Part shown: piece by piece, positions 1 to 47,886 of the stretch
Layout of the letters: each line of letters begins with the position of its first letter
How positions within the stretch are numbered: the stretch's first letter is position 1
From: Desulfocarbo indianensis
GTDB taxonomy: Bacteria > Desulfobacterota > Desulfarculia > Desulfarculales > Desulfarculaceae
NCBI GenBank assembly: GCA_001184205.1
Contig: LBMP01000011.1
Coordinates: 1 to 47,886, forward strand
Direction: 5' to 3'
DNA: 47,886 nucleotides
Made by a program: the position numbers and the translations under genes
Notes under the pieces: model-generated
What the model saw: the letters and a program-made list of their open reading frames with translations, nothing else
Told to the model about the DNA's origin: nothing
Databases searched by the model: none

Positions 1-763
1 GGCCCTCCTCCACCCCGGTCACCTTCACCACCCGCCCGTCCTTCACGTGCAGCCAAAGCTGGCAGCCAACCCCGCAATACGGACACGTGGTGCGGACTTT
101 CTTCATCTCCCAGGGACGGCCCAGGCCCTTGGCTTTCTTTTCGGTGAGGGCGCCCACCGGGCAGACCTGCACGCACTGGCCGCAGAACACGCAATCGCTT
201 TCGTGATAGGGCTTGTCGCCGGCGGTCACGATCTTGGCCTTGGCCCCGCGATAGCCGAAGCCGATGGCCCGGTTCACCTGCACTTCGTTGCAGGCCTGCA
301 CGCAGCGGCCGCAGAGGATGCACTTGGAGAAATCGCGCACGATGAGGGGATTCAGGTCCTCGATGGGATATTGTTGGGTCTGGCCCTCAAAGCGCACCGC
401 CTTCACGCCGTAGCGGTAGGCCAGCTCCTGCAAGCGGCAATCGCCGTTCTTCTCGCAGACCAGGCAATTGTGATCGCCGCTGGCCAGGAGCAGCTCCACG
501 TTCATGCGGCGGGCGGCGTGCACTTTTTCGGTGTCGGTGCGCACCTCCATGCCGTCCGCGGCCGGCATGGCGCAGGAGGCCACCAGGGTGCGCGCGCCCT
601 TGACCTCCACCAGGCACATGCGGCAGGCCCCGGTGGGGGTGCAGCCTTTCAAATAGCAGAGGGTGGGAATCTCGAAGCCGTTTTCCCGCGCCACTTCCAG
701 AATGGTTTGGCCCGGAGAGAAAGCGACTTTCTTCTGGTTGATGACAATCTTTGGTTTAGCCAT
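1..763 (-). CDS. fdhA: Formate dehydrogenase alpha subunit, N-terminal part (cut by window edge)
   Basis: Only the first 254 residues are in the window. They show, in order, a [2Fe-2S] ferredoxin domain (C36, C47, C50, C64), a NuoG-type His-Cys3 [4Fe-4S] site (H98, C100, C103, C109), a two-cluster ferredoxin (C148/151/154/158 and C191/194/197/201), and the start of a molybdopterin oxidoreductase domain with the motif CPYCGVGC at 227-234. This architecture is that of soluble or NAD-linked formate dehydrogenase alpha subunits, which oxidise formate to CO2 at a Mo/W-bis-pterin site. The ATG at 763 follows a GGAG about 7 bases upstream. The catalytic Cys/Sec lies outside the window. A NuoG-like or other molybdopterin enzyme is less likely because CPYCGVGC is typical of formate dehydrogenases. 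Confidence 0.8.
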   Translation of the reverse strand, partial: MAKPKIVINQKKVAFSPGQTILEVARENGFEIPTLCYLKGCTPTGACRMCLVEVKGARTLVASCAMPAADGMEVRTDTEKVHAARRMNVELLLASGDHNCLVCEKNGDCRLQELAYRYGVKAVRFEGQTQQYPIEDLNPLIVRDFSKCILCGRCVQACNEVQVNRAIGFGYRGAKAKIVTAGDKPYHESDCVFCGQCVQVCPVGALTEKKAKGLGRPWEMKKVRTTCPYCGVGCQLWLHVKDGRVVKVTGVEEG

Positions 764-940
764 GGCAATACTCCGCCATCATGGTTAGCATTCTGTCCCC
801 ACAGGCGCCGACCATCACTGCAAAGTACTCACCGTATAAGTGCTTCAACTATCTCCCATATTTCCGCGCCTCGCAAGCCCCGGCCAATTTTTGCTATATT
901 TAGGCCCACCTAGCCCCAACAACTAGGAAGGAGATGTTAC
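764..940. promoter_or_regulatory. Divergent intergenic region between fdhA and the GYF_2-AIM24 gene
   Basis: This 177-base gap separates two divergently transcribed genes, so it should hold promoters for both. It is richer in A/T near 885-900 (a TATATTTA stretch) than the surrounding genes, but I could not align a convincing -35/-10 pair on either strand. A strong ribosome binding site (AAGGAG) lies just before the ATG at 941. Confidence 0.35.
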
Positions 941-1960
941 ATGGCGGATCAATGGTACGTGGCTCCGGACGGCCAGACCACGGGACCCTTCGGCTTGGAT
1001 GAACTCAAGGCCATGCTGGCCTCGGGTCGGATCAATAACGAAACCCTGGTATTCGGGCCCGGCGCGGCCGAGTGGACCCCTCTGCGCTCGGTGGGGTCCT
1101 TGGCCTCCTTGCTGCAGGGCGGCGGGCCGCCGCCGCCGCCCCCCGGCCAGGCCCTGGGGGCCGACGAGATCGACTACGTGATCGAAGGCAGCGAGATGCA
1201 GTACGTGGAGATAGAGCTGGACCCCGGCGAAAGCGCGGTGGCCGAGGCCGGGGCCATGTTCTACATGACCCAGGGCATCGCCATGGAGACCATTTTCGGC
1301 GACGGCCGCCGGGAGCAGAAGACCAGGGGTCTCATGGACAACCTCATCGGCGCTGGCAAGCGGCTTCTCACCGGCGAGAGCCTGTTCATGACCATCTTCA
1401 CCAATTCATCCGGCGCCGGCAAGCAGCGGGTGGCCTTTGGCGCGCCTTATCCCGGCAAGATACTGCCCCTGCATCTGGGCGAGCTGGGCGGCGAGATCGT
1501 CTGCCAGAAGGACGCCTTTCTCTGCGCGGCCCGGGGGGTGGCCCTGGAGATAGCCTTCCAGAAGAAAATCGGCGTGGGCCTGTTCGGCGGCGAGGGCTTC
1601 ATCATGCAGCGCCTCAAGGGCGACGGCCTGGCCTTCGTGCACGCCGGCGGCACCCTGGTGGAGCTGGATCTGGCGCCCGGCGAGACCCTCAAGGTGGATA
1701 CCGGCTGCCTGGTGGCGCTGAAGCCTTCGGTGAACTACGACGTGGAGTTCGTGGGCGGCGTTAAAACCGCCCTGTTCGGCGGCGAGGGTCTGTTCTTCGC
1801 CACCCTCAGCGGGCCGGGGCACGTGTGGCTGCAATCCCTGCCGCTGTCGCGCCTGGCCGGCCGCATCTACGCGGCGGCGCCCCAGGGCGGCGGCAAGGAC
1901 AAGGGCGAGGGATCGCTTTTGGGCAAGGTGGGCATCGGCACCTTTTTCGGCGACGACTAG
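941..1960 (+). CDS. GYF_2 domain - AIM24 family (TIGR00266-type) fusion protein
   Basis: This is a 339-residue protein. Residues 4-60 look like a GYF_2 domain (WYV near the start, then GPF at 15-17 and a region ending in WTPL). A short linker follows with six consecutive prolines (63-68). The remainder (about 75-335) is an AIM24/TIGR00266-type beta-rich domain with glycine-rich repeats such as LFGGEG, which occurs twice. AIM24-like bacterial proteins have no firmly established biochemical role; some are linked to membranes or tellurite/stress clusters. GYF domains generally bind proline-rich peptides. The ATG at 941 has an AAGGAG Shine-Dalgarno sequence. The gene stands alone between the divergent fdhA and a terminator. 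Confidence 0.8.
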   Translation: MADQWYVAPDGQTTGPFGLDELKAMLASGRINNETLVFGPGAAEWTPLRSVGSLASLLQGGGPPPPPPGQALGADEIDYVIEGSEMQYVEIELDPGESAVAEAGAMFYMTQGIAMETIFGDGRREQKTRGLMDNLIGAGKRLLTGESLFMTIFTNSSGAGKQRVAFGAPYPGKILPLHLGELGGEIVCQKDAFLCAARGVALEIAFQKKIGVGLFGGEGFIMQRLKGDGLAFVHAGGTLVELDLAPGETLKVDTGCLVALKPSVNYDVEFVGGVKTALFGGEGLFFATLSGPGHVWLQSLPLSRLAGRIYAAAPQGGGKDKGEGSLLGKVGIGTFFGDD

Positions 1961-2013
1961 GACTGGACGCCTGCGCCGGCCAGATGATCCTCTTGCCCGG
2001 CCTCTGAAAAAAC

Positions 2014-2052
2014 GGGGAGCCTTTTCCGCGCGGAAAGGGCTCCCCATTGTTT
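2014..2052. terminator. Bidirectional rho-independent terminator
   Basis: GGGGAGCC begins a stem of about 14 bp (2014-2027 with 2032-2045, one G-T wobble) around a GCGC loop. ATTGTTT follows on the plus strand, and a run of six A precedes it, giving a T-run on the minus strand. It sits between the convergent GYF_2-AIM24 gene and the last gene of the che operon, so it can stop transcription from both sides. Confidence 0.85.
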
Positions 2053-2061
2053 ATTGGCGGG

Positions 2062-2583
2062 CTAAGCCCGGCAGACGCCGGGGCACTGGATAAAGGCGAA
2101 GGCCGAATACACCTTGGCCGCCTTTTCGATCTCGTCCTGGGAGGCGTGGTGGGGCGGGGTGGCGTCCAGGAGTTCCTGCAGGCGCTGCGGGCCGGGCACC
2201 GCCGTCAGGCCGCTGGCCAGCACCTTGCCGCTCTTGGCCTCGATGAGCTCGGCGTCCTCGCCGTTATACACCAGGCAGAAGGGAACGATGGGATCGTGAA
2301 TCAGCCTGGCGGCGGCGATGGTCTCCTTTTCGCGGCTCACCAAAGAGCCCCGGCTGGCGCGCATGACCAGGGCCGGAGCCCCGCCCGCCATGAGCACCAA
2401 ATCCGCCCGCACCTCGAAAGGCTCGCAACAGACGGTGAGCGTGCGGCGGTATTCCACCCCCAGGCGCTCGCGGGGCCAGCCCCTGTCTTCCAGAAGCAGC
2501 TTCTCGGCGGCCTGACGGATGTACTCATCGTCGTGATAAGGCAGCAGGCGTCCGGTTACCAGGTCTATGATATCTTCCGGCAT
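2062..2583 (-). CDS. HsdR N-terminal-like (HSDR_N) domain protein, last gene of che operon
   Basis: This 173-residue protein resembles the stand-alone type I restriction enzyme R-subunit N-terminal domain (HSDR_N family), a PD-(D/E)XK-fold module. Visible features are the helical start, the segment GVEYRRTLTV and the core EVRADLVLM...PALVMRASRGSLVSREKET. The usual E/D-x-K catalytic residues are not obvious here (the core has VMRASRG where ExK-type signatures would lie), so nuclease activity is doubtful. It follows cheB by 4 bases, its AGGA ribosome site overlapping the cheB stop, so it is co-transcribed with the chemotaxis genes. Its role there is unknown. No helicase or methylase partner is nearby. 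Confidence 0.7.
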   Translation of the reverse strand: MPEDIIDLVTGRLLPYHDDEYIRQAAEKLLLEDRGWPRERLGVEYRRTLTVCCEPFEVRADLVLMAGGAPALVMRASRGSLVSREKETIAAARLIHDPIVPFCLVYNGEDAELIEAKSGKVLASGLTAVPGPQRLQELLDATPPHHASQDEIEKAAKVYSAFAFIQCPGVCRA

Positions 2584-2587
2584 GGTT

Positions 2588-3643
<1,056 letters not shown>

Positions 3644-3696
3644 TTATCAGATCTGCGCCGCCCCCAGAATTTTCGCCGGCGCGGTTAAGCGCCCTG

Positions 3697-4170
3697 TCAG
3701 ACCTGCTGCGACCAGCAGCCGGCCAGAAGCGGTTTTTCCTCCACGTCGTAGGATAATACCCATTGCGCCTTGGCGGCGACTTCGCCCAGCAGACCGGCTT
3801 CCAAATGACGGGCTTGGGGCAGGTCCATGCGCCACAGGCTTTCCTTATCCACGATGGTCAAAAGGCTGCCCACCACCATGTTGAGCATCTCGCGGAAGGC
3901 GTCCAGGAGATCGTCCTGGGATACCTCCTCGGGCTCCATGGAGAATATGTTGGCGGCCAGTTCCCTGGCCAGCTCCGGCGGCGCCCAAATCCACACCATG
4001 ACGTTTTCCTCTTGTTGCTTGACCTCCAGCCAGCCCTCCAGCCAGTGCTGGGCCGGCTTGTCGGCCAGGGCTTGCGCCAGCGAGGGGTCTTCCTCGGGCA
4101 CCAGGAAAAACATGGTGGAGAAAACATCAGAAATCGAGTCCCTCAGGGCCGTCGTCCAAATCTTTTCCAT
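3697..4170 (-). CDS. cheX: CheX-type chemotaxis phosphatase
   Basis: This 157-residue protein matches the CheC/CheX/FliY phosphatase family, which dephosphorylates CheY-P. The active-site helix signature is seen around the segment DAFREMLNMVVGSLLT, supplying the conserved E and N followed by G. It has one such helix, as CheX does, rather than the two of CheC. I choose the ATG at 4170 (MEKIW...) because GGGAG lies about 6 bases upstream; a TTG five codons earlier has no such site. With this start the gene overlaps cheY by 44 bases, which is unusually long, but the first residues belong to the conserved N-terminal helix, so a shorter start is unlikely. It lies directly downstream of its likely substrate gene, cheY. 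Confidence 0.82.
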   Translation of the reverse strand: MEKIWTTALRDSISDVFSTMFFLVPEEDPSLAQALADKPAQHWLEGWLEVKQQEENVMVWIWAPPELARELAANIFSMEPEEVSQDDLLDAFREMLNMVVGSLLTIVDKESLWRMDLPQARHLEAGLLGEVAAKAQWVLSYDVEEKPLLAGCWSQQV

Positions 4171-4546
4171 CGGGCTCTCCCACAAACAGGCTTAGTATCT
4201 TCCGCAGGCCCTCGGGCTGGAAAGGCTTGGAGACGTAGCCGCGGGCGCCCAGGCCCAGGGCCTGTTTCAGGCGGTCCTTGCGCCCTTCGGTGGTGACCAG
4301 GATGAAGCACTTGGGCACCCGGTTCTGGTCCTTCAGGGTCTCCAACAGTTCCAGGCCGTTCATCTCCGGCATGTGCAAGTCCGAAAGCACCACGTCCACC
4401 GGGTGCTCATCAAGCACGGCCAGAGCCGCCAGGCCATGCTCGGCCTCGTAGCATTCATCCACCGCGAAGCCGGCGGCGGCCAGGGTTTTCTTTATCACCG
4501 AGCGCATGGCCCGGGAATCGTCCACTATCAACACCTTCAGACCCAT
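4127..4546 (-). CDS. cheY: CheY-like single-domain response regulator
   Basis: A 139-residue stand-alone receiver. The acidic pair is D9/D10, the phospho-acceptor D56 (LSDLHMP), the switch residue T85/T86 and the conserved lysine K107 (SKPFQP). CheY-P is the diffusible output of the CheA pathway. A short acidic C-terminal tail (about residues 122-139) extends past the receiver and is encoded by the part that overlaps cheX. The ATG at 4546 has GGAG about 7 bases upstream. Its position between the HDOD gene and cheX suggests a CheA-CheY-CheX signalling and termination loop. Confidence 0.92.
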   Translation of the reverse strand: MGLKVLIVDDSRAMRSVIKKTLAAAGFAVDECYEAEHGLAALAVLDEHPVDVVLSDLHMPEMNGLELLETLKDQNRVPKCFILVTTEGRKDRLKQALGLGARGYVSKPFQPEGLRKILSLFVGEPDGKDLDDGPEGLDF

Positions 4547-4562
4547 AGGTTCGCTCCCTCCC

Positions 4563-5414
4563 CTAACGGGCCATGTTAAGTAACTCGTCGGCCTGGTCCA
4601 GGATATCCTTGAGTTCCAGGCTCAACTTGTCCAGGTCCCTCGACTTCAGCCCCACTTCCTGTAGAAGGCCCTGGGGCACGGGAGCGGCCAGGCCTTGGGC
4701 CCCGCTGCCCACTCCCAAGTTAACCACCAAAAGATTGGCCAGGGACACCAGACGGACGATGGCCCTATGCTTCTTGGCGGGTTCTAAATTATGATGAAAA
4801 GCGATGGCATGGCAAATGGGTTCGGGCAAATTCCACTTGCGGGCCACGGCCGCGCCCAAAAGAGCGTGATCCAGACCCAGAACCTTGCGCTCGGCGTGCA
4901 CAAAGGACATGCCCTGCTCGTTGACCAGCTTTTCTATCTCGTCGAACTTCTCGCCCACGTGCTCGCTCAAAACCAGCTTGCCCACGTCGTGCAGCAAGGC
5001 CCCGGTGAAAAGCGTGGGCAGATCGGGATAGTTCAGGCGCTCGCCCAGGCGCTGGGCCATGAGGGCGGTGGCCATGGAATGGCGCCACAATTCCCCCCGG
5101 GCCAGGCGGTAGCCGTATTGGGGCTTTTTGAAATGCCCCACCACCTTGCCGGAAAGCACGATCTCCACGATCTGGTTGGAGCCCAGATAGGCTATGGCCT
5201 GGTCCAGGGAAGAAATCTTGTTGCGCAGGCCGTAGAAGGGGGAATTGCATATCCTGAGCACGTCGGCGGTTATGCCCGGATCGATGCGCACCAGATCCGC
5301 AACTCTTTGGAACTCGAAGTCGGGATCGCTGACGATGAGCAGTATCTGCTGCACGATGGCGGGCATGCCCGGCAGATGCTCGACTTTGGCCAGTATTTCT
5401 TCCACCAGCTTCAC
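4563..5414 (-). CDS. HDOD domain signalling protein
   Basis: This 283-residue protein consists mainly of an HDOD domain (about 10-205), recognisable from LPGMPAIVQQIL near the start, the LVRIDPGITADVLRICNSPF block and a degenerate HD-like GALLHDVGKL segment near the middle. HDOD proteins are helical signalling proteins related to HD phosphohydrolases and often accompany chemotaxis or c-di-GMP systems. HDVGK keeps the HD pair but the other metal ligands are not clearly arranged, so catalytic activity is uncertain. The start is a GTG at 5414 overlapping the cheD stop by 4 bases (GTGA), a strong sign of translational coupling in the che operon. Confidence 0.85.
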   Translation of the reverse strand: MKLVEEILAKVEHLPGMPAIVQQILLIVSDPDFEFQRVADLVRIDPGITADVLRICNSPFYGLRNKISSLDQAIAYLGSNQIVEIVLSGKVVGHFKKPQYGYRLARGELWRHSMATALMAQRLGERLNYPDLPTLFTGALLHDVGKLVLSEHVGEKFDEIEKLVNEQGMSFVHAERKVLGLDHALLGAAVARKWNLPEPICHAIAFHHNLEPAKKHRAIVRLVSLANLLVVNLGVGSGAQGLAAPVPQGLLQEVGLKSRDLDKLSLELKDILDQADELLNMAR

Positions 5415-5896
5415 AGCGACTTGACCTCCGCTCCGTTTGTCTTAACCCATAGCCGGCCATTGCCCACTTCCAGGCCCACGGTGCGGTTCACGTTGCCGCC
5501 CACGTCCTCCTTGTCGATCAATACGTTGTTGCGCCAGAATATCTTACGCACCATGGCGTAATTGCGCTTGCCGATATTGAAATGTCCCGAGGCGTCCATC
5601 ACCTGGCTGCCGCCCACCACCACCACCCGCAGGCGGCCCTTCTTGGCGCCCAATTGATAGGCCTTTTTGAAAAGCAGGGGCAGGCCCGTATCGGCGAAAA
5701 CCCCCGGCTGATTCCTGGCCCGCTCCGGATTCAGGTTGGAATCCGGCAGCATGAGGTGCAAGAGGCCGCCTACGCAGGCCGCGGCGTCGTGGATGATGAC
5801 CCCGATGCAGGAACCCAGGGAATAGGTGACCAGCTCGGCGCCGCGTTTGTTGGACACGGCCAGATCGCCCACCCCTATGATGATCTTTCCCGACAC
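5411..5896 (-). CDS. cheD: Chemoreceptor glutamine deamidase CheD
   Basis: CheD deamidates glutamines of chemoreceptors and can interact with CheC/CheX-type phosphatases. The 161-residue protein has the family's catalytic triad T24, C30 (SLGSCIG) and H47 (LLHLMLP), each three residues past the T. maritima positions T21/C27/H44. The GTG start at 5896 overlaps the last base of the cheR stop. The length fits the family (about 155-165). Confidence 0.95.
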   Translation of the reverse strand: MSGKIIIGVGDLAVSNKRGAELVTYSLGSCIGVIIHDAAACVGGLLHLMLPDSNLNPERARNQPGVFADTGLPLLFKKAYQLGAKKGRLRVVVVGGSQVMDASGHFNIGKRNYAMVRKIFWRNNVLIDKEDVGGNVNRTVGLEVGNGRLWVKTNGAEVKSL

Positions 5897-6804
5897 TATT
5901 TGTTCTCCCTGCGGTACACAGCCGGCCGCACAAAGGCCAGGCGGTGCTGGATACCGGTCAGGCTCTCCGAATGGCCCACGAACAAGTAGCCGCCCGGCGC
6001 AAGACAGTCGTGGAATTTATGCACCAGGCGTTCCTGCGTGGGTTTATCGAAGTAGATCATAACGTTGCGGCAGAAGATAACATGAAAAGGATGATCGAAC
6101 TTGAAGGGGTCCATCAAATTGACCCGGCGGAATTCCACGATTTCCCGCAGTTCGGGCCTGACCCGCACGTGGCCCTCCCAGCGGTTGCGCCCTTTTTGAA
6201 AATAGCGGGTCAAAAGCGCCCGTGGGATGCAGGCCGCTCTTTCCATGGTGTACACGGCGCGGCGGCCGTGCTCCAAAACCTGGGTGGACAGGTCCGAGGC
6301 CAAAAGCTTGACTCCCCGCCGCTGCCAGCATTGCTGGTTTTCCTTGAGCACCATGGCCAGGGTGTAGGGCTCCTCCCCGGTGGAGGAGGCCGCCGACCAG
6401 AGGCGGAAGGGAGCGCTGGGGCCGCAGAGCTTGTCGAGCTTGGGCAGGATGTCCCGGGCCAGGAAATCGAAATGCTGCGGCTCACGGAAGAAATCGGTTT
6501 TGTTGGTGGTGATGCAGTCCAAGAAGCAAACCAGCTCCGTGCCGCTGGCGTCGCTTTCCAGATTGCGGATGTAATCCCGTACGTCATGACAGCCCGTGGC
6601 ACGCAGCCGCTTGGCCAGGCGCGCCTTCATAAGCTCTTTCTTGCTGTCGCCCAGGTTGATGCCGCACAGGCGGTATACCAGCTGGGCCAGCTTCTTGTAC
6701 TGGGCGTCGGTGATGCTCAGGCCGAAGCTGGAGCCAAAGCTGGCCGCCTCTCCGGCTTGGCCACCCGCCTCAGCGGACGATGTAGAGCGCCGGTTGGTTC
6801 GCAT
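5896..6804 (-). CDS. cheR: Chemoreceptor glutamate methyltransferase CheR
   Basis: CheR methylates receptor glutamates using S-adenosylmethionine. Key segments are the N-terminal helical domain, the SAM-binding motif around SAASSTGEEPYTLAM, the CRNVMIYFD strand and the terminal GHSESL. The reading frame stays open up to 6942, overlapping cheW, but I choose the ATG at 6804 (MRTNRR...), giving 302 residues, close to the usual 270-290. The first 30 residues are low-complexity (Ser/Ala/Gly). The ribosome site there is weak (AAAAAGACC), so the start is less certain than the gene. Confidence 0.93.
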   Translation of the reverse strand: MRTNRRSTSSAEAGGQAGEAASFGSSFGLSITDAQYKKLAQLVYRLCGINLGDSKKELMKARLAKRLRATGCHDVRDYIRNLESDASGTELVCFLDCITTNKTDFFREPQHFDFLARDILPKLDKLCGPSAPFRLWSAASSTGEEPYTLAMVLKENQQCWQRRGVKLLASDLSTQVLEHGRRAVYTMERAACIPRALLTRYFQKGRNRWEGHVRVRPELREIVEFRRVNLMDPFKFDHPFHVIFCRNVMIYFDKPTQERLVHKFHDCLAPGGYLFVGHSESLTGIQHRLAFVRPAVYRRENK

Positions 6805-6898
6805 ATTGGTCTTTTTTATCGCCTTGTGTCGCTGATAGGCGTCAGCATGCAAGCCGGCAACGGCGAAACGCGCGCGCAAGGCTGATTCTATGAAGGCG

Positions 6899-7429
6899 TC
6901 AACCCACCACCAGTCGGCTTTCCTGCACGATGCGGTCGACATCCAAGAGAATCTTCACCCCGCCCTGGGTTTTCGCCATTCCCATGATAAAGGCGGTGTC
7001 CAGGTTAGTGCCAAAGGCAGGCGTGGCGTCGATGTCAGCGGCGCTCACGTTAAGCACTTCATTGACCTGATCAACCACCATACTCATAAGTATGCGCCGT
7101 CCGTCGTCTTTTGTCACCTCCACCACGATGATGCAGGTGCGTTCGTCGGGCTCGCGGTATTCCTGGTTGAACCGCAGGCGCAGGTCCATCACCGGGATAA
7201 CCTTGCCCCGTAAATTGATCACCCCCAGCAGAAAGTCGGCGGTTTGCGGCACCGGGGTGATGTCCAAGACGCCCAGGATTTCCCGGATCTTGGTTATCTC
7301 GATCCCGAATTGCTCGCCGGCCAGAAAAAAGGTGAGATACTTGCCGGCCAGGTGGCTGACGTCCCTGCCCGCCTTGGCCTGGAGTTCGCTGGAATCGTCA
7401 TGCTCTTGGGAAACAGGTTCCTGGTTCAT
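6899..7429 (-). CDS. cheW: Chemotaxis adaptor CheW
   Basis: CheW couples chemoreceptors to CheA. The 176-residue protein has about 28 hydrophilic N-terminal residues, then a CheW domain with TFFLAGEQFGIEI and the conserved GVINLRGKVIPVMDL block near the middle. The ATG follows the cheA TAA stop immediately with no gap, so translation is likely coupled. About 94 bases separate its stop from the chosen cheR start. Confidence 0.95.
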   Translation of the reverse strand: MNQEPVSQEHDDSSELQAKAGRDVSHLAGKYLTFFLAGEQFGIEITKIREILGVLDITPVPQTADFLLGVINLRGKVIPVMDLRLRFNQEYREPDERTCIIVVEVTKDDGRRILMSMVVDQVNEVLNVSAADIDATPAFGTNLDTAFIMGMAKTQGGVKILLDVDRIVQESRLVVG

Positions 7430-9700
7430 TTAACCCCTCCGGCCTTCATGGGCCCTGAACACGCCTTCCACATCCAGGATAAGGCCCACCCGGCCGTCGC
7501 CCATGATGGCGCCGCCGGCCACTACCTTCACGCCTTTCAGGCTTTCGCCCAGGGATTTGATGACCACTTCCTGGCGGCCCACCAGACGGTCCACCAAAAG
7601 GCAGCGCTTCTGCCCGTGATGCTCCACCACCACCAGGAGAGCCTCCCAGGGGTTGCGTTGGGAAGGTTCCACGCCCACGATGCCGTGCAGCCTTATTAGG
7701 GGCAAGAGCGATCCCCGGATCATGATCATTTCGCCGCGGCCCTGCACGGTGCTGTAATCCTTTTCATTGGGCCGCAGGGATTCGGCCACGCTGATGGTGG
7801 GCAGGATGAAGCGCTCCACGCCCACCTCCACCACCATGCCGTCGATAATGGCCAGGGTGAGCGGCAGGGCGATTATGAAGGTGGTGCCCTTGCCCAGTTC
7901 GCTGGATATCTCCACCTTGCCGCGCAGCTCGTCGATGGTGCGCTGCACCACGTCCATGCCCACGCCGCGCCCGGAGATTTCGGTCACCACCTCGGCGGTG
8001 GAAAAGCCGGGCTTGAAGATGAGGTGATAGGCCTCTTCCTCGCCCAGGTTTTCCAGGTCTTCCTCCGTGATGATTTCGTTCTCCAGGGCCTTGGCCACGA
8101 TTCTTTCGCGGTCCAGCCCATTGCCGTCGTCGCGGATTTCGATGCAGACGTTGCCGCCCTTGTGATAGGCGGCCAATACCACGGTGCCCTCCTCGGGCTT
8201 GCCGGCGGCCAGGCGCTCTTCCGGGGATTCGATGCCGTGGTCCACCGAGTTGCGCACCATGTGCATCAGGGGATCGTAGAACTTCTCCACCATGTTGCGG
8301 TCGATCTCGGTGCCTTCGCCTTCCAGCTCCAGGGCCACCTTGCGGCCGCGCTTCTTGGCGGTGTCGCGCACCACGCGCACCATTTTCTGGAAGGTCTGCT
8401 TGATGGGCACCATGCGCATGCTCATGGTGGTTTTCTGCAGCTCGGTGGTGATGCGGCTCAGTTGGCCCAGATCGGCCACGAGCTTGCGGTCGCTTATGGC
8501 CTGCACGTTGGGATTGGCCCGCACCATGGAGCCGGCGATGACCAGCTCGCCCACCATGTCCAGCAGGTTGTCCAGCTTGACCGTGTCTATCTTGACCTCT
8601 TGCACGGCCAGGCTCTTGGCCTGGGGCTGGCTCATGGCCTTCTGGGTCTTGAGGGCGCCGGCCACCTGGCTGGGCTTGGCCGCGCCCTCGTGCACCAACA
8701 GCTCGCCCAGGGGGCGCAGGGCGCCTTCCTTCTGGCGGCTTAAGGCCTGTTCCACCGCCTCGGGCGGGATGCCGTCGCTCACCAGCAGTTCGCCCAGGGG
8801 CGGCGCCTCGGGCTTGGCTTGGGCCGGGGCGGCCTCGGCCTCGGTCTCGCCGGCCGAGTTTATGACCTGCTCTATCCTGGCTTCCAGCGAGGCGGTGTCG
8901 AAGGCGGTGCGCGGCCGCCTTTCCGAGGCCGCGGCCTGGGATTCGTTGATCATCTGGCGGAGGACGTCCACCCCGGCCAGGATGATGTCGATGGCCACCG
9001 ACTCTATGATGAGGCTGCCGGAGCGCGCCTGGTCCAAAAGGTTCTCCAGGGCGTGGGCCAGATGGTTTATGTCCTGCAGATTCAAAAAGCCGCTCACGCC
9101 CTTGATGGTGTGGAAGGGGCGGAAAACGGCGTTGAGCGCTTCCTGGTCCTGGGGGCTGTCCTCCAGGAGCAGGGTGTTGACCTCTATGGATTCCAGATGC
9201 TCCAAGGCCTCGGCCACGAAGCCGCTCAAGAGCTCCTCGTCCTCGGGAGTGAAGGGCTCCGCCTCGGCCGGCGGCGGCGCGGCCTCGGCCTCCGGGGCCT
9301 CGGCGGCCGGCGCGGGCCGGTCTGCGCCCGCCTGGGGCGCGGCGCCGGCGGCCAGCTCCTCGGCGCCGGGCATGTTGTAGGCGGCCAGGAATCCCTGCAG
9401 GGCCGTGGCGTCGGATTCGCCGCGGAACACGGATTGCCCCATGGCCACCCCTTCGCTCAAGGCCTGCACGCCCTTGTCCTGATCCTGATACTCGCCCAGG
9501 ATCATGGCCTCCAGGTGGGCCTTGAGCGAATCGGACAAACGGGCCAACAGGGGCTCGCCGGCTCCATCGCAGATTATCGATAGCTGCTCCAGGCGGGACA
9601 GCACGTCGCCATAGGTCATCAGGTCCCCGGGCTCCAGCACCACCACCTCGGCGGCCAGGTCGTCGAGCAGGGAACCGATCACTTCCTTCTGATCAGACAT
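7430..9700 (-). CDS. cheA: Chemotaxis histidine kinase CheA
   Basis: First gene of the che operon; 756 residues from the ATG at 9700. The order is: a helical N-terminal region (1-115), an Ala/Pro/Glu-rich linker, an Hpt domain with phospho-accepting H197 (FHTIKG), a second linker with two tandem LGELLV-type repeats (about 301-325 and 330-354), the dimerisation domain starting near 368, the HATPase domain (NSVDHG, DDGNG, GRGVGMDV) and a C-terminal CheW-like domain. A classical P2 CheY-binding domain is not recognisable. A GTG 10 codons upstream is possible, but GGAGG lies about 12 bases before the ATG. Confidence 0.95.
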   Translation of the reverse strand: MSDQKEVIGSLLDDLAAEVVVLEPGDLMTYGDVLSRLEQLSIICDGAGEPLLARLSDSLKAHLEAMILGEYQDQDKGVQALSEGVAMGQSVFRGESDATALQGFLAAYNMPGAEELAAGAAPQAGADRPAPAAEAPEAEAAPPPAEAEPFTPEDEELLSGFVAEALEHLESIEVNTLLLEDSPQDQEALNAVFRPFHTIKGVSGFLNLQDINHLAHALENLLDQARSGSLIIESVAIDIILAGVDVLRQMINESQAAASERRPRTAFDTASLEARIEQVINSAGETEAEAAPAQAKPEAPPLGELLVSDGIPPEAVEQALSRQKEGALRPLGELLVHEGAAKPSQVAGALKTQKAMSQPQAKSLAVQEVKIDTVKLDNLLDMVGELVIAGSMVRANPNVQAISDRKLVADLGQLSRITTELQKTTMSMRMVPIKQTFQKMVRVVRDTAKKRGRKVALELEGEGTEIDRNMVEKFYDPLMHMVRNSVDHGIESPEERLAAGKPEEGTVVLAAYHKGGNVCIEIRDDGNGLDRERIVAKALENEIITEEDLENLGEEEAYHLIFKPGFSTAEVVTEISGRGVGMDVVQRTIDELRGKVEISSELGKGTTFIIALPLTLAIIDGMVVEVGVERFILPTISVAESLRPNEKDYSTVQGRGEMIMIRGSLLPLIRLHGIVGVEPSQRNPWEALLVVVEHHGQKRCLLVDRLVGRQEVVIKSLGESLKGVKVVAGGAIMGDGRVGLILDVEGVFRAHEGRRG

Positions 9701-10060
9701 GCTTTTGAGAATCCTCCACCAGGTGTTCACTCTTCAGGCGCGGGACAGGCAGGAGCGCCTTGGTGTGGCTCCGTCCGCAAGGAGTGGGCTCGGACAGCCA
9801 TGACGAAGCGCGACACTATATTAAAATATATGCGGCCAAAACTGCGGGCAAGCTTTAAGTTGCATATTATGGCCTTTATCTTGCTTAAATAGCCGAATAA
9901 ATGGCCGCAAGCGCGCATGCCCATCCCCGCCAAGAACGATTCTGCCTTGGGATGGATGGGCATGTGCGTCTTGATCCGGTTGCCTAAGGCTCGCGGCGGG
10001 CCGCCCCTCAAGAGGGGGAGCCGGCCGGGGCGGCGCCCGAAACGCCGGAACAAAGCTGGT
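9701..10060. other. Intergenic region upstream of the che operon
   Basis: This 360-base stretch lies between HU (ending at 10061) and cheA, both on the minus strand. It should hold the che promoter. An AT-rich patch (about 9815-9900) contains several TATATT/TAATAT-like hexamers, but no single promoter stands out. It also contains a long imperfect inverted repeat at 9916-9964. I see no convincing gene. Confidence 0.5.
9916..9964. repeat. Long imperfect inverted repeat (hairpin)
   Basis: The arms CATGCCCATCC (9916-9926) and GGATGGGCATG (9954-9964) are perfectly complementary, and an inner CCAAG/CTTGG pair (9930-9934 with 9946-9950) extends the stem past a 3-base internal loop. The 11-base loop is AACGATTCTGC. 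No T-run follows on either strand, so it does not look like a standard terminator. It could be an RNA structure, a protein-binding site or the remains of a palindromic repeat. Confidence 0.7.
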
Positions 10061-10348
10061 TTAATTTAAAAGGTTTTTAACCTGGGCGCTGGGTTTGAAG
10101 ACCATGCGCTTTTTGGCTTTGATCTTGATCGGCTCGCCGGTGGAGGGATTCACGCCTTTGCGGGCCTTGCTCTTCTTGAGCGCGAAAGTGCCCAGCCCCG
10201 CCACGCGGAAAGCCCGGCCAACCTTGACCTCTTTGCGGGCCATGTCAACAAAGGACTCGATGGCGGTTTTGGCGGCCGCCTTGGAAATCCCGGCGTCCTT
10301 GGCAACTTTGTCGATCATGTCCGCCTTGGTCATAGGTTTTTTAGCCAT
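10061..10348 (-). CDS. HU/IHF-family nucleoid DNA-binding protein
   Basis: This 95-residue protein has the HU/IHF fold. The family signature is GTFALKKSKARKGVNPSTG around residues 52-70, with the beta-arm proline P68 that intercalates into bent DNA. The extra N-terminal residues (MAKKPMTKADMI) are lysine-rich, as is common in Desulfobacterota HU homologues. HU bends DNA and compacts the nucleoid. The ATG at 10348 has AAGGAG 5 bases upstream. It is a single gene between the che operon and the divergent dcw promoter. A more specific IHF assignment is not possible by eye. Confidence 0.93.
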   Translation of the reverse strand: MAKKPMTKADMIDKVAKDAGISKAAAKTAIESFVDMARKEVKVGRAFRVAGLGTFALKKSKARKGVNPSTGEPIKIKAKKRMVFKPSAQVKNLLN

Positions 10349-10856
10349 GCCGTCTCCTTATTCCTGCTTGGTTTCCCCCGGGCTGGTCCCTCTGCCGTTC
10401 AGAGGGGGGTAACCAGGCCGACGGGCAGTTTGCAATCTGGAAGCCTGGTAATATCGCGATCCAGCCCTGGCTCAAGGACGCCGCACCTGAAATGGCCCGA
10501 TAAACACGGAGCATTCGTGGGGCGCCCACGACGCAAGCCAGAATATCACTGCTTCGCGCCGGGAGTCAACCCGAAATTATCAAGCATTTAAGGCTAGTGC
10601 GAATGTGGAGCCCCGGCGGTTCCCCTGGGTCAGCCCAGACGGCTCCCCACTTTGCGCCACCAAAAAATCCGACAAGCGCCTCCCTCTAAAAAGCCTATTT
10701 AGCGGCCCGTGGCGATGCCCTGTTAATATTTATAAATAAAACAATGAGTTATAATTTTATTGCCTTGAAAGTGGCATATATATCCCTATCGCCCAAAAAC
10801 GGTGGCACGCGGCTTTGCCCTGGCGGAGGCGAGGGGGAAAAGATCGTGTTTTCTTC
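10349..10856. other. Long intergenic region between HU and the dcw promoter
   Basis: No convincing gene is present. The left part should contain the HU promoter; a possible minus-strand match (TTGAGC, 16-base spacer, TATTAC near 10450-10480) is weak. A small hairpin CTGGG-TCAG-CCCAG lies at 10625-10638. An AT-rich island at about 10722-10765 contains a perfect TATAAT (10750-10755), but the hexamer 17 bases upstream is a poor -35. The island lies about 100 bases upstream of the mraZ promoter. Confidence 0.5.
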
Positions 10857-10886
10857 TTGACATACCCCCAGGGAGCCCCCTATAGT
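10857..10886 (+). promoter_or_regulatory. Sigma-70-type promoter of the dcw cluster (PmraZ)
   Basis: A consensus -35 TTGACA (10857-10862) is followed after 18 bases by TATAGT (10881-10886). This is the strongest promoter match in the window and sits about 55 bases before the mraZ start. Four AGTGG repeats begin within the -10 and run into the transcribed leader. Confidence 0.85.
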
Positions 10887-10918
10887 GGGGCCCAGTGGAA
10901 GTTAGTGGGGAATAGTGG
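10884..10918 (+). promoter_or_regulatory. MraZ box array: four AGTGG repeats at exact 10-bp spacing
   Basis: AGTGG begins at 10884, 10894, 10904 and 10914, one per 10 bases. In studied bacteria MraZ binds a run of TGGGN/GTGGR repeats separated by about 5 bases upstream of mraZ and represses its own operon. The array overlaps the -10 element and the start of transcription, which fits autorepression. Confidence 0.85.
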
Positions 10919-10946
10919 GTAATTGTCCCTTGAGGCGAGGCGACAG

Positions 10947-11387
10947 GTGTTCACCGGTTGGTCAGTACATAGCCTGGACAGCAAGGGCCGCTTGGCGGTG
11001 CCGGCCAGGTTCCGCGACGTGCTCAAAGCGCTGCGCGACGACCGTCTGGTGATAACCACCTCGGACCGCTGCCTGGTGGCCTACCCCCAGGAAGACTGGC
11101 GGGCCCTGGCGGATAAGATCAGCCGCCTGAGCCAGCTGGACCCCAGGGTGCAGGCCTTTCGCCGCTATTTCATAAGCGGCGCCACCGATTGCACCTGCGA
11201 CAAGCAGGGACGGGTGTTGATCCCCCAAGCCCTGCGGGAAATGGCCGGTTTGGAAAGTCAGGTTCTCTTGGTGGGCATGCAGAGCAATTTCGAGATTTGG
11301 GACAAGGACCGCTGGTACTCGGCGCGCGAGGAAATCCGCGCCAACTTCGGGGACCTCTCTTCGTTCATGGCCGAACTGGGAATCTAG
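10947..11387 (+). CDS. mraZ: Transcriptional regulator MraZ
   Basis: MraZ is a ring-forming AbrB-fold DNA-binding protein that controls the dcw cluster. The 146-residue protein has two SpoVT/AbrB-like repeats, each with the DxKGR signature: SLDSKGRLAVPARFR near residues 9-23 and TCDKQGRVLIPQALR near 81-95. I prefer the GTG at 10947, which gives the family-typical MFTG start and has GAGG 6 bases upstream; an in-frame TTG at 10923 would add 8 residues. It is the first gene of the dcw operon, followed by rsmH after 3 bases. The four AGTGG repeats in its own promoter point to autoregulation. Confidence 0.95.
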   Translation: MFTGWSVHSLDSKGRLAVPARFRDVLKALRDDRLVITTSDRCLVAYPQEDWRALADKISRLSQLDPRVQAFRRYFISGATDCTCDKQGRVLIPQALREMAGLESQVLLVGMQSNFEIWDKDRWYSAREEIRANFGDLSSFMAELGI

Positions 11388-11390
11388 GCC

Positions 11391-12341
11391 ATGGGCGAGA
11401 AACACCGGCCGGTGATGCTGGCCGAGGTGATCGAGGCCCTGGAACCCCAACGCGGCGGATTGTTTGTGGACGGCACCGTGGGAGCTGGAGGGCATGCCGC
11501 GGGCGTCTTGGAAACCGCCGCTCCCGGCGCCCGTCTCTGGGGGCTTGACCGAGACCCTTCGGCCCTGCGATTGGCCAGCGAGAGGTTAGCGGTCTTTGGG
11601 AACCGGGTGAAGCTTTGGCAGACCACCTTCGACCGCTTGGGCGATTGCCTGGCCCAAGAGGGCGAAGACGGCGCCGATGGCATCCTCCTGGATTTGGGGG
11701 TTAGTTCCATGCAGCTCGACGACCCGGGCCGTGGCTTTGCTTTTCGCTTCGAGGCGCCCTTGGACATGCGCATGGGCGGCCAAGGCCCCGGCGCGGCCCA
11801 ACTGGTAAACGAGTTGGACGAAAACCAGCTGGCCCGCCTTTTCAGGGAATTGGGCGAGGAGCCCCAGGCCCGGCGGGTGGCCCGCGCCGTCATCAGCGAG
11901 CGGGAAGGGAATCCCATCACCACCACCGGCCGGCTGGCCGCGGTGGTGGAGGAGGCCCTCACCGCCGCCGAGAGGCGCAAGCGCAAGCTGCATCCGGCCA
12001 CCCAGGTCTTCATGGCCCTGCGCCTGAAGGTTAACGACGAATTGGGCCAGTTGGAGCGCTTTTTGGAAAGCGCGCCCGGCTGGCTGAAGCCCGGAGGCAG
12101 GTTGGCCATCATCAGTTATCACTCCTTGGAAGACCGCCGGGTCAAGCGCGCCATGCGGGCCTGGGCCCAGCCCTGCACCTGCCCGCCGGAGCTGCCGGTT
12201 TGCGCCTGCGGCCGCAAGCCCCTTTTCGATCTGCCCTTCCGCAAGGCCAGGCAAGCCCGCGCCGAGGAAATCGCGGCCAATCCGCGGGCGCGCTCGGCCC
12301 GCCTGAGGGTGGCGGTGCGCACCGGGGAGGCCCTGTCATGA
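11391..12341 (+). CDS. rsmH: 16S rRNA m4C1402 N4-methyltransferase RsmH (MraW)
   Basis: RsmH methylates the N4 of C1402 in 16S rRNA. The 316-residue protein has the SAM-binding start DGTVGAGGH, the GLDRDP acidic strand and the C-terminal SYHSLEDRRVKR motif that is diagnostic for the family. The insertion-domain segments and length (usual 300-320) agree. The ATG at 11391 is 3 bases after the mraZ stop; the stop overlaps ftsL by 4 bases. Confidence 0.97.
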   Translation: MGEKHRPVMLAEVIEALEPQRGGLFVDGTVGAGGHAAGVLETAAPGARLWGLDRDPSALRLASERLAVFGNRVKLWQTTFDRLGDCLAQEGEDGADGILLDLGVSSMQLDDPGRGFAFRFEAPLDMRMGGQGPGAAQLVNELDENQLARLFRELGEEPQARRVARAVISEREGNPITTTGRLAAVVEEALTAAERRKRKLHPATQVFMALRLKVNDELGQLERFLESAPGWLKPGGRLAIISYHSLEDRRVKRAMRAWAQPCTCPPELPVCACGRKPLFDLPFRKARQARAEEIAANPRARSARLRVAVRTGEALS

Positions 12342-12655
12342 GCGTGAGCGTGCGGGTGGCCAACCGGCGCCAGGTGCGGGCGGTGAGCCTGGAGGGCCTT
12401 AGCCTGAAGCGCCTTTTGACGTTATTGATAGTGGTCACCGCGGTGGCCCTGTTTTACGCTTTCGCCTCGGTCAGGGCGCAGAATCTTTCTTTTCAGGTGA
12501 GCCGCGAGCTGGAAACCCAGCGCGAGCTGCGCGAGACCGGCCGGCGCTTGCGGGTGGAGCTGAACATCCTGCGCTCGCCCGAGCGCCTGGAAAGAGTGGG
12601 GGCCCGCCTGGGCCTGCAGCCGCCCGAACCCGCCCAGAAAAGGGTGCTCAAGTGA
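12338..12655 (+). CDS. ftsL: Cell division protein FtsL
   Basis: FtsL is a small bitopic divisome protein that works with FtsB/FtsQ and activates FtsWI. The 105-residue product has a basic cytoplasmic start, one membrane segment at about 28-47 (LLTLLIVVTAVALFYAF) and a periplasmic coiled-coil-like helix rich in Arg/Glu/Leu (about 50-90). The ATG overlaps rsmH (ATGA) and the stop overlaps the ftsI GTG. Sequence alone is weakly conserved; identification rests on the topology and its fixed position between rsmH and ftsI. Confidence 0.9.
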   Translation: MSVSVRVANRRQVRAVSLEGLSLKRLLTLLIVVTAVALFYAFASVRAQNLSFQVSRELETQRELRETGRRLRVELNILRSPERLERVGARLGLQPPEPAQKRVLK

Positions 12656-14640
12656 ACGCGCGCCAGGAAGCGCGGGAGAGGCAATGGCTGCGGCTCCGGC
12701 TGTGGCTGGTGGGGGCTTTTTTCGGCCTGGCCTTTGTGGTGCTCTTGGGACGCGCCGTGCATTTGCAGCTGTTCCAGCACCAGGAGCTTACCGCCCGCGC
12801 CCAGCGCGAGTTCCTCAAGCAGGTGGAGATAGCCCCGCGCCGCGGCATCATCTTCGACCGCAACCAGGAAGAACTGGCGGTGAGCCTGGACACCCACAGC
12901 GTGTACGCCTCGCCTTTGAAGATCACCCAGCCGCGCGGGGTGGGCCGCAGCCTGGCCGCGGCCCTGGGCCTGCCCGCCCAGGAGGTGATCAAACGGCTGA
13001 GCGGCGAAAAGGGCTTTGTCTGGATCGCCCGCCGGGTGAGCCCGGACAAGGCCGAGGCCGTGAAGAAATTGGAGCTGGAGGGCGTGGGCCTGGTCATGGA
13101 GCCTCGGCGCTTTTACCCTTACACCACCCTGGCCTGCCACGTGCTGGGTTTCGCCGGGTTGGACGCCCGCGGCCTGGAGGGCCTGGAAAAGGGGCACGAC
13201 CGGGTGCTCAAGGGGCAGAGCCACACCCTCACCAGCCTGCGCGACGCGCTGGGCCGCACCATACACCTGACGCCCGCCGCCCTGACCAAGCTGCCCGAGG
13301 GCAACCACCTGATGCTCACCTTGGACAAGGGCATCCAGTACCGGGCGGAGAAAATCCTGGCCGAGACCGTGGCCAAGTACCGGGCCAAGGGCGGCCAGGC
13401 CATCGTCATGATTCCCCAGACCGGCGAGATCCTGGCCCTGGCCTCGCTGCCGGCCTTCAATCCCAACGTGTTCGCCAGCTATCCCCAGGAGGTCTACCGC
13501 AACCGGGTGCTCACCGACACCTATGAGCCCGGCTCCACCTTCAAGACCTTCGTGGCCGCGGCCGCCCTCATGAGCCACAAGGTGACCCTGGACCAGCTTT
13601 TCGACTGCGAGCAGGGCGCCTGGCAGATCGGCGGCCGCACCATCCACGACACCCACGAATACGGCAAGCTGAACCTGGCCGACGTAATCAAGCTTTCCTC
13701 CAACATCGGCGCGGCCAAGGTGGGCCAGACCATCGGCGCTGACGAATTGTATAAGACCATCCAGGCCTTCGGCTTCGGCCAGGGGACCGGCGTGGACCTG
13801 CCCGGCGAGTCGCGGGGCATCCTGCGGCCGGTGGGGGCCTGGCGGCCGGTGGAATTGGCCAACATCTGCTTCGGCCACGGCGTGGCCGTCACCGCCCTGC
13901 AGATGGCCCAGGCCTTCGCCGCCATAGCCAACGGCGGCGTGTTGATGAGGCCCTACGTGGTGCGGGCCGAAGTGGATTCCAGCGGCCATCTGATCGCCGA
14001 GACCCAGCCTCGGGTGGTGCGGCGGGTGATGAGCGCCCGCGAGGCGCGCATCCTGACCGGCATGCTGCAAAGGGTCACCGAGGAAGGCGGCACCGGCACC
14101 AGGGCCAGGGTGGGCTCATTGCCCGTGGCGGGCAAGACCGGCACCGCCCAGAAGGTGAACCCGGGCGGCGGGTATTCGCGCAGCGAATACATGGCCAGCT
14201 TCATGGGCTTCCTGCCGGCCGACAATCCCCAGATCGTGGTGGCGGTGATCATAGACACGCCCCGCGGCCAGCACTACGGCGGCGTGGTGGCCGGGCCCGC
14301 CTTCAGCCAGATCGCGCGGGCCTCCCTGGACGTGCTGGGCTGGCAGCCCGAGGCGGGCTTGCAGACCGCCCGGGAGCCCAAGGCCGCCCCGGCCCCCGCC
14401 CTGGCCAAGGCCAAGCCCCTGGACCCGGAGCTGGCCGAGATGGAGCCCAAGCATCTGCTGGCCTTGGGCCTGGCGCCCGATCTCACCGGCTACACCCTGC
14501 GCCAGGTCTTGGACATGTCCGGCATGGTGCGCCTGAGCCTGCAAGGCTGGGGACGGGTGGTGGCCCAGGAGCCCGCGCCCGGCCGGCCCTTGAGCAAGGG
14601 ACTGAGCCTGCGCCTGGCTCCCCAGGGGGGAGGGGCCTGA
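12652..14640 (+). CDS. ftsI: Septal peptidoglycan transpeptidase FtsI/PBP3 with C-terminal PASTA domain
   Basis: FtsI cross-links septal peptidoglycan in the periplasm. The 662-residue protein has an N-terminal membrane anchor (about 17-38), a pedestal dimerisation domain, and a transpeptidase domain with the active-site motifs S295-T-F-K298, S349-S-N351 and K495-T-G497. After an Ala/Pro/Lys-rich linker (about 572-590) it ends in one PASTA domain (about 600-662), as in SpoVD-type and many deltaproteobacterial enzymes; E. coli FtsI lacks it. The start is a GTG overlapping the ftsL stop (GTGA). The stop overlaps murE by one base. Confidence 0.97.
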   Translation: MNARQEARERQWLRLRLWLVGAFFGLAFVVLLGRAVHLQLFQHQELTARAQREFLKQVEIAPRRGIIFDRNQEELAVSLDTHSVYASPLKITQPRGVGRSLAAALGLPAQEVIKRLSGEKGFVWIARRVSPDKAEAVKKLELEGVGLVMEPRRFYPYTTLACHVLGFAGLDARGLEGLEKGHDRVLKGQSHTLTSLRDALGRTIHLTPAALTKLPEGNHLMLTLDKGIQYRAEKILAETVAKYRAKGGQAIVMIPQTGEILALASLPAFNPNVFASYPQEVYRNRVLTDTYEPGSTFKTFVAAAALMSHKVTLDQLFDCEQGAWQIGGRTIHDTHEYGKLNLADVIKLSSNIGAAKVGQTIGADELYKTIQAFGFGQGTGVDLPGESRGILRPVGAWRPVELANICFGHGVAVTALQMAQAFAAIANGGVLMRPYVVRAEVDSSGHLIAETQPRVVRRVMSAREARILTGMLQRVTEEGGTGTRARVGSLPVAGKTGTAQKVNPGGGYSRSEYMASFMGFLPADNPQIVVAVIIDTPRGQHYGGVVAGPAFSQIARASLDVLGWQPEAGLQTAREPKAAPAPALAKAKPLDPELAEMEPKHLLALGLAPDLTGYTLRQVLDMSGMVRLSLQGWGRVVAQEPAPGRPLSKGLSLRLAPQGGGA

Positions 14641-16175
14641 TGATGCTGGGCGATCTCCTCCATAGCCTGCCCCGGGCCAGACTGCACGGCGCGCCTCCCC
14701 AAGTGGAGGTCAGCGGGCTCACCTATGATTCGCGCCAGGTGCGGCCGGGCATGCTGTTCGCGGCCTTGAAAGGCGGCGCGGCGGACGGCCACGCCTTCGT
14801 GGCCCAGGCCGCGGCGGCGGGCGCGGCGGCGGCCCTGGTGGAGCGGCTGGTGGCGGGCGCGGATATCTGCCAGGTGCAGGTGCCGGATTCCCGCGCGGCC
14901 CTGGCCCGCCTGGCGGCGGCGTATCAGGGAAACCCCAGCCACGGCATGACCGTGGTGGGCGTCACCGGCACCAACGGCAAGACCACCACCAGCTATCTGG
15001 TGGAGGCGGTTTTGGCCGGGCGGGGCCCCACCGGCGTCATCGGCACCGTGGAAACCCGCTTCGCCGGCCAGGCCGCGCCGGCGGCCATGACCACCCCGGA
15101 ATCGGTGGAGCTGCAAGGCCTCCTGGCCCGCATGCTGGCCGCCGGGGTGGGCCGGGCGGTGATGGAGGTTTCCAGCCACGCCCTTTGCCAGCACCGGCCG
15201 GACGGGGTGGAGTTCGACGCGGCGGTGTTCACCAACCTCACCCGCGATCATCTGGACTACCACGGGAGCATGGACGCCTACCTGGCGGCCAAGCTACGGC
15301 TCTTCCGCGAGCTGCTGCCGGAATCCAGAGCCGCCGGCAAGCCGGGCACGGCGGTGGTGTGCCTGGACGGCCCTTACGGCGGGGCCGTGGCCGGCGCGGC
15401 GCTGGAAGCGGGCCTCCCCTTGTGGACCTATGGTTTTCACCCCGAGGCCCGGGTGCGCGGCCTGGAGCCCGGTCTGAGCCTGGCGGGCGGCTCCTGCCGG
15501 GTGGTTTGGCCGGGCGGCGAGTTCGCCGCGCACACGCCCCTGGTGGGCCGCTACAACCTGCAAAATCTCTTGGCGGCCTGCGCCGTGGGCCTGGCCCTGG
15601 GCATGGGGCCCGAGGATATCGCGGCCGGCCTGGCCGCCTGCCCCGGCGTGCCGGGCCGCTTGCAGAGGGTGGGCGGCCCCCAAGCCCGGCCGGCGGTTTT
15701 CGTTGACTACGCCCATACCGACGACGCCCTGAGCCAGGCCCTGGGCGCGCTGAAGCCGCTTACCAAGGGCCGCCTCATCTGCGTTTTCGGGGCCGGCGGC
15801 GACCGGGATCATGGCAAGCGCCCCCTCATGGGCCTGGCCGTGGGCCGGGGAGCCGATTCGGCGCTGCTCACCTCGGACAACCCGCGCACCGAGGAGCCCG
15901 CGGCCATCCTGGCCATGATCGAGCCGGGCCTGCGCGAGGCCGGCCAGCGGCGGATAAACTCTCTGCGCGAAGGCGCGGGCTACGTGGTCCAGGCCGACCG
16001 GGCCGCGGCCATCGCCATAGCCATCGGGGAAGCGGATGAATCGGACGTGGTGCTGATAGCCGGCAAGGGCCACGAGGATTATCAGATCATCGGCCGGGAG
16101 AAACGCCATTTCGACGACCGCGAGCAGGCAACGGCCGCCTTGCAAACCCGCGCCCAGGGAGGCGGCCATGCCTAG
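14640..16175 (+). CDS. murE: UDP-MurNAc-tripeptide synthetase MurE (meso-DAP type)
   Basis: MurE adds the third stem-peptide residue to UDP-MurNAc-L-Ala-D-Glu in the cytoplasm. The 511-residue protein has the ATP-binding GTNGKTT loop (110-116) and the C-terminal motif D413-N-P-R416, which marks meso-diaminopimelate specificity; lysine-adding MurE has a different sequence. This predicts Gram-negative-type DAP peptidoglycan. Two adjacent ATGs exist (14640 and 14643). The first overlaps the ftsI stop by one base; either could be used. The C-terminus overlaps murF by 8 bases. Confidence 0.97.
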   Translation: MMLGDLLHSLPRARLHGAPPQVEVSGLTYDSRQVRPGMLFAALKGGAADGHAFVAQAAAAGAAAALVERLVAGADICQVQVPDSRAALARLAAAYQGNPSHGMTVVGVTGTNGKTTTSYLVEAVLAGRGPTGVIGTVETRFAGQAAPAAMTTPESVELQGLLARMLAAGVGRAVMEVSSHALCQHRPDGVEFDAAVFTNLTRDHLDYHGSMDAYLAAKLRLFRELLPESRAAGKPGTAVVCLDGPYGGAVAGAALEAGLPLWTYGFHPEARVRGLEPGLSLAGGSCRVVWPGGEFAAHTPLVGRYNLQNLLAACAVGLALGMGPEDIAAGLAACPGVPGRLQRVGGPQARPAVFVDYAHTDDALSQALGALKPLTKGRLICVFGAGGDRDHGKRPLMGLAVGRGADSALLTSDNPRTEEPAAILAMIEPGLREAGQRRINSLREGAGYVVQADRAAAIAIAIGEADESDVVLIAGKGHEDYQIIGREKRHFDDREQATAALQTRAQGGGHA

Positions 16176-17562
16176 GCTGGACGCTGAATTCGCGGCGCGG
16201 GCCATCGGCGCCGAGGTGAGCGGGAATTGCCCGCCGGAGGCCTTCAGCGGCGTGGGCACCGATTCCCGCGCCATCGCGGCCGGCCAGCTTTTCGTGGCCT
16301 TGAGCGGGCCCAATTTCGATGGCCACGATTTCGTGGCCGGCGCGCTGCAAGCCGGCGCGGCGGCGGCCGTGGTGCGCCGGGGTTTCAGCCTGGAGGCCGA
16401 CCCCGAGGCCTGCCTCTTGGCGGTGGAGGACACCACCCGCGCCCTGGGCGACCTGGCCGCGGCCTGGCGGCGGGAGCACAGCGCCCTGGTGGCGGCGGTC
16501 ACCGGCTCCAACGGCAAGACCACCTGCAAGGAGATGCTGGCCGCCATCCTGAGCCAGCGCCACCGCGTCTTGAAAAACCGGGGCAATTACAACAACCACA
16601 TCGGGCTGCCCCTGACCCTGCTCCAGCTCAGCGGCGAGCATACCGCCTGCGTGGTGGAGATGGGCATGAACGCTCCCGGCGAAATAGCCCGCCTCACCGA
16701 AATAGCCGCCCCGGAGGCCGGGGTGGTCACCAACGTGGGGCCCGCCCATCTGGGCCGCCTGGGGTCATTGCAGGCCATCGCCGCGGCCAAGGCCGAGCTT
16801 TTCCTGGGCCTGTCGCCGGCGGCCACGGCGGTGGTCAATCTGGATGATCCCCTCTTGGCTCCCTATGCCGAGAGCCTGGCCTGCCGGGTGATTACCTTCG
16901 CCCTGGAAAAAAACGCCCAGGTGCTCGGGCGCGATGTCAGCGCCCTGGGCTCCAAGGTGGCCTTCAATTTGGAACTGCCCGCCGGCCCTGCGGTCCGGGT
17001 GCGCCTTTCCGCGCCCGGCCGCCATAACGTGATGAACGCCCTGGCCGCGGCGGCCACGGCCTGGGCCTTGGGGCAGGGCGCGGAGGCCATCCAGGCCGGC
17101 CTGGAAGCGTTCGCGCCGGTCAAGGGGCGCTTGCAGCCCACGCGGTCCTTCTGGGGCTACACCGTGTTGGACGATACCTACAACGCCAATCCGGCTTCCC
17201 TGGCGGCGGGCCTCCAGGCTTTGCGGGATTTGGCGGGCGGCCGGCGCAGGGCCCTCATCCTGGGCGACATGCGCGAGCTGGGCCCCACCGCCCCCCGGCT
17301 TCATCAGCAAGCCGGCCGCCTGGCGGCGGAGCTGGGCTGCGCCCTGGTGCTGGCCCTGGGCGAGCGGGCGCAGGACGTGACAAGCGGGGCGCGGGCCGCC
17401 GGCCTGGATGAAGAGTCGGCCCAGGCCTTCCGGGAACTTGACGCGCTGGTTTGGGCGGCGCGGGACCTCTTGCGCGAGGATGACGTGGTGCTGGTAAAAG
17501 GTTCGCGCAGCGCGCGCATGGAACGGGTGGTGGCGGCGCTCACCACGGGGGAGATGAGCTGA
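16168..17562 (+). CDS. murF: UDP-MurNAc-pentapeptide synthetase MurF
   Basis: MurF ligates D-Ala-D-Ala to the UDP-MurNAc-tripeptide. The 464-residue protein has the ATP-binding motif TGSNGKTT (112-119), the Mur-ligase central domain with [13 protein letters not shown], typical of MurF, and the C-terminal [12 protein letters not shown] segment. The ATG lies inside the end of murE (8-base overlap) and the stop overlaps the mraY start. No ddl gene accompanies it, so D-Ala-D-Ala ligase must be encoded elsewhere. Confidence 0.97.
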
Positions 17563-18644
17563 TGCTGTATCATTTGCTCTATCCCTTCCGCGATATCTTC
17601 GGCGGCTTCAACGTGGTGCGCTACATCACCTTCCGCAGCATCTGGGCGGCGCTGTTCGCCCTGGTCATAGTCTGGCTTCTGGGCCCCTGGTTTATCCGCA
17701 AGATGCGCGAACTGCAAATGGGCCAGTACATCCGCGAGCTGGGGCCGGAAAGCCACAAGGCCAAGGCCGGCACCCCCACCATGGGCGGCGTGCTCATATT
17801 GCTGGGCGTCACCGCCTCCACCCTGCTCTGGGGCCGCCTGGACAGCTTCTATCTGTGGCTCTGCCTCCTGGTCACCCTGGGCTGCGGCGCCATAGGTTTT
17901 ATCGACGATTTCCGCAAGGCCGTGCAGAAGCGCAACGAGGGCGGGCTTTCCGCCCGGGCCAAGCTGGCGCTTCTGGGTTCGCTCAGCCTGGCCGCGGCGG
18001 CGGCCCTGTATCTGCACCCCGGCTACAGCACCCAGCTATCCTTGCCCTTTATCAAGTTCGTGGTGCCGGATTTGGGCTGGGGCTATGTGCTGTTGGCGGT
18101 GTTCATCCTGGTGGGCACGGCCAACGCGGTGAACCTCACCGACGGCCTGGACGGCCTGGCCGCCGGCCCGGTGCTCATCGCGGCGGCCACCTTCCTGGTG
18201 CTCAGCTACGTGAGCGGCAACGTGAAGGCCGCGTCGTATCTACAGATACAGTACATCCCCGGCGTGGGCGAGATCGCGGTTTTCCTGGGCGCGGTGGTGG
18301 GCGCGGTCATGGGATTTCTTTGGTACAACGCCTATCCCGCCCAGGTCTTCATGGGAGACACCGGCAGCCTCTCCCTGGGCGGGGCCCTGGGCGCGGCGGC
18401 CATTTGCACCAAGCACGAAATTCTTCTGGTTCTGGTGGGCGGCATCTTCGTGGTGGAGGCGGTCAGCGTGATCTTGCAGGTGGGCTTTTTCAAGGCCACC
18501 CATGGCAAGCGCATCTTCAAGATGGCTCCGCTGCATCACCATTTCGAGCTGATGGGCTGGGCCGAACCCAAGGTGATCGTGCGTTTCTGGATCATCGCGG
18601 TGGTGCTGGCCTTGATCGCCATCTCCACCCTGAAGCTGCGCTGA
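17562..18644 (+). CDS. mraY: Phospho-MurNAc-pentapeptide translocase MraY
   Basis: MraY transfers phospho-MurNAc-pentapeptide to undecaprenyl phosphate, forming lipid I in the inner membrane. The 360-residue protein is strongly hydrophobic with about ten membrane segments and carries the family's conserved cytoplasmic motifs: DDFRK (about 112), [10 protein letters not shown] (about 190), [11 protein letters not shown] (about 265) and the HHHFE cluster (about 323-327). The ATG overlaps the murF stop by one base. It is followed by a 72-base gap holding a possible 21-codon frame. Confidence 0.98.
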
Positions 18645-18654
18645 GGTGGTGACC

Positions 18655-18720
18655 ATGAGCAAGGCCGAGGGGGAATCGCTGGCGGTTAGTAAATTTTTCA
18701 GCAACGAGGTTTCAGCTTGA
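18655..18720 (+). CDS. Possible 21-residue leader peptide between mraY and murD
   Basis: An ATG at 18655, preceded by GAGGTGGTGACC, opens a 21-codon frame (starting MSKAEGESLAV) whose TGA overlaps the murD TTG (TTGA). This is the only mraY-to-ftsQ junction with more than a few bases between genes, and the arrangement would couple murD translation to the mini-frame. The peptide has no recognisable domain. It may be an uncharacterised small protein, a translational relay or chance. Confidence 0.35.
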   Translation: MSKAEGESLAVSKFFSNEVSA

Positions 18721-20066
18721 ACTTGCGAGGCAAAAAAATCCTGGTGGTCGGGCTGGGCTCCAGCGGGGCGGCGGCCGCCAGGCTGTGCCTTAAGCATGGC
18801 GCCCAGGTCATCGCCACCGACCAGGCCCCTGGCCCCTCCGGCGCGGCGGCGGCCAGGGAAGCCGGGGCCGAGCTGCACTTGGGCGGGCATCGGCCGCAGG
18901 ATTTCGCTTGGGCCGAAATAGTGGTCCTGTCGCCGGGGGTGGATCAACGCCTGCCCGAGGTGCGGGCCTCGGTGGAGCGCGGGGCCGAGGTGATCGGCGA
19001 GCTGGAGCTGGGCTGGCGCTTCCTGAACGCGCCCTCGGTGATGATCACCGGCACCAACGGCAAAAGCACGGTGACCAGCCTGGTGGGCAGCATGCTGGCC
19101 CAGGCGGGCAAAAGAGTTTTCGTGGGCGGCAATCTGGGCACGCCCTTGTGCGATTTCCTCAATCGCGGTGAAGAAGTCGATTGGGTGGTGCTGGAGGTCA
19201 GCTCGTTTCAATTGGACACCGCCAGCAGCCTGCGGCCCAAGGTGGGGGTGCTGTTGAACATCAGCCCGGACCATCTGGACCGCTACCGGGACCTGGAGGA
19301 ATACGCGGCCAGCAAGTACAGCCTCTTTAAAAATCAAGGCGCCGGCGACGTGGCGGTGCTCTGCCTGGATGATCCCGAGGTGGCCGCCCGCGCGGAAGCC
19401 TGCCCGGCCCTGGTCTGGGGTTACGCGGCGCGGGGGCCGGTGGAGCCCGGCGGCTGGCTCATGGACGACGACCTAATCATCGCCGCCCAAGCGGGCACCG
19501 GGCTGAAGCTGTCCGTTAAAGCCAGCAAGCTGCACGGCCGTTTCAACCGGCTCAACATCCTGGCGGCGTCCCTGGCCTCTTTGGCGGCCGGCGCGCCGGT
19601 TTCCGCGGTGCAGGACGCCATCGACACCTTCCAGGGCCTGCCCCACCGCCTGGAGTTGGTGGAGCGCCGCGACGGGGTCTTCTGGTTCGATGACTCCAAG
19701 GGAACCAATGTGGGCGCGGTGGCGGCGGCTTTGGAGGCCCTGGAATTATCGGCCATCCTTTTGCTGGGCGGGCGCGACAAGGAAGGCAGCTTCGCCGACC
19801 TGGCCCCGCAAATCAAAAAATACGTGCGCCGGGTTATTTGCTTCGGCGAGGCGGGGCCCTCCATCCACGGCCAGGTGAAGGGCTTGGTCGAGAGCCGGCT
19901 GGCGGCCGATCTGGCCGAGGCGGTGGCGATAGCCCGGCAAGAGGCCCAGGCGGGAGAAGCGGTGCTGCTGTCGCCCGGCTGCGCCAGCTTCGACGCCTAC
20001 ACGGGTTACGCCCAACGGGGCGAACATTTTCAGGCCCTGGTCAAGGGCCAACCCTGGAAGAGCTGA
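18717..20066 (+). CDS. murD: UDP-MurNAc-L-alanine:D-glutamate ligase MurD
   Basis: MurD adds D-glutamate to UDP-MurNAc-L-Ala. The 449-residue protein starts with a Rossmann-like domain (VVGLGSSG), followed by the ATP-binding TGTNGKST loop (111-118), the central-domain SSFQLDT and NISPDHLDRY segments, and the C-terminal DDSKGTN motif that is characteristic of MurD. The start is a TTG at 18717 with GAGG 7 bases upstream; no ATG or GTG fits better, because the first Rossmann strand follows at residue 8. It precedes ftsW by one base. Confidence 0.96.
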   Translation: MNLRGKKILVVGLGSSGAAAARLCLKHGAQVIATDQAPGPSGAAAAREAGAELHLGGHRPQDFAWAEIVVLSPGVDQRLPEVRASVERGAEVIGELELGWRFLNAPSVMITGTNGKSTVTSLVGSMLAQAGKRVFVGGNLGTPLCDFLNRGEEVDWVVLEVSSFQLDTASSLRPKVGVLLNISPDHLDRYRDLEEYAASKYSLFKNQGAGDVAVLCLDDPEVAARAEACPALVWGYAARGPVEPGGWLMDDDLIIAAQAGTGLKLSVKASKLHGRFNRLNILAASLASLAAGAPVSAVQDAIDTFQGLPHRLELVERRDGVFWFDDSKGTNVGAVAAALEALELSAILLLGGRDKEGSFADLAPQIKKYVRRVICFGEAGPSIHGQVKGLVESRLAADLAEAVAIARQEAQAGEAVLLSPGCASFDAYTGYAQRGEHFQALVKGQPWKS

Positions 20067-20067
20067 G

Positions 20068-21210
20068 ATGAGCGTGATGCAGGCCACAGCCGACAGCCCC
20101 GCCGGACGCCAGGGAGGCATCAGGGTAAGCGATCCCTGGATCCTCTTGTGCGCCCTGGCGCTGACCGGCATCGGCCTGGTTATGGTGTTCAGCGCTTCCA
20201 GCGCCCTGGCCAGCAAGCGCTACCTGGACTCGGCCTACTTTTTCAAGCACCAGCTCATGCACCTGGCCGTGGGGCTGACGGTGATGGCGGTCATAGCCGC
20301 CGGCGATTACGCCCGCCTGCGCAAGCTGGCCTACCCGGCCCTGGTGGTGGTGCTCTTGGCCCTGGTGCTGGTCCTGATTCCCGGCATCGGCCACCGCGCC
20401 GGCGGCGCGGCGCGCTGGCTGCGTCTGGGGGTTTTCTCCGTGCAGCCGGCCGAGTTCGCTAAATTGGCCCTCCTGTTCTATCTGGCCTACGCGCTCAGCG
20501 AGCACGCTGACCAGATCAAGAGCCTCAGCCGCGGCTTCCTGCCGCCCATGGTCATCGCCAGCATACTGGTGCTGCCCATTTTGCTGGAGCCCGATTTGGG
20601 CATGAGCGTGACCCTGTTCATACTCACCATCGCCATGCTCTTCGTGGCCGGCACCCGCTTGATCTATCTGGCCGCCATGGCCGCCGCCGCCGCGCCGGTC
20701 ATGTACTTCCTCCTTTTCAAGGTGAGCTGGCGCCTGGAGCGGCTCCTGGGCTTCATGCAGCCCTGGGAAGACCCCTTGGGGCGCGGCTATCAGATCATCC
20801 ACAGCTTCCTGGCCCTGGCCTGCGGGGGCATGTGGGGGGCGGGCCTGGGCGGCTCCATGCAGAAGCTCTTCTACCTGCCCGAGCCGCACACCGATTTCGT
20901 CTTCGCGGTGTTGGGGGAGGAGCTGGGGCTGTGGGGCGTGGCGCTGGTGCTGGGGCTGTTCATGGTTTTGATCTGGCGCGGCGTGCGCGCCTCCCTGGAG
21001 GCCCGCGATCTTTTCGGGACCTATCTGGCCCTGGGCGCCACCCTGATAATCGGCTTGCAGGCTTTCGTGAACGCGGCCGTGGTGATGGGGCTTTTGCCCA
21101 CCAAGGGCTTGACCCTGCCGTTCATTTCCTACGGCGGCTCCTCGCTGATGGTCAACTTCGCCTGCGTGGGCATCCTGCTCTCGGTGGCCGGGCACAGGAG
21201 GGCCGCATGA
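20068..21210 (+). CDS. ftsW: Septal peptidoglycan glycosyltransferase FtsW
   Basis: FtsW is a SEDS-family polymerase that makes septal glycan from lipid II with FtsI. The 380-residue polytopic protein shows about ten membrane segments, the QPAEFAKLA motif, the catalytic-region LLEPDLGMS aspartate and the C-terminal LLPTKGLTLPFISYGGSS block shared by FtsW/RodA/SpoVE. Its location between murD and murG identifies it as FtsW rather than RodA. The ATG follows murD by one base; the stop overlaps murG. Confidence 0.96.
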   Translation: MSVMQATADSPAGRQGGIRVSDPWILLCALALTGIGLVMVFSASSALASKRYLDSAYFFKHQLMHLAVGLTVMAVIAAGDYARLRKLAYPALVVVLLALVLVLIPGIGHRAGGAARWLRLGVFSVQPAEFAKLALLFYLAYALSEHADQIKSLSRGFLPPMVIASILVLPILLEPDLGMSVTLFILTIAMLFVAGTRLIYLAAMAAAAAPVMYFLLFKVSWRLERLLGFMQPWEDPLGRGYQIIHSFLALACGGMWGAGLGGSMQKLFYLPEPHTDFVFAVLGEELGLWGVALVLGLFMVLIWRGVRASLEARDLFGTYLALGATLIIGLQAFVNAAVVMGLLPTKGLTLPFISYGGSSLMVNFACVGILLSVAGHRRAA

Positions 21211-22310
21211 GGGGCACGGTGCTCATAGCCGGCGGCGGCACCGGCGGGCATTTGTTCCCCGGCCTGGCCGTGGCCGCGGCCCTGCGGGAGCTGGAGCCCG
21301 CATTGCAACTGGCTTTCGTGAATGCGGGCAAGGCCCTGGAAAGCCGGGTGCTCCAAGAGGCCGGCTATCCCCTGGAGGCGATCAAGGTGCGCGCCCTGCG
21401 GGGCAGGGGCCTGTGGGAGCGCCTGGCCAGCCTGGCGGCCTTGCCGGGGGCGCTGTGGTCGGCGCTGGCCCTACTCAGGCGCTACCGGCCGGGCCTGGTC
21501 CTGGCGGTGGGCGGCTATGCGGCCTTTCCCCTGGGCGTGGCCGCCTGGCTCGCCGGCGTGCCCCTGGCGGTGCAGGAGCAGAACGCGGTGCCCGGCCTGA
21601 CCAACAAGTTTTTGTCCCGCCTGGCCCTGGTGGTGTTCACCGCCTTTCCCGGCGCGGAAAAAGCGCTGCCGGCAAGTAAGGTGCGGTTGATGGGCAATCC
21701 GGTGCGCCTGGATTTGCTCAAGCAGGCCAAGGAGGAGGCCGCCCGGCGGGGAGAGCCTTCCCAGGGCTTCCATCTGTTGGTATTGGGCGGCAGCCAGGGC
21801 GCGCACAGCTTGAACCAGGGCATGCGCGAAGCCTTGCCTCTGTTGGAGGACAAGAAGAACCTGCTGCGCGTCACCCACCAGACCGGCCCCAAGGAAGAAA
21901 CGCAAGTGCGGGAGGCCTACGCGGCCCAGGGAATCCAGGCCAGGGTGGAGGCCTTCATCCAGGACATGGGACGGGCATACGGCCGGTCGCATCTCGTCAT
22001 TTGCCGGGCCGGGGCCGGCACCCTCACCGAGGCGCTGGCCGCGGGGCGGGCCGCGGTTTGCGTGCCCTATCCCTACGCCGCGGGCGACCACCAGACCGCC
22101 AACGCCCGCTCCCTGCTGGAGGCCGGGGCGGCCAGGCTGATCGCCGACGCCGATTTCAACGGGCCGAGCGCCGCCGGGGTCATCCGCCATTTCATGGACC
22201 ACCCGCAGGAGCTGGCCGCCATGGAAGCCAAGGCCGGGGAATTGGCCAAGCCGGAGGCCGCGCGCGACATCGCCCGCCACTGCCTGGCTCTGCTGAAGGA
22301 GGCGGCCTGA
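21207..22310 (+). CDS. murG: UDP-GlcNAc transferase MurG (lipid II synthase)
   Basis: MurG transfers GlcNAc from UDP-GlcNAc to lipid I at the cytoplasmic membrane face. The 367-residue GT-B enzyme opens with the lipid-I-binding GGGTGGHLFPG loop (9-19), has the QEQNAVPG segment and the second glycine loop GGSQGA that starts the C-terminal domain, and the donor-binding RAGAGT(L)TE region. The ATG at 21207 overlaps the ftsW stop (ATGA) and the stop overlaps the murC ATG by one base. Confidence 0.97.
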   Translation: MRGTVLIAGGGTGGHLFPGLAVAAALRELEPALQLAFVNAGKALESRVLQEAGYPLEAIKVRALRGRGLWERLASLAALPGALWSALALLRRYRPGLVLAVGGYAAFPLGVAAWLAGVPLAVQEQNAVPGLTNKFLSRLALVVFTAFPGAEKALPASKVRLMGNPVRLDLLKQAKEEAARRGEPSQGFHLLVLGGSQGAHSLNQGMREALPLLEDKKNLLRVTHQTGPKEETQVREAYAAQGIQARVEAFIQDMGRAYGRSHLVICRAGAGTLTEALAAGRAAVCVPYPYAAGDHQTANARSLLEAGAARLIADADFNGPSAAGVIRHFMDHPQELAAMEAKAGELAKPEAARDIARHCLALLKEAA

Positions 22311-23689
22311 TGTATCAGCGTCATCAGCGCATTCATTTCGTGGGAATCGGCGGCATAGGCATGAGCGGCATCGCCGAACTGCTGGTGAACCTGGGCCACA
22401 AGGTGACCGGCTCCGACCTCAAGGAGAGCGCCACCACCCGCCGCCTGGCCGGTCTGGGCGCGGGCGTCCATATCGGCCACGACGCGGATAACGTTAAAGG
22501 CGCGGACGTGGTGGTGATCAGCTCGGCGGTGAAGGAAGACAACCCCGAGGTGCAGGCGGCGCGGGAGCAGTTGATACCGGTCATACCCCGGGCCGAGATG
22601 CTGGCCGAGCTCATGCGCCTCAAATACGGGGTGGCCGTGGCCGGGGCCCACGGCAAGACCACCGGCACCTCCATGGTGGCGCAGCTCATGGCGGCGGGCG
22701 GCCTGGACCCCACGGTGGTGGTGGGCGGCAAGCTGGGGGCCCTGGGCGCCAACGCCTGGCTGGGCAAGGGCGATTTTCTGGTGGCCGAGGCCGACGAGTC
22801 GGACGGCTCCTTCAACCGGTTGAGCCCGGTGGTGGTGATGGTCACCAACGTGGACAAGGAGCATATGGATCACTACGGCTCGGACGAGGTCCTGGACGAC
22901 GCCTTCGTGGAATTCATGAACAAGATCCCGTTTTACGGCGCCGCCGTGATCTGCCTGGACGACGCCCGCCTGGCCGGGCTCATACCCAGGGTCCGCAAGC
23001 GCACCATTACCTACGGTCTGGCCTCGCAGGCCGATTACCAGGCCAGGGACCTGGTGGCCAGCGGCCTGGAATCCAGCTTCACGCTTTATGTGCGCGGTGA
23101 GTCGGTGGGCCGGGTCACCCTGCCTCTGCCGGGCCGCCACAACGTGCAGAACGCGCTGGGGGCCATCGCCGTGGCGCGGGAGGTGGGCGTCGATCTGGCC
23201 AAGGCCATGGGCGCCTGCCCCGGACTTTCGGGGGTCAAGCGGCGTTTCGAGGAAAAGGGCCGCGGCGCAAGCGGCGCCCTGATCATGGACGACTACGCCC
23301 ACCACCCCACGGAAATCCGGGCCACCCTGGAGGCGGCCCGGGCGGCCTGGCCGGAAAGCAGGCTGGTGGTTTGCTTCCAGCCCCACCGCTACAGCCGCAC
23401 CAGGCTCTTGTTCGAGGAATTCGCCACCGCCTTTTACGGCGCGGACGAGCTTTTGGTGCTGGACATCTACGCGGCCAGCGAGCGGCCCGATCCGGAAGTC
23501 TCGGCCGAAAAGCTGGCCGAGGCCATCCGGGCCCATGGCCACCGGGCGGTGGAGCACGTGGGCACGGCCCAGGCCGCGCTGGCCCGGCTCAAGCGGCTGC
23601 TCAAGCCGGGAGACGTTTTGTTCACCATGGGAGCCGGCGACGTCTGGCGGGTGGGAGAGGAACTCAGCCGGGACGGGGCGAAAGGGTGA
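22310..23689 (+). CDS. murC: UDP-MurNAc:L-alanine ligase MurC
   Basis: MurC adds L-alanine, the first stem-peptide residue. The 459-residue protein begins with a Rossmann domain (FVGIGGIGMSG, 10-20), has the ATP motif AGAHGKTT (111-118) with the histidine characteristic of MurC, the ADESDGSF segment and the DDYAHHPTE motif. In this cluster murC lies before murB, as in many Proteobacteria. The ATG overlaps the murG stop by one base and the stop overlaps the murB GTG by four. Confidence 0.97.
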   Translation: MYQRHQRIHFVGIGGIGMSGIAELLVNLGHKVTGSDLKESATTRRLAGLGAGVHIGHDADNVKGADVVVISSAVKEDNPEVQAAREQLIPVIPRAEMLAELMRLKYGVAVAGAHGKTTGTSMVAQLMAAGGLDPTVVVGGKLGALGANAWLGKGDFLVAEADESDGSFNRLSPVVVMVTNVDKEHMDHYGSDEVLDDAFVEFMNKIPFYGAAVICLDDARLAGLIPRVRKRTITYGLASQADYQARDLVASGLESSFTLYVRGESVGRVTLPLPGRHNVQNALGAIAVAREVGVDLAKAMGACPGLSGVKRRFEEKGRGASGALIMDDYAHHPTEIRATLEAARAAWPESRLVVCFQPHRYSRTRLLFEEFATAFYGADELLVLDIYAASERPDPEVSAEKLAEAIRAHGHRAVEHVGTAQAALARLKRLLKPGDVLFTMGAGDVWRVGEELSRDGAKG

Positions 23690-24591
23690 GCGCTGAATTG
23701 AAACGGCTGCTGCAAGATAGCCTGGGCGAGCGGGCCAAGTTCGATCAGCCCATGAGCGTCCACACCACCTGGGGCGTGGGCGGGCCGGCCTGGTGCGTTT
23801 GCCAGGTGGCCAGCCAGGAGGAGGCGGCCCTGGTGATCAAGGCCACCCGCCAGGCGGGTCTGCCTTGGATGCCCCTGGGCCGGGGGTCCAATCTCCTGGT
23901 CAGCGACGCCGGCTATCCGGGGGTGATGCTGCGCCTGGCGGGCGAGCTGGCCAGCCTGCGCCGCCAGGGCGATTGCCTTTGGGCCGGCGGCGGGGCGCAC
24001 CTGCCGGCGGCGGTCAAGTTCGCCGCCCGCTTGGGCCTGGCCGGTTTGGAATGGGCCGCCGGCATCCCCGGCACCGTGGGCGGCGCCGTGGCCACCAACG
24101 CGGGGGCCTTGGATTCGGACATGAGCCGGCTGACCAGGGGAATAACCCTGCTTTTGGCCGAGGGCGAGACGGCCAGGCTGGAAGGCGCGCAGCTCCCCGC
24201 CGGTTATCGCCAGCGGAGTCTGCCCAGAGAGAGCCTGGTGCTGGCGGCGCTCCTGGCCCTGCAGGAAGACCGGCCGGAGGCGGTGGGCCTGCGCTGCGAC
24301 CAGGCCCTGGCCCGGCGGCGGCGCAGCCAGCCCACGGGAGCGGCCAGCGCGGGCAGCGTTTTCAAGAACCCGCCGGGCGATTACGCCGGCCGGCTCATCG
24401 AGGCGGCGGGCTGCAAGGGGCTCACGGTGGGCGGGGCCCAGGTGAGCGCCAAGCACGCCAACTTCATCGTGAACCGGGGGGGAGCCACCGCCCGGGACGT
24501 GCTGGCCCTGATGCGCGAGGTCCGGCAGCGGGTGCTGAAGTCCAGCGGCGTGGAACTGGAGCCCGAGGTGGAGGTGGTCGGCCATGCTTAG
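23686..24591 (+). CDS. murB: UDP-N-acetylenolpyruvoylglucosamine reductase MurB
   Basis: MurB is an FAD/NADPH enzyme that reduces the enolpyruvyl group to give UDP-MurNAc. The 301-residue protein has the FAD-binding stretch PLGRGSNLLVSD, the AGIPGTVGGAVATNAG motif, the catalytic-serine segment AGSVFKNP and the C-terminal AKHANFIVN. The shortened length without the extra loop fits the type IIa enzymes. The GTG start overlaps the murC stop (GTGA). The C-terminus overlaps ftsQ by 8 bases. Confidence 0.97.
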   Translation: MSAELKRLLQDSLGERAKFDQPMSVHTTWGVGGPAWCVCQVASQEEAALVIKATRQAGLPWMPLGRGSNLLVSDAGYPGVMLRLAGELASLRRQGDCLWAGGGAHLPAAVKFAARLGLAGLEWAAGIPGTVGGAVATNAGALDSDMSRLTRGITLLLAEGETARLEGAQLPAGYRQRSLPRESLVLAALLALQEDRPEAVGLRCDQALARRRRSQPTGAASAGSVFKNPPGDYAGRLIEAAGCKGLTVGGAQVSAKHANFIVNRGGATARDVLALMREVRQRVLKSSGVELEPEVEVVGHA

Positions 24592-25480
24592 GCTGAAGTC
24601 ATCCAAAGGCGTGACGCCGGCCGGAGCGCCCGAGAAGGGGCGGGCCCTGGGCCGCCGCCTCAAGAGCCAGCACGTCAGGAAGCGCCGTCCGGCGGAAAAG
24701 GTGATCAGGCCCGAGAAAAGCCTGGCCCTGGCCCTGGCCCGCCGCCTGGCCGGGGTGCTGGCTCTCTTCGCCCTGCTGAGCCTGGGCCTCCTGGCCGCCT
24801 GGACCGCCATGATTTCCCTGCCCGCCTTCGAGGTGGCCGAGGCGCGGGTGGCCGGGGCCGAGCATTTGAGCCGCTTCGACGTGCTGCGCGCCGCCGGCGT
24901 GGGCAGCCACAGCAACCTTCTGGCGCTCAACGTGGGCACAGTCGAACAGAGGCTCCTGCTGCATCCCTGGGTGATGCAGGCCCGGGTGGAAAGGACCCTG
25001 CCCAACAAGGTCCACATCAGGATCGTGGAGCGCCAGCCGGAGCTGGTGGCCCTGGTGGAGGGGCGCTTCTACTACCTGGACCAGGGATTCCGCTCCTTCG
25101 CGCCCCTGGGCAGCGAAACCGCGCCCGATATGCCGGTATTAACCGGCCTCAGCCTGGCGGACATGCTGCGGCCCGACGACGAGACCATGGAGCTCTTGAC
25201 CCTGGCCAAGGCCTTGTGGCGCGATCTGCCCGAGGCGGACAAGGGGCCGGGCGGGCGGCTCAGCGAATTGCATCTGGACCGGGTGGAGGGCCTCAGCCTG
25301 GTGTGGAACGACTTGGGCGCCACCGTGCGGCTGGGGTTCGAGGATTTCAAGGAGCGGCTGGCCCGTCTGGACCGGGTGCGCGCGGACCTGAAGGAGCGCG
25401 GCGAGCTGGGCAGGGCCGTGCTCATAGACCTGGATTCGGAACGGCGCGTGGTGGTGCGCCTGGCGGGAGAAGCGGCATGA
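24584..25480 (+). CDS. ftsQ: Cell division protein FtsQ
   Basis: FtsQ is a bitopic scaffold linking early and late divisome proteins. The 298-residue protein has a long basic cytoplasmic tail (1-50), one membrane segment (about 55-78), a POTRA domain (about 81-150) with ARVAGAEHLSRFDV, and a beta-rich FtsQ domain (about 150-285) with LDRVEGLSLVW and ERLARLDRV. The tail is longer than in E. coli (about 24 residues). No ddl gene lies between murB and ftsQ. The ATG sits inside the end of murB and the stop overlaps ftsA (ATGA). Confidence 0.94.
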   Translation: MLRLKSSKGVTPAGAPEKGRALGRRLKSQHVRKRRPAEKVIRPEKSLALALARRLAGVLALFALLSLGLLAAWTAMISLPAFEVAEARVAGAEHLSRFDVLRAAGVGSHSNLLALNVGTVEQRLLLHPWVMQARVERTLPNKVHIRIVERQPELVALVEGRFYYLDQGFRSFAPLGSETAPDMPVLTGLSLADMLRPDDETMELLTLAKALWRDLPEADKGPGGRLSELHLDRVEGLSLVWNDLGATVRLGFEDFKERLARLDRVRADLKERGELGRAVLIDLDSERRVVVRLAGEAA

Positions 25481-26703
25481 GTTCCAGGGGCGAAATCATC
25501 GTTGGCTTGGACATCGGCACCACCAAGATCTGCGCCGTGGTGGGCGAGCTGCACGGCGGCAAGGTGGACGTGGTGGGCATGGGCAGCCACCCCTCCGACG
25601 GCCTGCGCAAGGGCGTGGTGGTCAATATCGAGACCACCGTGCAAAGCATCAAGCGGGCGGTGGAGGAAGCCGAGCTCATGGCCGGCTGCGAGATCAACAA
25701 CGTCATCACCGGCATCGCCGGCGGCCACATCAAGGGCTTCAATTCCCACGGGGTGATAGCCATCAAGGGCCGCGAGGTGACCCGCCGCGACGTGGATCGG
25801 GTGGTGGACGCGGCCTGCGCGGTGGCCATCCCCACCGACCGCGAGGTGGTGCACGTCCTGCCCCAGGAATTCATCCTGGACGGCCAGGACGGCATCCAGG
25901 ACCCGGTGGGCATGAGCGGGGTGCGTTTGGAGGCCAAGGTGCACATCGTCACCGGCGCGGTGGCCTCGGCCCACAACCTCATCAAGTGCTGCAACATGGC
26001 CGGCCTGGACGTGGCCGACATCGTGTTGCAGTCCCTGGCCAGCGGGGAGGCGGTGCTTTCCCCCGAGGAGCGCAACCTGGGGGTAGCGCTCCTGGATTTC
26101 GGCGGCGGCACCACCGACCTGGCCATTTTCAGCGGCGAGGCCATCAAGCACACCGCGGTGCTGGCCCTGGGCGGCATCAACCTCACCACCGATTTGGCGG
26201 TGGGCCTGCGCACGCCCATGAGCGAGGCCGAGGTGATCAAAAAGCGCTACGGCTGCGCGCTGGCCTCCCTGATCTCCAAGGACGAGGTGGTGGAGGTGCC
26301 CAGCGTGGGCGGCCGCGCGCCGCGCCGGGTGAAGCGGCAGATCTTGGGCGAGATATTGGAGCCCAGGGTGGAGGAGCTGTTGAGCCTCATCCAGAACGAG
26401 ATAGAGACCAGCGGCTTCATGGAGCAGGTGGCCAGCGGGGTCATCCTCACCGGCGGCTCGGCCATGCTGGAAGGCCTTCTGGAGATGGCCGAACAGCTTT
26501 TCAATTGCCCGGCCCGCCTGGGATACCCCCAAAACGTGGGCGGCTTGGCCGACGTGGTCAACAACCCCATGTACGCCACCGCGGTGGGGCTGGTGGTCTA
26601 CGGCGCCAAGAATCAGCCCGAAAAGAAATTCAGGATTCGCGACGTGAATATTTTCAACCGAATCACCAACCGCATGCGGCGGTGGTTCAAGGATATCGTT
26701 TAA
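25477..26703 (+). CDS. ftsA: Cell division ATPase FtsA
   Basis: FtsA is an actin-like protein that tethers FtsZ to the membrane and recruits late divisome proteins. The 408-residue protein has the actin-fold phosphate loop GLDIGTTKI (10-18), the second loop [10 protein letters not shown], the GGSAMLEG adenosine motif and a C-terminal amphipathic membrane-targeting helix (about 391-408, [18 protein letters not shown]). The ATG overlaps the ftsQ stop. It is followed after 25 bases by ftsZ. Confidence 0.97.
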
Positions 26704-26728
26704 CCAGGCCATTCGAAGGAGGGTCGCA

Positions 26729-27901
26729 ATGGCACCACTAGAGATTGAAATGATGGACAACCTGAACGCCGGAGCCAAGCTCAGGGTAGTGGGCATCGGC
26801 GGCGGCGGCAACAACGCGCTGAACACCATGATCGAGGCCGGCCTCAAGGGCGTCGAGTTCATCGCGGCCAACACGGATCTGCAGGCTCTGGAAAAGAGCC
26901 GGGCGCGGGTGCAGCTGCAGGTGGGCAAAAACCTCACCCGCGGCCTGGGCGCCGGCGCGGACCCCGAGGTGGGCCGCCAGGCCGCCCTGGAGGATCGCGA
27001 CAAGATCAAGGAGCTTCTGTCCGGCAGCGACATGGTGTTCATAACCGCCGGCCTGGGCGGCGGCACCGGCACCGGCGGCGCCCCGGTGATCGCCGAGGTG
27101 GCCAAGGAGTGCGGGGCGCTCACCGTGGCCATCGTGACCAAGCCCTTTGATTTCGAGGGCCGCCGCAGGATGAGCCAGGCCGACGAGGGCGTGGACGAGC
27201 TCAAGAAGGTGGTGGACACCCTGATCGTGATCCCCAACACCCGCCTGCGCAGCCTGGCGCCCAAGAACGCCAAGTTCACCGAGATGCTGAAAAAGGCCGA
27301 CGAGGTCCTCTTGTACGCCGTGCGCGGCATCAGCGATCTCATCATAGCCCCCGGCCTCATCAACCTGGATTTCGCCGACGTGCGCACCGTGATGAGCGAG
27401 ATGGGCGTGGCCTTGATGGGCACCGGCCAGGCCAGCGGCGACGAGCGCGCCCTGCAGGCCGCCCAGAAGGCCATCTCCAATCCGCTTTTGGAGGACATCA
27501 GCATCGACGGCGCGCGGGGCGTGCTGGTCAACATCACCGCCTCCAGCGACATGACCATCGACGAGGTGAGCGAGGCCAGCACCTTCATCCAGGAGGCGGC
27601 CCACGAGGACGCCAACATCTTCTGGGGCACCGTGATCGACGAGAACATGGGCGACGATCTGCGGGTGACGGTGATCGCCACCGGCATCGGCAACGCCAAG
27701 GAAAACCGTAAATATATCAGAAGCGTGGTCAACGGGCCGGATATCGATCCCAGCGCCATAGACCACATGGATTTGCCTCGTTACCGGCGCAACGCGGGCA
27801 GGAGCGAGGAGGCGGTGCGCTCCAGCAAGGCCACCGGCTATCGCGCCAGGGGCACGGCCGATTTGGACGTGCCCACCTTCCTGCGCCGTCAGGCCGATTA
27901 G
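26729..27901 (+). CDS. ftsZ: Cell division GTPase FtsZ
   Basis: FtsZ is the tubulin-like GTPase that forms the Z ring. The 390-residue protein has the first glycine loop [10 protein letters not shown], the tubulin signature GGGTGTGG (110-117), the catalytic T7 loop NLDFADV and a C-terminal linker ending in a conserved tail ([11 protein letters not shown]), the FtsA/ZipA-binding peptide. The ATG has an AAGGAGGG ribosome site, the best in the cluster, consistent with high expression. It is the last gene of the dcw operon; a perfect GC-rich palindrome lies just past the stop. Confidence 0.98.
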
Positions 27902-27904
27902 GTC

Positions 27905-27922
27905 GCGCCGCGGCCGCGGCGC
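27905..27922. repeat. Perfect 18-bp GC palindrome just after ftsZ
   Basis: GCGCCGCGGCCGCGGCGC starts 4 bases after the ftsZ stop codon and is its own reverse complement. As RNA it could fold only with a small loop cut into the centre. No clear T-run follows, so it is a possible pausing or end site rather than a standard terminator; the low-quality T-rich CTTTCTCGTTTC comes about 10 bases later. Confidence 0.6.
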
Positions 27923-28076
27923 CACCCGGAAGGCCTTTCTCGTTTCATTAGTCCGTCCTTAGGCGGGGCGGACGCTTTCCCACGGCCGTCGGGACCAAAC
28001 CCTCCAGGTCCCGGCGGCCCCTTCCTTGCATCGCGGGCGGGGCCCCGCGAAAACGCTTTGCCATCATCGCGGGAAA

Positions 28077-28913
28077 CTACTTGCGGGGGAATACACCCAG
28101 AGCCACCGGCAGGGAGGTCACCGGCCAGGGCAGGATATCGGGCGAGCCGGTGGGCGTGCCCACCTGGCGGTAGCGGAAGCCGTTGGTCCGCAGGGCCAGT
28201 TGGGATTCGCCCGCGCCGTCCATGCTCATCACGTCCCTGAGCCCCAGGTTCAGGTCTTTAAGAAAGGTGGCCAGTTCCCACAGGGTGAGGCCGCCTTCGC
28301 TCACCAGCACGATGACGCGGCCCATGTCGTCCTCGGCCACGGTGGTGCGGTTGGCCACCAGGGGCGAGCGGCGCACCCTGATCTGGCCGAAGCGGTCCAG
28401 CAGCATGTGGGATTGGGCGATCTGGCGATACGGGTTGGTGCGCAGATCAAAGGCGCTGTAGCGCAAATCCAGGACCCGCGCCTGGGGCAGGGCCGGGTCG
28501 CCGGGCTCGGCCATGAACAGCGCGTCCAGTTTGCTGGCCACGTGGCCCTGGGCCTGGCCGTCAACCACCAGAAGCCCCAGATAACTGTGATCGGGCGCGT
28601 ACTGGCCGGCGTTGAAAACGGCCAGGGCCCCGCTGCGATGCAGCCATTCCTCGGCGCTGAAACCGGTTTCCGGCTGGGGCGAGGTCAGAACCCGGAAGCG
28701 GTAGAGCGCCGGGTCCACCCGCAGGGCGGCCAATTGGGCATTGCCCGAGCGCACGATCTCTTCCGCCGGGATCAGGGCGAATTCCAGGCCGGGCCGCAGT
28801 TGGCGCCAGGATATCTTGTTTTCATCCGCGGCCCAGGCCGGAGCCAGCGCGGGCACCAGCAGGGCCAGGCCCAATAAAAGAGCGGGCCCCGCGTTATGCA
28901 GGCGTTTGAACAT
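28077..28913 (-). CDS. Secreted phosphodiester glycosidase (NAGPA-like) family protein
   Basis: This 278-residue protein has a clear signal peptide (positively charged MFKR start, a hydrophobic core at about 9-27 and an A-W-A-A cleavage region). The mature part resembles the phosphodiester glycosidase family (PF09992): repeated motifs such as AVFNAGQYAPD, VIVLVSEGGLTLWELA and LRDVMSMDGAGESQL contain the conserved N-G and the D-G-G-x-S-like stretch. The family includes NAGPA, which uncovers mannose-6-phosphate, and many bacterial exported proteins of unknown substrate. ATG at 28913 is chosen; a TTG two codons earlier is possible. Confidence 0.72.
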   Translation of the reverse strand: MFKRLHNAGPALLLGLALLVPALAPAWAADENKISWRQLRPGLEFALIPAEEIVRSGNAQLAALRVDPALYRFRVLTSPQPETGFSAEEWLHRSGALAVFNAGQYAPDHSYLGLLVVDGQAQGHVASKLDALFMAEPGDPALPQARVLDLRYSAFDLRTNPYRQIAQSHMLLDRFGQIRVRRSPLVANRTTVAEDDMGRVIVLVSEGGLTLWELATFLKDLNLGLRDVMSMDGAGESQLALRTNGFRYRQVGTPTGSPDILPWPVTSLPVALGVFPRK

Positions 28914-28969
28914 ACCCAAGTCTAGTACGCCAACGGTGAACTGGCAAGACCGGGGGGGGCGGCCGCCGA

Positions 28970-29004
28970 GGTCATAAAAAAACCGCCTCCCCGTCGGGAG
29001 GCGG
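28970..29004 (-). terminator. Rho-independent terminator after the 29037-29336 gene
   Basis: A perfect 9-bp stem CCGCCTCCC/GGGAGGCGG (28983-28991 and 28996-29004) with the loop CGTC is preceded on the plus strand by a run of seven A or more, giving GGTTTTTTTTATGAC after the hairpin on the minus strand. It lies 33 bases past the stop of the small gene to its right and before the divergent start of the glycosidase-like gene. Confidence 0.88.
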
Positions 29005-29036
29005 CCGGCTTTGGGAACCTAGCCAAGGCTAGGGAA

Positions 29037-29336
29037 TCAGGCGGTTGCGTGCAGCAGGCCGAGGGCGTTCAAGTCCTCGTGGGTCAAATCCAGGTAGCCC
29101 TTGCGGGTCACCAGGTCGCGGGCCTCGGCAAAGGAGCGGCGGAAGACCATGTTGAATATCAGCTCTTGCCGCTTGGAACCGGAAGGCGCCAGACGCTGGT
29201 GCAGGTCATGCTCCACCCGGTCCAGGAGTTCGGGCGTCCAGGATTCGCCGTTGGCCAAGACCTCCGGGGTCAGAGCCACCAGGTTTTCATATATCAAGCG
29301 CGTCAGGCCGCGGGGTTGAGTATTCATGGTTTCCAT
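29037..29336 (-). CDS. Small protein of unknown function (99 residues)
   Basis: I do not recognise this protein. It has 99 residues from the ATG at 29336 (GGAG about 9 bases upstream); a second ATG follows 3 codons later. It is soluble and mostly helical, with charged residues spread throughout and no cysteines, signal peptide or membrane segment. A strong terminator follows, and GC-skewed codons match the neighbours. The reading frame continues upstream to 29414 but that extension includes a hydrophobic stretch that does not look like part of the protein. It may be a helical regulatory protein. Confidence 0.7.
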   Translation of the reverse strand: METMNTQPRGLTRLIYENLVALTPEVLANGESWTPELLDRVEHDLHQRLAPSGSKRQELIFNMVFRRSFAEARDLVTRKGYLDLTHEDLNALGLLHATA

Positions 29337-29681
29337 TCTCGCGTCTCCCTGCTGGGGTTCGCCGGGAGATAATGCAAGCCAGGGGCCAATCATGGCTAAA
29401 AGTATTATGGTCAATAATTACATCTATATAGCTCAGGAGGGCCCGCCGGGGGTGAGGAGCGCTTTGCCGGGGCGCTCGGGTGGGCCTAGGCAAGACTTTC
29501 CCCAAAAGGCTTGTCAGCGCGGATGGTTAGGCCGGGTGGTTCCCGGCAGGATGGTGTGAAATCGGATGCGCAGCGCTGTGAAGCCCGCTACAGGCCTCAT
29601 CCAGTCAAATAATTGACAAGGCCTTGAACAAGGCGCTCAAGCAAGGGCGGCCGCCGAAAATTTGACGGGGATGATGGCGGG
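29337..29681. other. Intergenic region with AT-rich patch
   Basis: About 345 bases lie between two minus-strand genes. An AT-rich patch (about 29395-29435, with TATATAG) may contain the promoter of the 29037-29336 gene, but I could not fit a -35/-10 pair. A short inverted repeat GTCAA-ATAA-TTGAC lies near 29605. No convincing gene is visible. Confidence 0.4.
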
Positions 29682-29939
29682 CTAATCCTGGGACCCACGG
29701 CCGCCCGCCGGCCGGGTGAAGATTATCTTGAATCGGGCGGCGATCTCCGGCTGCTGGAAGCACGAGGAGCATTCCCCGGAAGCGGCGCAGGCGGCCGGAT
29801 CCACGGCTTCCAAACGCACCTCGAAGCCCAGGTCGCGGTATTCCTCCACCGCCTCGCTCAGGCGCGGTTCATCGGTCATGAATTGCTTGACCCAGCCCTG
29901 GGTCACAAGCCGGTTTTCTTTTTCCGCGGAACAGGTCAT
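29682..29939 (-). CDS. Small cysteine-containing protein at the end of the activase operon
   Basis: I do not recognise this 85-residue protein. It has a central helix-strand pattern (SEAVEEYRDLGFEVRLEAVD) and a cluster of four cysteines (CAASGECSSCF plus C3). The spacing CxxxxxCxxC could bind a metal or [Fe-S] cluster, but no known motif is matched. The ATG at 29939 has AAGGG 5-6 bases upstream. It lies about 98 bases downstream of the BzdV-like oxidoreductase on the same strand and is likely the last gene of that operon. A role in electron transfer or regulation is possible. Confidence 0.75.
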   Translation of the reverse strand: MTCSAEKENRLVTQGWVKQFMTDEPRLSEAVEEYRDLGFEVRLEAVDPAACAASGECSSCFQQPEIAARFKIIFTRPAGGRGSQD

Positions 29940-30037
29940 GGCATCCCTTGCGGCCGGTCACCCCGGCGGCGTTGGCCGGACTTTCTAAATGATAGCTACC
30001 CGCCGCCGCTCCGGCAAGCCGTCGCACCAGCCGGGTG

Positions 30038-32548
30038 TTAGAAAAGGTCGTCCAGGTCGTCGCCGCCCTGGGAGCCGTCGCCGGGGGGCAGGCAGCCGTG
30101 GGCCTGCGCATAGGCTTGCATGCGCTCGGCTTCGGCCTTGGAATACAGGGGGTCTTCCTCCCAGGTGAAATAAGCGGCCTGCGAGCCGCCCTCCAGGCGT
30201 TCGGCCAGGGCCGCGCGCAGATCGGCCGCCCCCTGGATGGCCAGGATGTTGTGGTCATGGTCAAATAAGATAAGCACGCCTTCCACCTGGGGGGCCAGGG
30301 CCAGGTTTTCCTGGGTCAGGGCCAGCCAAGAGCGGGGGGGCTTGGGCGGCGCACTGAGCTGCAATCTGAGCTGGCATTGCAGGCAACGGCCGGCCTCGGC
30401 CCTGGCCTGCCCGGCGCTGAAGCCCAGGCACACCTCGTCATAGCCGGCCCGGCTTTCCTGGGGAGCGCGCCTGGCGGGCGGCGCCAGCTCCAGGGCGGCG
30501 AACCCCTCCACGCGGCCCAAGCGGGGGCCGGGTGCCTCGTGCTCGGTCAGGGACAGGTCGAGGTCGCCGTCGCCGCCCAGGTATTTATCAATGGAAGCGG
30601 CGGCCCGGCGGCCGGCGGCCACCGCCTGCACCACCGAGCCGGGCAGGGCCGTTGCGTCTCCGCCGGCGAACACCCCGTCCTCGCCGGTGGCCAGGGTCTT
30701 TGGGTCCACGGCGATAAGACCGTTATCCACCGCGACCCCGCTGCCCTGGGCCAGGGAAAGGTCCGCGGTCTGGCCCACGGCCAGGATCACCCAGTCGGCG
30801 GCCAGCTCCAGGGTCTCGCCATCATCAAAGGCCGGGTTGAAAAGCCCGCGATCGTCCAATACCCTCAGGCAGCGGCGGAAGCTGATTTTTCCATCGGCGG
30901 CCACCGCCACGGGGCCCCAGCAGTCGCGCACCTTGACGCCCTCGGCTTCCGCCTGGCGCAGCTCGTCGACCTGGGCCGGCATTTCCCCGCGCTTTTCCAG
31001 ACAGACCAGGTCCACGCTTTGCGCGCCCTGGCGCAGGGCGCACAGGGCCGCGTCCAGGGCCGCGTTACCGCCGCCCACCACCACCGCCCGGCCGTTCAAT
31101 TGCGGCGCCTCGCCGCGCCGGATGGCTTTCAGGAAGTCCAGGCCCCACAAGACATTATTTCGCCCGGCCCCTTGCAGGGGGATGCGGCGGGCGAGCTGCG
31201 CGCCCACCGCCAGGAACACCGCGTCATGGCCCTGGGTTTTCAATTCCGCGACGCTGCGCACCTTGCTGCCGGTCTGGAGCTCCACCCCCAGGTCCAGGAT
31301 GTCCCGTATCTCCGCCTCCAGCGCCGCCTCGGGCAAACGGTAGGCCGGGATGGCGTAGCGCAGCATGCCGCCGGGCCGGTCCTCGGCTTCGAAGATGGTC
31401 ACCCTGTGGCCTTTACTGGCCAGGAAAAAGGCGGCCGTGAGCCCGGCCGGGCCGGAGCCCACCACCGCCACCCTGCGTCCGGTGGCCACGGCCCGGGGCA
31501 GCTTGTCGCGCCAGGCCGCGCCGCCGTGGTCGGCGGCGTAGCGCTTGAGCAGGCAGATGGCCACGGGCTGATTGAGCTGGCCCCGGCGGCAGGCCTCCTC
31601 GCAAGGATGCTGGCAGACCCGGCCCAGCACGCCGGGCAGGGGCGCGCGCTCACGCACCGCGGCCAGAGCCTCCTGGGGTTTGCCGTCCGCGATGAGCCGC
31701 AGGTATGCGGGCACGTCGATGCCCGCCGGGCAGGCCTCGCGGCAGGGCGCCAGGCCGGCGGCCCGGCCGCCTGGGCCGGGGGCTTTATCCACCAGGGCCC
31801 CGGTGGGGCACACCTCCACGCAGGCCGCGCAAAAGCGGCAGCCGCTGTCGGCCAGGGTGGGGGCCAGGCTGCCCACCCGCACCTGGCCCTCGGCGTCCCA
31901 TACCCAGCCCAAGGCCCCCACCCCGCGCAAATCCTCGCAGGCGCGCACGCAGCGGGTGCAGCCTATGCACAGGGTGTAGTCGCGGATGATGAGCGGCTCG
32001 GCCTCCAGCACGGGCCGCCGTTCCGCTATCCAGCGCGGGGTGTCGGGGGAGATGCCGATGAAGCCGGCCACCTCTTGCAGCTCGCAATTGCCCAAGCGGG
32101 GGCAGCAGCGCTCCTCCGGGGCCACGTTGGAGGAGCATTGCGAGCGGGAGCAGCCCTCGGCCTGGGCGCAGGTCAGGCAGGCGTGGGGATGGCGGGCCAG
32201 GATGAGGGCCAGCTTGGCCTGCCGCGCCTTTTTAAGGGCCGGGCTGTCGGTGACCACCGACATGCCGGGGGCCACGGCAGTGACGCAGGCGGGCAGGGGA
32301 TCGGCCTCGCCCGCCACCTCCACCACGCAAAGCCCGCAGCCGGTCAGGTCGTCGCGGCGGGCGGTTGCCAGCTTGGTTTGGCCTTGATACACCGCCGCTG
32401 CGGGCTTTTTGCCCTTGCCCGGCGGCAGGTCGGGGTGGTTGCACAAGGTGGGGATGTAGATTCCCGCCGAGCGGGCCGCCTCTAAAATAGTGTCGGCGTC
32501 CCTGGCTGTTATCGGTTGACCGTCCATGGTCAAGCTGACCATCCCCAT
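30038..32548 (-). CDS. BzdV-like multidomain iron-sulfur flavoprotein oxidoreductase
   Basis: An 836-residue fusion. N-terminal [2Fe-2S] ferredoxin domain (C36, C71, C74, C88), NuoG-type His/Cys [4Fe-4S] region (about 120-155), two 4Fe-4S clusters (C194/197/200/204 and C237/240/243/247), a dihydropyrimidine-dehydrogenase-like domain II (C269, C273, C312, C316, C320), then a pyridine-nucleotide-disulfide oxidoreductase core with the FAD loop GSGPAG (364-369) and an NAD(P) loop VVGGGNAALD. The last 90 residues form an extra domain. The layout resembles BzdV-type enzymes that pass NAD(P)H electrons to ferredoxin for benzoyl-CoA reductase. AAGGAG lies 5 bases before the ATG at 32548. It directly follows two activase genes. 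Confidence 0.82.
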   Translation of the reverse strand: MGMVSLTMDGQPITARDADTILEAARSAGIYIPTLCNHPDLPPGKGKKPAAAVYQGQTKLATARRDDLTGCGLCVVEVAGEADPLPACVTAVAPGMSVVTDSPALKKARQAKLALILARHPHACLTCAQAEGCSRSQCSSNVAPEERCCPRLGNCELQEVAGFIGISPDTPRWIAERRPVLEAEPLIIRDYTLCIGCTRCVRACEDLRGVGALGWVWDAEGQVRVGSLAPTLADSGCRFCAACVEVCPTGALVDKAPGPGGRAAGLAPCREACPAGIDVPAYLRLIADGKPQEALAAVRERAPLPGVLGRVCQHPCEEACRRGQLNQPVAICLLKRYAADHGGAAWRDKLPRAVATGRRVAVVGSGPAGLTAAFFLASKGHRVTIFEAEDRPGGMLRYAIPAYRLPEAALEAEIRDILDLGVELQTGSKVRSVAELKTQGHDAVFLAVGAQLARRIPLQGAGRNNVLWGLDFLKAIRRGEAPQLNGRAVVVGGGNAALDAALCALRQGAQSVDLVCLEKRGEMPAQVDELRQAEAEGVKVRDCWGPVAVAADGKISFRRCLRVLDDRGLFNPAFDDGETLELAADWVILAVGQTADLSLAQGSGVAVDNGLIAVDPKTLATGEDGVFAGGDATALPGSVVQAVAAGRRAAASIDKYLGGDGDLDLSLTEHEAPGPRLGRVEGFAALELAPPARRAPQESRAGYDEVCLGFSAGQARAEAGRCLQCQLRLQLSAPPKPPRSWLALTQENLALAPQVEGVLILFDHDHNILAIQGAADLRAALAERLEGGSQAAYFTWEEDPLYSKAEAERMQAYAQAHGCLPPGDGSQGGDDLDDLF

Positions 32549-32605
32549 GACAACTCCTTGATGCTTGGGCGGGCGGGCCCGGCAAGCCCCGCCGGGCCGG
32601 GATCG

Positions 32606-33490
32606 CTAGCTCTTTTTCTTGCGCTCTTTTTCCGCCAGGGCGTTGGCGAAAAGCGCGGCCCCGATGGCGCCGGCCAACTGGGGGTCCTGCCCGGCCTCCA
32701 GGGCCTTGACGCCCATTTCCTTTTCAATGCGCTCCACCATGCCCCGGTTCTTGGCGATGCCGCCGGTGATGGCGAATTCCTTTTCCATGCCCAGGCGCTC
32801 CAGGAGCCCCGCCACCCGCCGGGCCATGGCCGCGCTGTAGGCCGCGATCACCTTTTCCATGGGCCAGCCGCCGCGCAAGAGCCCGGCGGCCTCGCTCTTG
32901 GCGAAGACCACGCAGTGGGAGCTCACCGGCGGCGGCTCTTCAGCCACTTGCAGGGAAAGCTCGCCCAGCTCGGTGATGGGCACTTGCATCAGATCGGCCA
33001 GGACCTCCATGCCGCGTCCCGTGCCGGCGGCGCACTTGTCGTTCATTATGAAATTGACCACCTTGCCCTTGTCGTCGCAGCGGATGGCCTTGCAGTCCTG
33101 GCCGCCCATGTCCAGCACCGTGCGCACCGCGGGGCCGTAGATCCAATTGGCTCCCCGGGCGTGACAGGCGATCTCGGTGATGGACCGTTTGGCAAAGGGC
33201 ACGTTGACCCGGCCGTAGCCGGTGCCCACCGTGTAGTGGAGGTTCTCCACGCTTAAGCCCGTGTCCTTTAGGGCCAGGCTCATGGCCTTCACCGCGCTGT
33301 CCGGGCTGCTGGAGCCGGTGCGGGTGTTGCCGTAGCAAAAGAGCCGGCCGTCCACCAGCACCACCGCCTGCGAACTCACCGAGCCCACGTCCACGCCGCC
33401 GGCCAGGATGCCGCCGGCCTGCCAGTCGATAGCCGGGTCGCTCCAGCGGGATTCGGTCCAGCGCCAGAATTCCTTGGCTGGTTCACTCAT
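32606..33490 (-). CDS. BzdQ/BcrA-like activase subunit (ASKHA ATPase)
   Basis: This 294-residue ATPase belongs to the acyl-CoA dehydratase activase/benzoyl-CoA reductase ATPase family. It has the phosphate-1 loop GVDVGSVSSQ (32-41), the motif DMGGQDCKAI (127-136), and the [4Fe-4S] ligands C153 (DKCAAGTG) and C193 (SSHCVVF). An N-terminal extension with FWRWTESRW is typical of the BzdQ/BcrA type. These subunits use ATP hydrolysis to push an electron to very low potential. It overlaps nothing but sits 6 bases from its partner activase, with which it should form a heterodimer sharing one cluster. The ATG start at 33490 is supported by GGTGAGC upstream. Confidence 0.88.
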   Translation of the reverse strand: MSEPAKEFWRWTESRWSDPAIDWQAGGILAGGVDVGSVSSQAVVLVDGRLFCYGNTRTGSSSPDSAVKAMSLALKDTGLSVENLHYTVGTGYGRVNVPFAKRSITEIACHARGANWIYGPAVRTVLDMGGQDCKAIRCDDKGKVVNFIMNDKCAAGTGRGMEVLADLMQVPITELGELSLQVAEEPPPVSSHCVVFAKSEAAGLLRGGWPMEKVIAAYSAAMARRVAGLLERLGMEKEFAITGGIAKNRGMVERIEKEMGVKALEAGQDPQLAGAIGAALFANALAEKERKKKS

Positions 33491-33496
33491 GATTGC

Positions 33497-34288
33497 TCAC
33501 CTTCCCTCCCTTGGCTGGGGGCTCTCGGCGAAATCGCCCGCCGCGCCCAGGAGGGCGGCGCCAAGGGCCGCCACGAATTCCGGCTCCTGCGGCACGATCA
33601 CCTGGGTCTTCAATCCGAGGTTTAAGGAGTGGACAAAGCCCTGATTGCGGGCCAGGCCGCCGATCAGGGCCGCCGGCTCGGCCAGGCCCAGCCGGCGCAC
33701 CAGGGAGACGATGCGCTCGGCGATGGCGTCGTGCACCGCCTGGGCTATGTCCCCCTTGGGGGTGTTGGCGTGGAGCAGGCCCACCAGCTCGCTTTCGGCG
33801 AACACGGCGCACTGGGCGTTCATGGCCACCTTGTCGGTGGATTTGAGGCTCATCTCGGCGAATTCTTCCAGGCTCACCTCCAGGGCGCGGGCCATGGATT
33901 CGGCGAAGGCCCCGGCCCCGGCGGCGCATTTCTCGTTGAGGGCGGAATCGGCCGCCTTGCCGTCCTCGCTTATCTTGACGGCCCGGCCTTCCTCCGCGCC
34001 CACCTCCACCACGAAACGGGCTTGGGGATGGAGGGCCTTGACCCCCTGGGCCGCCGCCGCCGCCTCGCTCACGAAGCCGTGGGCCATTTTGACGCCGGCC
34101 TGGCCCATGCCGGTGGCGATGACGCGTTCCGGCTTTTGATATTCCGCGCCCAGTTCCTGCCAGGCTTGGGCAAGGGCGGCCGCGGCGTCCCGGCCCGCCG
34201 GCGCGATTACCTTGTCCACCATCCTGCCGTCGAGGACCGCCACGATCTTCACCGTTTTGGCCCCCACGTCGATTCCCGCGCATAGCAT
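33497..34288 (-). CDS. BzdP/BcrD-like activase subunit (ASKHA ATPase)
   Basis: The second activase has 263 residues. It carries the phosphate loop GIDVGAKTVK (5-14), the motif EVGAEEGRAVK (95-105) in place of DxGGQD, which is typical of the BcrD/BzdP type, and the [4Fe-4S] ligands C121 (EKCAAGAGAF) and C160 (NAQCAVF), close to C127/C166 of HgdC. ATG at 34288 has GGGGAGG about 9 bases upstream; the frame remains open 20 codons further but without support. It is the first gene of the operon, 6 bases before the partner activase. The heterodimer would energise an enzyme that is not encoded in the window. Confidence 0.88.
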   Translation of the reverse strand: MLCAGIDVGAKTVKIVAVLDGRMVDKVIAPAGRDAAAALAQAWQELGAEYQKPERVIATGMGQAGVKMAHGFVSEAAAAAQGVKALHPQARFVVEVGAEEGRAVKISEDGKAADSALNEKCAAGAGAFAESMARALEVSLEEFAEMSLKSTDKVAMNAQCAVFAESELVGLLHANTPKGDIAQAVHDAIAERIVSLVRRLGLAEPAALIGGLARNQGFVHSLNLGLKTQVIVPQEPEFVAALGAALLGAAGDFAESPQPREGR

Positions 34289-34574
34289 GAATGCAATCCT
34301 CCCCTGCTGCAAATGGGCCCGGCTTTGGGTGCTGTAGAGGCTTTCCACGCGCCGCGCCTGGGCGGGCGGCGCATGAACAGCCGCCCCTAAGAATGCCAGA
34401 ACTATGTTTTATAGTCGAATTTTAATGAGCAAGCTCGACAGGGGAGGGGGAACGGCCCGGCGGCGCGGCGATGGCTGGCGCGCGGCCGGGCCATGGTAAA
34501 AGCAGGACCGTGGCGGCCGTTAGGCGTCCGAGGAGAGGGTCGTTGGGCGGGCAAAACCTTATAGGGAGGCGCTC
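34289..34574. promoter_or_regulatory. Probable promoter region of the activase operon
   Basis: No gene is visible in these 286 bases. A less GC-rich patch around 34400-34435 contains a minus-strand TATAAA (plus-strand TTTATA near 34408-34413), which could be a -10 element, but a good -35 at 16-18 bases is lacking. A sigma-54-like TGGCA motif nearby does not keep the needed GC partner. Confidence 0.3.
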
Positions 34575-34781
34575 TTAGTCAACGCGGATTACTTTGACGT
34601 TCTTGCCCACCCACTCCATGGGCAGGTATACGCGGCCGGAGTTTCCGCTTTGCTTTACCTCCTTTTCGATCATTTCCTCGCCGTAAACCTCGAATTTGGC
34701 CTGGCGGAAGAACTCCCCGGAGTTCATGGCGGCGTTTAACCTGTTTGAGGTCAGGCTGGCTTCTTTCAGAACGGGGCGCAT
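34575..34781 (-). CDS. DUF2080-type (transposon-encoded-like) small protein, copy 1
   Basis: This 68-residue protein ends in a conserved AbrB/SpoVT-like stretch, FEVYGEEMIEKEVKQSGNSG followed by RVYLPMEWVGKNVKVIRVD. It resembles the DUF2080 family, called putative transposon-encoded proteins and best known in Archaea. The family has a swapped-hairpin-like fold and may bind DNA; function is unknown. It is nearly identical over 40 residues to a second copy at 35735-35938, which differs in the N-terminal part. ATG at 34781 has AAGGTG about 9 bases upstream. It lies in an AT-rich, likely acquired region. Confidence 0.75.
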   Translation of the reverse strand: MRPVLKEASLTSNRLNAAMNSGEFFRQAKFEVYGEEMIEKEVKQSGNSGRVYLPMEWVGKNVKVIRVD

Positions 34782-35273
34782 GAGATTTACACCTTTATCG
34801 TATTCAGCCAGGGCCAGCGCTTATCTGCTCCTGGTTGTCGCCATTGGCGGAGCCAATGATATATGAGGTCGTTGGTAGGCTATAAAACAATTACAAAATA
34901 ACTGTAAAATAGCTATAATGTAATTCTACAAGGCCTGCAAAATAAAATCAAGCTAAAAAAAGCATATCAATATATGTATAGCTATAAGGCTATAAGCAAT
35001 ATTATCGAGATGTTGCCAGCGGTGGGTTTGCGCCGGGCGGAGCGGCGGGCGCTGAGCCGGGCAAAGCAAGGGTGGTTCTTTGGTATTGGATCGGCTGACC
35101 AGGAAGCATAGTTAAATTCCGGGGAGGCGGCGAAAAAGAATCAGGCGGCGCGCCGACCAAATAAAACCAGGGCTGGCTTTAGTGCCAGCCCCCGGCTTGT
35201 CGCGGCGATTTCGGGCGTTTTGGCTAATTCCGGAAAGCTCTTGCGCGGCCGCGGCCAAACACGGCGTCGGGCT
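34782..35273. other. AT-rich intergenic island with promoter-like elements
   Basis: About 490 bases without a gene. The stretch 34855-35010 is strikingly AT-rich compared with the GC-rich window and holds repeated CTATAA-type hexamers. On the minus strand at least two sigma-70-like pairs fit (TTTACA-17-TTATAG and TTGCAG-17-TATAGC), which could drive the small gene at 34781. A short inverted repeat ATTGGC-GGA-GCCAAT (34843-34857) lies between them and the gene. The right end holds the terminator at 35157-35191. Confidence 0.55.
35157..35191 (-). terminator. Rho-independent terminator for the acetyltransferase gene
   Basis: GGGCTGGC (35170-35177) pairs perfectly with GCCAGCCC (35184-35191) around a TTTAGT loop. 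On the minus strand the hairpin is followed by TGGTTTTATTTGG. It lies about 80 bases downstream of the 35274-35708 acetyltransferase gene. Confidence 0.8.
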
Positions 35274-35708
35274 TTAATCGTCCCTCAAGGTGAGCTGAAG
35301 GTTGATGTAGGGGCTGCGGTCGAAGCCCATGTTCTTGAAGAAAGCCAGCATATCGCCGGAATCCCACATGACCGAGGTGAGCACGTCCCGCACGCCTTGC
35401 GCCCTGAAATGCCTGAGCAATTCCTCGGCCAGCGCGCGCCCGATGCCGGCGCCCATGTTTTCCGGGGCCACCCCCACCATCTCCAGCCAGCCGGAAATCT
35501 CGGCGCCGAAACCGCCCACCTTGACCTCGCCGAAGATGAAGCCCATCACCTTGCCCTCGTTTTCGGCCACGATGCCCGGCAGATGCTTGTTGCCGACGTG
35601 TTGGGCCAGCATCTCGCGCCAGTTATCGCTGACGGGGGCGCGGGTGATCCTCTCCTGAATTTTGATCACCGCGGCTAGATCCTCATTGGTCATGGGGCGT
35701 AGTTTCAC
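35274..35708 (-). CDS. GNAT-family N-acetyltransferase
   Basis: This 144-residue protein is a GNAT acetyltransferase. The acetyl-CoA-binding motif A appears as VAPENMGAGIGRALAEELL (about 77-95), with the pyrophosphate-binding loop corresponding to GAGIGR, and the C-terminal strand-helix FFKNMGF. Substrate cannot be told from sequence. The start is a GTG at 35708, which gives the usual GNAT opening MKLRPMT and has GAGG about 9 bases upstream. It lies between the two DUF2080 copies on the same strand and is followed by a terminator, so it may share the copy-2 promoter. Confidence 0.87.
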   Translation of the reverse strand: MKLRPMTNEDLAAVIKIQERITRAPVSDNWREMLAQHVGNKHLPGIVAENEGKVMGFIFGEVKVGGFGAEISGWLEMVGVAPENMGAGIGRALAEELLRHFRAQGVRDVLTSVMWDSGDMLAFFKNMGFDRSPYINLQLTLRDD

Positions 35709-35734
35709 GGCCTTATCCCTCGCTAACTTTTGGA

Positions 35735-35938
35735 TTAATCAATGCGGATTATTTTAACGTTCTTACCCACCCACTCGGGGGGCAGGTAGACCCGGCCGGA
35801 GTTTCCGCTTTGCTTCACCTCCTTTTCGATCATCTCCTCGCCATAAACCTCGAATTTGGCCTTGCGGCGCATTTCCTGGGCAGAGGAGGCGTCTTCCTTT
35901 TCAGGAGGCGGATTGTCTGTCTTCTGGGTCATATCCAT
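35735..35938 (-). CDS. DUF2080-type (transposon-encoded-like) small protein, copy 2
   Basis: This 67-residue paralogue of the 34575-34781 protein shares the C-terminal 40 residues almost exactly (FEVYGEEMIEKEVKQSGNSG, then RVYLPPEWVGKNVKIIRID), with P replacing M in the second block. The N-terminal 26 residues are unrelated and Glu/Lys/Ser-rich. The DNA is also highly similar in the shared region, indicating recent duplication. The ATG at 35938 has AAGG about 10 bases upstream; another ATG lies 2 codons later. It is 26 bases upstream of the acetyltransferase gene. Confidence 0.78.
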   Translation of the reverse strand: MDMTQKTDNPPPEKEDASSAQEMRRKAKFEVYGEEMIEKEVKQSGNSGRVYLPPEWVGKNVKIIRID

Positions 35939-36061
35939 GATGCATTCGCCTTGCGCTTAATTCGGCCGGGTTGGTTCAAGCTTCCCGATTTTTTCCCGCC
36001 ATCAGTATGCCGGACCGGCAATGCTATTGCTACATTTTAACTGGATTATAGTTACAATGTG

Positions 36062-36091
36062 ACAATAGGGGTGGCCGGCTGGCTTTGTCAA
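36062..36091 (-). promoter_or_regulatory. Sigma-70-like promoter for the DUF2080 copy 2 gene
   Basis: On the minus strand a consensus TTGACA (plus-strand 36086-36091) is followed after 18 bases by TATTGT (36062-36067). Transcription would start near 36055 and run into the 35938 gene. The surrounding stretch is AT-rich, unlike most of the window. Confidence 0.5.
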
Positions 36092-36101
36092 TAAAAAAGT
36101 A

Positions 36102-36866
36102 TTACCCGGTCCAATAGCGGTCGGGATCAAAACGTCTAATAATGTCCAATTCTTGGCTTGAAGGCTTCGGGGTGGTTGCCACTTGGGGGGCGGCGGTCAG
36201 CTCCCAGCCGGTTTCCGCGCACACTTGCTCCAGAGTGGCTTGGGGGTGAAGCTGGGTGAGGCAGGCCCGGCCTTGGGGGAAGCGGAACACCCCCAGGGAG
36301 GTGATGAGGGCTTCCGGCCCGCCTCGGGGAAGCCCCTGCCCGGCCCGCCAGGCCGGGCCGGCCTGGGGGCCCTCGCCCCAGCCGGGGGAAGTGATGAAAT
36401 CCACCCTGGGCACCAGGCGGCGGCGTTCGTGGGTCATCACGATGAGGGTGCGCTGGGCCAGGCTGGCCAGATCGGCGCCGCCCCCCGAGCCGGGCAGGCG
36501 CACCATGCCCTTGGCGGTGTTGACCTGATGGGTGTTCACGTTGCCGTGGATATCCACCTGGGCCCCGCCGATGAATCCCACCCCCACCCGGCCGCCCGAG
36601 AGCAGGGTCATCACCTCGTTCAGTTCGCAAAGGCGCATGGCGCTGGTCTGATTGGGCGGGTCGCCCATGGTGATGATGGGGCCGGTGGCCGGCGTGTCCC
36701 TTATCACCCCGTTTTCAAACAGGCCCACCGCGTTGGGCGCGTGGGTGGATTTGGCCAGGAGAAAAGCCAAAAGGGGCAGACGCATGCCCACGAAGACCAC
36801 GTCGTGGTCCTTTATCTCGCGGGCCGCCGCGCTGACCATGATGTCGCCTGGTGAATAGCGGGTCAT
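36102..36866 (-). CDS. Glutaconate-type CoA-transferase beta subunit (GctB-like)
   Basis: This 254-residue protein is the beta subunit of a two-subunit acyl-CoA transferase of the glutaconate/3-oxoacid type. Conserved blocks are SPGDIMVSAAAREI, VFVGMRLPLLAFLLAK, the GxGGAQVDIHGNVN segment and the PGSGGGADLA loop. The catalytic glutamate of this enzyme class lies in the GctB-type subunit, but the aligned residue (near the FENGVI segment) cannot be fixed by eye. The ATG at 36866 is chosen because conserved sequence begins just after it; the frame is open 35 codons further upstream. Its partner alpha subunit is 4.3 kb away at 41152. Confidence 0.85.
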   Translation of the reverse strand: MTRYSPGDIMVSAAAREIKDHDVVFVGMRLPLLAFLLAKSTHAPNAVGLFENGVIRDTPATGPIITMGDPPNQTSAMRLCELNEVMTLLSGGRVGVGFIGGAQVDIHGNVNTHQVNTAKGMVRLPGSGGGADLASLAQRTLIVMTHERRRLVPRVDFITSPGWGEGPQAGPAWRAGQGLPRGGPEALITSLGVFRFPQGRACLTQLHPQATLEQVCAETGWELTAAPQVATTPKPSSQELDIIRRFDPDRYWTG

Positions 36867-36949
36867 GGGATTCAATAAAGCATAAACCAGCCGGGATTTG
36901 CCAGCGTTTAAAATTGAAGCATGGCTGGGTTTAGTCGATAGGGTCGGCT

Positions 36950-36986
36950 GGCGCGCCGGCCGCCCGCTCATGACGGCCGGCGCGCC
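36950..36986. repeat. Perfect 13-bp inverted repeat with 11-base loop
   Basis: GGCGCGCCGGCCG (36950-36962) and CGGCCGGCGCGCC (36974-36986) are perfect complements separated by 11 bases. It lies 10 bases past the stop of the Cache-domain gene and before the CoA-transferase beta gene. No T-run follows on the minus strand, so it is a strong structure rather than a textbook terminator; it may stop or slow transcription or protect an mRNA end. Confidence 0.75.
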
Positions 36987-36996
36987 AAGCGGCTGG

Positions 36997-37518
36997 CTAA
37001 TCCAGATAAACGCCGGTTCCGATGAAATAATCCGTTCCCGGAATGGGCTCCACGTAGCCCATCTTGGCGTGCTCGCCCTTGTCGCCGGGCTTGATCCACC
37101 AGTACTCCACGAATCCGCCGCCTTGCTTGGACTTTTCGGCCAGGAGGCGTATCACGTAGTTGCCCTTGCTGTCTTTGTAATCCTTGAGGTCTTTGCCCAC
37201 CAGGTCTTTTTGGGTGGCGTGGGCTATGTTCACGCATTTCAGGTCATAGGCGTAAAAATAGCCGGAGTTGTCGGGATAAAAACGGATGGGGTCGATGTAG
37301 CGCTGGATCAGCTTGATGCGCTCCTGGGCGTTGGGCAGGTCCTTGACCAAAGCGGCCAAACCCACGGCGGCGGCGTGCACCACGGTTTTCGCCTCTTTTT
37401 TGGCGCAGTCCAGTTTGCCGCCGGCCATGGCCGGGCTGGCCAGGATAAGCCCCAGCATGATCGCTGCCACTATCAACACGAGTTTTCCGCTGTCACTGAA
37501 TCTAGCTTTGCACATCAT
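36997..37518 (-). CDS. Periplasmic single-Cache (sCache_2-like) domain protein
   Basis: This 173-residue protein has a clear signal peptide (core VLIVAAIMLGLILAS about 14-28, A-M-A site about 31). The mature part looks like one Cache sensor domain of the sCache_2 type: N-terminal helix, then FYPDNSGYFYAYDLKCVNIAH, the DLVGKDLKDYKDSKGNYVI block and the C-terminal YVEPIPGTDYFIGTGVYLD. Cache domains are usually the ligand-binding part of receptors or kinases; this one has no transmembrane or effector part. The ATG at 37518 has AAGGAG 7 bases upstream and is directly followed by a second ATG. It could be a periplasmic sensor or binding protein for an external receptor. Confidence 0.85.
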   Translation of the reverse strand: MMCKARFSDSGKLVLIVAAIMLGLILASPAMAGGKLDCAKKEAKTVVHAAAVGLAALVKDLPNAQERIKLIQRYIDPIRFYPDNSGYFYAYDLKCVNIAHATQKDLVGKDLKDYKDSKGNYVIRLLAEKSKQGGGFVEYWWIKPGDKGEHAKMGYVEPIPGTDYFIGTGVYLD

Positions 37519-38401
37519 GAACAAACTCCTTGGTTGCTGTGAGAATCTTGTGGCTACTCCCGTTAGACTAATCCGTTCCGCCGCGATGCGCCAGGGGATA
37601 AAAAGCCCTGGCGCCGGCCGGCGCGCTCCCATGACCGGCCATGCCGGGCCGGGCGACTAACTCCACGCCACGCCATGTTAATTGGCTTGAAACCGGCCAG
37701 TCAACCAGGGATGCGCTCGGGCCCTGCCGCGGGGGAGGCGCGGGAGCCGCCGCCGACGGCGGCAGGGCGGGCGGATATATGCGCCAGGAGCGGCCCGGGG
37801 GCCGTTGATAACCGGCGGCGCTCAAGGCAAAAACTTTCCCGAGGCGGTCATTTTAGCCGCGTGGGGCCGGCCTTCGTTGTCGAATCCCCGTGGAAGGCTT
37901 TCGCCCTAACCGGCTCAATTGATTGGCTAAGCCTTAATTTAATAAAATTAGTGGGGGTTTGGAGCCTTTTTTGCATGATTGGAGGTGGGTTTACAGAAGA
38001 CGGCTACTCATCCAGTGAAAGCCATGGCGGGTAGGTCCGGGTTTGGGATGGAATCCGGTGTTTACCCCTTAAACCTCCCGGCCCCGCCTTTAAAGCCATG
38101 CGCGGCGTTATACCGTTGGCCGGAGCCCGCCATGATCCTAGAGCCCCATCCTTTGCTCCCCAGGCAGGAAATAGACTTGCCGCCCGCCGACGCCCCAGTC
38201 ATGCCGCCTCTCCGGCCCGTTCGGCCGCCTTCAGGTATTCACCGCAAACAGCGCGAACTATTGGCAATACGCGCCGGCGGCCGGCTTTGGGCAGGCCGCC
38301 GGCGAGCCCCGGCAACCCCCAGCGGATAAAGGAGAACGCCTATGGAATAGCCTGTGGTCTGCGATCAAGGAAGATAGCAGTAACTTCATGGAGGATAGCA
38401 A
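37519..38401. other. Long intergenic region rich in inverted repeats
   Basis: About 880 bases without a supportable gene. It holds a 9-bp inverted repeat GCGCCAGGG/CCCTGGCGC with an A-rich loop (37588-37614), a 14-bp GC palindrome (37611-37624), an AT-rich patch (about 37915-37955) and an 11-bp inverted repeat CGCCGGCGGCC (38272-38304). Some open frames exist but their composition and lack of ribosome sites argue against coding. Confidence 0.5.
38272..38304. repeat. Perfect 11-bp inverted repeat with 11-base loop
   Basis: CGCCGGCGGCC (38272-38282) and GGCCGCCGGCG (38294-38304) are exact complements around an 11-base loop. It lies about 100 bases upstream of the EF-hand gene, within its leader or upstream region. 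Its role is unknown. Confidence 0.6.
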
Positions 38402-39280
38402 ATGGACATCACTGGAATTGGCTATGGCTCCGCATATGCGTATCAGGGAGGTTGGAGCCAACGCTCCACCAACGATATCAGCCAGCTGATAGCCTCCCAG
38501 ATCGCGGAGGCGGACGCCGACGGCGACGGCGCGCTGAGCCTGGAAGAGAGCCAAGCGCCCGCCGAGTTGTTCAACCAGGCCGATACGGACGGGGACGGTT
38601 TTCTCTCCGAGTCCGAATTATTGGCCATGATGCAAAAGGTCAGAAGCGAGGGGCCGCCTCAGGGCCTGGATGAAGGCGGGCAGCCGCCGCAGATGCCCTC
38701 TGCGGAAGAAATGGCGGCGCGCATCATCGAAGAGCATGACGCCGATGGCGACGGCGCGCTGAGCGCGGAGGAGAGCGAAAGCCCCGCCGAGATGTTCAGC
38801 GCGGCCGACGCGGACGGCGATGGCCTGGTCACCGAGGATGAGCTGGTGGCCATGATGGAAAACATGAAGCCCGAGGGTCCGCCGCAAGGCGAAGGCATGC
38901 AGCAGGCCCCGGAGGCCGCCTCCGTGGCGACCATGGCGGCCAGCCTCATGGAAGACAATGACGAGGACGGCGACGGCTCGCTGAGCGTCAGCGAGGCCTC
39001 CACCTCGGAAGAGGTCTTCGACGCCATGGACACCAATGAGGACGGGGTGGTCAGCCAGGCCGAGCTGGAAGCGGCCCTGGGGAACATCCTGAACGTCATG
39101 CAGGGAAGCGGGCTCGGCTTCGGGGCCCAGGCGGTCAACGCCGCCGGCGGCATGGCCGCCTATCAGGAGGAAATGGAACGGCTAATCCTGAGCGCCTTGA
39201 CCGGCGGTGACACGGAAGACGTCACCGAGCAAAGCGTCACGGGATCGCAGCAGTATGAAGAGGTGGATCTGACCGTCTGA
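38402..39280 (+). CDS. EF-hand Ca2+-binding protein with six calcium loops in three tandem units
   Basis: This 292-residue acidic protein has six EF-hand loops, each 12 residues: 38-49, 61-72, 113-124, 136-147, 187-198 and 210-221. Each reads D-x-D-x-D-G with a final E, except that the fifth has DEDGDG and the sixth DTNEDG. The loops come in pairs 23 residues apart and the pairs repeat every 74-75 residues, an internal triplication. There is no signal peptide or membrane segment; the first 25 residues are Gly/Tyr/Ser-rich. Calcium buffering or signalling is likely. The ATG has GGAGG 7 bases upstream. A strong terminator follows, so it is monocistronic. Confidence 0.92.
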   Translation: MDITGIGYGSAYAYQGGWSQRSTNDISQLIASQIAEADADGDGALSLEESQAPAELFNQADTDGDGFLSESELLAMMQKVRSEGPPQGLDEGGQPPQMPSAEEMAARIIEEHDADGDGALSAEESESPAEMFSAADADGDGLVTEDELVAMMENMKPEGPPQGEGMQQAPEAASVATMAASLMEDNDEDGDGSLSVSEASTSEEVFDAMDTNEDGVVSQAELEAALGNILNVMQGSGLGFGAQAVNAAGGMAAYQEEMERLILSALTGGDTEDVTEQSVTGSQQYEEVDLTV

Positions 39281-39300
39281 TTATGTTGCGACGGGTTCCT

Positions 39301-39340
39301 CGGGAGCGCGCCGGTACGACTTCCCGGCGCGCTCCCGTTT
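39301..39340 (+). terminator. Rho-independent terminator after the EF-hand gene
   Basis: A perfect 14-bp stem CGGGAGCGCGCCGG (39301-39314) with CCGGCGCGCTCCCG (39324-39337) is followed by TTTCCGTTC. It starts 20 bases past the EF-hand stop and also lies before the convergent acetyltransferase, whose transcription ends nearby. Confidence 0.85.
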
Positions 39341-39412
39341 CCGTTCAAATTTGGCGGCGCCGGTTGGCGGCCAAATTAGGGCGGGGGGAGCGAGATATCC
39401 CGGCCGCCGCCA

Positions 39413-39886
39413 TTATAGGGCGGGCGGCTTTGACCGTACTTTTCTCAAGAAAACCTGGCTGAGGGAGGGCGAAACCTCTTGCGTCTGGAAAGGCAGGTAG
39501 CCTTGCCGGCGGTAGAAGCTTAAGTTGCGCTGGCTGCGTGAGCCGGTGAAAAGCTCGTAACATTGGGCTTGGGGGAACTCGGCCTCGATGGCGGCCATCA
39601 GGGCCCGGCCCAGGCCTTGGCCCTGGGCTTTAGGGTGGACCATGAGCCTGCCTATTTGGCAGACGCCGCCCTCGTGCCGGGCCCGCACCGAACCCAGGAT
39701 GGGGCCGCTAACCACCGCCTTGAGAATGACGCCCTGCTCGAATTCCGCTGCCAGCTCGGCCAGGGTCTGGGTCAGGGGCGGGATGTTGTAATCGCCATAG
39801 ATTTCAGCCTCGCTCAAGAACGCCAGTTTTTGCAGGGCCAGTATCTCTGGCGCGTCGCTGGGCTTGGCGCGGGATATTTTTATCAT
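39413..39886 (-). CDS. GNAT-family N-acetyltransferase
   Basis: This 157-residue protein has the GNAT motif A around LMVHPKAQGQGLGRALM (about 81-97), with the Q-G-x-G-R acetyl-CoA loop, and the C-terminal NLSFYRRQGY segment. Opening residues MIKISRAKPSDAPEILALQK are typical. The substrate is unknown. The ATG at 39886 has AGGG 4 bases upstream. It overlaps nothing and lies 42 bases downstream of the zinc-ribbon gene's stop on the same strand, so it may share that transcript. Confidence 0.88.
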   Translation of the reverse strand: MIKISRAKPSDAPEILALQKLAFLSEAEIYGDYNIPPLTQTLAELAAEFEQGVILKAVVSGPILGSVRARHEGGVCQIGRLMVHPKAQGQGLGRALMAAIEAEFPQAQCYELFTGSRSQRNLSFYRRQGYLPFQTQEVSPSLSQVFLRKVRSKPPAL

Positions 39887-39928
39887 GGAGCCCTGTTGAA
39901 ACCGCCGGCCTTGGCAGGCCGCATGGGT

Positions 39929-40123
39929 TCAGTCGTTTTCCTGTTTGATCACCGAATAGGTTTCCTTCAGCCTGCGCATGAAACCGGCCGAGTCGTTTTT
40001 ATAGTGCGGCTTGAGCGAGTCGGGATGGATCATCTCCAGGCAGCAGCCCTCGCACAGAGGCGCGCCTTTATATTCTCTTGCCTCGCCGGGCTCCAGAGGC
40101 CGGCCGCATTGCGAGCAAGGCAT
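39929..40123 (-). CDS. Small zinc-ribbon-like protein (64 residues)
   Basis: This 64-residue protein starts MPCSQCGRPL and continues with GAPLCEGCCLEM, giving two Cys pairs (C3/C6 and C24/C27) that could form a LIM- or ribbon-like zinc site. The rest is a basic helix (FMRRLKETYSVIKQ). Function is unknown. ATG at 40123 has AGGAAAGG upstream. It lies about 42 bases downstream of the radical SAM gene and could be its partner. Confidence 0.78.
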   Translation of the reverse strand: MPCSQCGRPLEPGEAREYKGAPLCEGCCLEMIHPDSLKPHYKNDSAGFMRRLKETYSVIKQEND

Positions 40124-40165
40124 AACGCCGCCTTTCCTGGCGCGGGCGAGCGCCGCGTCATGCCG

Positions 40166-41065
40166 TCAGTCCTCCAGCCCGTATACCTGCCTGGGCGTCA
40201 AATGCCCGGGATAAGAATCCAAGAGGGTTTTGCGGGCCAGAAAACAGAGATGGCACTCGTCCACGTAGGCGTCTTCATGGGGCAGGTCGTATTGGCGCAC
40301 CAACTCGGCCGGGCCTCCCCGCGATAGCGGCCCGCAGACTGGATGCTCCTGGGGACGATAGTCCCGGACCATTTCGGCCAAGGGCCGCTCCCACAGGTTG
40401 CCCATGCTTATGCCCTGGCAGATGTGCACGTTGCCAAAGCAATCCAGGTGCACCCTCCCGGGATCGGCCAACTCCTCGTGGGGGCATTCCACCAGTTCGC
40501 GCCAGTCCTTCAGGGGCAGTCCCTGGGTGAGCTTTTCCGCCGCCCGGCCCCTGAACATGGCTCCCCCGCCTATGACCGGCGCGCCTTTTTCCACTCCTTC
40601 GCCCGGAGCCGACAGGGCGGGCGGGCTTATGCAGATGGCCCCCGAGCCGACGCCCAGCTTTTGCGCCGCGGCCAGGGCCCGCCTGGCCGGGTTGTCTTCG
40701 CCCTCGGCGTGGAAGGAATCGTCGCTCATGCTCAGGTAGTCCACCCCCGCCTCCATGAGGGGCCGCAGCCAGAGCTGGGCGTCCTCCGGGCAGGTCGCCA
40801 GGTAAGCGTTGGTCACCAGGCCCACCCGGAAGCCCATCTCATGGGCGGCCTTTACGGAGTGGACCAGCAAGGGGAAGAAGAGCAGCGGCTCGCCGCCTTC
40901 GAAGCACACGCCCTTGACCGTGCCGGTCTCTCGGGCCTGGGCCAGAACCCGCCCCACCTGGGCCAGGGTGAAGGTGCCCTGGGAGCGCGGGCTGCAATAA
41001 AGAAAGCAGTGATCGCACTCGTAATTGCAGGTGTAGGTGAGGAGGAAATGTATTTCTTGCAGCAT
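40166..41065 (-). CDS. Radical SAM protein of unknown specificity
   Basis: This 299-residue protein has the radical SAM [4Fe-4S] motif C13-x3-C17-x2-C20 (CNYECDHC) and the SAM-binding GGEP motif (FEGGEPLL). A C-terminal cysteine region (HLDCFGNVHICQG and DECHLC) may hold an auxiliary cluster, as in SPASM-like enzymes. The substrate cannot be predicted; peptide-modifying and heme/cofactor maturases share this pattern. GAGAGG lies 6 bases before the ATG at 41065. It follows the CoA-transferase alpha gene on the same strand after 86 bases, and is followed by the small zinc-ribbon protein. Confidence 0.85.
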   Translation of the reverse strand: MLQEIHFLLTYTCNYECDHCFLYCSPRSQGTFTLAQVGRVLAQARETGTVKGVCFEGGEPLLFFPLLVHSVKAAHEMGFRVGLVTNAYLATCPEDAQLWLRPLMEAGVDYLSMSDDSFHAEGEDNPARRALAAAQKLGVGSGAICISPPALSAPGEGVEKGAPVIGGGAMFRGRAAEKLTQGLPLKDWRELVECPHEELADPGRVHLDCFGNVHICQGISMGNLWERPLAEMVRDYRPQEHPVCGPLSRGGPAELVRQYDLPHEDAYVDECHLCFLARKTLLDSYPGHLTPRQVYGLED

Positions 41066-41151
41066 GTCCGCCTCTCGTCTGAATACGGAGCGCGCGGCAG
41101 GCGGCCGGCCCTAAAAGAGCTTACGGTTCAGGATAAAGCTTTTTTGCCATC

Positions 41152-42078
41152 CTACCAGCCGTACTCCACGCTGCCGCCCCTGGCGGGATGCTTGACCATC
41201 AGATCGTTCAGGCGGCTCCGCCCCAGCTTGGCCAGATACTCCTCCCGGTTTTTGACCCCATGCACCCATTCACCGAACCATTTTTCCGCCTGGTGCGGGT
41301 CGCGGGTGCTTTGGGAATAATCCACGTACATGGCGTTGTCCAGGCCGTAATAGCCCTGCACCGGCGCGGGATGGGCTCCCCAGGGAACCTCGCAGACCGC
41401 GTCCACCAGAAAGCCCGGCACCAGGGTGCGGTCGGGGTCGGCGCGGATCACCTCCCCCGGCACGATCTCCTCGCAGGTGATGAGCACGCGCTCGGCCGCG
41501 TAGGCCGCCTGGCGGCTGATGCCCACCGCGCCCCAGCACATGGCGTTGCCCTGGGCGTCGGCCCTCTGGGTGTGGATTATGGCCAGGTCCGGTTTGAGCG
41601 CCTTGACCGCCAGGAGCTTGCGGCCGGAAAAAGGGCACTCCATGTGCATGAAATGAGGATTGTCGCGCACGATGTCGCTGCCCAGGGGCGATTGGCTCAC
41701 CGCCAGGGGCAGTCCCCGGGCCCCGGCTTCCAGGGCCAGGCCCACGCTGAAGTTGGAGTGGTTGATCACCTCCAGGGGACGGGGGAAGCCCTTCTCCACC
41801 GCCCGGCGATAGCAATGGCCCAGGCCGGTGGAGACGTTGCCCACCCAGGCGGCGATGACGCGCTCCACCAGGCCCGCGCCCGCCAACTGGTCAAAGGGGA
41901 TGTTGCTGATGGGGCCGATGAGGGTGAGCCGGCCGATATTCTGGCGCATGATCTCGTGCACCGCCGCGAAAGGCACGAAGCCTTCCAGGCCCAAGCCCAG
42001 GGCGATGCTGGCGCCGGGCCGGGCCAGGCGTTTGATGGCGCTTGCCAGATCTTGGATTTTTCCGGTGTCTTCGCTCAT
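41152..42078 (-). CDS. Glutaconate-type CoA-transferase alpha subunit (GctA-like)
   Basis: This 308-residue protein matches the alpha subunit of two-subunit CoA-transferases (glutaconate/acyl-CoA type I). Recognisable blocks are ASIALGLGLEGFVPFAAVHE near the start, GPISNIPFDQLAGAG, and the C-terminal VPWGAHPAPVQGYYGLDNAM with a conserved Y-x2-Y. The substrate is not predictable. Its beta partner is at 36102-36866, not adjacent. The ATG at 42078 has GGAGGGG about 8 bases upstream. A promoter with an overlapping palindrome lies just upstream. Confidence 0.86.
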   Translation of the reverse strand: MSEDTGKIQDLASAIKRLARPGASIALGLGLEGFVPFAAVHEIMRQNIGRLTLIGPISNIPFDQLAGAGLVERVIAAWVGNVSTGLGHCYRRAVEKGFPRPLEVINHSNFSVGLALEAGARGLPLAVSQSPLGSDIVRDNPHFMHMECPFSGRKLLAVKALKPDLAIIHTQRADAQGNAMCWGAVGISRQAAYAAERVLITCEEIVPGEVIRADPDRTLVPGFLVDAVCEVPWGAHPAPVQGYYGLDNAMYVDYSQSTRDPHQAEKWFGEWVHGVKNREEYLAKLGRSRLNDLMVKHPARGGSVEYGW

Positions 42079-42105
42079 GGCTCGCCCCTCCCTTCGCGTC
42101 TAATT

Positions 42106-42137
42106 CTAATAGCATTCAAGTTGGGCCTTGTACAAGG
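42106..42137 (-). promoter_or_regulatory. Putative promoter and operator palindrome upstream of the CoA-transferase alpha gene
   Basis: On the minus strand TTGTAC (plus 42130-42135) and TATTAG (plus 42106-42111) are 18 bases apart, a plausible sigma-70 pair. The perfect palindrome CCTTGTACAAGG (42126-42137) covers the -35, so a regulator bound there would block transcription. It sits between the divergent CoA-transferase alpha and ParB-like genes and could control both. Confidence 0.45.
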
Positions 42138-42202
42138 ACGGCGTTTGGGTAAACTGCCAAAGGCTGCGCAATGCCTAGCGATATCCTGGGCGGAGAAGCA
42201 AG

Positions 42203-42574
42203 TTGTCCGAATACCTGGTGCTGGACCCCAAGGCCTTGAGCCCTCATCCTGAGCTGGCGCGCCTGTTCGTCTGGCCGAGCGATGGGGAGATAGCGGACCT
42301 CTGCCGCTTGATGGCCGGCGGCGAGCCCTTTCCGCCGCTTCTGGTGGACGGCGAAGACCGGGTGCTGGCCGGGCTGGAGTGCTGGCAGGCGGCGCTGCGC
42401 CTGGGCTGGCGGCGCATCAGCGCGGTCAGGGCCCCGGCCATGAATCCGGCCAGGCTGCGGGCGCTGATGATGGCCGAGAACGTGCGGTCCCTGGAGGTCC
42501 GCGAGGAGCACTTGGCCAGGGCCATGAACAATTTCTTCGATATGCAGCCCCTGCGCCCGCCGGGCGGCTGGTGA
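42203..42574 (+). CDS. ParB-like (ParB/sulfiredoxin-fold) domain protein
   Basis: This 123-residue protein resembles a stand-alone ParB-like N-terminal domain: LDPKALSPHPELAR, then PFPPLLVDGEDRVLAGLECWQAALRLGW, matching the usual pattern of a G-(E/D)-x-R-x2-A stretch. ParB-like domains bind CTP or act as sulfiredoxin/nuclease-like modules; this one lacks the helix-turn-helix of ParB itself. The GERR motif of CTPase ParB is replaced here (VLAGLECWQA), so CTP activity is doubtful. The start is TTG at 42203 with GGAG 7 bases upstream. It is divergent from the CoA-transferase alpha gene. Confidence 0.72.
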   Translation: MSEYLVLDPKALSPHPELARLFVWPSDGEIADLCRLMAGGEPFPPLLVDGEDRVLAGLECWQAALRLGWRRISAVRAPAMNPARLRALMMAENVRSLEVREEHLARAMNNFFDMQPLRPPGGW

Positions 42575-42647
42575 AGCATCCCCCGCGGGCCCGGCCGGGC
42601 CGGCTAGGCGCGTCCCCGCGGCGTTTTTTGGGCTCCATATATGGGGC

Positions 42648-42676
42648 TTGACCCGCCAGCCATCCCTAGATATAGT
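42648..42676 (+). promoter_or_regulatory. Sigma-70 promoter placing the transcription start at the recJ ATG
   Basis: TTGACC (42648-42653), a 17-base spacer and TATAGT (42671-42676) form an excellent promoter. A start 6-7 bases past the -10 falls at about 42682-42684, and the recJ ATG begins at 42683. The message would be leaderless, consistent with the lack of a Shine-Dalgarno sequence there. Confidence 0.75.
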
Positions 42677-42682
42677 GTCGCC

Positions 42683-44419
42683 ATGTTCGCCAACCTCCCA
42701 GAGCGGCCTTGGCGGGTGAACCAGCCCGCGCCCCAGGCCGAACTGCTGTCCAAAAGCTTGGCCTTGCCCCTTTGGCTGGGGCAGGTGCTGTGGTCGCGCG
42801 GCCTGCGGGAAATCCAGGAGGCGCGCGGTTTCCTGGAGAGCCCGCTCAAAGAATTGCCGCCGCCCCACGGCTTGCGCGGCCTGGGACGGGCGGTGGAGCT
42901 GTTGCTGCCGGCCGTGCAAAACGGGCTGGTGATCGGGGTGGCCGGGGATTACGACGCCGACGGCGTCACCGCCACCGCCCTCCTGGTGGATTTCTTTCGC
43001 CAGGTGGGGGCCAGGGTGGTTTGGGAGGTGCCCCACCGGGTGGAGGACGGCTACGGGTTCTCCCCGGCGGTGGCCCGGCGTCTGGCCCAGGCCGGCGCCC
43101 AGGTGGCGGTTACCGTGGATTGCGGCATCTCCGACGCCGAAGGCGTGGCCGCGGCCCAGGAACTGGGGCTCAAGGTGGTGGTGACCGATCATCATCAGGT
43201 GCCGCCCGGCCCCCTGGTGGGGGCGGAGGCGGTGATAAACCCCCAGCGCGACGACTGCGAATTCTGCTCCCACCTGGCCGGGGTGGGCGTGGCCTTTTAC
43301 CTGGCCGCCGGCCTGCGCTCGGCCCTGCGCCAGGAGGGCTGGTTCAAGAGCGGCCAGGGGCCCAACCTGCGCGAGAGCCTGGATCTGGTGGCGGTGGGCA
43401 CCTGCGCCGACGTGGTGCCGCTCTTGGACCACAACCGGGTGCTGGTGCGCGAGGGGCTCAAGGTGCTCAACGAGGGCCGGCGGCCCGGCTTCAAGGCCCT
43501 GGTGGAAGCGGGCCGCATGAACCCGCCCCTGGACGCCCGCGACGTGAGTTTCGGCCTGGCCCCGCGCCTCAACGCGGCGGGCCGCCTGGATCACGCCAGC
43601 CCGGCCCTGGAGCTTCTGCTCACCCGCGACCTGGCCCAGGCCCGTTTGCTGGCCGGGGAGCTGGACAAGACCAACCGCCAGCGCCAGCGCCTGGAGCAGG
43701 GCATCCTGGCCCAGGCCCTGGACATGGTGGAAAAGAGCCCGCAGTTGGGCGAGGCCGCCTGCCTGGTGCTGGCCGCCGAGGGCTGGCATAGGGGGGTTCT
43801 GGGCATCGTGGCCAGCCGCCTGGCCGACCGCTTCAACCGGCCGGCCCTCTTGCTGAGCCTGGAGAACGGCAAGGCGGTGGGTTCGGGCCGCTCGGTGGAA
43901 GGCTTTCATTTCCAGAAGGCGCTGGCCCGCCTGGAGGGGCTCCTGACCCACTACGGCGGGCATTCCCAGGCCGTGGGGCTCACCCTGCCCACCAAGGAGG
44001 TGGACCGGCTGCGGGAAGAGCTGAATCTCCTGGCCGCTGGCGAGCTGAGCGCGCCGGGCCGGCCCAAGACGCTCCGCCTGGAGGCGGTGGCCCGCCTGGC
44101 CGAGCTGGGGCCGCGGGCCTGGGGAGCGCTGGAGGGGCTGGCGCCTTTCGGCCAGGGCAACCCGGAGCCCCTCTTGGCCTGCTTGGGGGCCACCGTGGAC
44201 AAGGTGAGCCAGGTGGGGGAGAATCACCTCAAGCTGGAGCTGGCCCAGGACGGGGCCAGGGGCCAGGCCATAGGATTCGGCCTGGCCGGCCTGGCGCCCA
44301 GGGCCGGCCAGGAGGTGGATTTGGCGTTCATGCCGCGCATTTCTTCCTATGGCGGAAGACACCTGGAAATGGTATTAGAGGATGTTCGTCCCGCCGGCGG
44401 CGGGGAGTCGATACCCTAA
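42683..44419 (+). CDS. recJ: Single-stranded-DNA-specific exonuclease RecJ
   Basis: RecJ degrades single-stranded DNA 5' to 3' in recombination and repair. The 578-residue protein (E. coli RecJ is 577) has the DHH-family motifs GDYDADG (about 92-98), the DCGISD motif, the DHH motif DHHQVPPG (about 170), the DHHA1 domain with GLAPRLNAAGR, and a C-terminal DHHA1/OB region including GGHSQAVGLTL. The ATG at 42683 is 7 bases past a -10 box and gives a leaderless message; a frame opening 14 codons earlier (42641) has no support. It is followed 17 bases later by a small membrane protein. Confidence 0.96.
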   Translation: MFANLPERPWRVNQPAPQAELLSKSLALPLWLGQVLWSRGLREIQEARGFLESPLKELPPPHGLRGLGRAVELLLPAVQNGLVIGVAGDYDADGVTATALLVDFFRQVGARVVWEVPHRVEDGYGFSPAVARRLAQAGAQVAVTVDCGISDAEGVAAAQELGLKVVVTDHHQVPPGPLVGAEAVINPQRDDCEFCSHLAGVGVAFYLAAGLRSALRQEGWFKSGQGPNLRESLDLVAVGTCADVVPLLDHNRVLVREGLKVLNEGRRPGFKALVEAGRMNPPLDARDVSFGLAPRLNAAGRLDHASPALELLLTRDLAQARLLAGELDKTNRQRQRLEQGILAQALDMVEKSPQLGEAACLVLAAEGWHRGVLGIVASRLADRFNRPALLLSLENGKAVGSGRSVEGFHFQKALARLEGLLTHYGGHSQAVGLTLPTKEVDRLREELNLLAAGELSAPGRPKTLRLEAVARLAELGPRAWGALEGLAPFGQGNPEPLLACLGATVDKVSQVGENHLKLELAQDGARGQAIGFGLAGLAPRAGQEVDLAFMPRISSYGGRHLEMVLEDVRPAGGGESIP

Positions 44420-44436
44420 CGGAGTGCAAGCCTGCC

Positions 44437-44703
44437 ATGAAACGTTTCAACCAGGTATGTCTCATGGGCATGGCCATCATGGCGGCCCTGTACCTGGCGG
44501 CTCAACTCATCGGCGGCGCCCAGATATCCCAGGCGCGCCAAGCCGTGGAGCCGGCCAAGCAATTCAAGGTGGAACTGGCGTCCAACGCTGAAATCCCGGC
44601 CACGGTGAACCGCATGGCCGTGGAAGGGTGGGAGCTTTGCGGACAGGCCCGCGACGGCGCGGGTTGGAAATACCTGTATTTTCAAAAAACAAGCCAAAGA
44701 TAA
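44437..44703 (+). CDS. Membrane-anchored small protein (DUF4177-like)
   Basis: This 88-residue protein has an N-terminal signal-anchor or signal peptide (about 7-28, VCLMGMAIMAALYLAAQLI), then a soluble domain, PAKQFKVELASNAEIPATVN followed by RMAVEGWELCGQ, which resembles DUF4177-type domains with the pattern (n)xxxxxGWEL. Function is unknown. It is 17 bases downstream of recJ, so it may be co-transcribed, and a strong hairpin follows. Confidence 0.75.
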   Translation: MKRFNQVCLMGMAIMAALYLAAQLIGGAQISQARQAVEPAKQFKVELASNAEIPATVNRMAVEGWELCGQARDGAGWKYLYFQKTSQR

Positions 44704-44730
44704 TCTCCAATAAAAATAGCTGATCGGCGT

Positions 44731-44763
44731 CCTTGTCCCCCCGGCGCGAGCGGGGGGGCAAGG
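44731..44763. repeat. Strong inverted repeat / hairpin
   Basis: CCTTGTCCCCCCG (44731-44743) pairs with CGGGGGGGCAAGG (44751-44763) over 13 bp, including one G-T pair, with a 7-base loop. It lies between two plus-strand genes. The following bases are not a T-run, so it is not a typical terminator. Confidence 0.55.
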
Positions 44764-44826
44764 GGCGCGCCTTTTGGCGAACCCCTTCCCTGGCCCGCCC
44801 CGGCCCGGGCGCGCACAATTGCCGCC

Positions 44827-45444
44827 ATGAAAAACGAAACCATCGAAATCAGCCTGGGCCCGGCCCGCCTGGTCTTGCGGCGGCTCCTGCCCTGGCAATG
44901 GCGTCCCCTGGCCAAAGCCCACGCCGCCCAGCCGGCCAGCCTTCTCTTGGAGCTGGCCGGGCTCGGGATGCTCTCCTGGCGAGGCGTGGCCGGCGGCTCC
45001 TCCGCCGAGCCGGGGCCGGAGGAGTGGTCCCGCCTGCCGGCGGCGGCCCTGGAGCCGCTTTTAGCCGCCTTATGCCCGCCCTGGCCGGACCGGCAAGACC
45101 AGGCCGAGCTGAAGGCCCTGGAGGATTATTTAAGCTATCTGGCCGACTTTCCCGGCCTGGATTGCTCCCAGTGCCGCGAGCAACAGGATCGCGGCGAGGG
45201 CGCGCCCGATTGCGGGGCCTGCCCCAAACCCCCGCCGCCGGATTCCGCCGAGGCCGCCCTGCTTTTGTATCCTCTGCTCAGGGACTTGCCCCAGGCCGCC
45301 GGCGTCTTGCTGGAAGACTTGGCCGAAAGGCTGGGTCCCGGCCAAAGCCTGCGCCTGGCCGGGCAATTGGCCGCGTTGCAGCGCTGGAGCCGGCGGCTGG
45401 GGACGGGCCGCAAGAGATTGGACCCCGGCCAGGCGGCGTGCTAG
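44827..45444 (+). CDS. Cysteine-containing protein of unknown function (205 residues)
   Basis: I do not recognise this protein. It has 205 residues, is Leu/Ala-rich with many helices and carries a CxxC...CxxC pattern, CSQCREQQDRGEGAPDCGAC, which could bind zinc or an [Fe-S] cluster. The first 60 residues and last 75 are leucine-rich helices. No signal peptide or membrane segment is visible. The ATG at 44827 has only GCCGCC before it, a weak ribosome site, so the exact start is uncertain. It could be a helical scaffold with a structural metal site. Confidence 0.65.
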   Translation: MKNETIEISLGPARLVLRRLLPWQWRPLAKAHAAQPASLLLELAGLGMLSWRGVAGGSSAEPGPEEWSRLPAAALEPLLAALCPPWPDRQDQAELKALEDYLSYLADFPGLDCSQCREQQDRGEGAPDCGACPKPPPPDSAEAALLLYPLLRDLPQAAGVLLEDLAERLGPGQSLRLAGQLAALQRWSRRLGTGRKRLDPGQAAC

Positions 45445-45477
45445 CATGGCGGTAACAACTTTGACGGGAATAAGGCC

Positions 45478-45909
45478 ATGCTAAAATCCCTTGACCGGCC
45501 CGATGACCAGGTCCTGCTTGACTTGTTCAAGCGAATCAAGACCATCGCCGTGGTGGGCCTATCCGCCGATCCCCAGCGCGACAGCCACATGGTGGCGGCC
45601 TATCTGCAAAGGGCCGGCTATGCCATCATTCCGGTCAATCCCAAGGAAAGCAGTATCCTGGGGGAATCCTGCCATCCCGATTTGGAGTCCATACCGCAGC
45701 CGGTGGACCTGGTGGACGTTTTCCGCCAGCCCCGGTTCGTGCCGGGGATAGCCGAGCAGGCGGTGGCCATCAAGGCCAAGGCCCTTTGGTTGCAACTGGG
45801 CGTAAGGCACGACCAGGCCGCCCGGATGGCTCGCCAGGCCGGACTGCTGGTGGTGCAGAACCTGTGCCTCAAGGTGGAGCACGCCCGTCTCCTGGGCAGA
45901 CTTGCGTGA
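45478..45909 (+). CDS. CoA-binding domain protein (YccU-like)
   Basis: This 143-residue protein has a CoA-binding (Rossmann-like) domain of the YccU type: TIAVVGLSADPQRDSHMVAAYLQRAGY near the start, PVNPKESSILGE, and the VDVFRQP and WLQLGV segments. Such proteins bind CoA or nucleotides; a physiological role is not established. The ATG at 45478 follows the previous gene by 33 bases. Its stop overlaps a GTG by 4 bases, coupling it to the downstream methyltransferase-like gene. Confidence 0.9.
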   Translation: MLKSLDRPDDQVLLDLFKRIKTIAVVGLSADPQRDSHMVAAYLQRAGYAIIPVNPKESSILGESCHPDLESIPQPVDLVDVFRQPRFVPGIAEQAVAIKAKALWLQLGVRHDQAARMARQAGLLVVQNLCLKVEHARLLGRLA

Positions 45910-46466
45910 CAGCAGACAGCAGCCAGGAAGCGGATCGCCGCGCCCTGGCCGATCCCCGGCCGGGCTTGGCCGCCCTGCGCCAGGAACTGGCCCGGCGTCG
46001 CGCGGTGCGCGGCGCCGACTACCGGATCACCCCGGCCGGGCTCTGGACCGGCTCGGAGGTGGACGAGGTGTTTTCGCTTTTCAGCCAATTGAATTTGGCC
46101 AAGTACCCGCGGGTGGCGGACCTGGGCAGCGGCGACGGCAGGGTGGCCTGCCTGGCCGGGCTTTTCACCAGCGCCGTGGGCATCGAGGCCGATCCCTGGT
46201 TGGTTAATGAAAGCAGAGATTTGGCCTCCCGGCTCGGTCTGGCCAAGGTGGAATTCAAGCTGGGCGACATGCGGAGCGCCAAGCTCTCGGACTATGATCT
46301 GCTGTATATCTTTCCGGATAAGCCCTTGGATTGGCTGGAGGAATCCGGCATGAGCCACTGGCGGGGCCGGCTTTTGGTCTACGGTCCCGGATTTCAGCCC
46401 AAAAAGCTCAAGCATTTGGCCACCATATACGCGGGGGCCACCCTGTGCGCCCTGTGGAGCCGCTAA
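45906..46466 (+). CDS. Class I SAM-dependent methyltransferase-like protein
   Basis: This 186-residue protein has a Rossmann methyltransferase core with the glycine-rich SAM motif VADLGSGDGRVACLAG (about 75-90) and the acidic residue region VGIEAD. Motif IV and substrate-binding parts are less clear, and the protein is short for the fold. The N-terminal 60 residues are Arg/Ala-rich. The GTG at 45906 overlaps the CoA-binding gene stop (GTGA), so the two are coupled. Substrate is unknown. The stop at 46466 precedes an AT-rich promoter region. Confidence 0.82.
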   Translation: MTADSSQEADRRALADPRPGLAALRQELARRRAVRGADYRITPAGLWTGSEVDEVFSLFSQLNLAKYPRVADLGSGDGRVACLAGLFTSAVGIEADPWLVNESRDLASRLGLAKVEFKLGDMRSAKLSDYDLLYIFPDKPLDWLEESGMSHWRGRLLVYGPGFQPKKLKHLATIYAGATLCALWSR

Positions 46467-46514
46467 GGGGCCGGCTTGGCCGCCGTCCGCCTATGTAAAT
46501 ATTTTTGAAAAATC

Positions 46515-46543
46515 TTGCAAGGCCTAGCTAACCGGTCTATATT
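46515..46543 (+). promoter_or_regulatory. Sigma-70-type promoter for the small membrane protein gene
   Basis: TTGCAA (46515-46520), a 17-base spacer and TATATT (46538-46543) make a good promoter in an AT-rich patch. Transcription would start near 46550, about 50 bases upstream of the ATG at 46601. Confidence 0.65.
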
Positions 46544-46600
46544 TTGAAAAGTTCACGTTGAAATGATTTGCAAGCCAAAAACGTGTCACAAGGGTATTCT

Positions 46601-46855
46601 ATGCGCCATTATGGCAAAGAAGGCCAGCAATGCAGACCCATGGTTGACCATGCCACCGGCAAGGCGGAAGCCTGCCGTCTGGTGGCGCGCTCGGTCCTTT
46701 TCGGCCGGGTGCCCCGCAATGCCGTCATGTGGTTGGGCATGGGCGTGATGCTGGCGTCTTTGGTGGTGGGCGTGCTTTGCATGGCTTCCTTTGACAAGGA
46801 TTATTCTCCCGATTTTCATCGTGATGCCCAATCCTCTGTGATGATACGCCGCTGA
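46601..46855 (+). CDS. Small single-pass membrane protein (84 residues)
   Basis: This 84-residue protein of unknown function has a hydrophilic N-terminal part (about 1-45) followed by one membrane segment (about 49-69, VMWLGMGVMLASLVVGVLCM) and a short polar tail. The N-terminal part is basic and contains two cysteines. The ATG at 46601 has AAGGG 6 bases upstream; an in-frame TTG at 46568 is less likely. It has its own promoter upstream (46515-46543). It is not related to any family I know. Confidence 0.65.
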   Translation: MRHYGKEGQQCRPMVDHATGKAEACRLVARSVLFGRVPRNAVMWLGMGVMLASLVVGVLCMASFDKDYSPDFHRDAQSSVMIRR

Positions 46856-46873
46856 TAGCATCCGGAATTAAGT

Positions 46874-46900
46874 TAAGTCACGGCACGCCCCGGCCGATAA
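46874..46900 (+). promoter_or_regulatory. Sigma-28 (FliA)-like promoter sequence
   Basis: The exact octamer GCCGATAA (46893-46900) is preceded by TAAG (46874-46877) with 15 bases between. The sigma-28 consensus is TAAA-N15-GCCGATAA. The downstream ATG at 46908 lies about 8 bases from the -10, so a start here would be near-leaderless. Confidence 0.45.
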
Positions 46901-46907
46901 AGACATT

Positions 46908-47447
46908 ATGAGAACCGCTAAGCTGATAGGCATGGCGTTGCTTGGCGCAGCGAGCCTTTGCGCGGCTTCCTGCGGCACCACGCCCATAAACACCCGGGCC
47001 TTTGAAGAGCGGGTGTTGGACGACAGCTACGCCAATCGGATGTACAACTACGGCAACACCCTCTACGTCCAGGGACGTTTCCCCGAGGCCCACACCGCCT
47101 ATCTCTCCGCCGAAGGCAGCGCTTATACCCGCGCCCTGCGCGACGCCTCGCGGACCCGGCGGATGTACGTGGAAAAAGTGGTGGCCGCCGCCCAAGTGGG
47201 CCGGCAGGCGCCGCCTCCGCCCTATTACAAGCCCCCGCCGCCCGCGCCGCCGGCGGAGATGCAGGCCAAACCGCTGACCGGCGAGCAGGAGAGGAGCCTG
47301 GTGGCCGAGCAGAGCGCCGTGCGGGACCAGGCCCTGCGGCAGATGTATCCCACCTATTTCAAGGACGGGGGCGGCAACGGCTCCTTCAAGGAAGCGCCCC
47401 TGACTGCCGAGCCCCTGAGCCAGGACCAAGCCGGCCAGAGACCCTGA
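46908..47447 (+). CDS. Putative lipoprotein with TPR-like helix
   Basis: This 179-residue protein has a lipoprotein-type signal peptide (about 1-22, [20 protein letters not shown]) with a possible lipobox ending at C22 (AAS-C), weaker than the usual L-x-x-C. The next part includes [20 protein letters not shown], resembling one TPR helix pair. A proline-rich segment (about 100-117, [16 protein letters not shown]) and a polar tail follow. It may be an outer-membrane lipoprotein. ATG at 46908 lies directly after a sigma-28-like promoter. Function is unknown. Confidence 0.7.
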
Positions 47448-47715
47448 GCCGCATGAAACATGCGGGCCGACCGCCTGCCTCGCACGCCGATTTATCTTGA
47501 ATTGATGCCACCGCCAAGTATGGCAGGGGCCTTGGTCTGATCACGACGGCCAGGGCCGGGGAGGGGATCGCCCGGTTATGGCGCACCTCGCCAAGCAGGC
47601 TGCCTGGGCTCCGGCAAGGGCCGCCGCTTGATTCTCCACTCGCCCAGCCACCCATGGCTGATGGCTCCGGCTTTAATATAAGGAAGGGAGCGGCCTTCCA
47701 GGGGGCCAGGGGGTG
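47448..47715. other. Intergenic region between lipoprotein gene and truncated ABC ATPase
   Basis: About 270 bases between the convergent end of the lipoprotein gene and the broken SufC-like reading frame. A short hairpin CCGCATG-AAA-CATGCGG (47449-47465) starts right at the lipoprotein stop; it lacks a T-run. No convincing gene is visible, although the broken frame stays open through this stretch with unrelated composition. Confidence 0.45.
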
Positions 47716-47886
47716 CCGGGTCTTGAGGCCGTTGATGGTGGGCGGGCGCTGAAAGGCCATGGCCAAGCCCAATTGGGCCCTCTCATGGATGGGCATATGG
47801 GTGATGTCCTGGCCCTTGAAAACGATCTTGCCGGCGGTGACCTTGTAGCCCGGCATGCCCATGAGGGTCATGAGCAGGGAGGTCTT
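47716..47886 (-). pseudogene. Truncated SufC-like ABC ATPase (window edge to lost homology)
   Basis: The minus strand from 47886 encodes the tail of a Walker A motif ([10 protein letters not shown]), the SufC-typical [14 protein letters not shown]-like segment ([17 protein letters not shown]), [19 protein letters not shown] with the Q-loop, and GLKTR. After about 47716 similarity to the family stops abruptly and a low-complexity frame follows. The LSGGE signature, Walker B and H-loop are all missing, so this is a broken gene or a rearrangement junction. The 5' end lies outside the window. An assembly join is an alternative explanation. Confidence 0.65.

Follow-up and report, generated by a model that had tools for sequence, protein, structure and literature searches.

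A predicted four-box MraZ operator overlapping the -10 element of the mraZ promoter in Desulfocarbo indianensis

The question at this locus is what kind of element is formed by four evenly spaced AGTGG repeats running through the promoter in front of mraZ, and what a protein bound to them would do to transcription. All of the features concerned lie on the + strand of the window (the whole stretch of DNA analysed, 47,886 nucleotides). The -35 element TTGACA (10857..10862) is followed, after a spacer of 18 nt, by the -10 element TATAGT (10881..10886), and this TTGACA-N18-TATAGT promoter, an 11/12 match, is the best in positions 1-20000 of the window. The first-pass annotation had located the repeats correctly to the base: box 1 (10884..10888), box 2 (10894..10898), box 3 (10904..10908) and box 4 (10914..10918) have starts that step by exactly 10, 10 and 10 bp along the promoter. 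It had also placed the start of the first box within the -10 element, and the A-G-T of box 1 is indeed the final three bases of TATAGT. Transcription of mraZ would start at about 10892-10895, some 7 nt past the -10 element, which puts box 2 at the expected start. The end of box 4 is separated by 28 bp from the GTG of mraZ (10947), and between the two the purine-rich stretch GAGGCGAGG (10932..10940) is the probable ribosome-binding region of the gene. Upstream of the promoter, the sequence TGGCAC-N6-TTGC (10803-10818) resembles a sigma-54 site, with a spacing one base too long.

The gene behind this promoter is mraZ (10947..11387), coding for 146 amino acids (MFTGWSVHSLDSKGR...DKQGRVLIP...). 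Its start is set at the GTG and not at the mechanical TTG at 10923, because the GTG gives the MF-G N-terminus of the family. The product has two halves, with the DxKGRLxxP-type motif, and passes the curated cut-offs of both TIGR00242 (121.2 bits, cut-off 98.35) and PF02381 (105.8 bits, cut-off 23). It is followed by rsmH (mraW, 11391..12341, TIGR00006), ftsL (12338..12655, assigned from its position in the cluster and from a weak match to TIGR02209, E 9e-7, below the curated cut-off), ftsI for the septal penicillin-binding protein (12652..14640) and murE (14640..16175), the last two by profile match. The order mraZ-rsmH-ftsL-ftsI-murE is the head of the dcw cluster, where MraZ is expected. A structure model of the product (pLDDT 91, monomer fold only) matches the PDB entries of the M. 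pneumoniae and M. genitalium MraZ, with a TM of about 0.77 to the M. genitalium MraZ in 9sz7, a cryo-EM entry described as "MraZ in complex with 4 box promoter".

Could the repeats have arisen by chance? AGTGG occurs 23 times on the + strand and 21 times on the - strand of the window, and at this frequency about 4e-9 four-box arrays would be expected per window; three GTGG at 10-bp steps are seen in 0 of 60 Markov-1 copies of it. Across the 5.1-Mb genome, both the exact AGTGG three-box pattern and the GTGG four-box array with at most one mismatch are found at the mraZ promoter only. Chance repeats are ruled out by the low expectation, the Markov-1 copies and this uniqueness taken together, and a wider MraZ regulon in the genome is also rejected, no second four-box array having been found in the 5.1 Mb. 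Two other exact three-box GTGG matches exist in the genome; judged by the ORFs there, the only basis on which they were assessed, they gave no clear case. The genome also holds a second TTGACA-N18-TATAGTGG promoter (G000:C279:377483-377514, L174:584-615) that lacks the box array, and this array-less promoter offers a natural control against which the effect of the boxes can be judged.

We then ask whether the array is kept among relatives, the closest named ones of the source genome being Desulfarculaceae MAGs. An exact GTGG four-box array stands at mraZ in 17 of the 20 family genomes searched and is present with a single mismatch in 1 more, while two of the 20 have no four-box array at mraZ within one mismatch. 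Box 1 lies inside the -10 element in nearly all family genomes that carry the array, so the placement over the -10 is itself conserved in Desulfarculaceae. Among 19 aligned family promoters, all of which have TTGACA as the -35 element, the box cores average 18.8/19 identity per column as compared with 12.8/19 for the spacers, as an operator should. Relative to the G of box 1, the -10 columns T(-4), A(-3), G(0) and T(+1) are the same in 19/19 promoters. The middle of the -10 element varies across the family (TATAGT, TAATGT, TAAAGT, TATTGT) while the G and T that it has in common with the box are invariant; the box is therefore preserved at the places where the -10 departs from its optimal sequence. 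The best conserved stretch of the array goes beyond a box core: it is box 3 with the GGAA that follows it (GTGGGGAA at 10905-10912 of the window, and in the relatives). One relative (G003) has a 10-bp tandem minisatellite of GTGGACAGGT/GTGGACACCT that is unrelated to mraZ (L175, G003:C1:1932400-1933400), and a second cluster of the same units near 2488500.

To place the array in a wider context we use a sample of 152 distinct mraZ upstream regions, nearly all from Desulfobacterota with a few from other phyla, in which the mraZ starts are placed by an iterated profile. The distances between GTGG pairs in these regions fall at 10 bp in 229 cases, at 9 bp in 0 and at 11 bp in 2, with about 1 expected for each. 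At least three boxes at exact 10-bp steps are found in 108 of the 138 regions assigned to a family and in 48 of 61 families. This census extends an experimentally known operator to the phylum. The box consensus, AAAGTGG(G/T), equals the published MraZ site (AAAGTGKN3)3 (PMC5282649). With more than the minimum of three direct GTG(G) boxes spaced 10 bp apart ahead of mraZ, a real mraZ-dcw cluster downstream and conservation across the family, the four-box array is, as judged from sequence, an MraZ operator of the known kind, as had been supposed.

The known systems give the basis for comparison. The Pmra promoter of E. coli K-12 likewise has GTGG boxes at exact 10-bp steps by a TTGACA promoter just ahead of mraZ, and there MraZ represses its own operon, which is what we propose for the mraZ of Desulfocarbo. 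E. coli has three exact boxes, AGTGG-N5-TGTGG-N5-AGTGG, plus an AGGG in register, a few bases past the -10 (the final T of the -10 and the T of its box 1 are 9 bp apart), whereas Desulfocarbo has a fourth exact box one step upstream, inside the -10. In B. cenocepacia, the promoter PmraBc carries four 7-nt repeats with 3-nt spacers, again a 10-bp step, that overlap the mapped start site and are bound by MraZ in gel shift (PMC7761207); it differs in that the repeats are described as downstream of the -10 and the start site is 100 bp before mraZ (PMC7761207). The mycoplasma site (AAAGTGKN3)3 and the complex in 9sz7 have the same core and 10-bp step as found here, with four boxes bound by MraZ in 9sz7, but the mycoplasma MraZ is only about 25% identical to that of Desulfocarbo and the comparison covers the boxes.

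This comparison bears on how the first-pass annotation had read the four boxes: it took them to cover both the -10 and the transcription start, and from this it argued for autorepression by steric block rather than by an upstream operator. Their position over the -10 is seen directly, their position over the start holds for a start placed from the -10, and cover of the promoter still makes steric autorepression the natural reading. The contrast with an upstream operator falls away, as the boxes of E. coli and Burkholderia cenocepacia also lie past the -10 and over the transcription start. Because these two species share it, cover of the start site is the norm for such operators, and only the one-box shift that places box 1 in the -10 differs from theirs. 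No new principle emerges from the mraZ promoter in the window.

How would the operator act? An MraZ ring is predicted to read one box per helical turn, all on one face of the DNA, and a fully bound array would span the -10 and the start site to about +26 (about -9 to +26). Because of this cover, MraZ and RNA polymerase would be mutually exclusive. Box 1 would hold the -8 G and -7 T of the -10, so that one and the same box may be read by the sigma factor and by MraZ alike. As MraZ accumulates it would shut off its own operon (mraZ, rsmH, ftsL, ftsI, murE) in a negative feedback. We put the probability of this whole explanation, with MraZ on the four boxes excluding polymerase and feeding back on the dcw operon, at roughly 0.87, and the likeliest mode of action is autorepression, with MraZ covering the -10 together with the start site.

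The sign of the regulation cannot be read from sequence, because MraZ represses in some species, E. coli and M. genitalium among them (PMC8475190), and is described as an activator elsewhere, namely in other mycoplasmas (as cited in PMC7761207). That activator role is what would speak for MraZ on the four boxes being an activator or a dual regulator instead of a simple block to polymerase. We consider this unlikely here, since a protein bound over the -10 and start site, as on these boxes, would normally keep polymerase out, and since MraZ represses in E. coli, where the boxes have almost the same position. The repeats might also act without MraZ. The array contains four G-runs (GGGG, GG, GGGG and GGG, at 10885-10919), and in S. 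aureus a similarly G-rich segment that follows the mraZ promoter has been reported as a G-quadruplex (PMC11796246), which is proposed to exert the control there. The S. aureus motif was read as a quadruplex and not as MraZ boxes; the conservation in the present survey favours MraZ boxes. It is limited to GTGG, the third G being present in only 181 of 402 surveyed boxes, so that runs of at least three G are not a conserved feature and a conserved quadruplex is rejected. Neither the exact 10-bp step nor the conserved T is required by a quadruplex, and the repeats fit the MraZ site, which together make quadruplex control of the dcw promoter very improbable.

The transcript would have a leader of roughly 54 nt that includes about three of the four boxes, and one could imagine a structured or translational control element in the RNA. 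This is the least credible of the readings: the leader folds no better than its shuffles (z = 0.44) and no Rfam match is found in it, so that an RNA element is not supported, while box 1 lies upstream of the expected start site and the array in some relatives reaches almost to the start codon.

The next question is whether the overlap of box 1 with the -10 is peculiar to this family. For the surveyed promoters in which both the -35 and the -10 are good, there are two common placements of the first box, inside the -10 (n=33) or 4-14 bp past it (n=49), and the one-box shift into the -10 also occurs in some eight to ten further families within the phylum. The overlapping placement tends toward a fourth box: four boxes are found in 25 of the 33 overlapping promoters and three in 38 of the 49 later-starting ones. 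Counted by family, four boxes occur in 7/11 overlapping as against 7/31 later-starting families (Fisher p = 0.024), a contrast chosen after the data were seen and one in which 2 of the 11 overlapping families (f42, f52) depend on doubtful promoters. Presumably MraZ works at the 49 promoters with later-starting boxes too, and the -10 overlap would for this reason not be needed for function. Such natural variants allow one to ask in what way the strength of the dcw feedback is determined by the number of boxes and by where they lie.

In several other families a lone GTGG stands just behind the TTGACA (L028, L029, L034, L036, L071, L078, L086, L138, L139 and L144); this extra box adjacent to the -35 is absent from the window and from Desulfarculaceae. 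Its distance to the -35 varies while its distance to the array is mostly fixed, the first array box being 21 bp away in 7 cases and 31 bp in 6, with about 0.6 expected per distance, and the neighbouring distances of 20, 22, 30 and 32 bp being seen in 2, 0, 0 and 1 cases. A search of 395 genomes, which overlap the first survey set, gives mostly 21 and 31 bp again. It adds a single new family (f106, 31 bp) and otherwise yields families already seen, along with exceptions such as lone boxes at 18 and 22 bp. The fixed 21/31-bp lone box is suggestive, a lead and not a result. It is possible, though we rather doubt it, that Desulfobacterota follow a spacing rule, apparently undescribed in the accessible literature, of 10 bp within a box unit with an extra base between units. 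If true, the entire core promoter would be bracketed by MraZ in the lone-box families, whereas in Desulfarculaceae the array merges with the -10 itself. MraZ has been reported to bind a mycoplasma site with a spacing off by one base (PMC5282649). One mraZ promoter in the survey (L115, G075:C1:77210-78010) has six boxes arranged as three, an 11-bp step and three more, all other steps being 10 bp.

Follow-up and report, generated by a model that had tools for sequence, protein, structure and literature searches.

A bzd-type electron-activation module without bzdNO in Desulfocarbo indianensis, and the recurrence of this state beside bam operons

In the window analysed here, positions 1-47,886 of contig LBMP01000011.1 of Desulfocarbo indianensis, a bzd operon (class I benzoyl-CoA reductase) is represented by its electron-activation half, and modules orphaned in this way are found again next to the bam operons of class II enzymes in other lineages. 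Four tandem genes on the minus strand make up the module: those of a BzdP-like ASKHA activase (actP, 33497-34288, 263 aa), BzdQ (actQ, 32606-33490, 294 aa), a BzdV-like oxidoreductase (30038-32548, 836 aa) and a conserved 85-aa protein with a C57-x2-C60 motif (29682-29939), separated by gaps of 6 bp (actP/actQ), 57 bp (actQ/bzdV-like) and 98 bp (bzdV-like/small gene). We consider the chances about even that such a class I, ATP-driven electron activator has repeatedly been retained because it assists or primes the class II enzyme, with both the partner and the activity deduced from gene content and arrangement.

The module as a probable remainder of a bzd operon

Both activases contain the BcrAD_BadFG domain (PF01869; 120.4 bits for actP and 185.3 bits for actQ, cut-off 31.5). 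ActQ passed the BzdQ model of NCBIfam (TIGR03192; 404.1 bits against a cut-off of 380.2), whereas actP scored below that cut-off (109.9 bits) and passed the general activase model TIGR00241 (183.6 bits, cut-off 125.4). The first-pass annotation had described two ASKHA activases with paired cysteines, one with a GGQD and the other with a GAEEG motif, and Pfam searches and inspection of the residues bore this out: actP carries C121/C160 and GAEEG, actQ carries C153/C193 and GGQD, and each subunit shows the ASKHA domain and cysteine pair of the BadF/BadG/BcrA/BcrD family. C121 and C160 of actP are predicted to coordinate a bridging [4Fe-4S] cluster. Taken together, the models and the synteny with complete operons identify both activase subunits, BzdP and BzdQ, of a BZD-type class I reductase; the nearest solved chains to actQ are MbdQ (9gai_D) and the HAD activators 4eht and 1hux. 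The 2Fe-2S, 4Fe-4S and FAD/NAD domains previously ascribed to the oxidoreductase were likewise recovered (Pfam 2Fe-2S, NuoG-type 4Fe-4S, Fer4_20 and Pyr_redox_2); its FAD/NAD(P) part is NfnB/GltD-like, its PDB relatives include NfnA and NfnI, and a plasmid search with this protein returned no record spanning 80% of the query. The 85-aa protein matched no Pfam family above cut-off and no PDB fold at E <= 0.001; its family alignment comprises 22 rows with six invariant columns, its structure model is small and mixed alpha-beta (pLDDT 81.5), and its relatives are present in bzdNO-bearing as well as bam-linked loci.

The likeness to the BZD-type class I system (BzdNOPQ, BzdM and BzdV of the Azoarcus/Aromatoleum bzd operon) extends to homologues of P, Q, V, the small gene and a GNAT gene, and to the order P-Q-(Fd)-V found in relatives. 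Two related genomes, G010 and G012, share with the window a phosphodiester-glycosidase gene, the small gene, V, Q, P, the GNAT gene and a CoA-transferase gene, with ftsZ farther out common to the window and G010; window P and the BzdV-like protein are 61% and 65% identical to their G010 counterparts. In both relatives P is immediately preceded by bzdN-bzdO, and Q and V are separated by a ferredoxin gene; none of these three genes is in the window, so that the module resembles what is left of a class I operon. The ferredoxin gene (~95 aa, at the bzdM position) is present in five of five compared operons (G010, G012, G020, G031 and L047); its position in the window is a 57-bp gap without such a gene (32549-32605, minus strand). 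By synteny with G010 and G012, the former place of bzdN/bzdO corresponds to ~0.29 kb without a recognised gene (34289-34574, minus strand), and the second GNAT gene that also lies at this place in both relatives is absent. By these comparisons, the window carries a bzd operon that is normal apart from the absence of bzdN, bzdO and the ferredoxin gene.

The sequence upstream of the module had been described as devoid of genes; this did not hold, as a DUF2080-family gene (34575-34781, minus strand; 68 aa; NF033496, 72.6 bits) and a GNAT acetyltransferase gene recognised by Pfam (35274-35708, minus strand) lie there. The DUF2080 gene is a second copy, the other being located at 35735-35938, with a 133-nt direct repeat that is 89% identical; relatives of the GNAT protein are encoded both where bzdNO is present and at PQ loci linked to bam. 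A terminator-like hairpin between the DUF2080 gene at 34575-34781 and the GNAT gene (35192-35169) is a weak call, with 12 such sites against 6.6 in shuffles. A candidate scrap of bzdO upstream of actP was rejected, since 266 of 300 shuffles scored equally high in a tail test.

Catalytic subunits and bam genes across genomes

The genome (98.65% complete, 333 contigs) was searched for BzdN, BzdO, BcrB and BcrC, as the first-pass annotation had proposed, and yielded five HGD-D proteins, none of which reached the cut-offs. Neither BzdN nor BzdO was found in the genome, the best BzdO match being 30% identical. The five proteins are encoded on contigs C1, C222 and C290 and the module on C13, so no HgdAB/HadBC catalytic pair adjoins it. 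A HadBC-like pair on C1 (918-920 kb), considered as a hidden BzdNO, was rejected on model scores and its 30% identity. The absence of a catalytic subunit from the window was confirmed, and none was found just outside it in the same transcription unit. As far as the genome shows, the earlier view of a Bzd-type activation module without BzdN/BzdO stands, and a different partner is our best reading; the loss from an operon, the bam set and the recurrence had not been foreseen.

A class II gene set is encoded in the same genome, with bamB-I on C111 (bamI being cut by the end of the stretch) and Oah/Had/Dch genes on C290. Because PQ (C13) and bam (C111) are on different contigs and unlinked, and the ferredoxin gene is missing, the evidence for linkage has to come from elsewhere, namely other genomes. 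In 24 of 83 scored BzdQ-bearing genomes, the window genome included, no BzdO was found, the NO-less state being defined by a search with bzdO, supplemented for the window genome by the HGD-D family, in a set whose MAGs are often of uncertain completeness. BamB was found in 18 of these 24 genomes, as opposed to 4 of the 59 with bzdO (Fisher p = 9e-10, kinship ignored), in a two-by-two table that omits L103 (same contig as L023), L108 and L096, counts as NO-less G063 and G066, in which the sole BzdO-like proteins (33% identical) are part of a second system next to bam, and counts as bzdO-bearing some genomes with partial BzdO matches only (L072, L090 and L123). A kinship-aware test offered six independent pairs on starred branches, which are too few; BamB differed in the direction expected in about three of them (p = 0.25). 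One genome, G020, has P-Q-Fd-V with neither bzdO nor BamB found, so PQ can persist without both. Conversely, among 60 relatives, 14 of the 18 BamB-bearing genomes had no BzdQ at >=68% identity, and a bam cluster was reported for Desulfococcus multivorans with bcrABCD homologues absent in that account (PMC5109826); Bam therefore does not need PQ.

Linkage was examined in a phylum sample of 51 loci by a count repeated under fixed thresholds (50% identity, 30% length). In 18 of the 51 loci, spanning 7 families and 14 genera, PQ had bam genes no more than 9.5 kb away; the count excludes L204 and L227, where bam matches were weak, and the sample excludes G343, G243 and the second hits of G412 and G184. 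None of the 18 shows intact bzdNO, BamB/BzdO status here referring to the locus stretches, many of which end at contig ends; the six of 51 counted with bzdNO include L194, where bzdO is truncated at a contig end, and L229, where it is in two pieces. The sample partly overlaps the earlier genomes (9 of the 51 loci are the same); among the 42 new loci, 15 are bam-linked and 4 have bzdNO. In the earlier 80 loci, bam linkage was seen in 4 of 21 NO-less loci versus 0 of 59 others, one of the four being a Chloroflexi record (L068). In six loci (L221, L225, L226, L228, L231 and L233), P-Q-Fd-small gene-GNAT precede bamB in the same orientation, and decayed scraps of bzdN/bzdO lie directly before P in L206 and L213, both bam-linked, and in L203 and L236. 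These data show that the pair without bzdNO goes with bam across phyla, often in one gene cluster. No freed interface common to the window and other NO-less Q proteins emerged: among the 17 other NO-less rows with BamB, 6 have a changed R112, but the window retains it.

Possible partners and fates of the module

Had the class I reductase become dispensable beside the class II enzyme, the module could be a vestige in which a recent deletion of bzdN, bzdO and the ferredoxin gene has left too little time for P, Q and V to decay. The class II genes in the genome, the losses at two separate places of the operon and the 14 of 18 BamB-bearing relatives without a BzdQ at that identity all fit such a history, as does the evolutionary rate: window Q changes faster than its G010 and G012 counterparts with three outgroups (p = 1e-5 to 0.002), though not with a fourth, L067, and window P does so with two of four outgroups only, which could reflect relaxed constraint. 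On the other hand, the 4.2 kb of coding sequence has no stop or frameshift, and strongly conserved positions are almost fully kept (P 41/42, Q 98/98, V 83/83), indicating that P, Q and V are not decayed; recent accidents would also poorly explain the same state in 24 of 83 genomes and beside bam in seven families. On balance we regard a vestige as rather unlikely.

ASKHA activases of the PQ type serve HGD-D enzymes, and the partner could accordingly be another radical enzyme of this family, in the window genome the HadBC-like pair at C1:918-920 kb, for which no neighbouring activase gene is present within a 19.9-kb stretch. We think this improbable: a stand-alone activase is encoded at C1:1080 kb, similar HadB-like proteins (30-33% identical to BzdO) are likewise encoded by relatives that have no close BzdQ (G004 and G014; G008 and G017 have only 46-47% hits), and such a partner leaves the bam linkage unexplained. 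Least probable, and in our judgement very much so, is that BzdNO exists in the organism and was lost from the assembly through a gap or misassembly. The genome is in 333 contigs and the DUF2080 repeat adjoins the place, but the contig is unbroken through it, a repeat collapse should have kept the GNAT gene after the repeat as in G010 instead of cutting at 34.3-34.6 kb, a separate site lacks the ferredoxin gene, and the genome is nearly complete, with other genomes in the same state.

According to the reading that we prefer, service to the class II enzyme, P and Q would form a heterodimer holding one [4Fe-4S] cluster through two cysteines from each subunit. PQ may receive electrons from a ferredoxin or from the BzdV-like enzyme; reduced PQ would then hydrolyse ATP, change shape and pass a very-low-potential electron to an acceptor other than BzdNO, most likely the Bam complex (BamC or BamBC). 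HgdC, HadI and the DCCP activase belong to the same family, but each is encoded by one gene and activates an HGD-D enzyme, whereas the window encodes two unlike subunits with no HGD-D gene adjoining. HAD-type activators perform ATP-driven transfer of a single, recycled electron (PMC11971306), and this is the model that we favour for PQ: occasional priming or re-activation would be preferred over one ATP per electron at each turnover, because strict anaerobes could hardly afford ATP on every turnover. For the BZD-type pair, no more than transient contact with BzdNO is predicted (PMC11971306), which would make a change of partner easier.

Implications for class II energetics and for BzdQ as a marker

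Class II enzymes are described as ATP-independent and driven by electron bifurcation, a point against the reading preferred here, and the eight named subunits, BamBCDEFGHI, include no activase in these descriptions (PMC11971306; PMC12096430); the window genome encodes such an enzyme, and other genomes carry its genes directly beside the activase module. Bam together with bzdNOPQ genes or bzdQ homologues was noted earlier in Desulfotomaculum gibsoniae (PMC4148979), Desulfatiglandales MAGs (PMC10570749) and a nitrate-reducing benzene consortium (PMC5852087), where both classes were taken as present or the reading was left open; PQ beside bam without NO is not described in the relevant passages of these reports. 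Our literature search for an activase tied to class II returned co-mentions only, in a scope that leaves most subscription journals outside and hence is not proof of being unpublished.

The electrons of class II enzymes are placed at ~-650 mV (PMC12096430); the high-potential acceptor of the proposed bifurcation was called unknown in a 2025 paper (PMC11971306), and NAD+ and menaquinone were proposed in a review (PMC12096430). How class II enzymes reach ~-650 mV is the question on which PQ beside bam bears. BzdQ has been called the active subunit (PMC10570749) and has served to infer a class I reductase in MAGs; with no BzdO found in 24 of 83 BzdQ-bearing genomes, its use as a class I marker calls for caution. 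A conserved ATP-driven electron activator beside bam would be a concrete, testable addition to class II energetics.

The activase module and the search for its catalytic partner

The activase module is real: four minus-strand genes separated by intergenic gaps of 6, 57 and 98 bp encode the BzdP-like subunit P (actP, 33497-34288), the BzdQ-type subunit Q (actQ, 32606-33490), a BzdV-like oxidoreductase (V, 30038-32548) and an 85-aa protein (29682-29939). Both P and Q carry BcrAD_BadFG domains; Q passed the curated BzdQ model (404 bits, cut-off 380), and P reached only 110 bits, its activase status coming from the general model TIGR00241. The nearest solved structures were MbdQ and HAD activators for Q and the HAD activator 4eht for P, while the BzdV-like protein combined NuoG-like N-terminal clusters with an NfnB/GltD-like flavin part. 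The first-pass annotation had placed the paired cysteines and the GGQD and GAEEG motifs correctly; its statement that no gene lies upstream was incorrect, as genes of the DUF2080 and GNAT families were found there.

The same annotation had reported that catalytic BzdN/BzdO were missing from the window and named a genome-wide check, which likewise found none: the window genome (98.65% complete, 1.46% contamination, 333 contigs) held five proteins of the 2-hydroxyacyl-CoA dehydratase-type (HGD-D) family, none of which passed the BzdN, BzdO, BcrB or BcrC models. One of the five passed the model for the double-cubane protein, and a neighbouring pair had HadB and HadC as best models, with scores below those cut-offs; a BzdO query against this genome gave a best match of only 30% identity. 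On stretch L006, a HadBC-like pair (9173-11649) had no activase gene within the stretch and neighbours resembling, by eye, the dsr membrane complex; HadB-like relatives were also present in other genomes of the same family.

Origin and intactness of the module

A BzdQ-type search of 60 genomes including the window's own (E ≤ 1e-70) returned matches in eight, two of them at merely 46-47% identity. The loci of G010 (one contig) and G012 were syntenic with the window, with bzdN and bzdO immediately ahead of P and a ferredoxin gene between Q and V; G031 carried the same genes flanked by Oah, Dch and Had, a plain benzoyl-CoA operon, its bzdO showing one stop in the reading. On the basis of these three operons, the window module is best read as the remnant of a bzd operon that has lost bzdN, bzdO and the ferredoxin gene, and its orphan state as a derived loss; a second GNAT gene is apparently gone as well. 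No bzdO scrap was detectable at the window junction. Adjoining the site of the missing genes is a 133-nt direct repeat (34575-34707 and 35735-35867; 89%) carrying two small DUF2080-family genes, and similar DNA precedes both GNAT genes of G010. At 36102-42078 of the window, the two CoA-transferase subunits that are overlapping neighbours in G010 stand about 4.2 kb apart, the interval containing a Cache-domain gene, a radical SAM gene and, by eye, an EF-hand-like gene and a GNAT gene.

Elsewhere, scraps of the catalytic genes lay before P. In L213, the stretch from bamI to P contained, in different frames, a piece of bzdN and the final ~86 residues of bzdO; L206 had a bzdO fragment separating a bamI remnant from P; and L203 and L236 had bzdO C-terminal scraps ahead of P, with no bam genes in view. 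From these sequences, we read the orphaning of the activase pair (PQ) as caught part-way. Of the columns at least 97% conserved among orthologues in genomes with bzdNO, P of the window retained 41 of 42, Q 98 of 98 and V 83 of 83. At other positions, Q changed faster than its G010/G012 counterparts with three of four outgroups and P with two of four; V was mostly not faster (P values of 0.005 and 0.03 with G020 as the outgroup, and of 0.05 to 0.4 in the other comparisons). Kept columns and rates together fit a working module freed from some former constraints, and could alternatively reflect early relaxation.

Activase pairs beside class II genes

The window genome encodes bamBCDEFGHI on a different contig from the module (bamI cut by the stretch end), and Oah, Had and Dch are encoded at other places in it. 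When public genomes were scanned with a BzdQ alignment, 573 loci emerged, the best 80 of which were mapped. Among these, bzdN/bzdO accompanied PQ in most, and four (L051, L065, L068, L080) had PQ within or beside bam genes and no bzdNO; under a fixed rule, bam genes occurred in 4 of 21 loci lacking a found bzdO versus 0 of 59 others. BzdO and BamB were also sought genome-wide. In the 83 genomes scored for the two proteins, a search for BamB succeeded in 18 of the 24 where BzdO was not found versus 4 of the 59 where it was (Fisher P=9e-10, kinship ignored). The bzdO state required 15 changes on the Q tree; a kinship-aware test had only six pairs (starred branches), of which about three differed in BamB; the difference ran the expected way in every one of 200 pairings except one, with a median P of 0.25.

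There were exceptions. G020 (99% complete, 7% contamination) kept P-Q-ferredoxin-V with neither BzdO nor BamB found genome-wide, and neither was found in G069, G077, G115, G119 or G120, whose completeness was not given. Among the 60 relatives, BzdQ of at least 68% identity was absent from 14 of 18 BamB-bearing genomes. Desulfococcus multivorans is reported to carry a bam cluster and to lack homologues of bcrABCD (PMC5109826), and the accessible text on the benzene degrader ORM2a describes a bam cluster and mentions no activase (PMC13101534).

In a second sample of 395 genomes from the window's phylum, 55 had a BzdQ-type match at E ≤ 1e-100, and 50 of these yielded 51 loci, nine identical to earlier ones, so that the samples partly overlap. 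Bam genes lay within 9.5 kb of PQ in 18 of the 51 loci (7 families, 14 genera), compared with fewer than one expected by chance at our rough estimate of 0.9% per locus; bzdN and/or bzdO were present at length in six, none of which showed bam genes. In six loci (L221, L225, L226, L228, L231, L233; L226 from a one-contig genome), the series P-Q-ferredoxin-small gene-GNAT was followed by bamBCD in the same orientation; fdhD intervened in the first four, joined in three of these by a second GNAT gene. PQ and bam were divergent in L219 and L224, 7 kb apart in L188, and separated in L223 by 3.8 kb containing no reference-set gene.

Other arrangements were also seen. Genome G266 carried two PQ loci (L201, L211): in one, bzdN-bzdO follow Q (47%, 40%), and in the other, bzdN-bzdO precede P (55%, 44%). 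In L140 (9288-13443, G066) and L141 (G063), bamB is preceded on its own strand by an SDR gene and another, distinct HGD-D set (O-like 30-31%, N-like 33%, P-like 33-35%, Q-like 41-43% identity), a further meeting of both reductase worlds, here with catalytic subunits retained. Three Firmicutes loci (L100, L104, L108) had divergent P (36-37%) and Q (62-63%), flanked on both sides in L100 and L108 by weak BzdN-like HGD-D genes, possibly another aryl-CoA or dehydratase system. In L081, L082, L196, L197 and L200, PQ without bzdNO had thiolase and DUF35 genes close by (plus an SDR in L082), a neighbourhood that we take to recall BbsAB/BbsCD-type steps.

A possible role alongside class II reductase

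Both classes have been met together before: D. gibsoniae is reported to have six copies of bamB along with bzdNOPQ genes that do not form a single unit (PMC4148979), NaphS2 is reported to have bam and the class I-like Ncr (PMC2988823), BzdQ and BamB are described as similarly frequent in Desulfatiglandales MAGs, taken as both classes in use (PMC10570749), and a benzene consortium transcribed bam and, at a lower level, bzdQ homologues (PMC5852087). Our literature search, with most subscription journals outside it, found no description of PQ kept beside bam with bzdNO lost.

In class I, electrons move from PQ into BzdNO in a step coupled to ATP hydrolysis, and only transient binding of the two halves is predicted for the BZD type; class II is regarded as bifurcating and independent of ATP, with a high-potential acceptor called unknown (PMC11971306), for which NAD+ and menaquinone have been proposed (PMC12096430). 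In genomes with PQ and bam, ATP-boosted electrons may pass from PQ to the Bam complex, more likely for priming or repair than as input at every turnover. As the window locus has no ferredoxin gene, another ferredoxin or the BzdV-like protein would need to feed PQ there. Since PQ and bam are unlinked in the window genome, Bam is suggested as the partner by analogy with other genomes. The surprising part is the recurrent pairing of the PQ module with class II.
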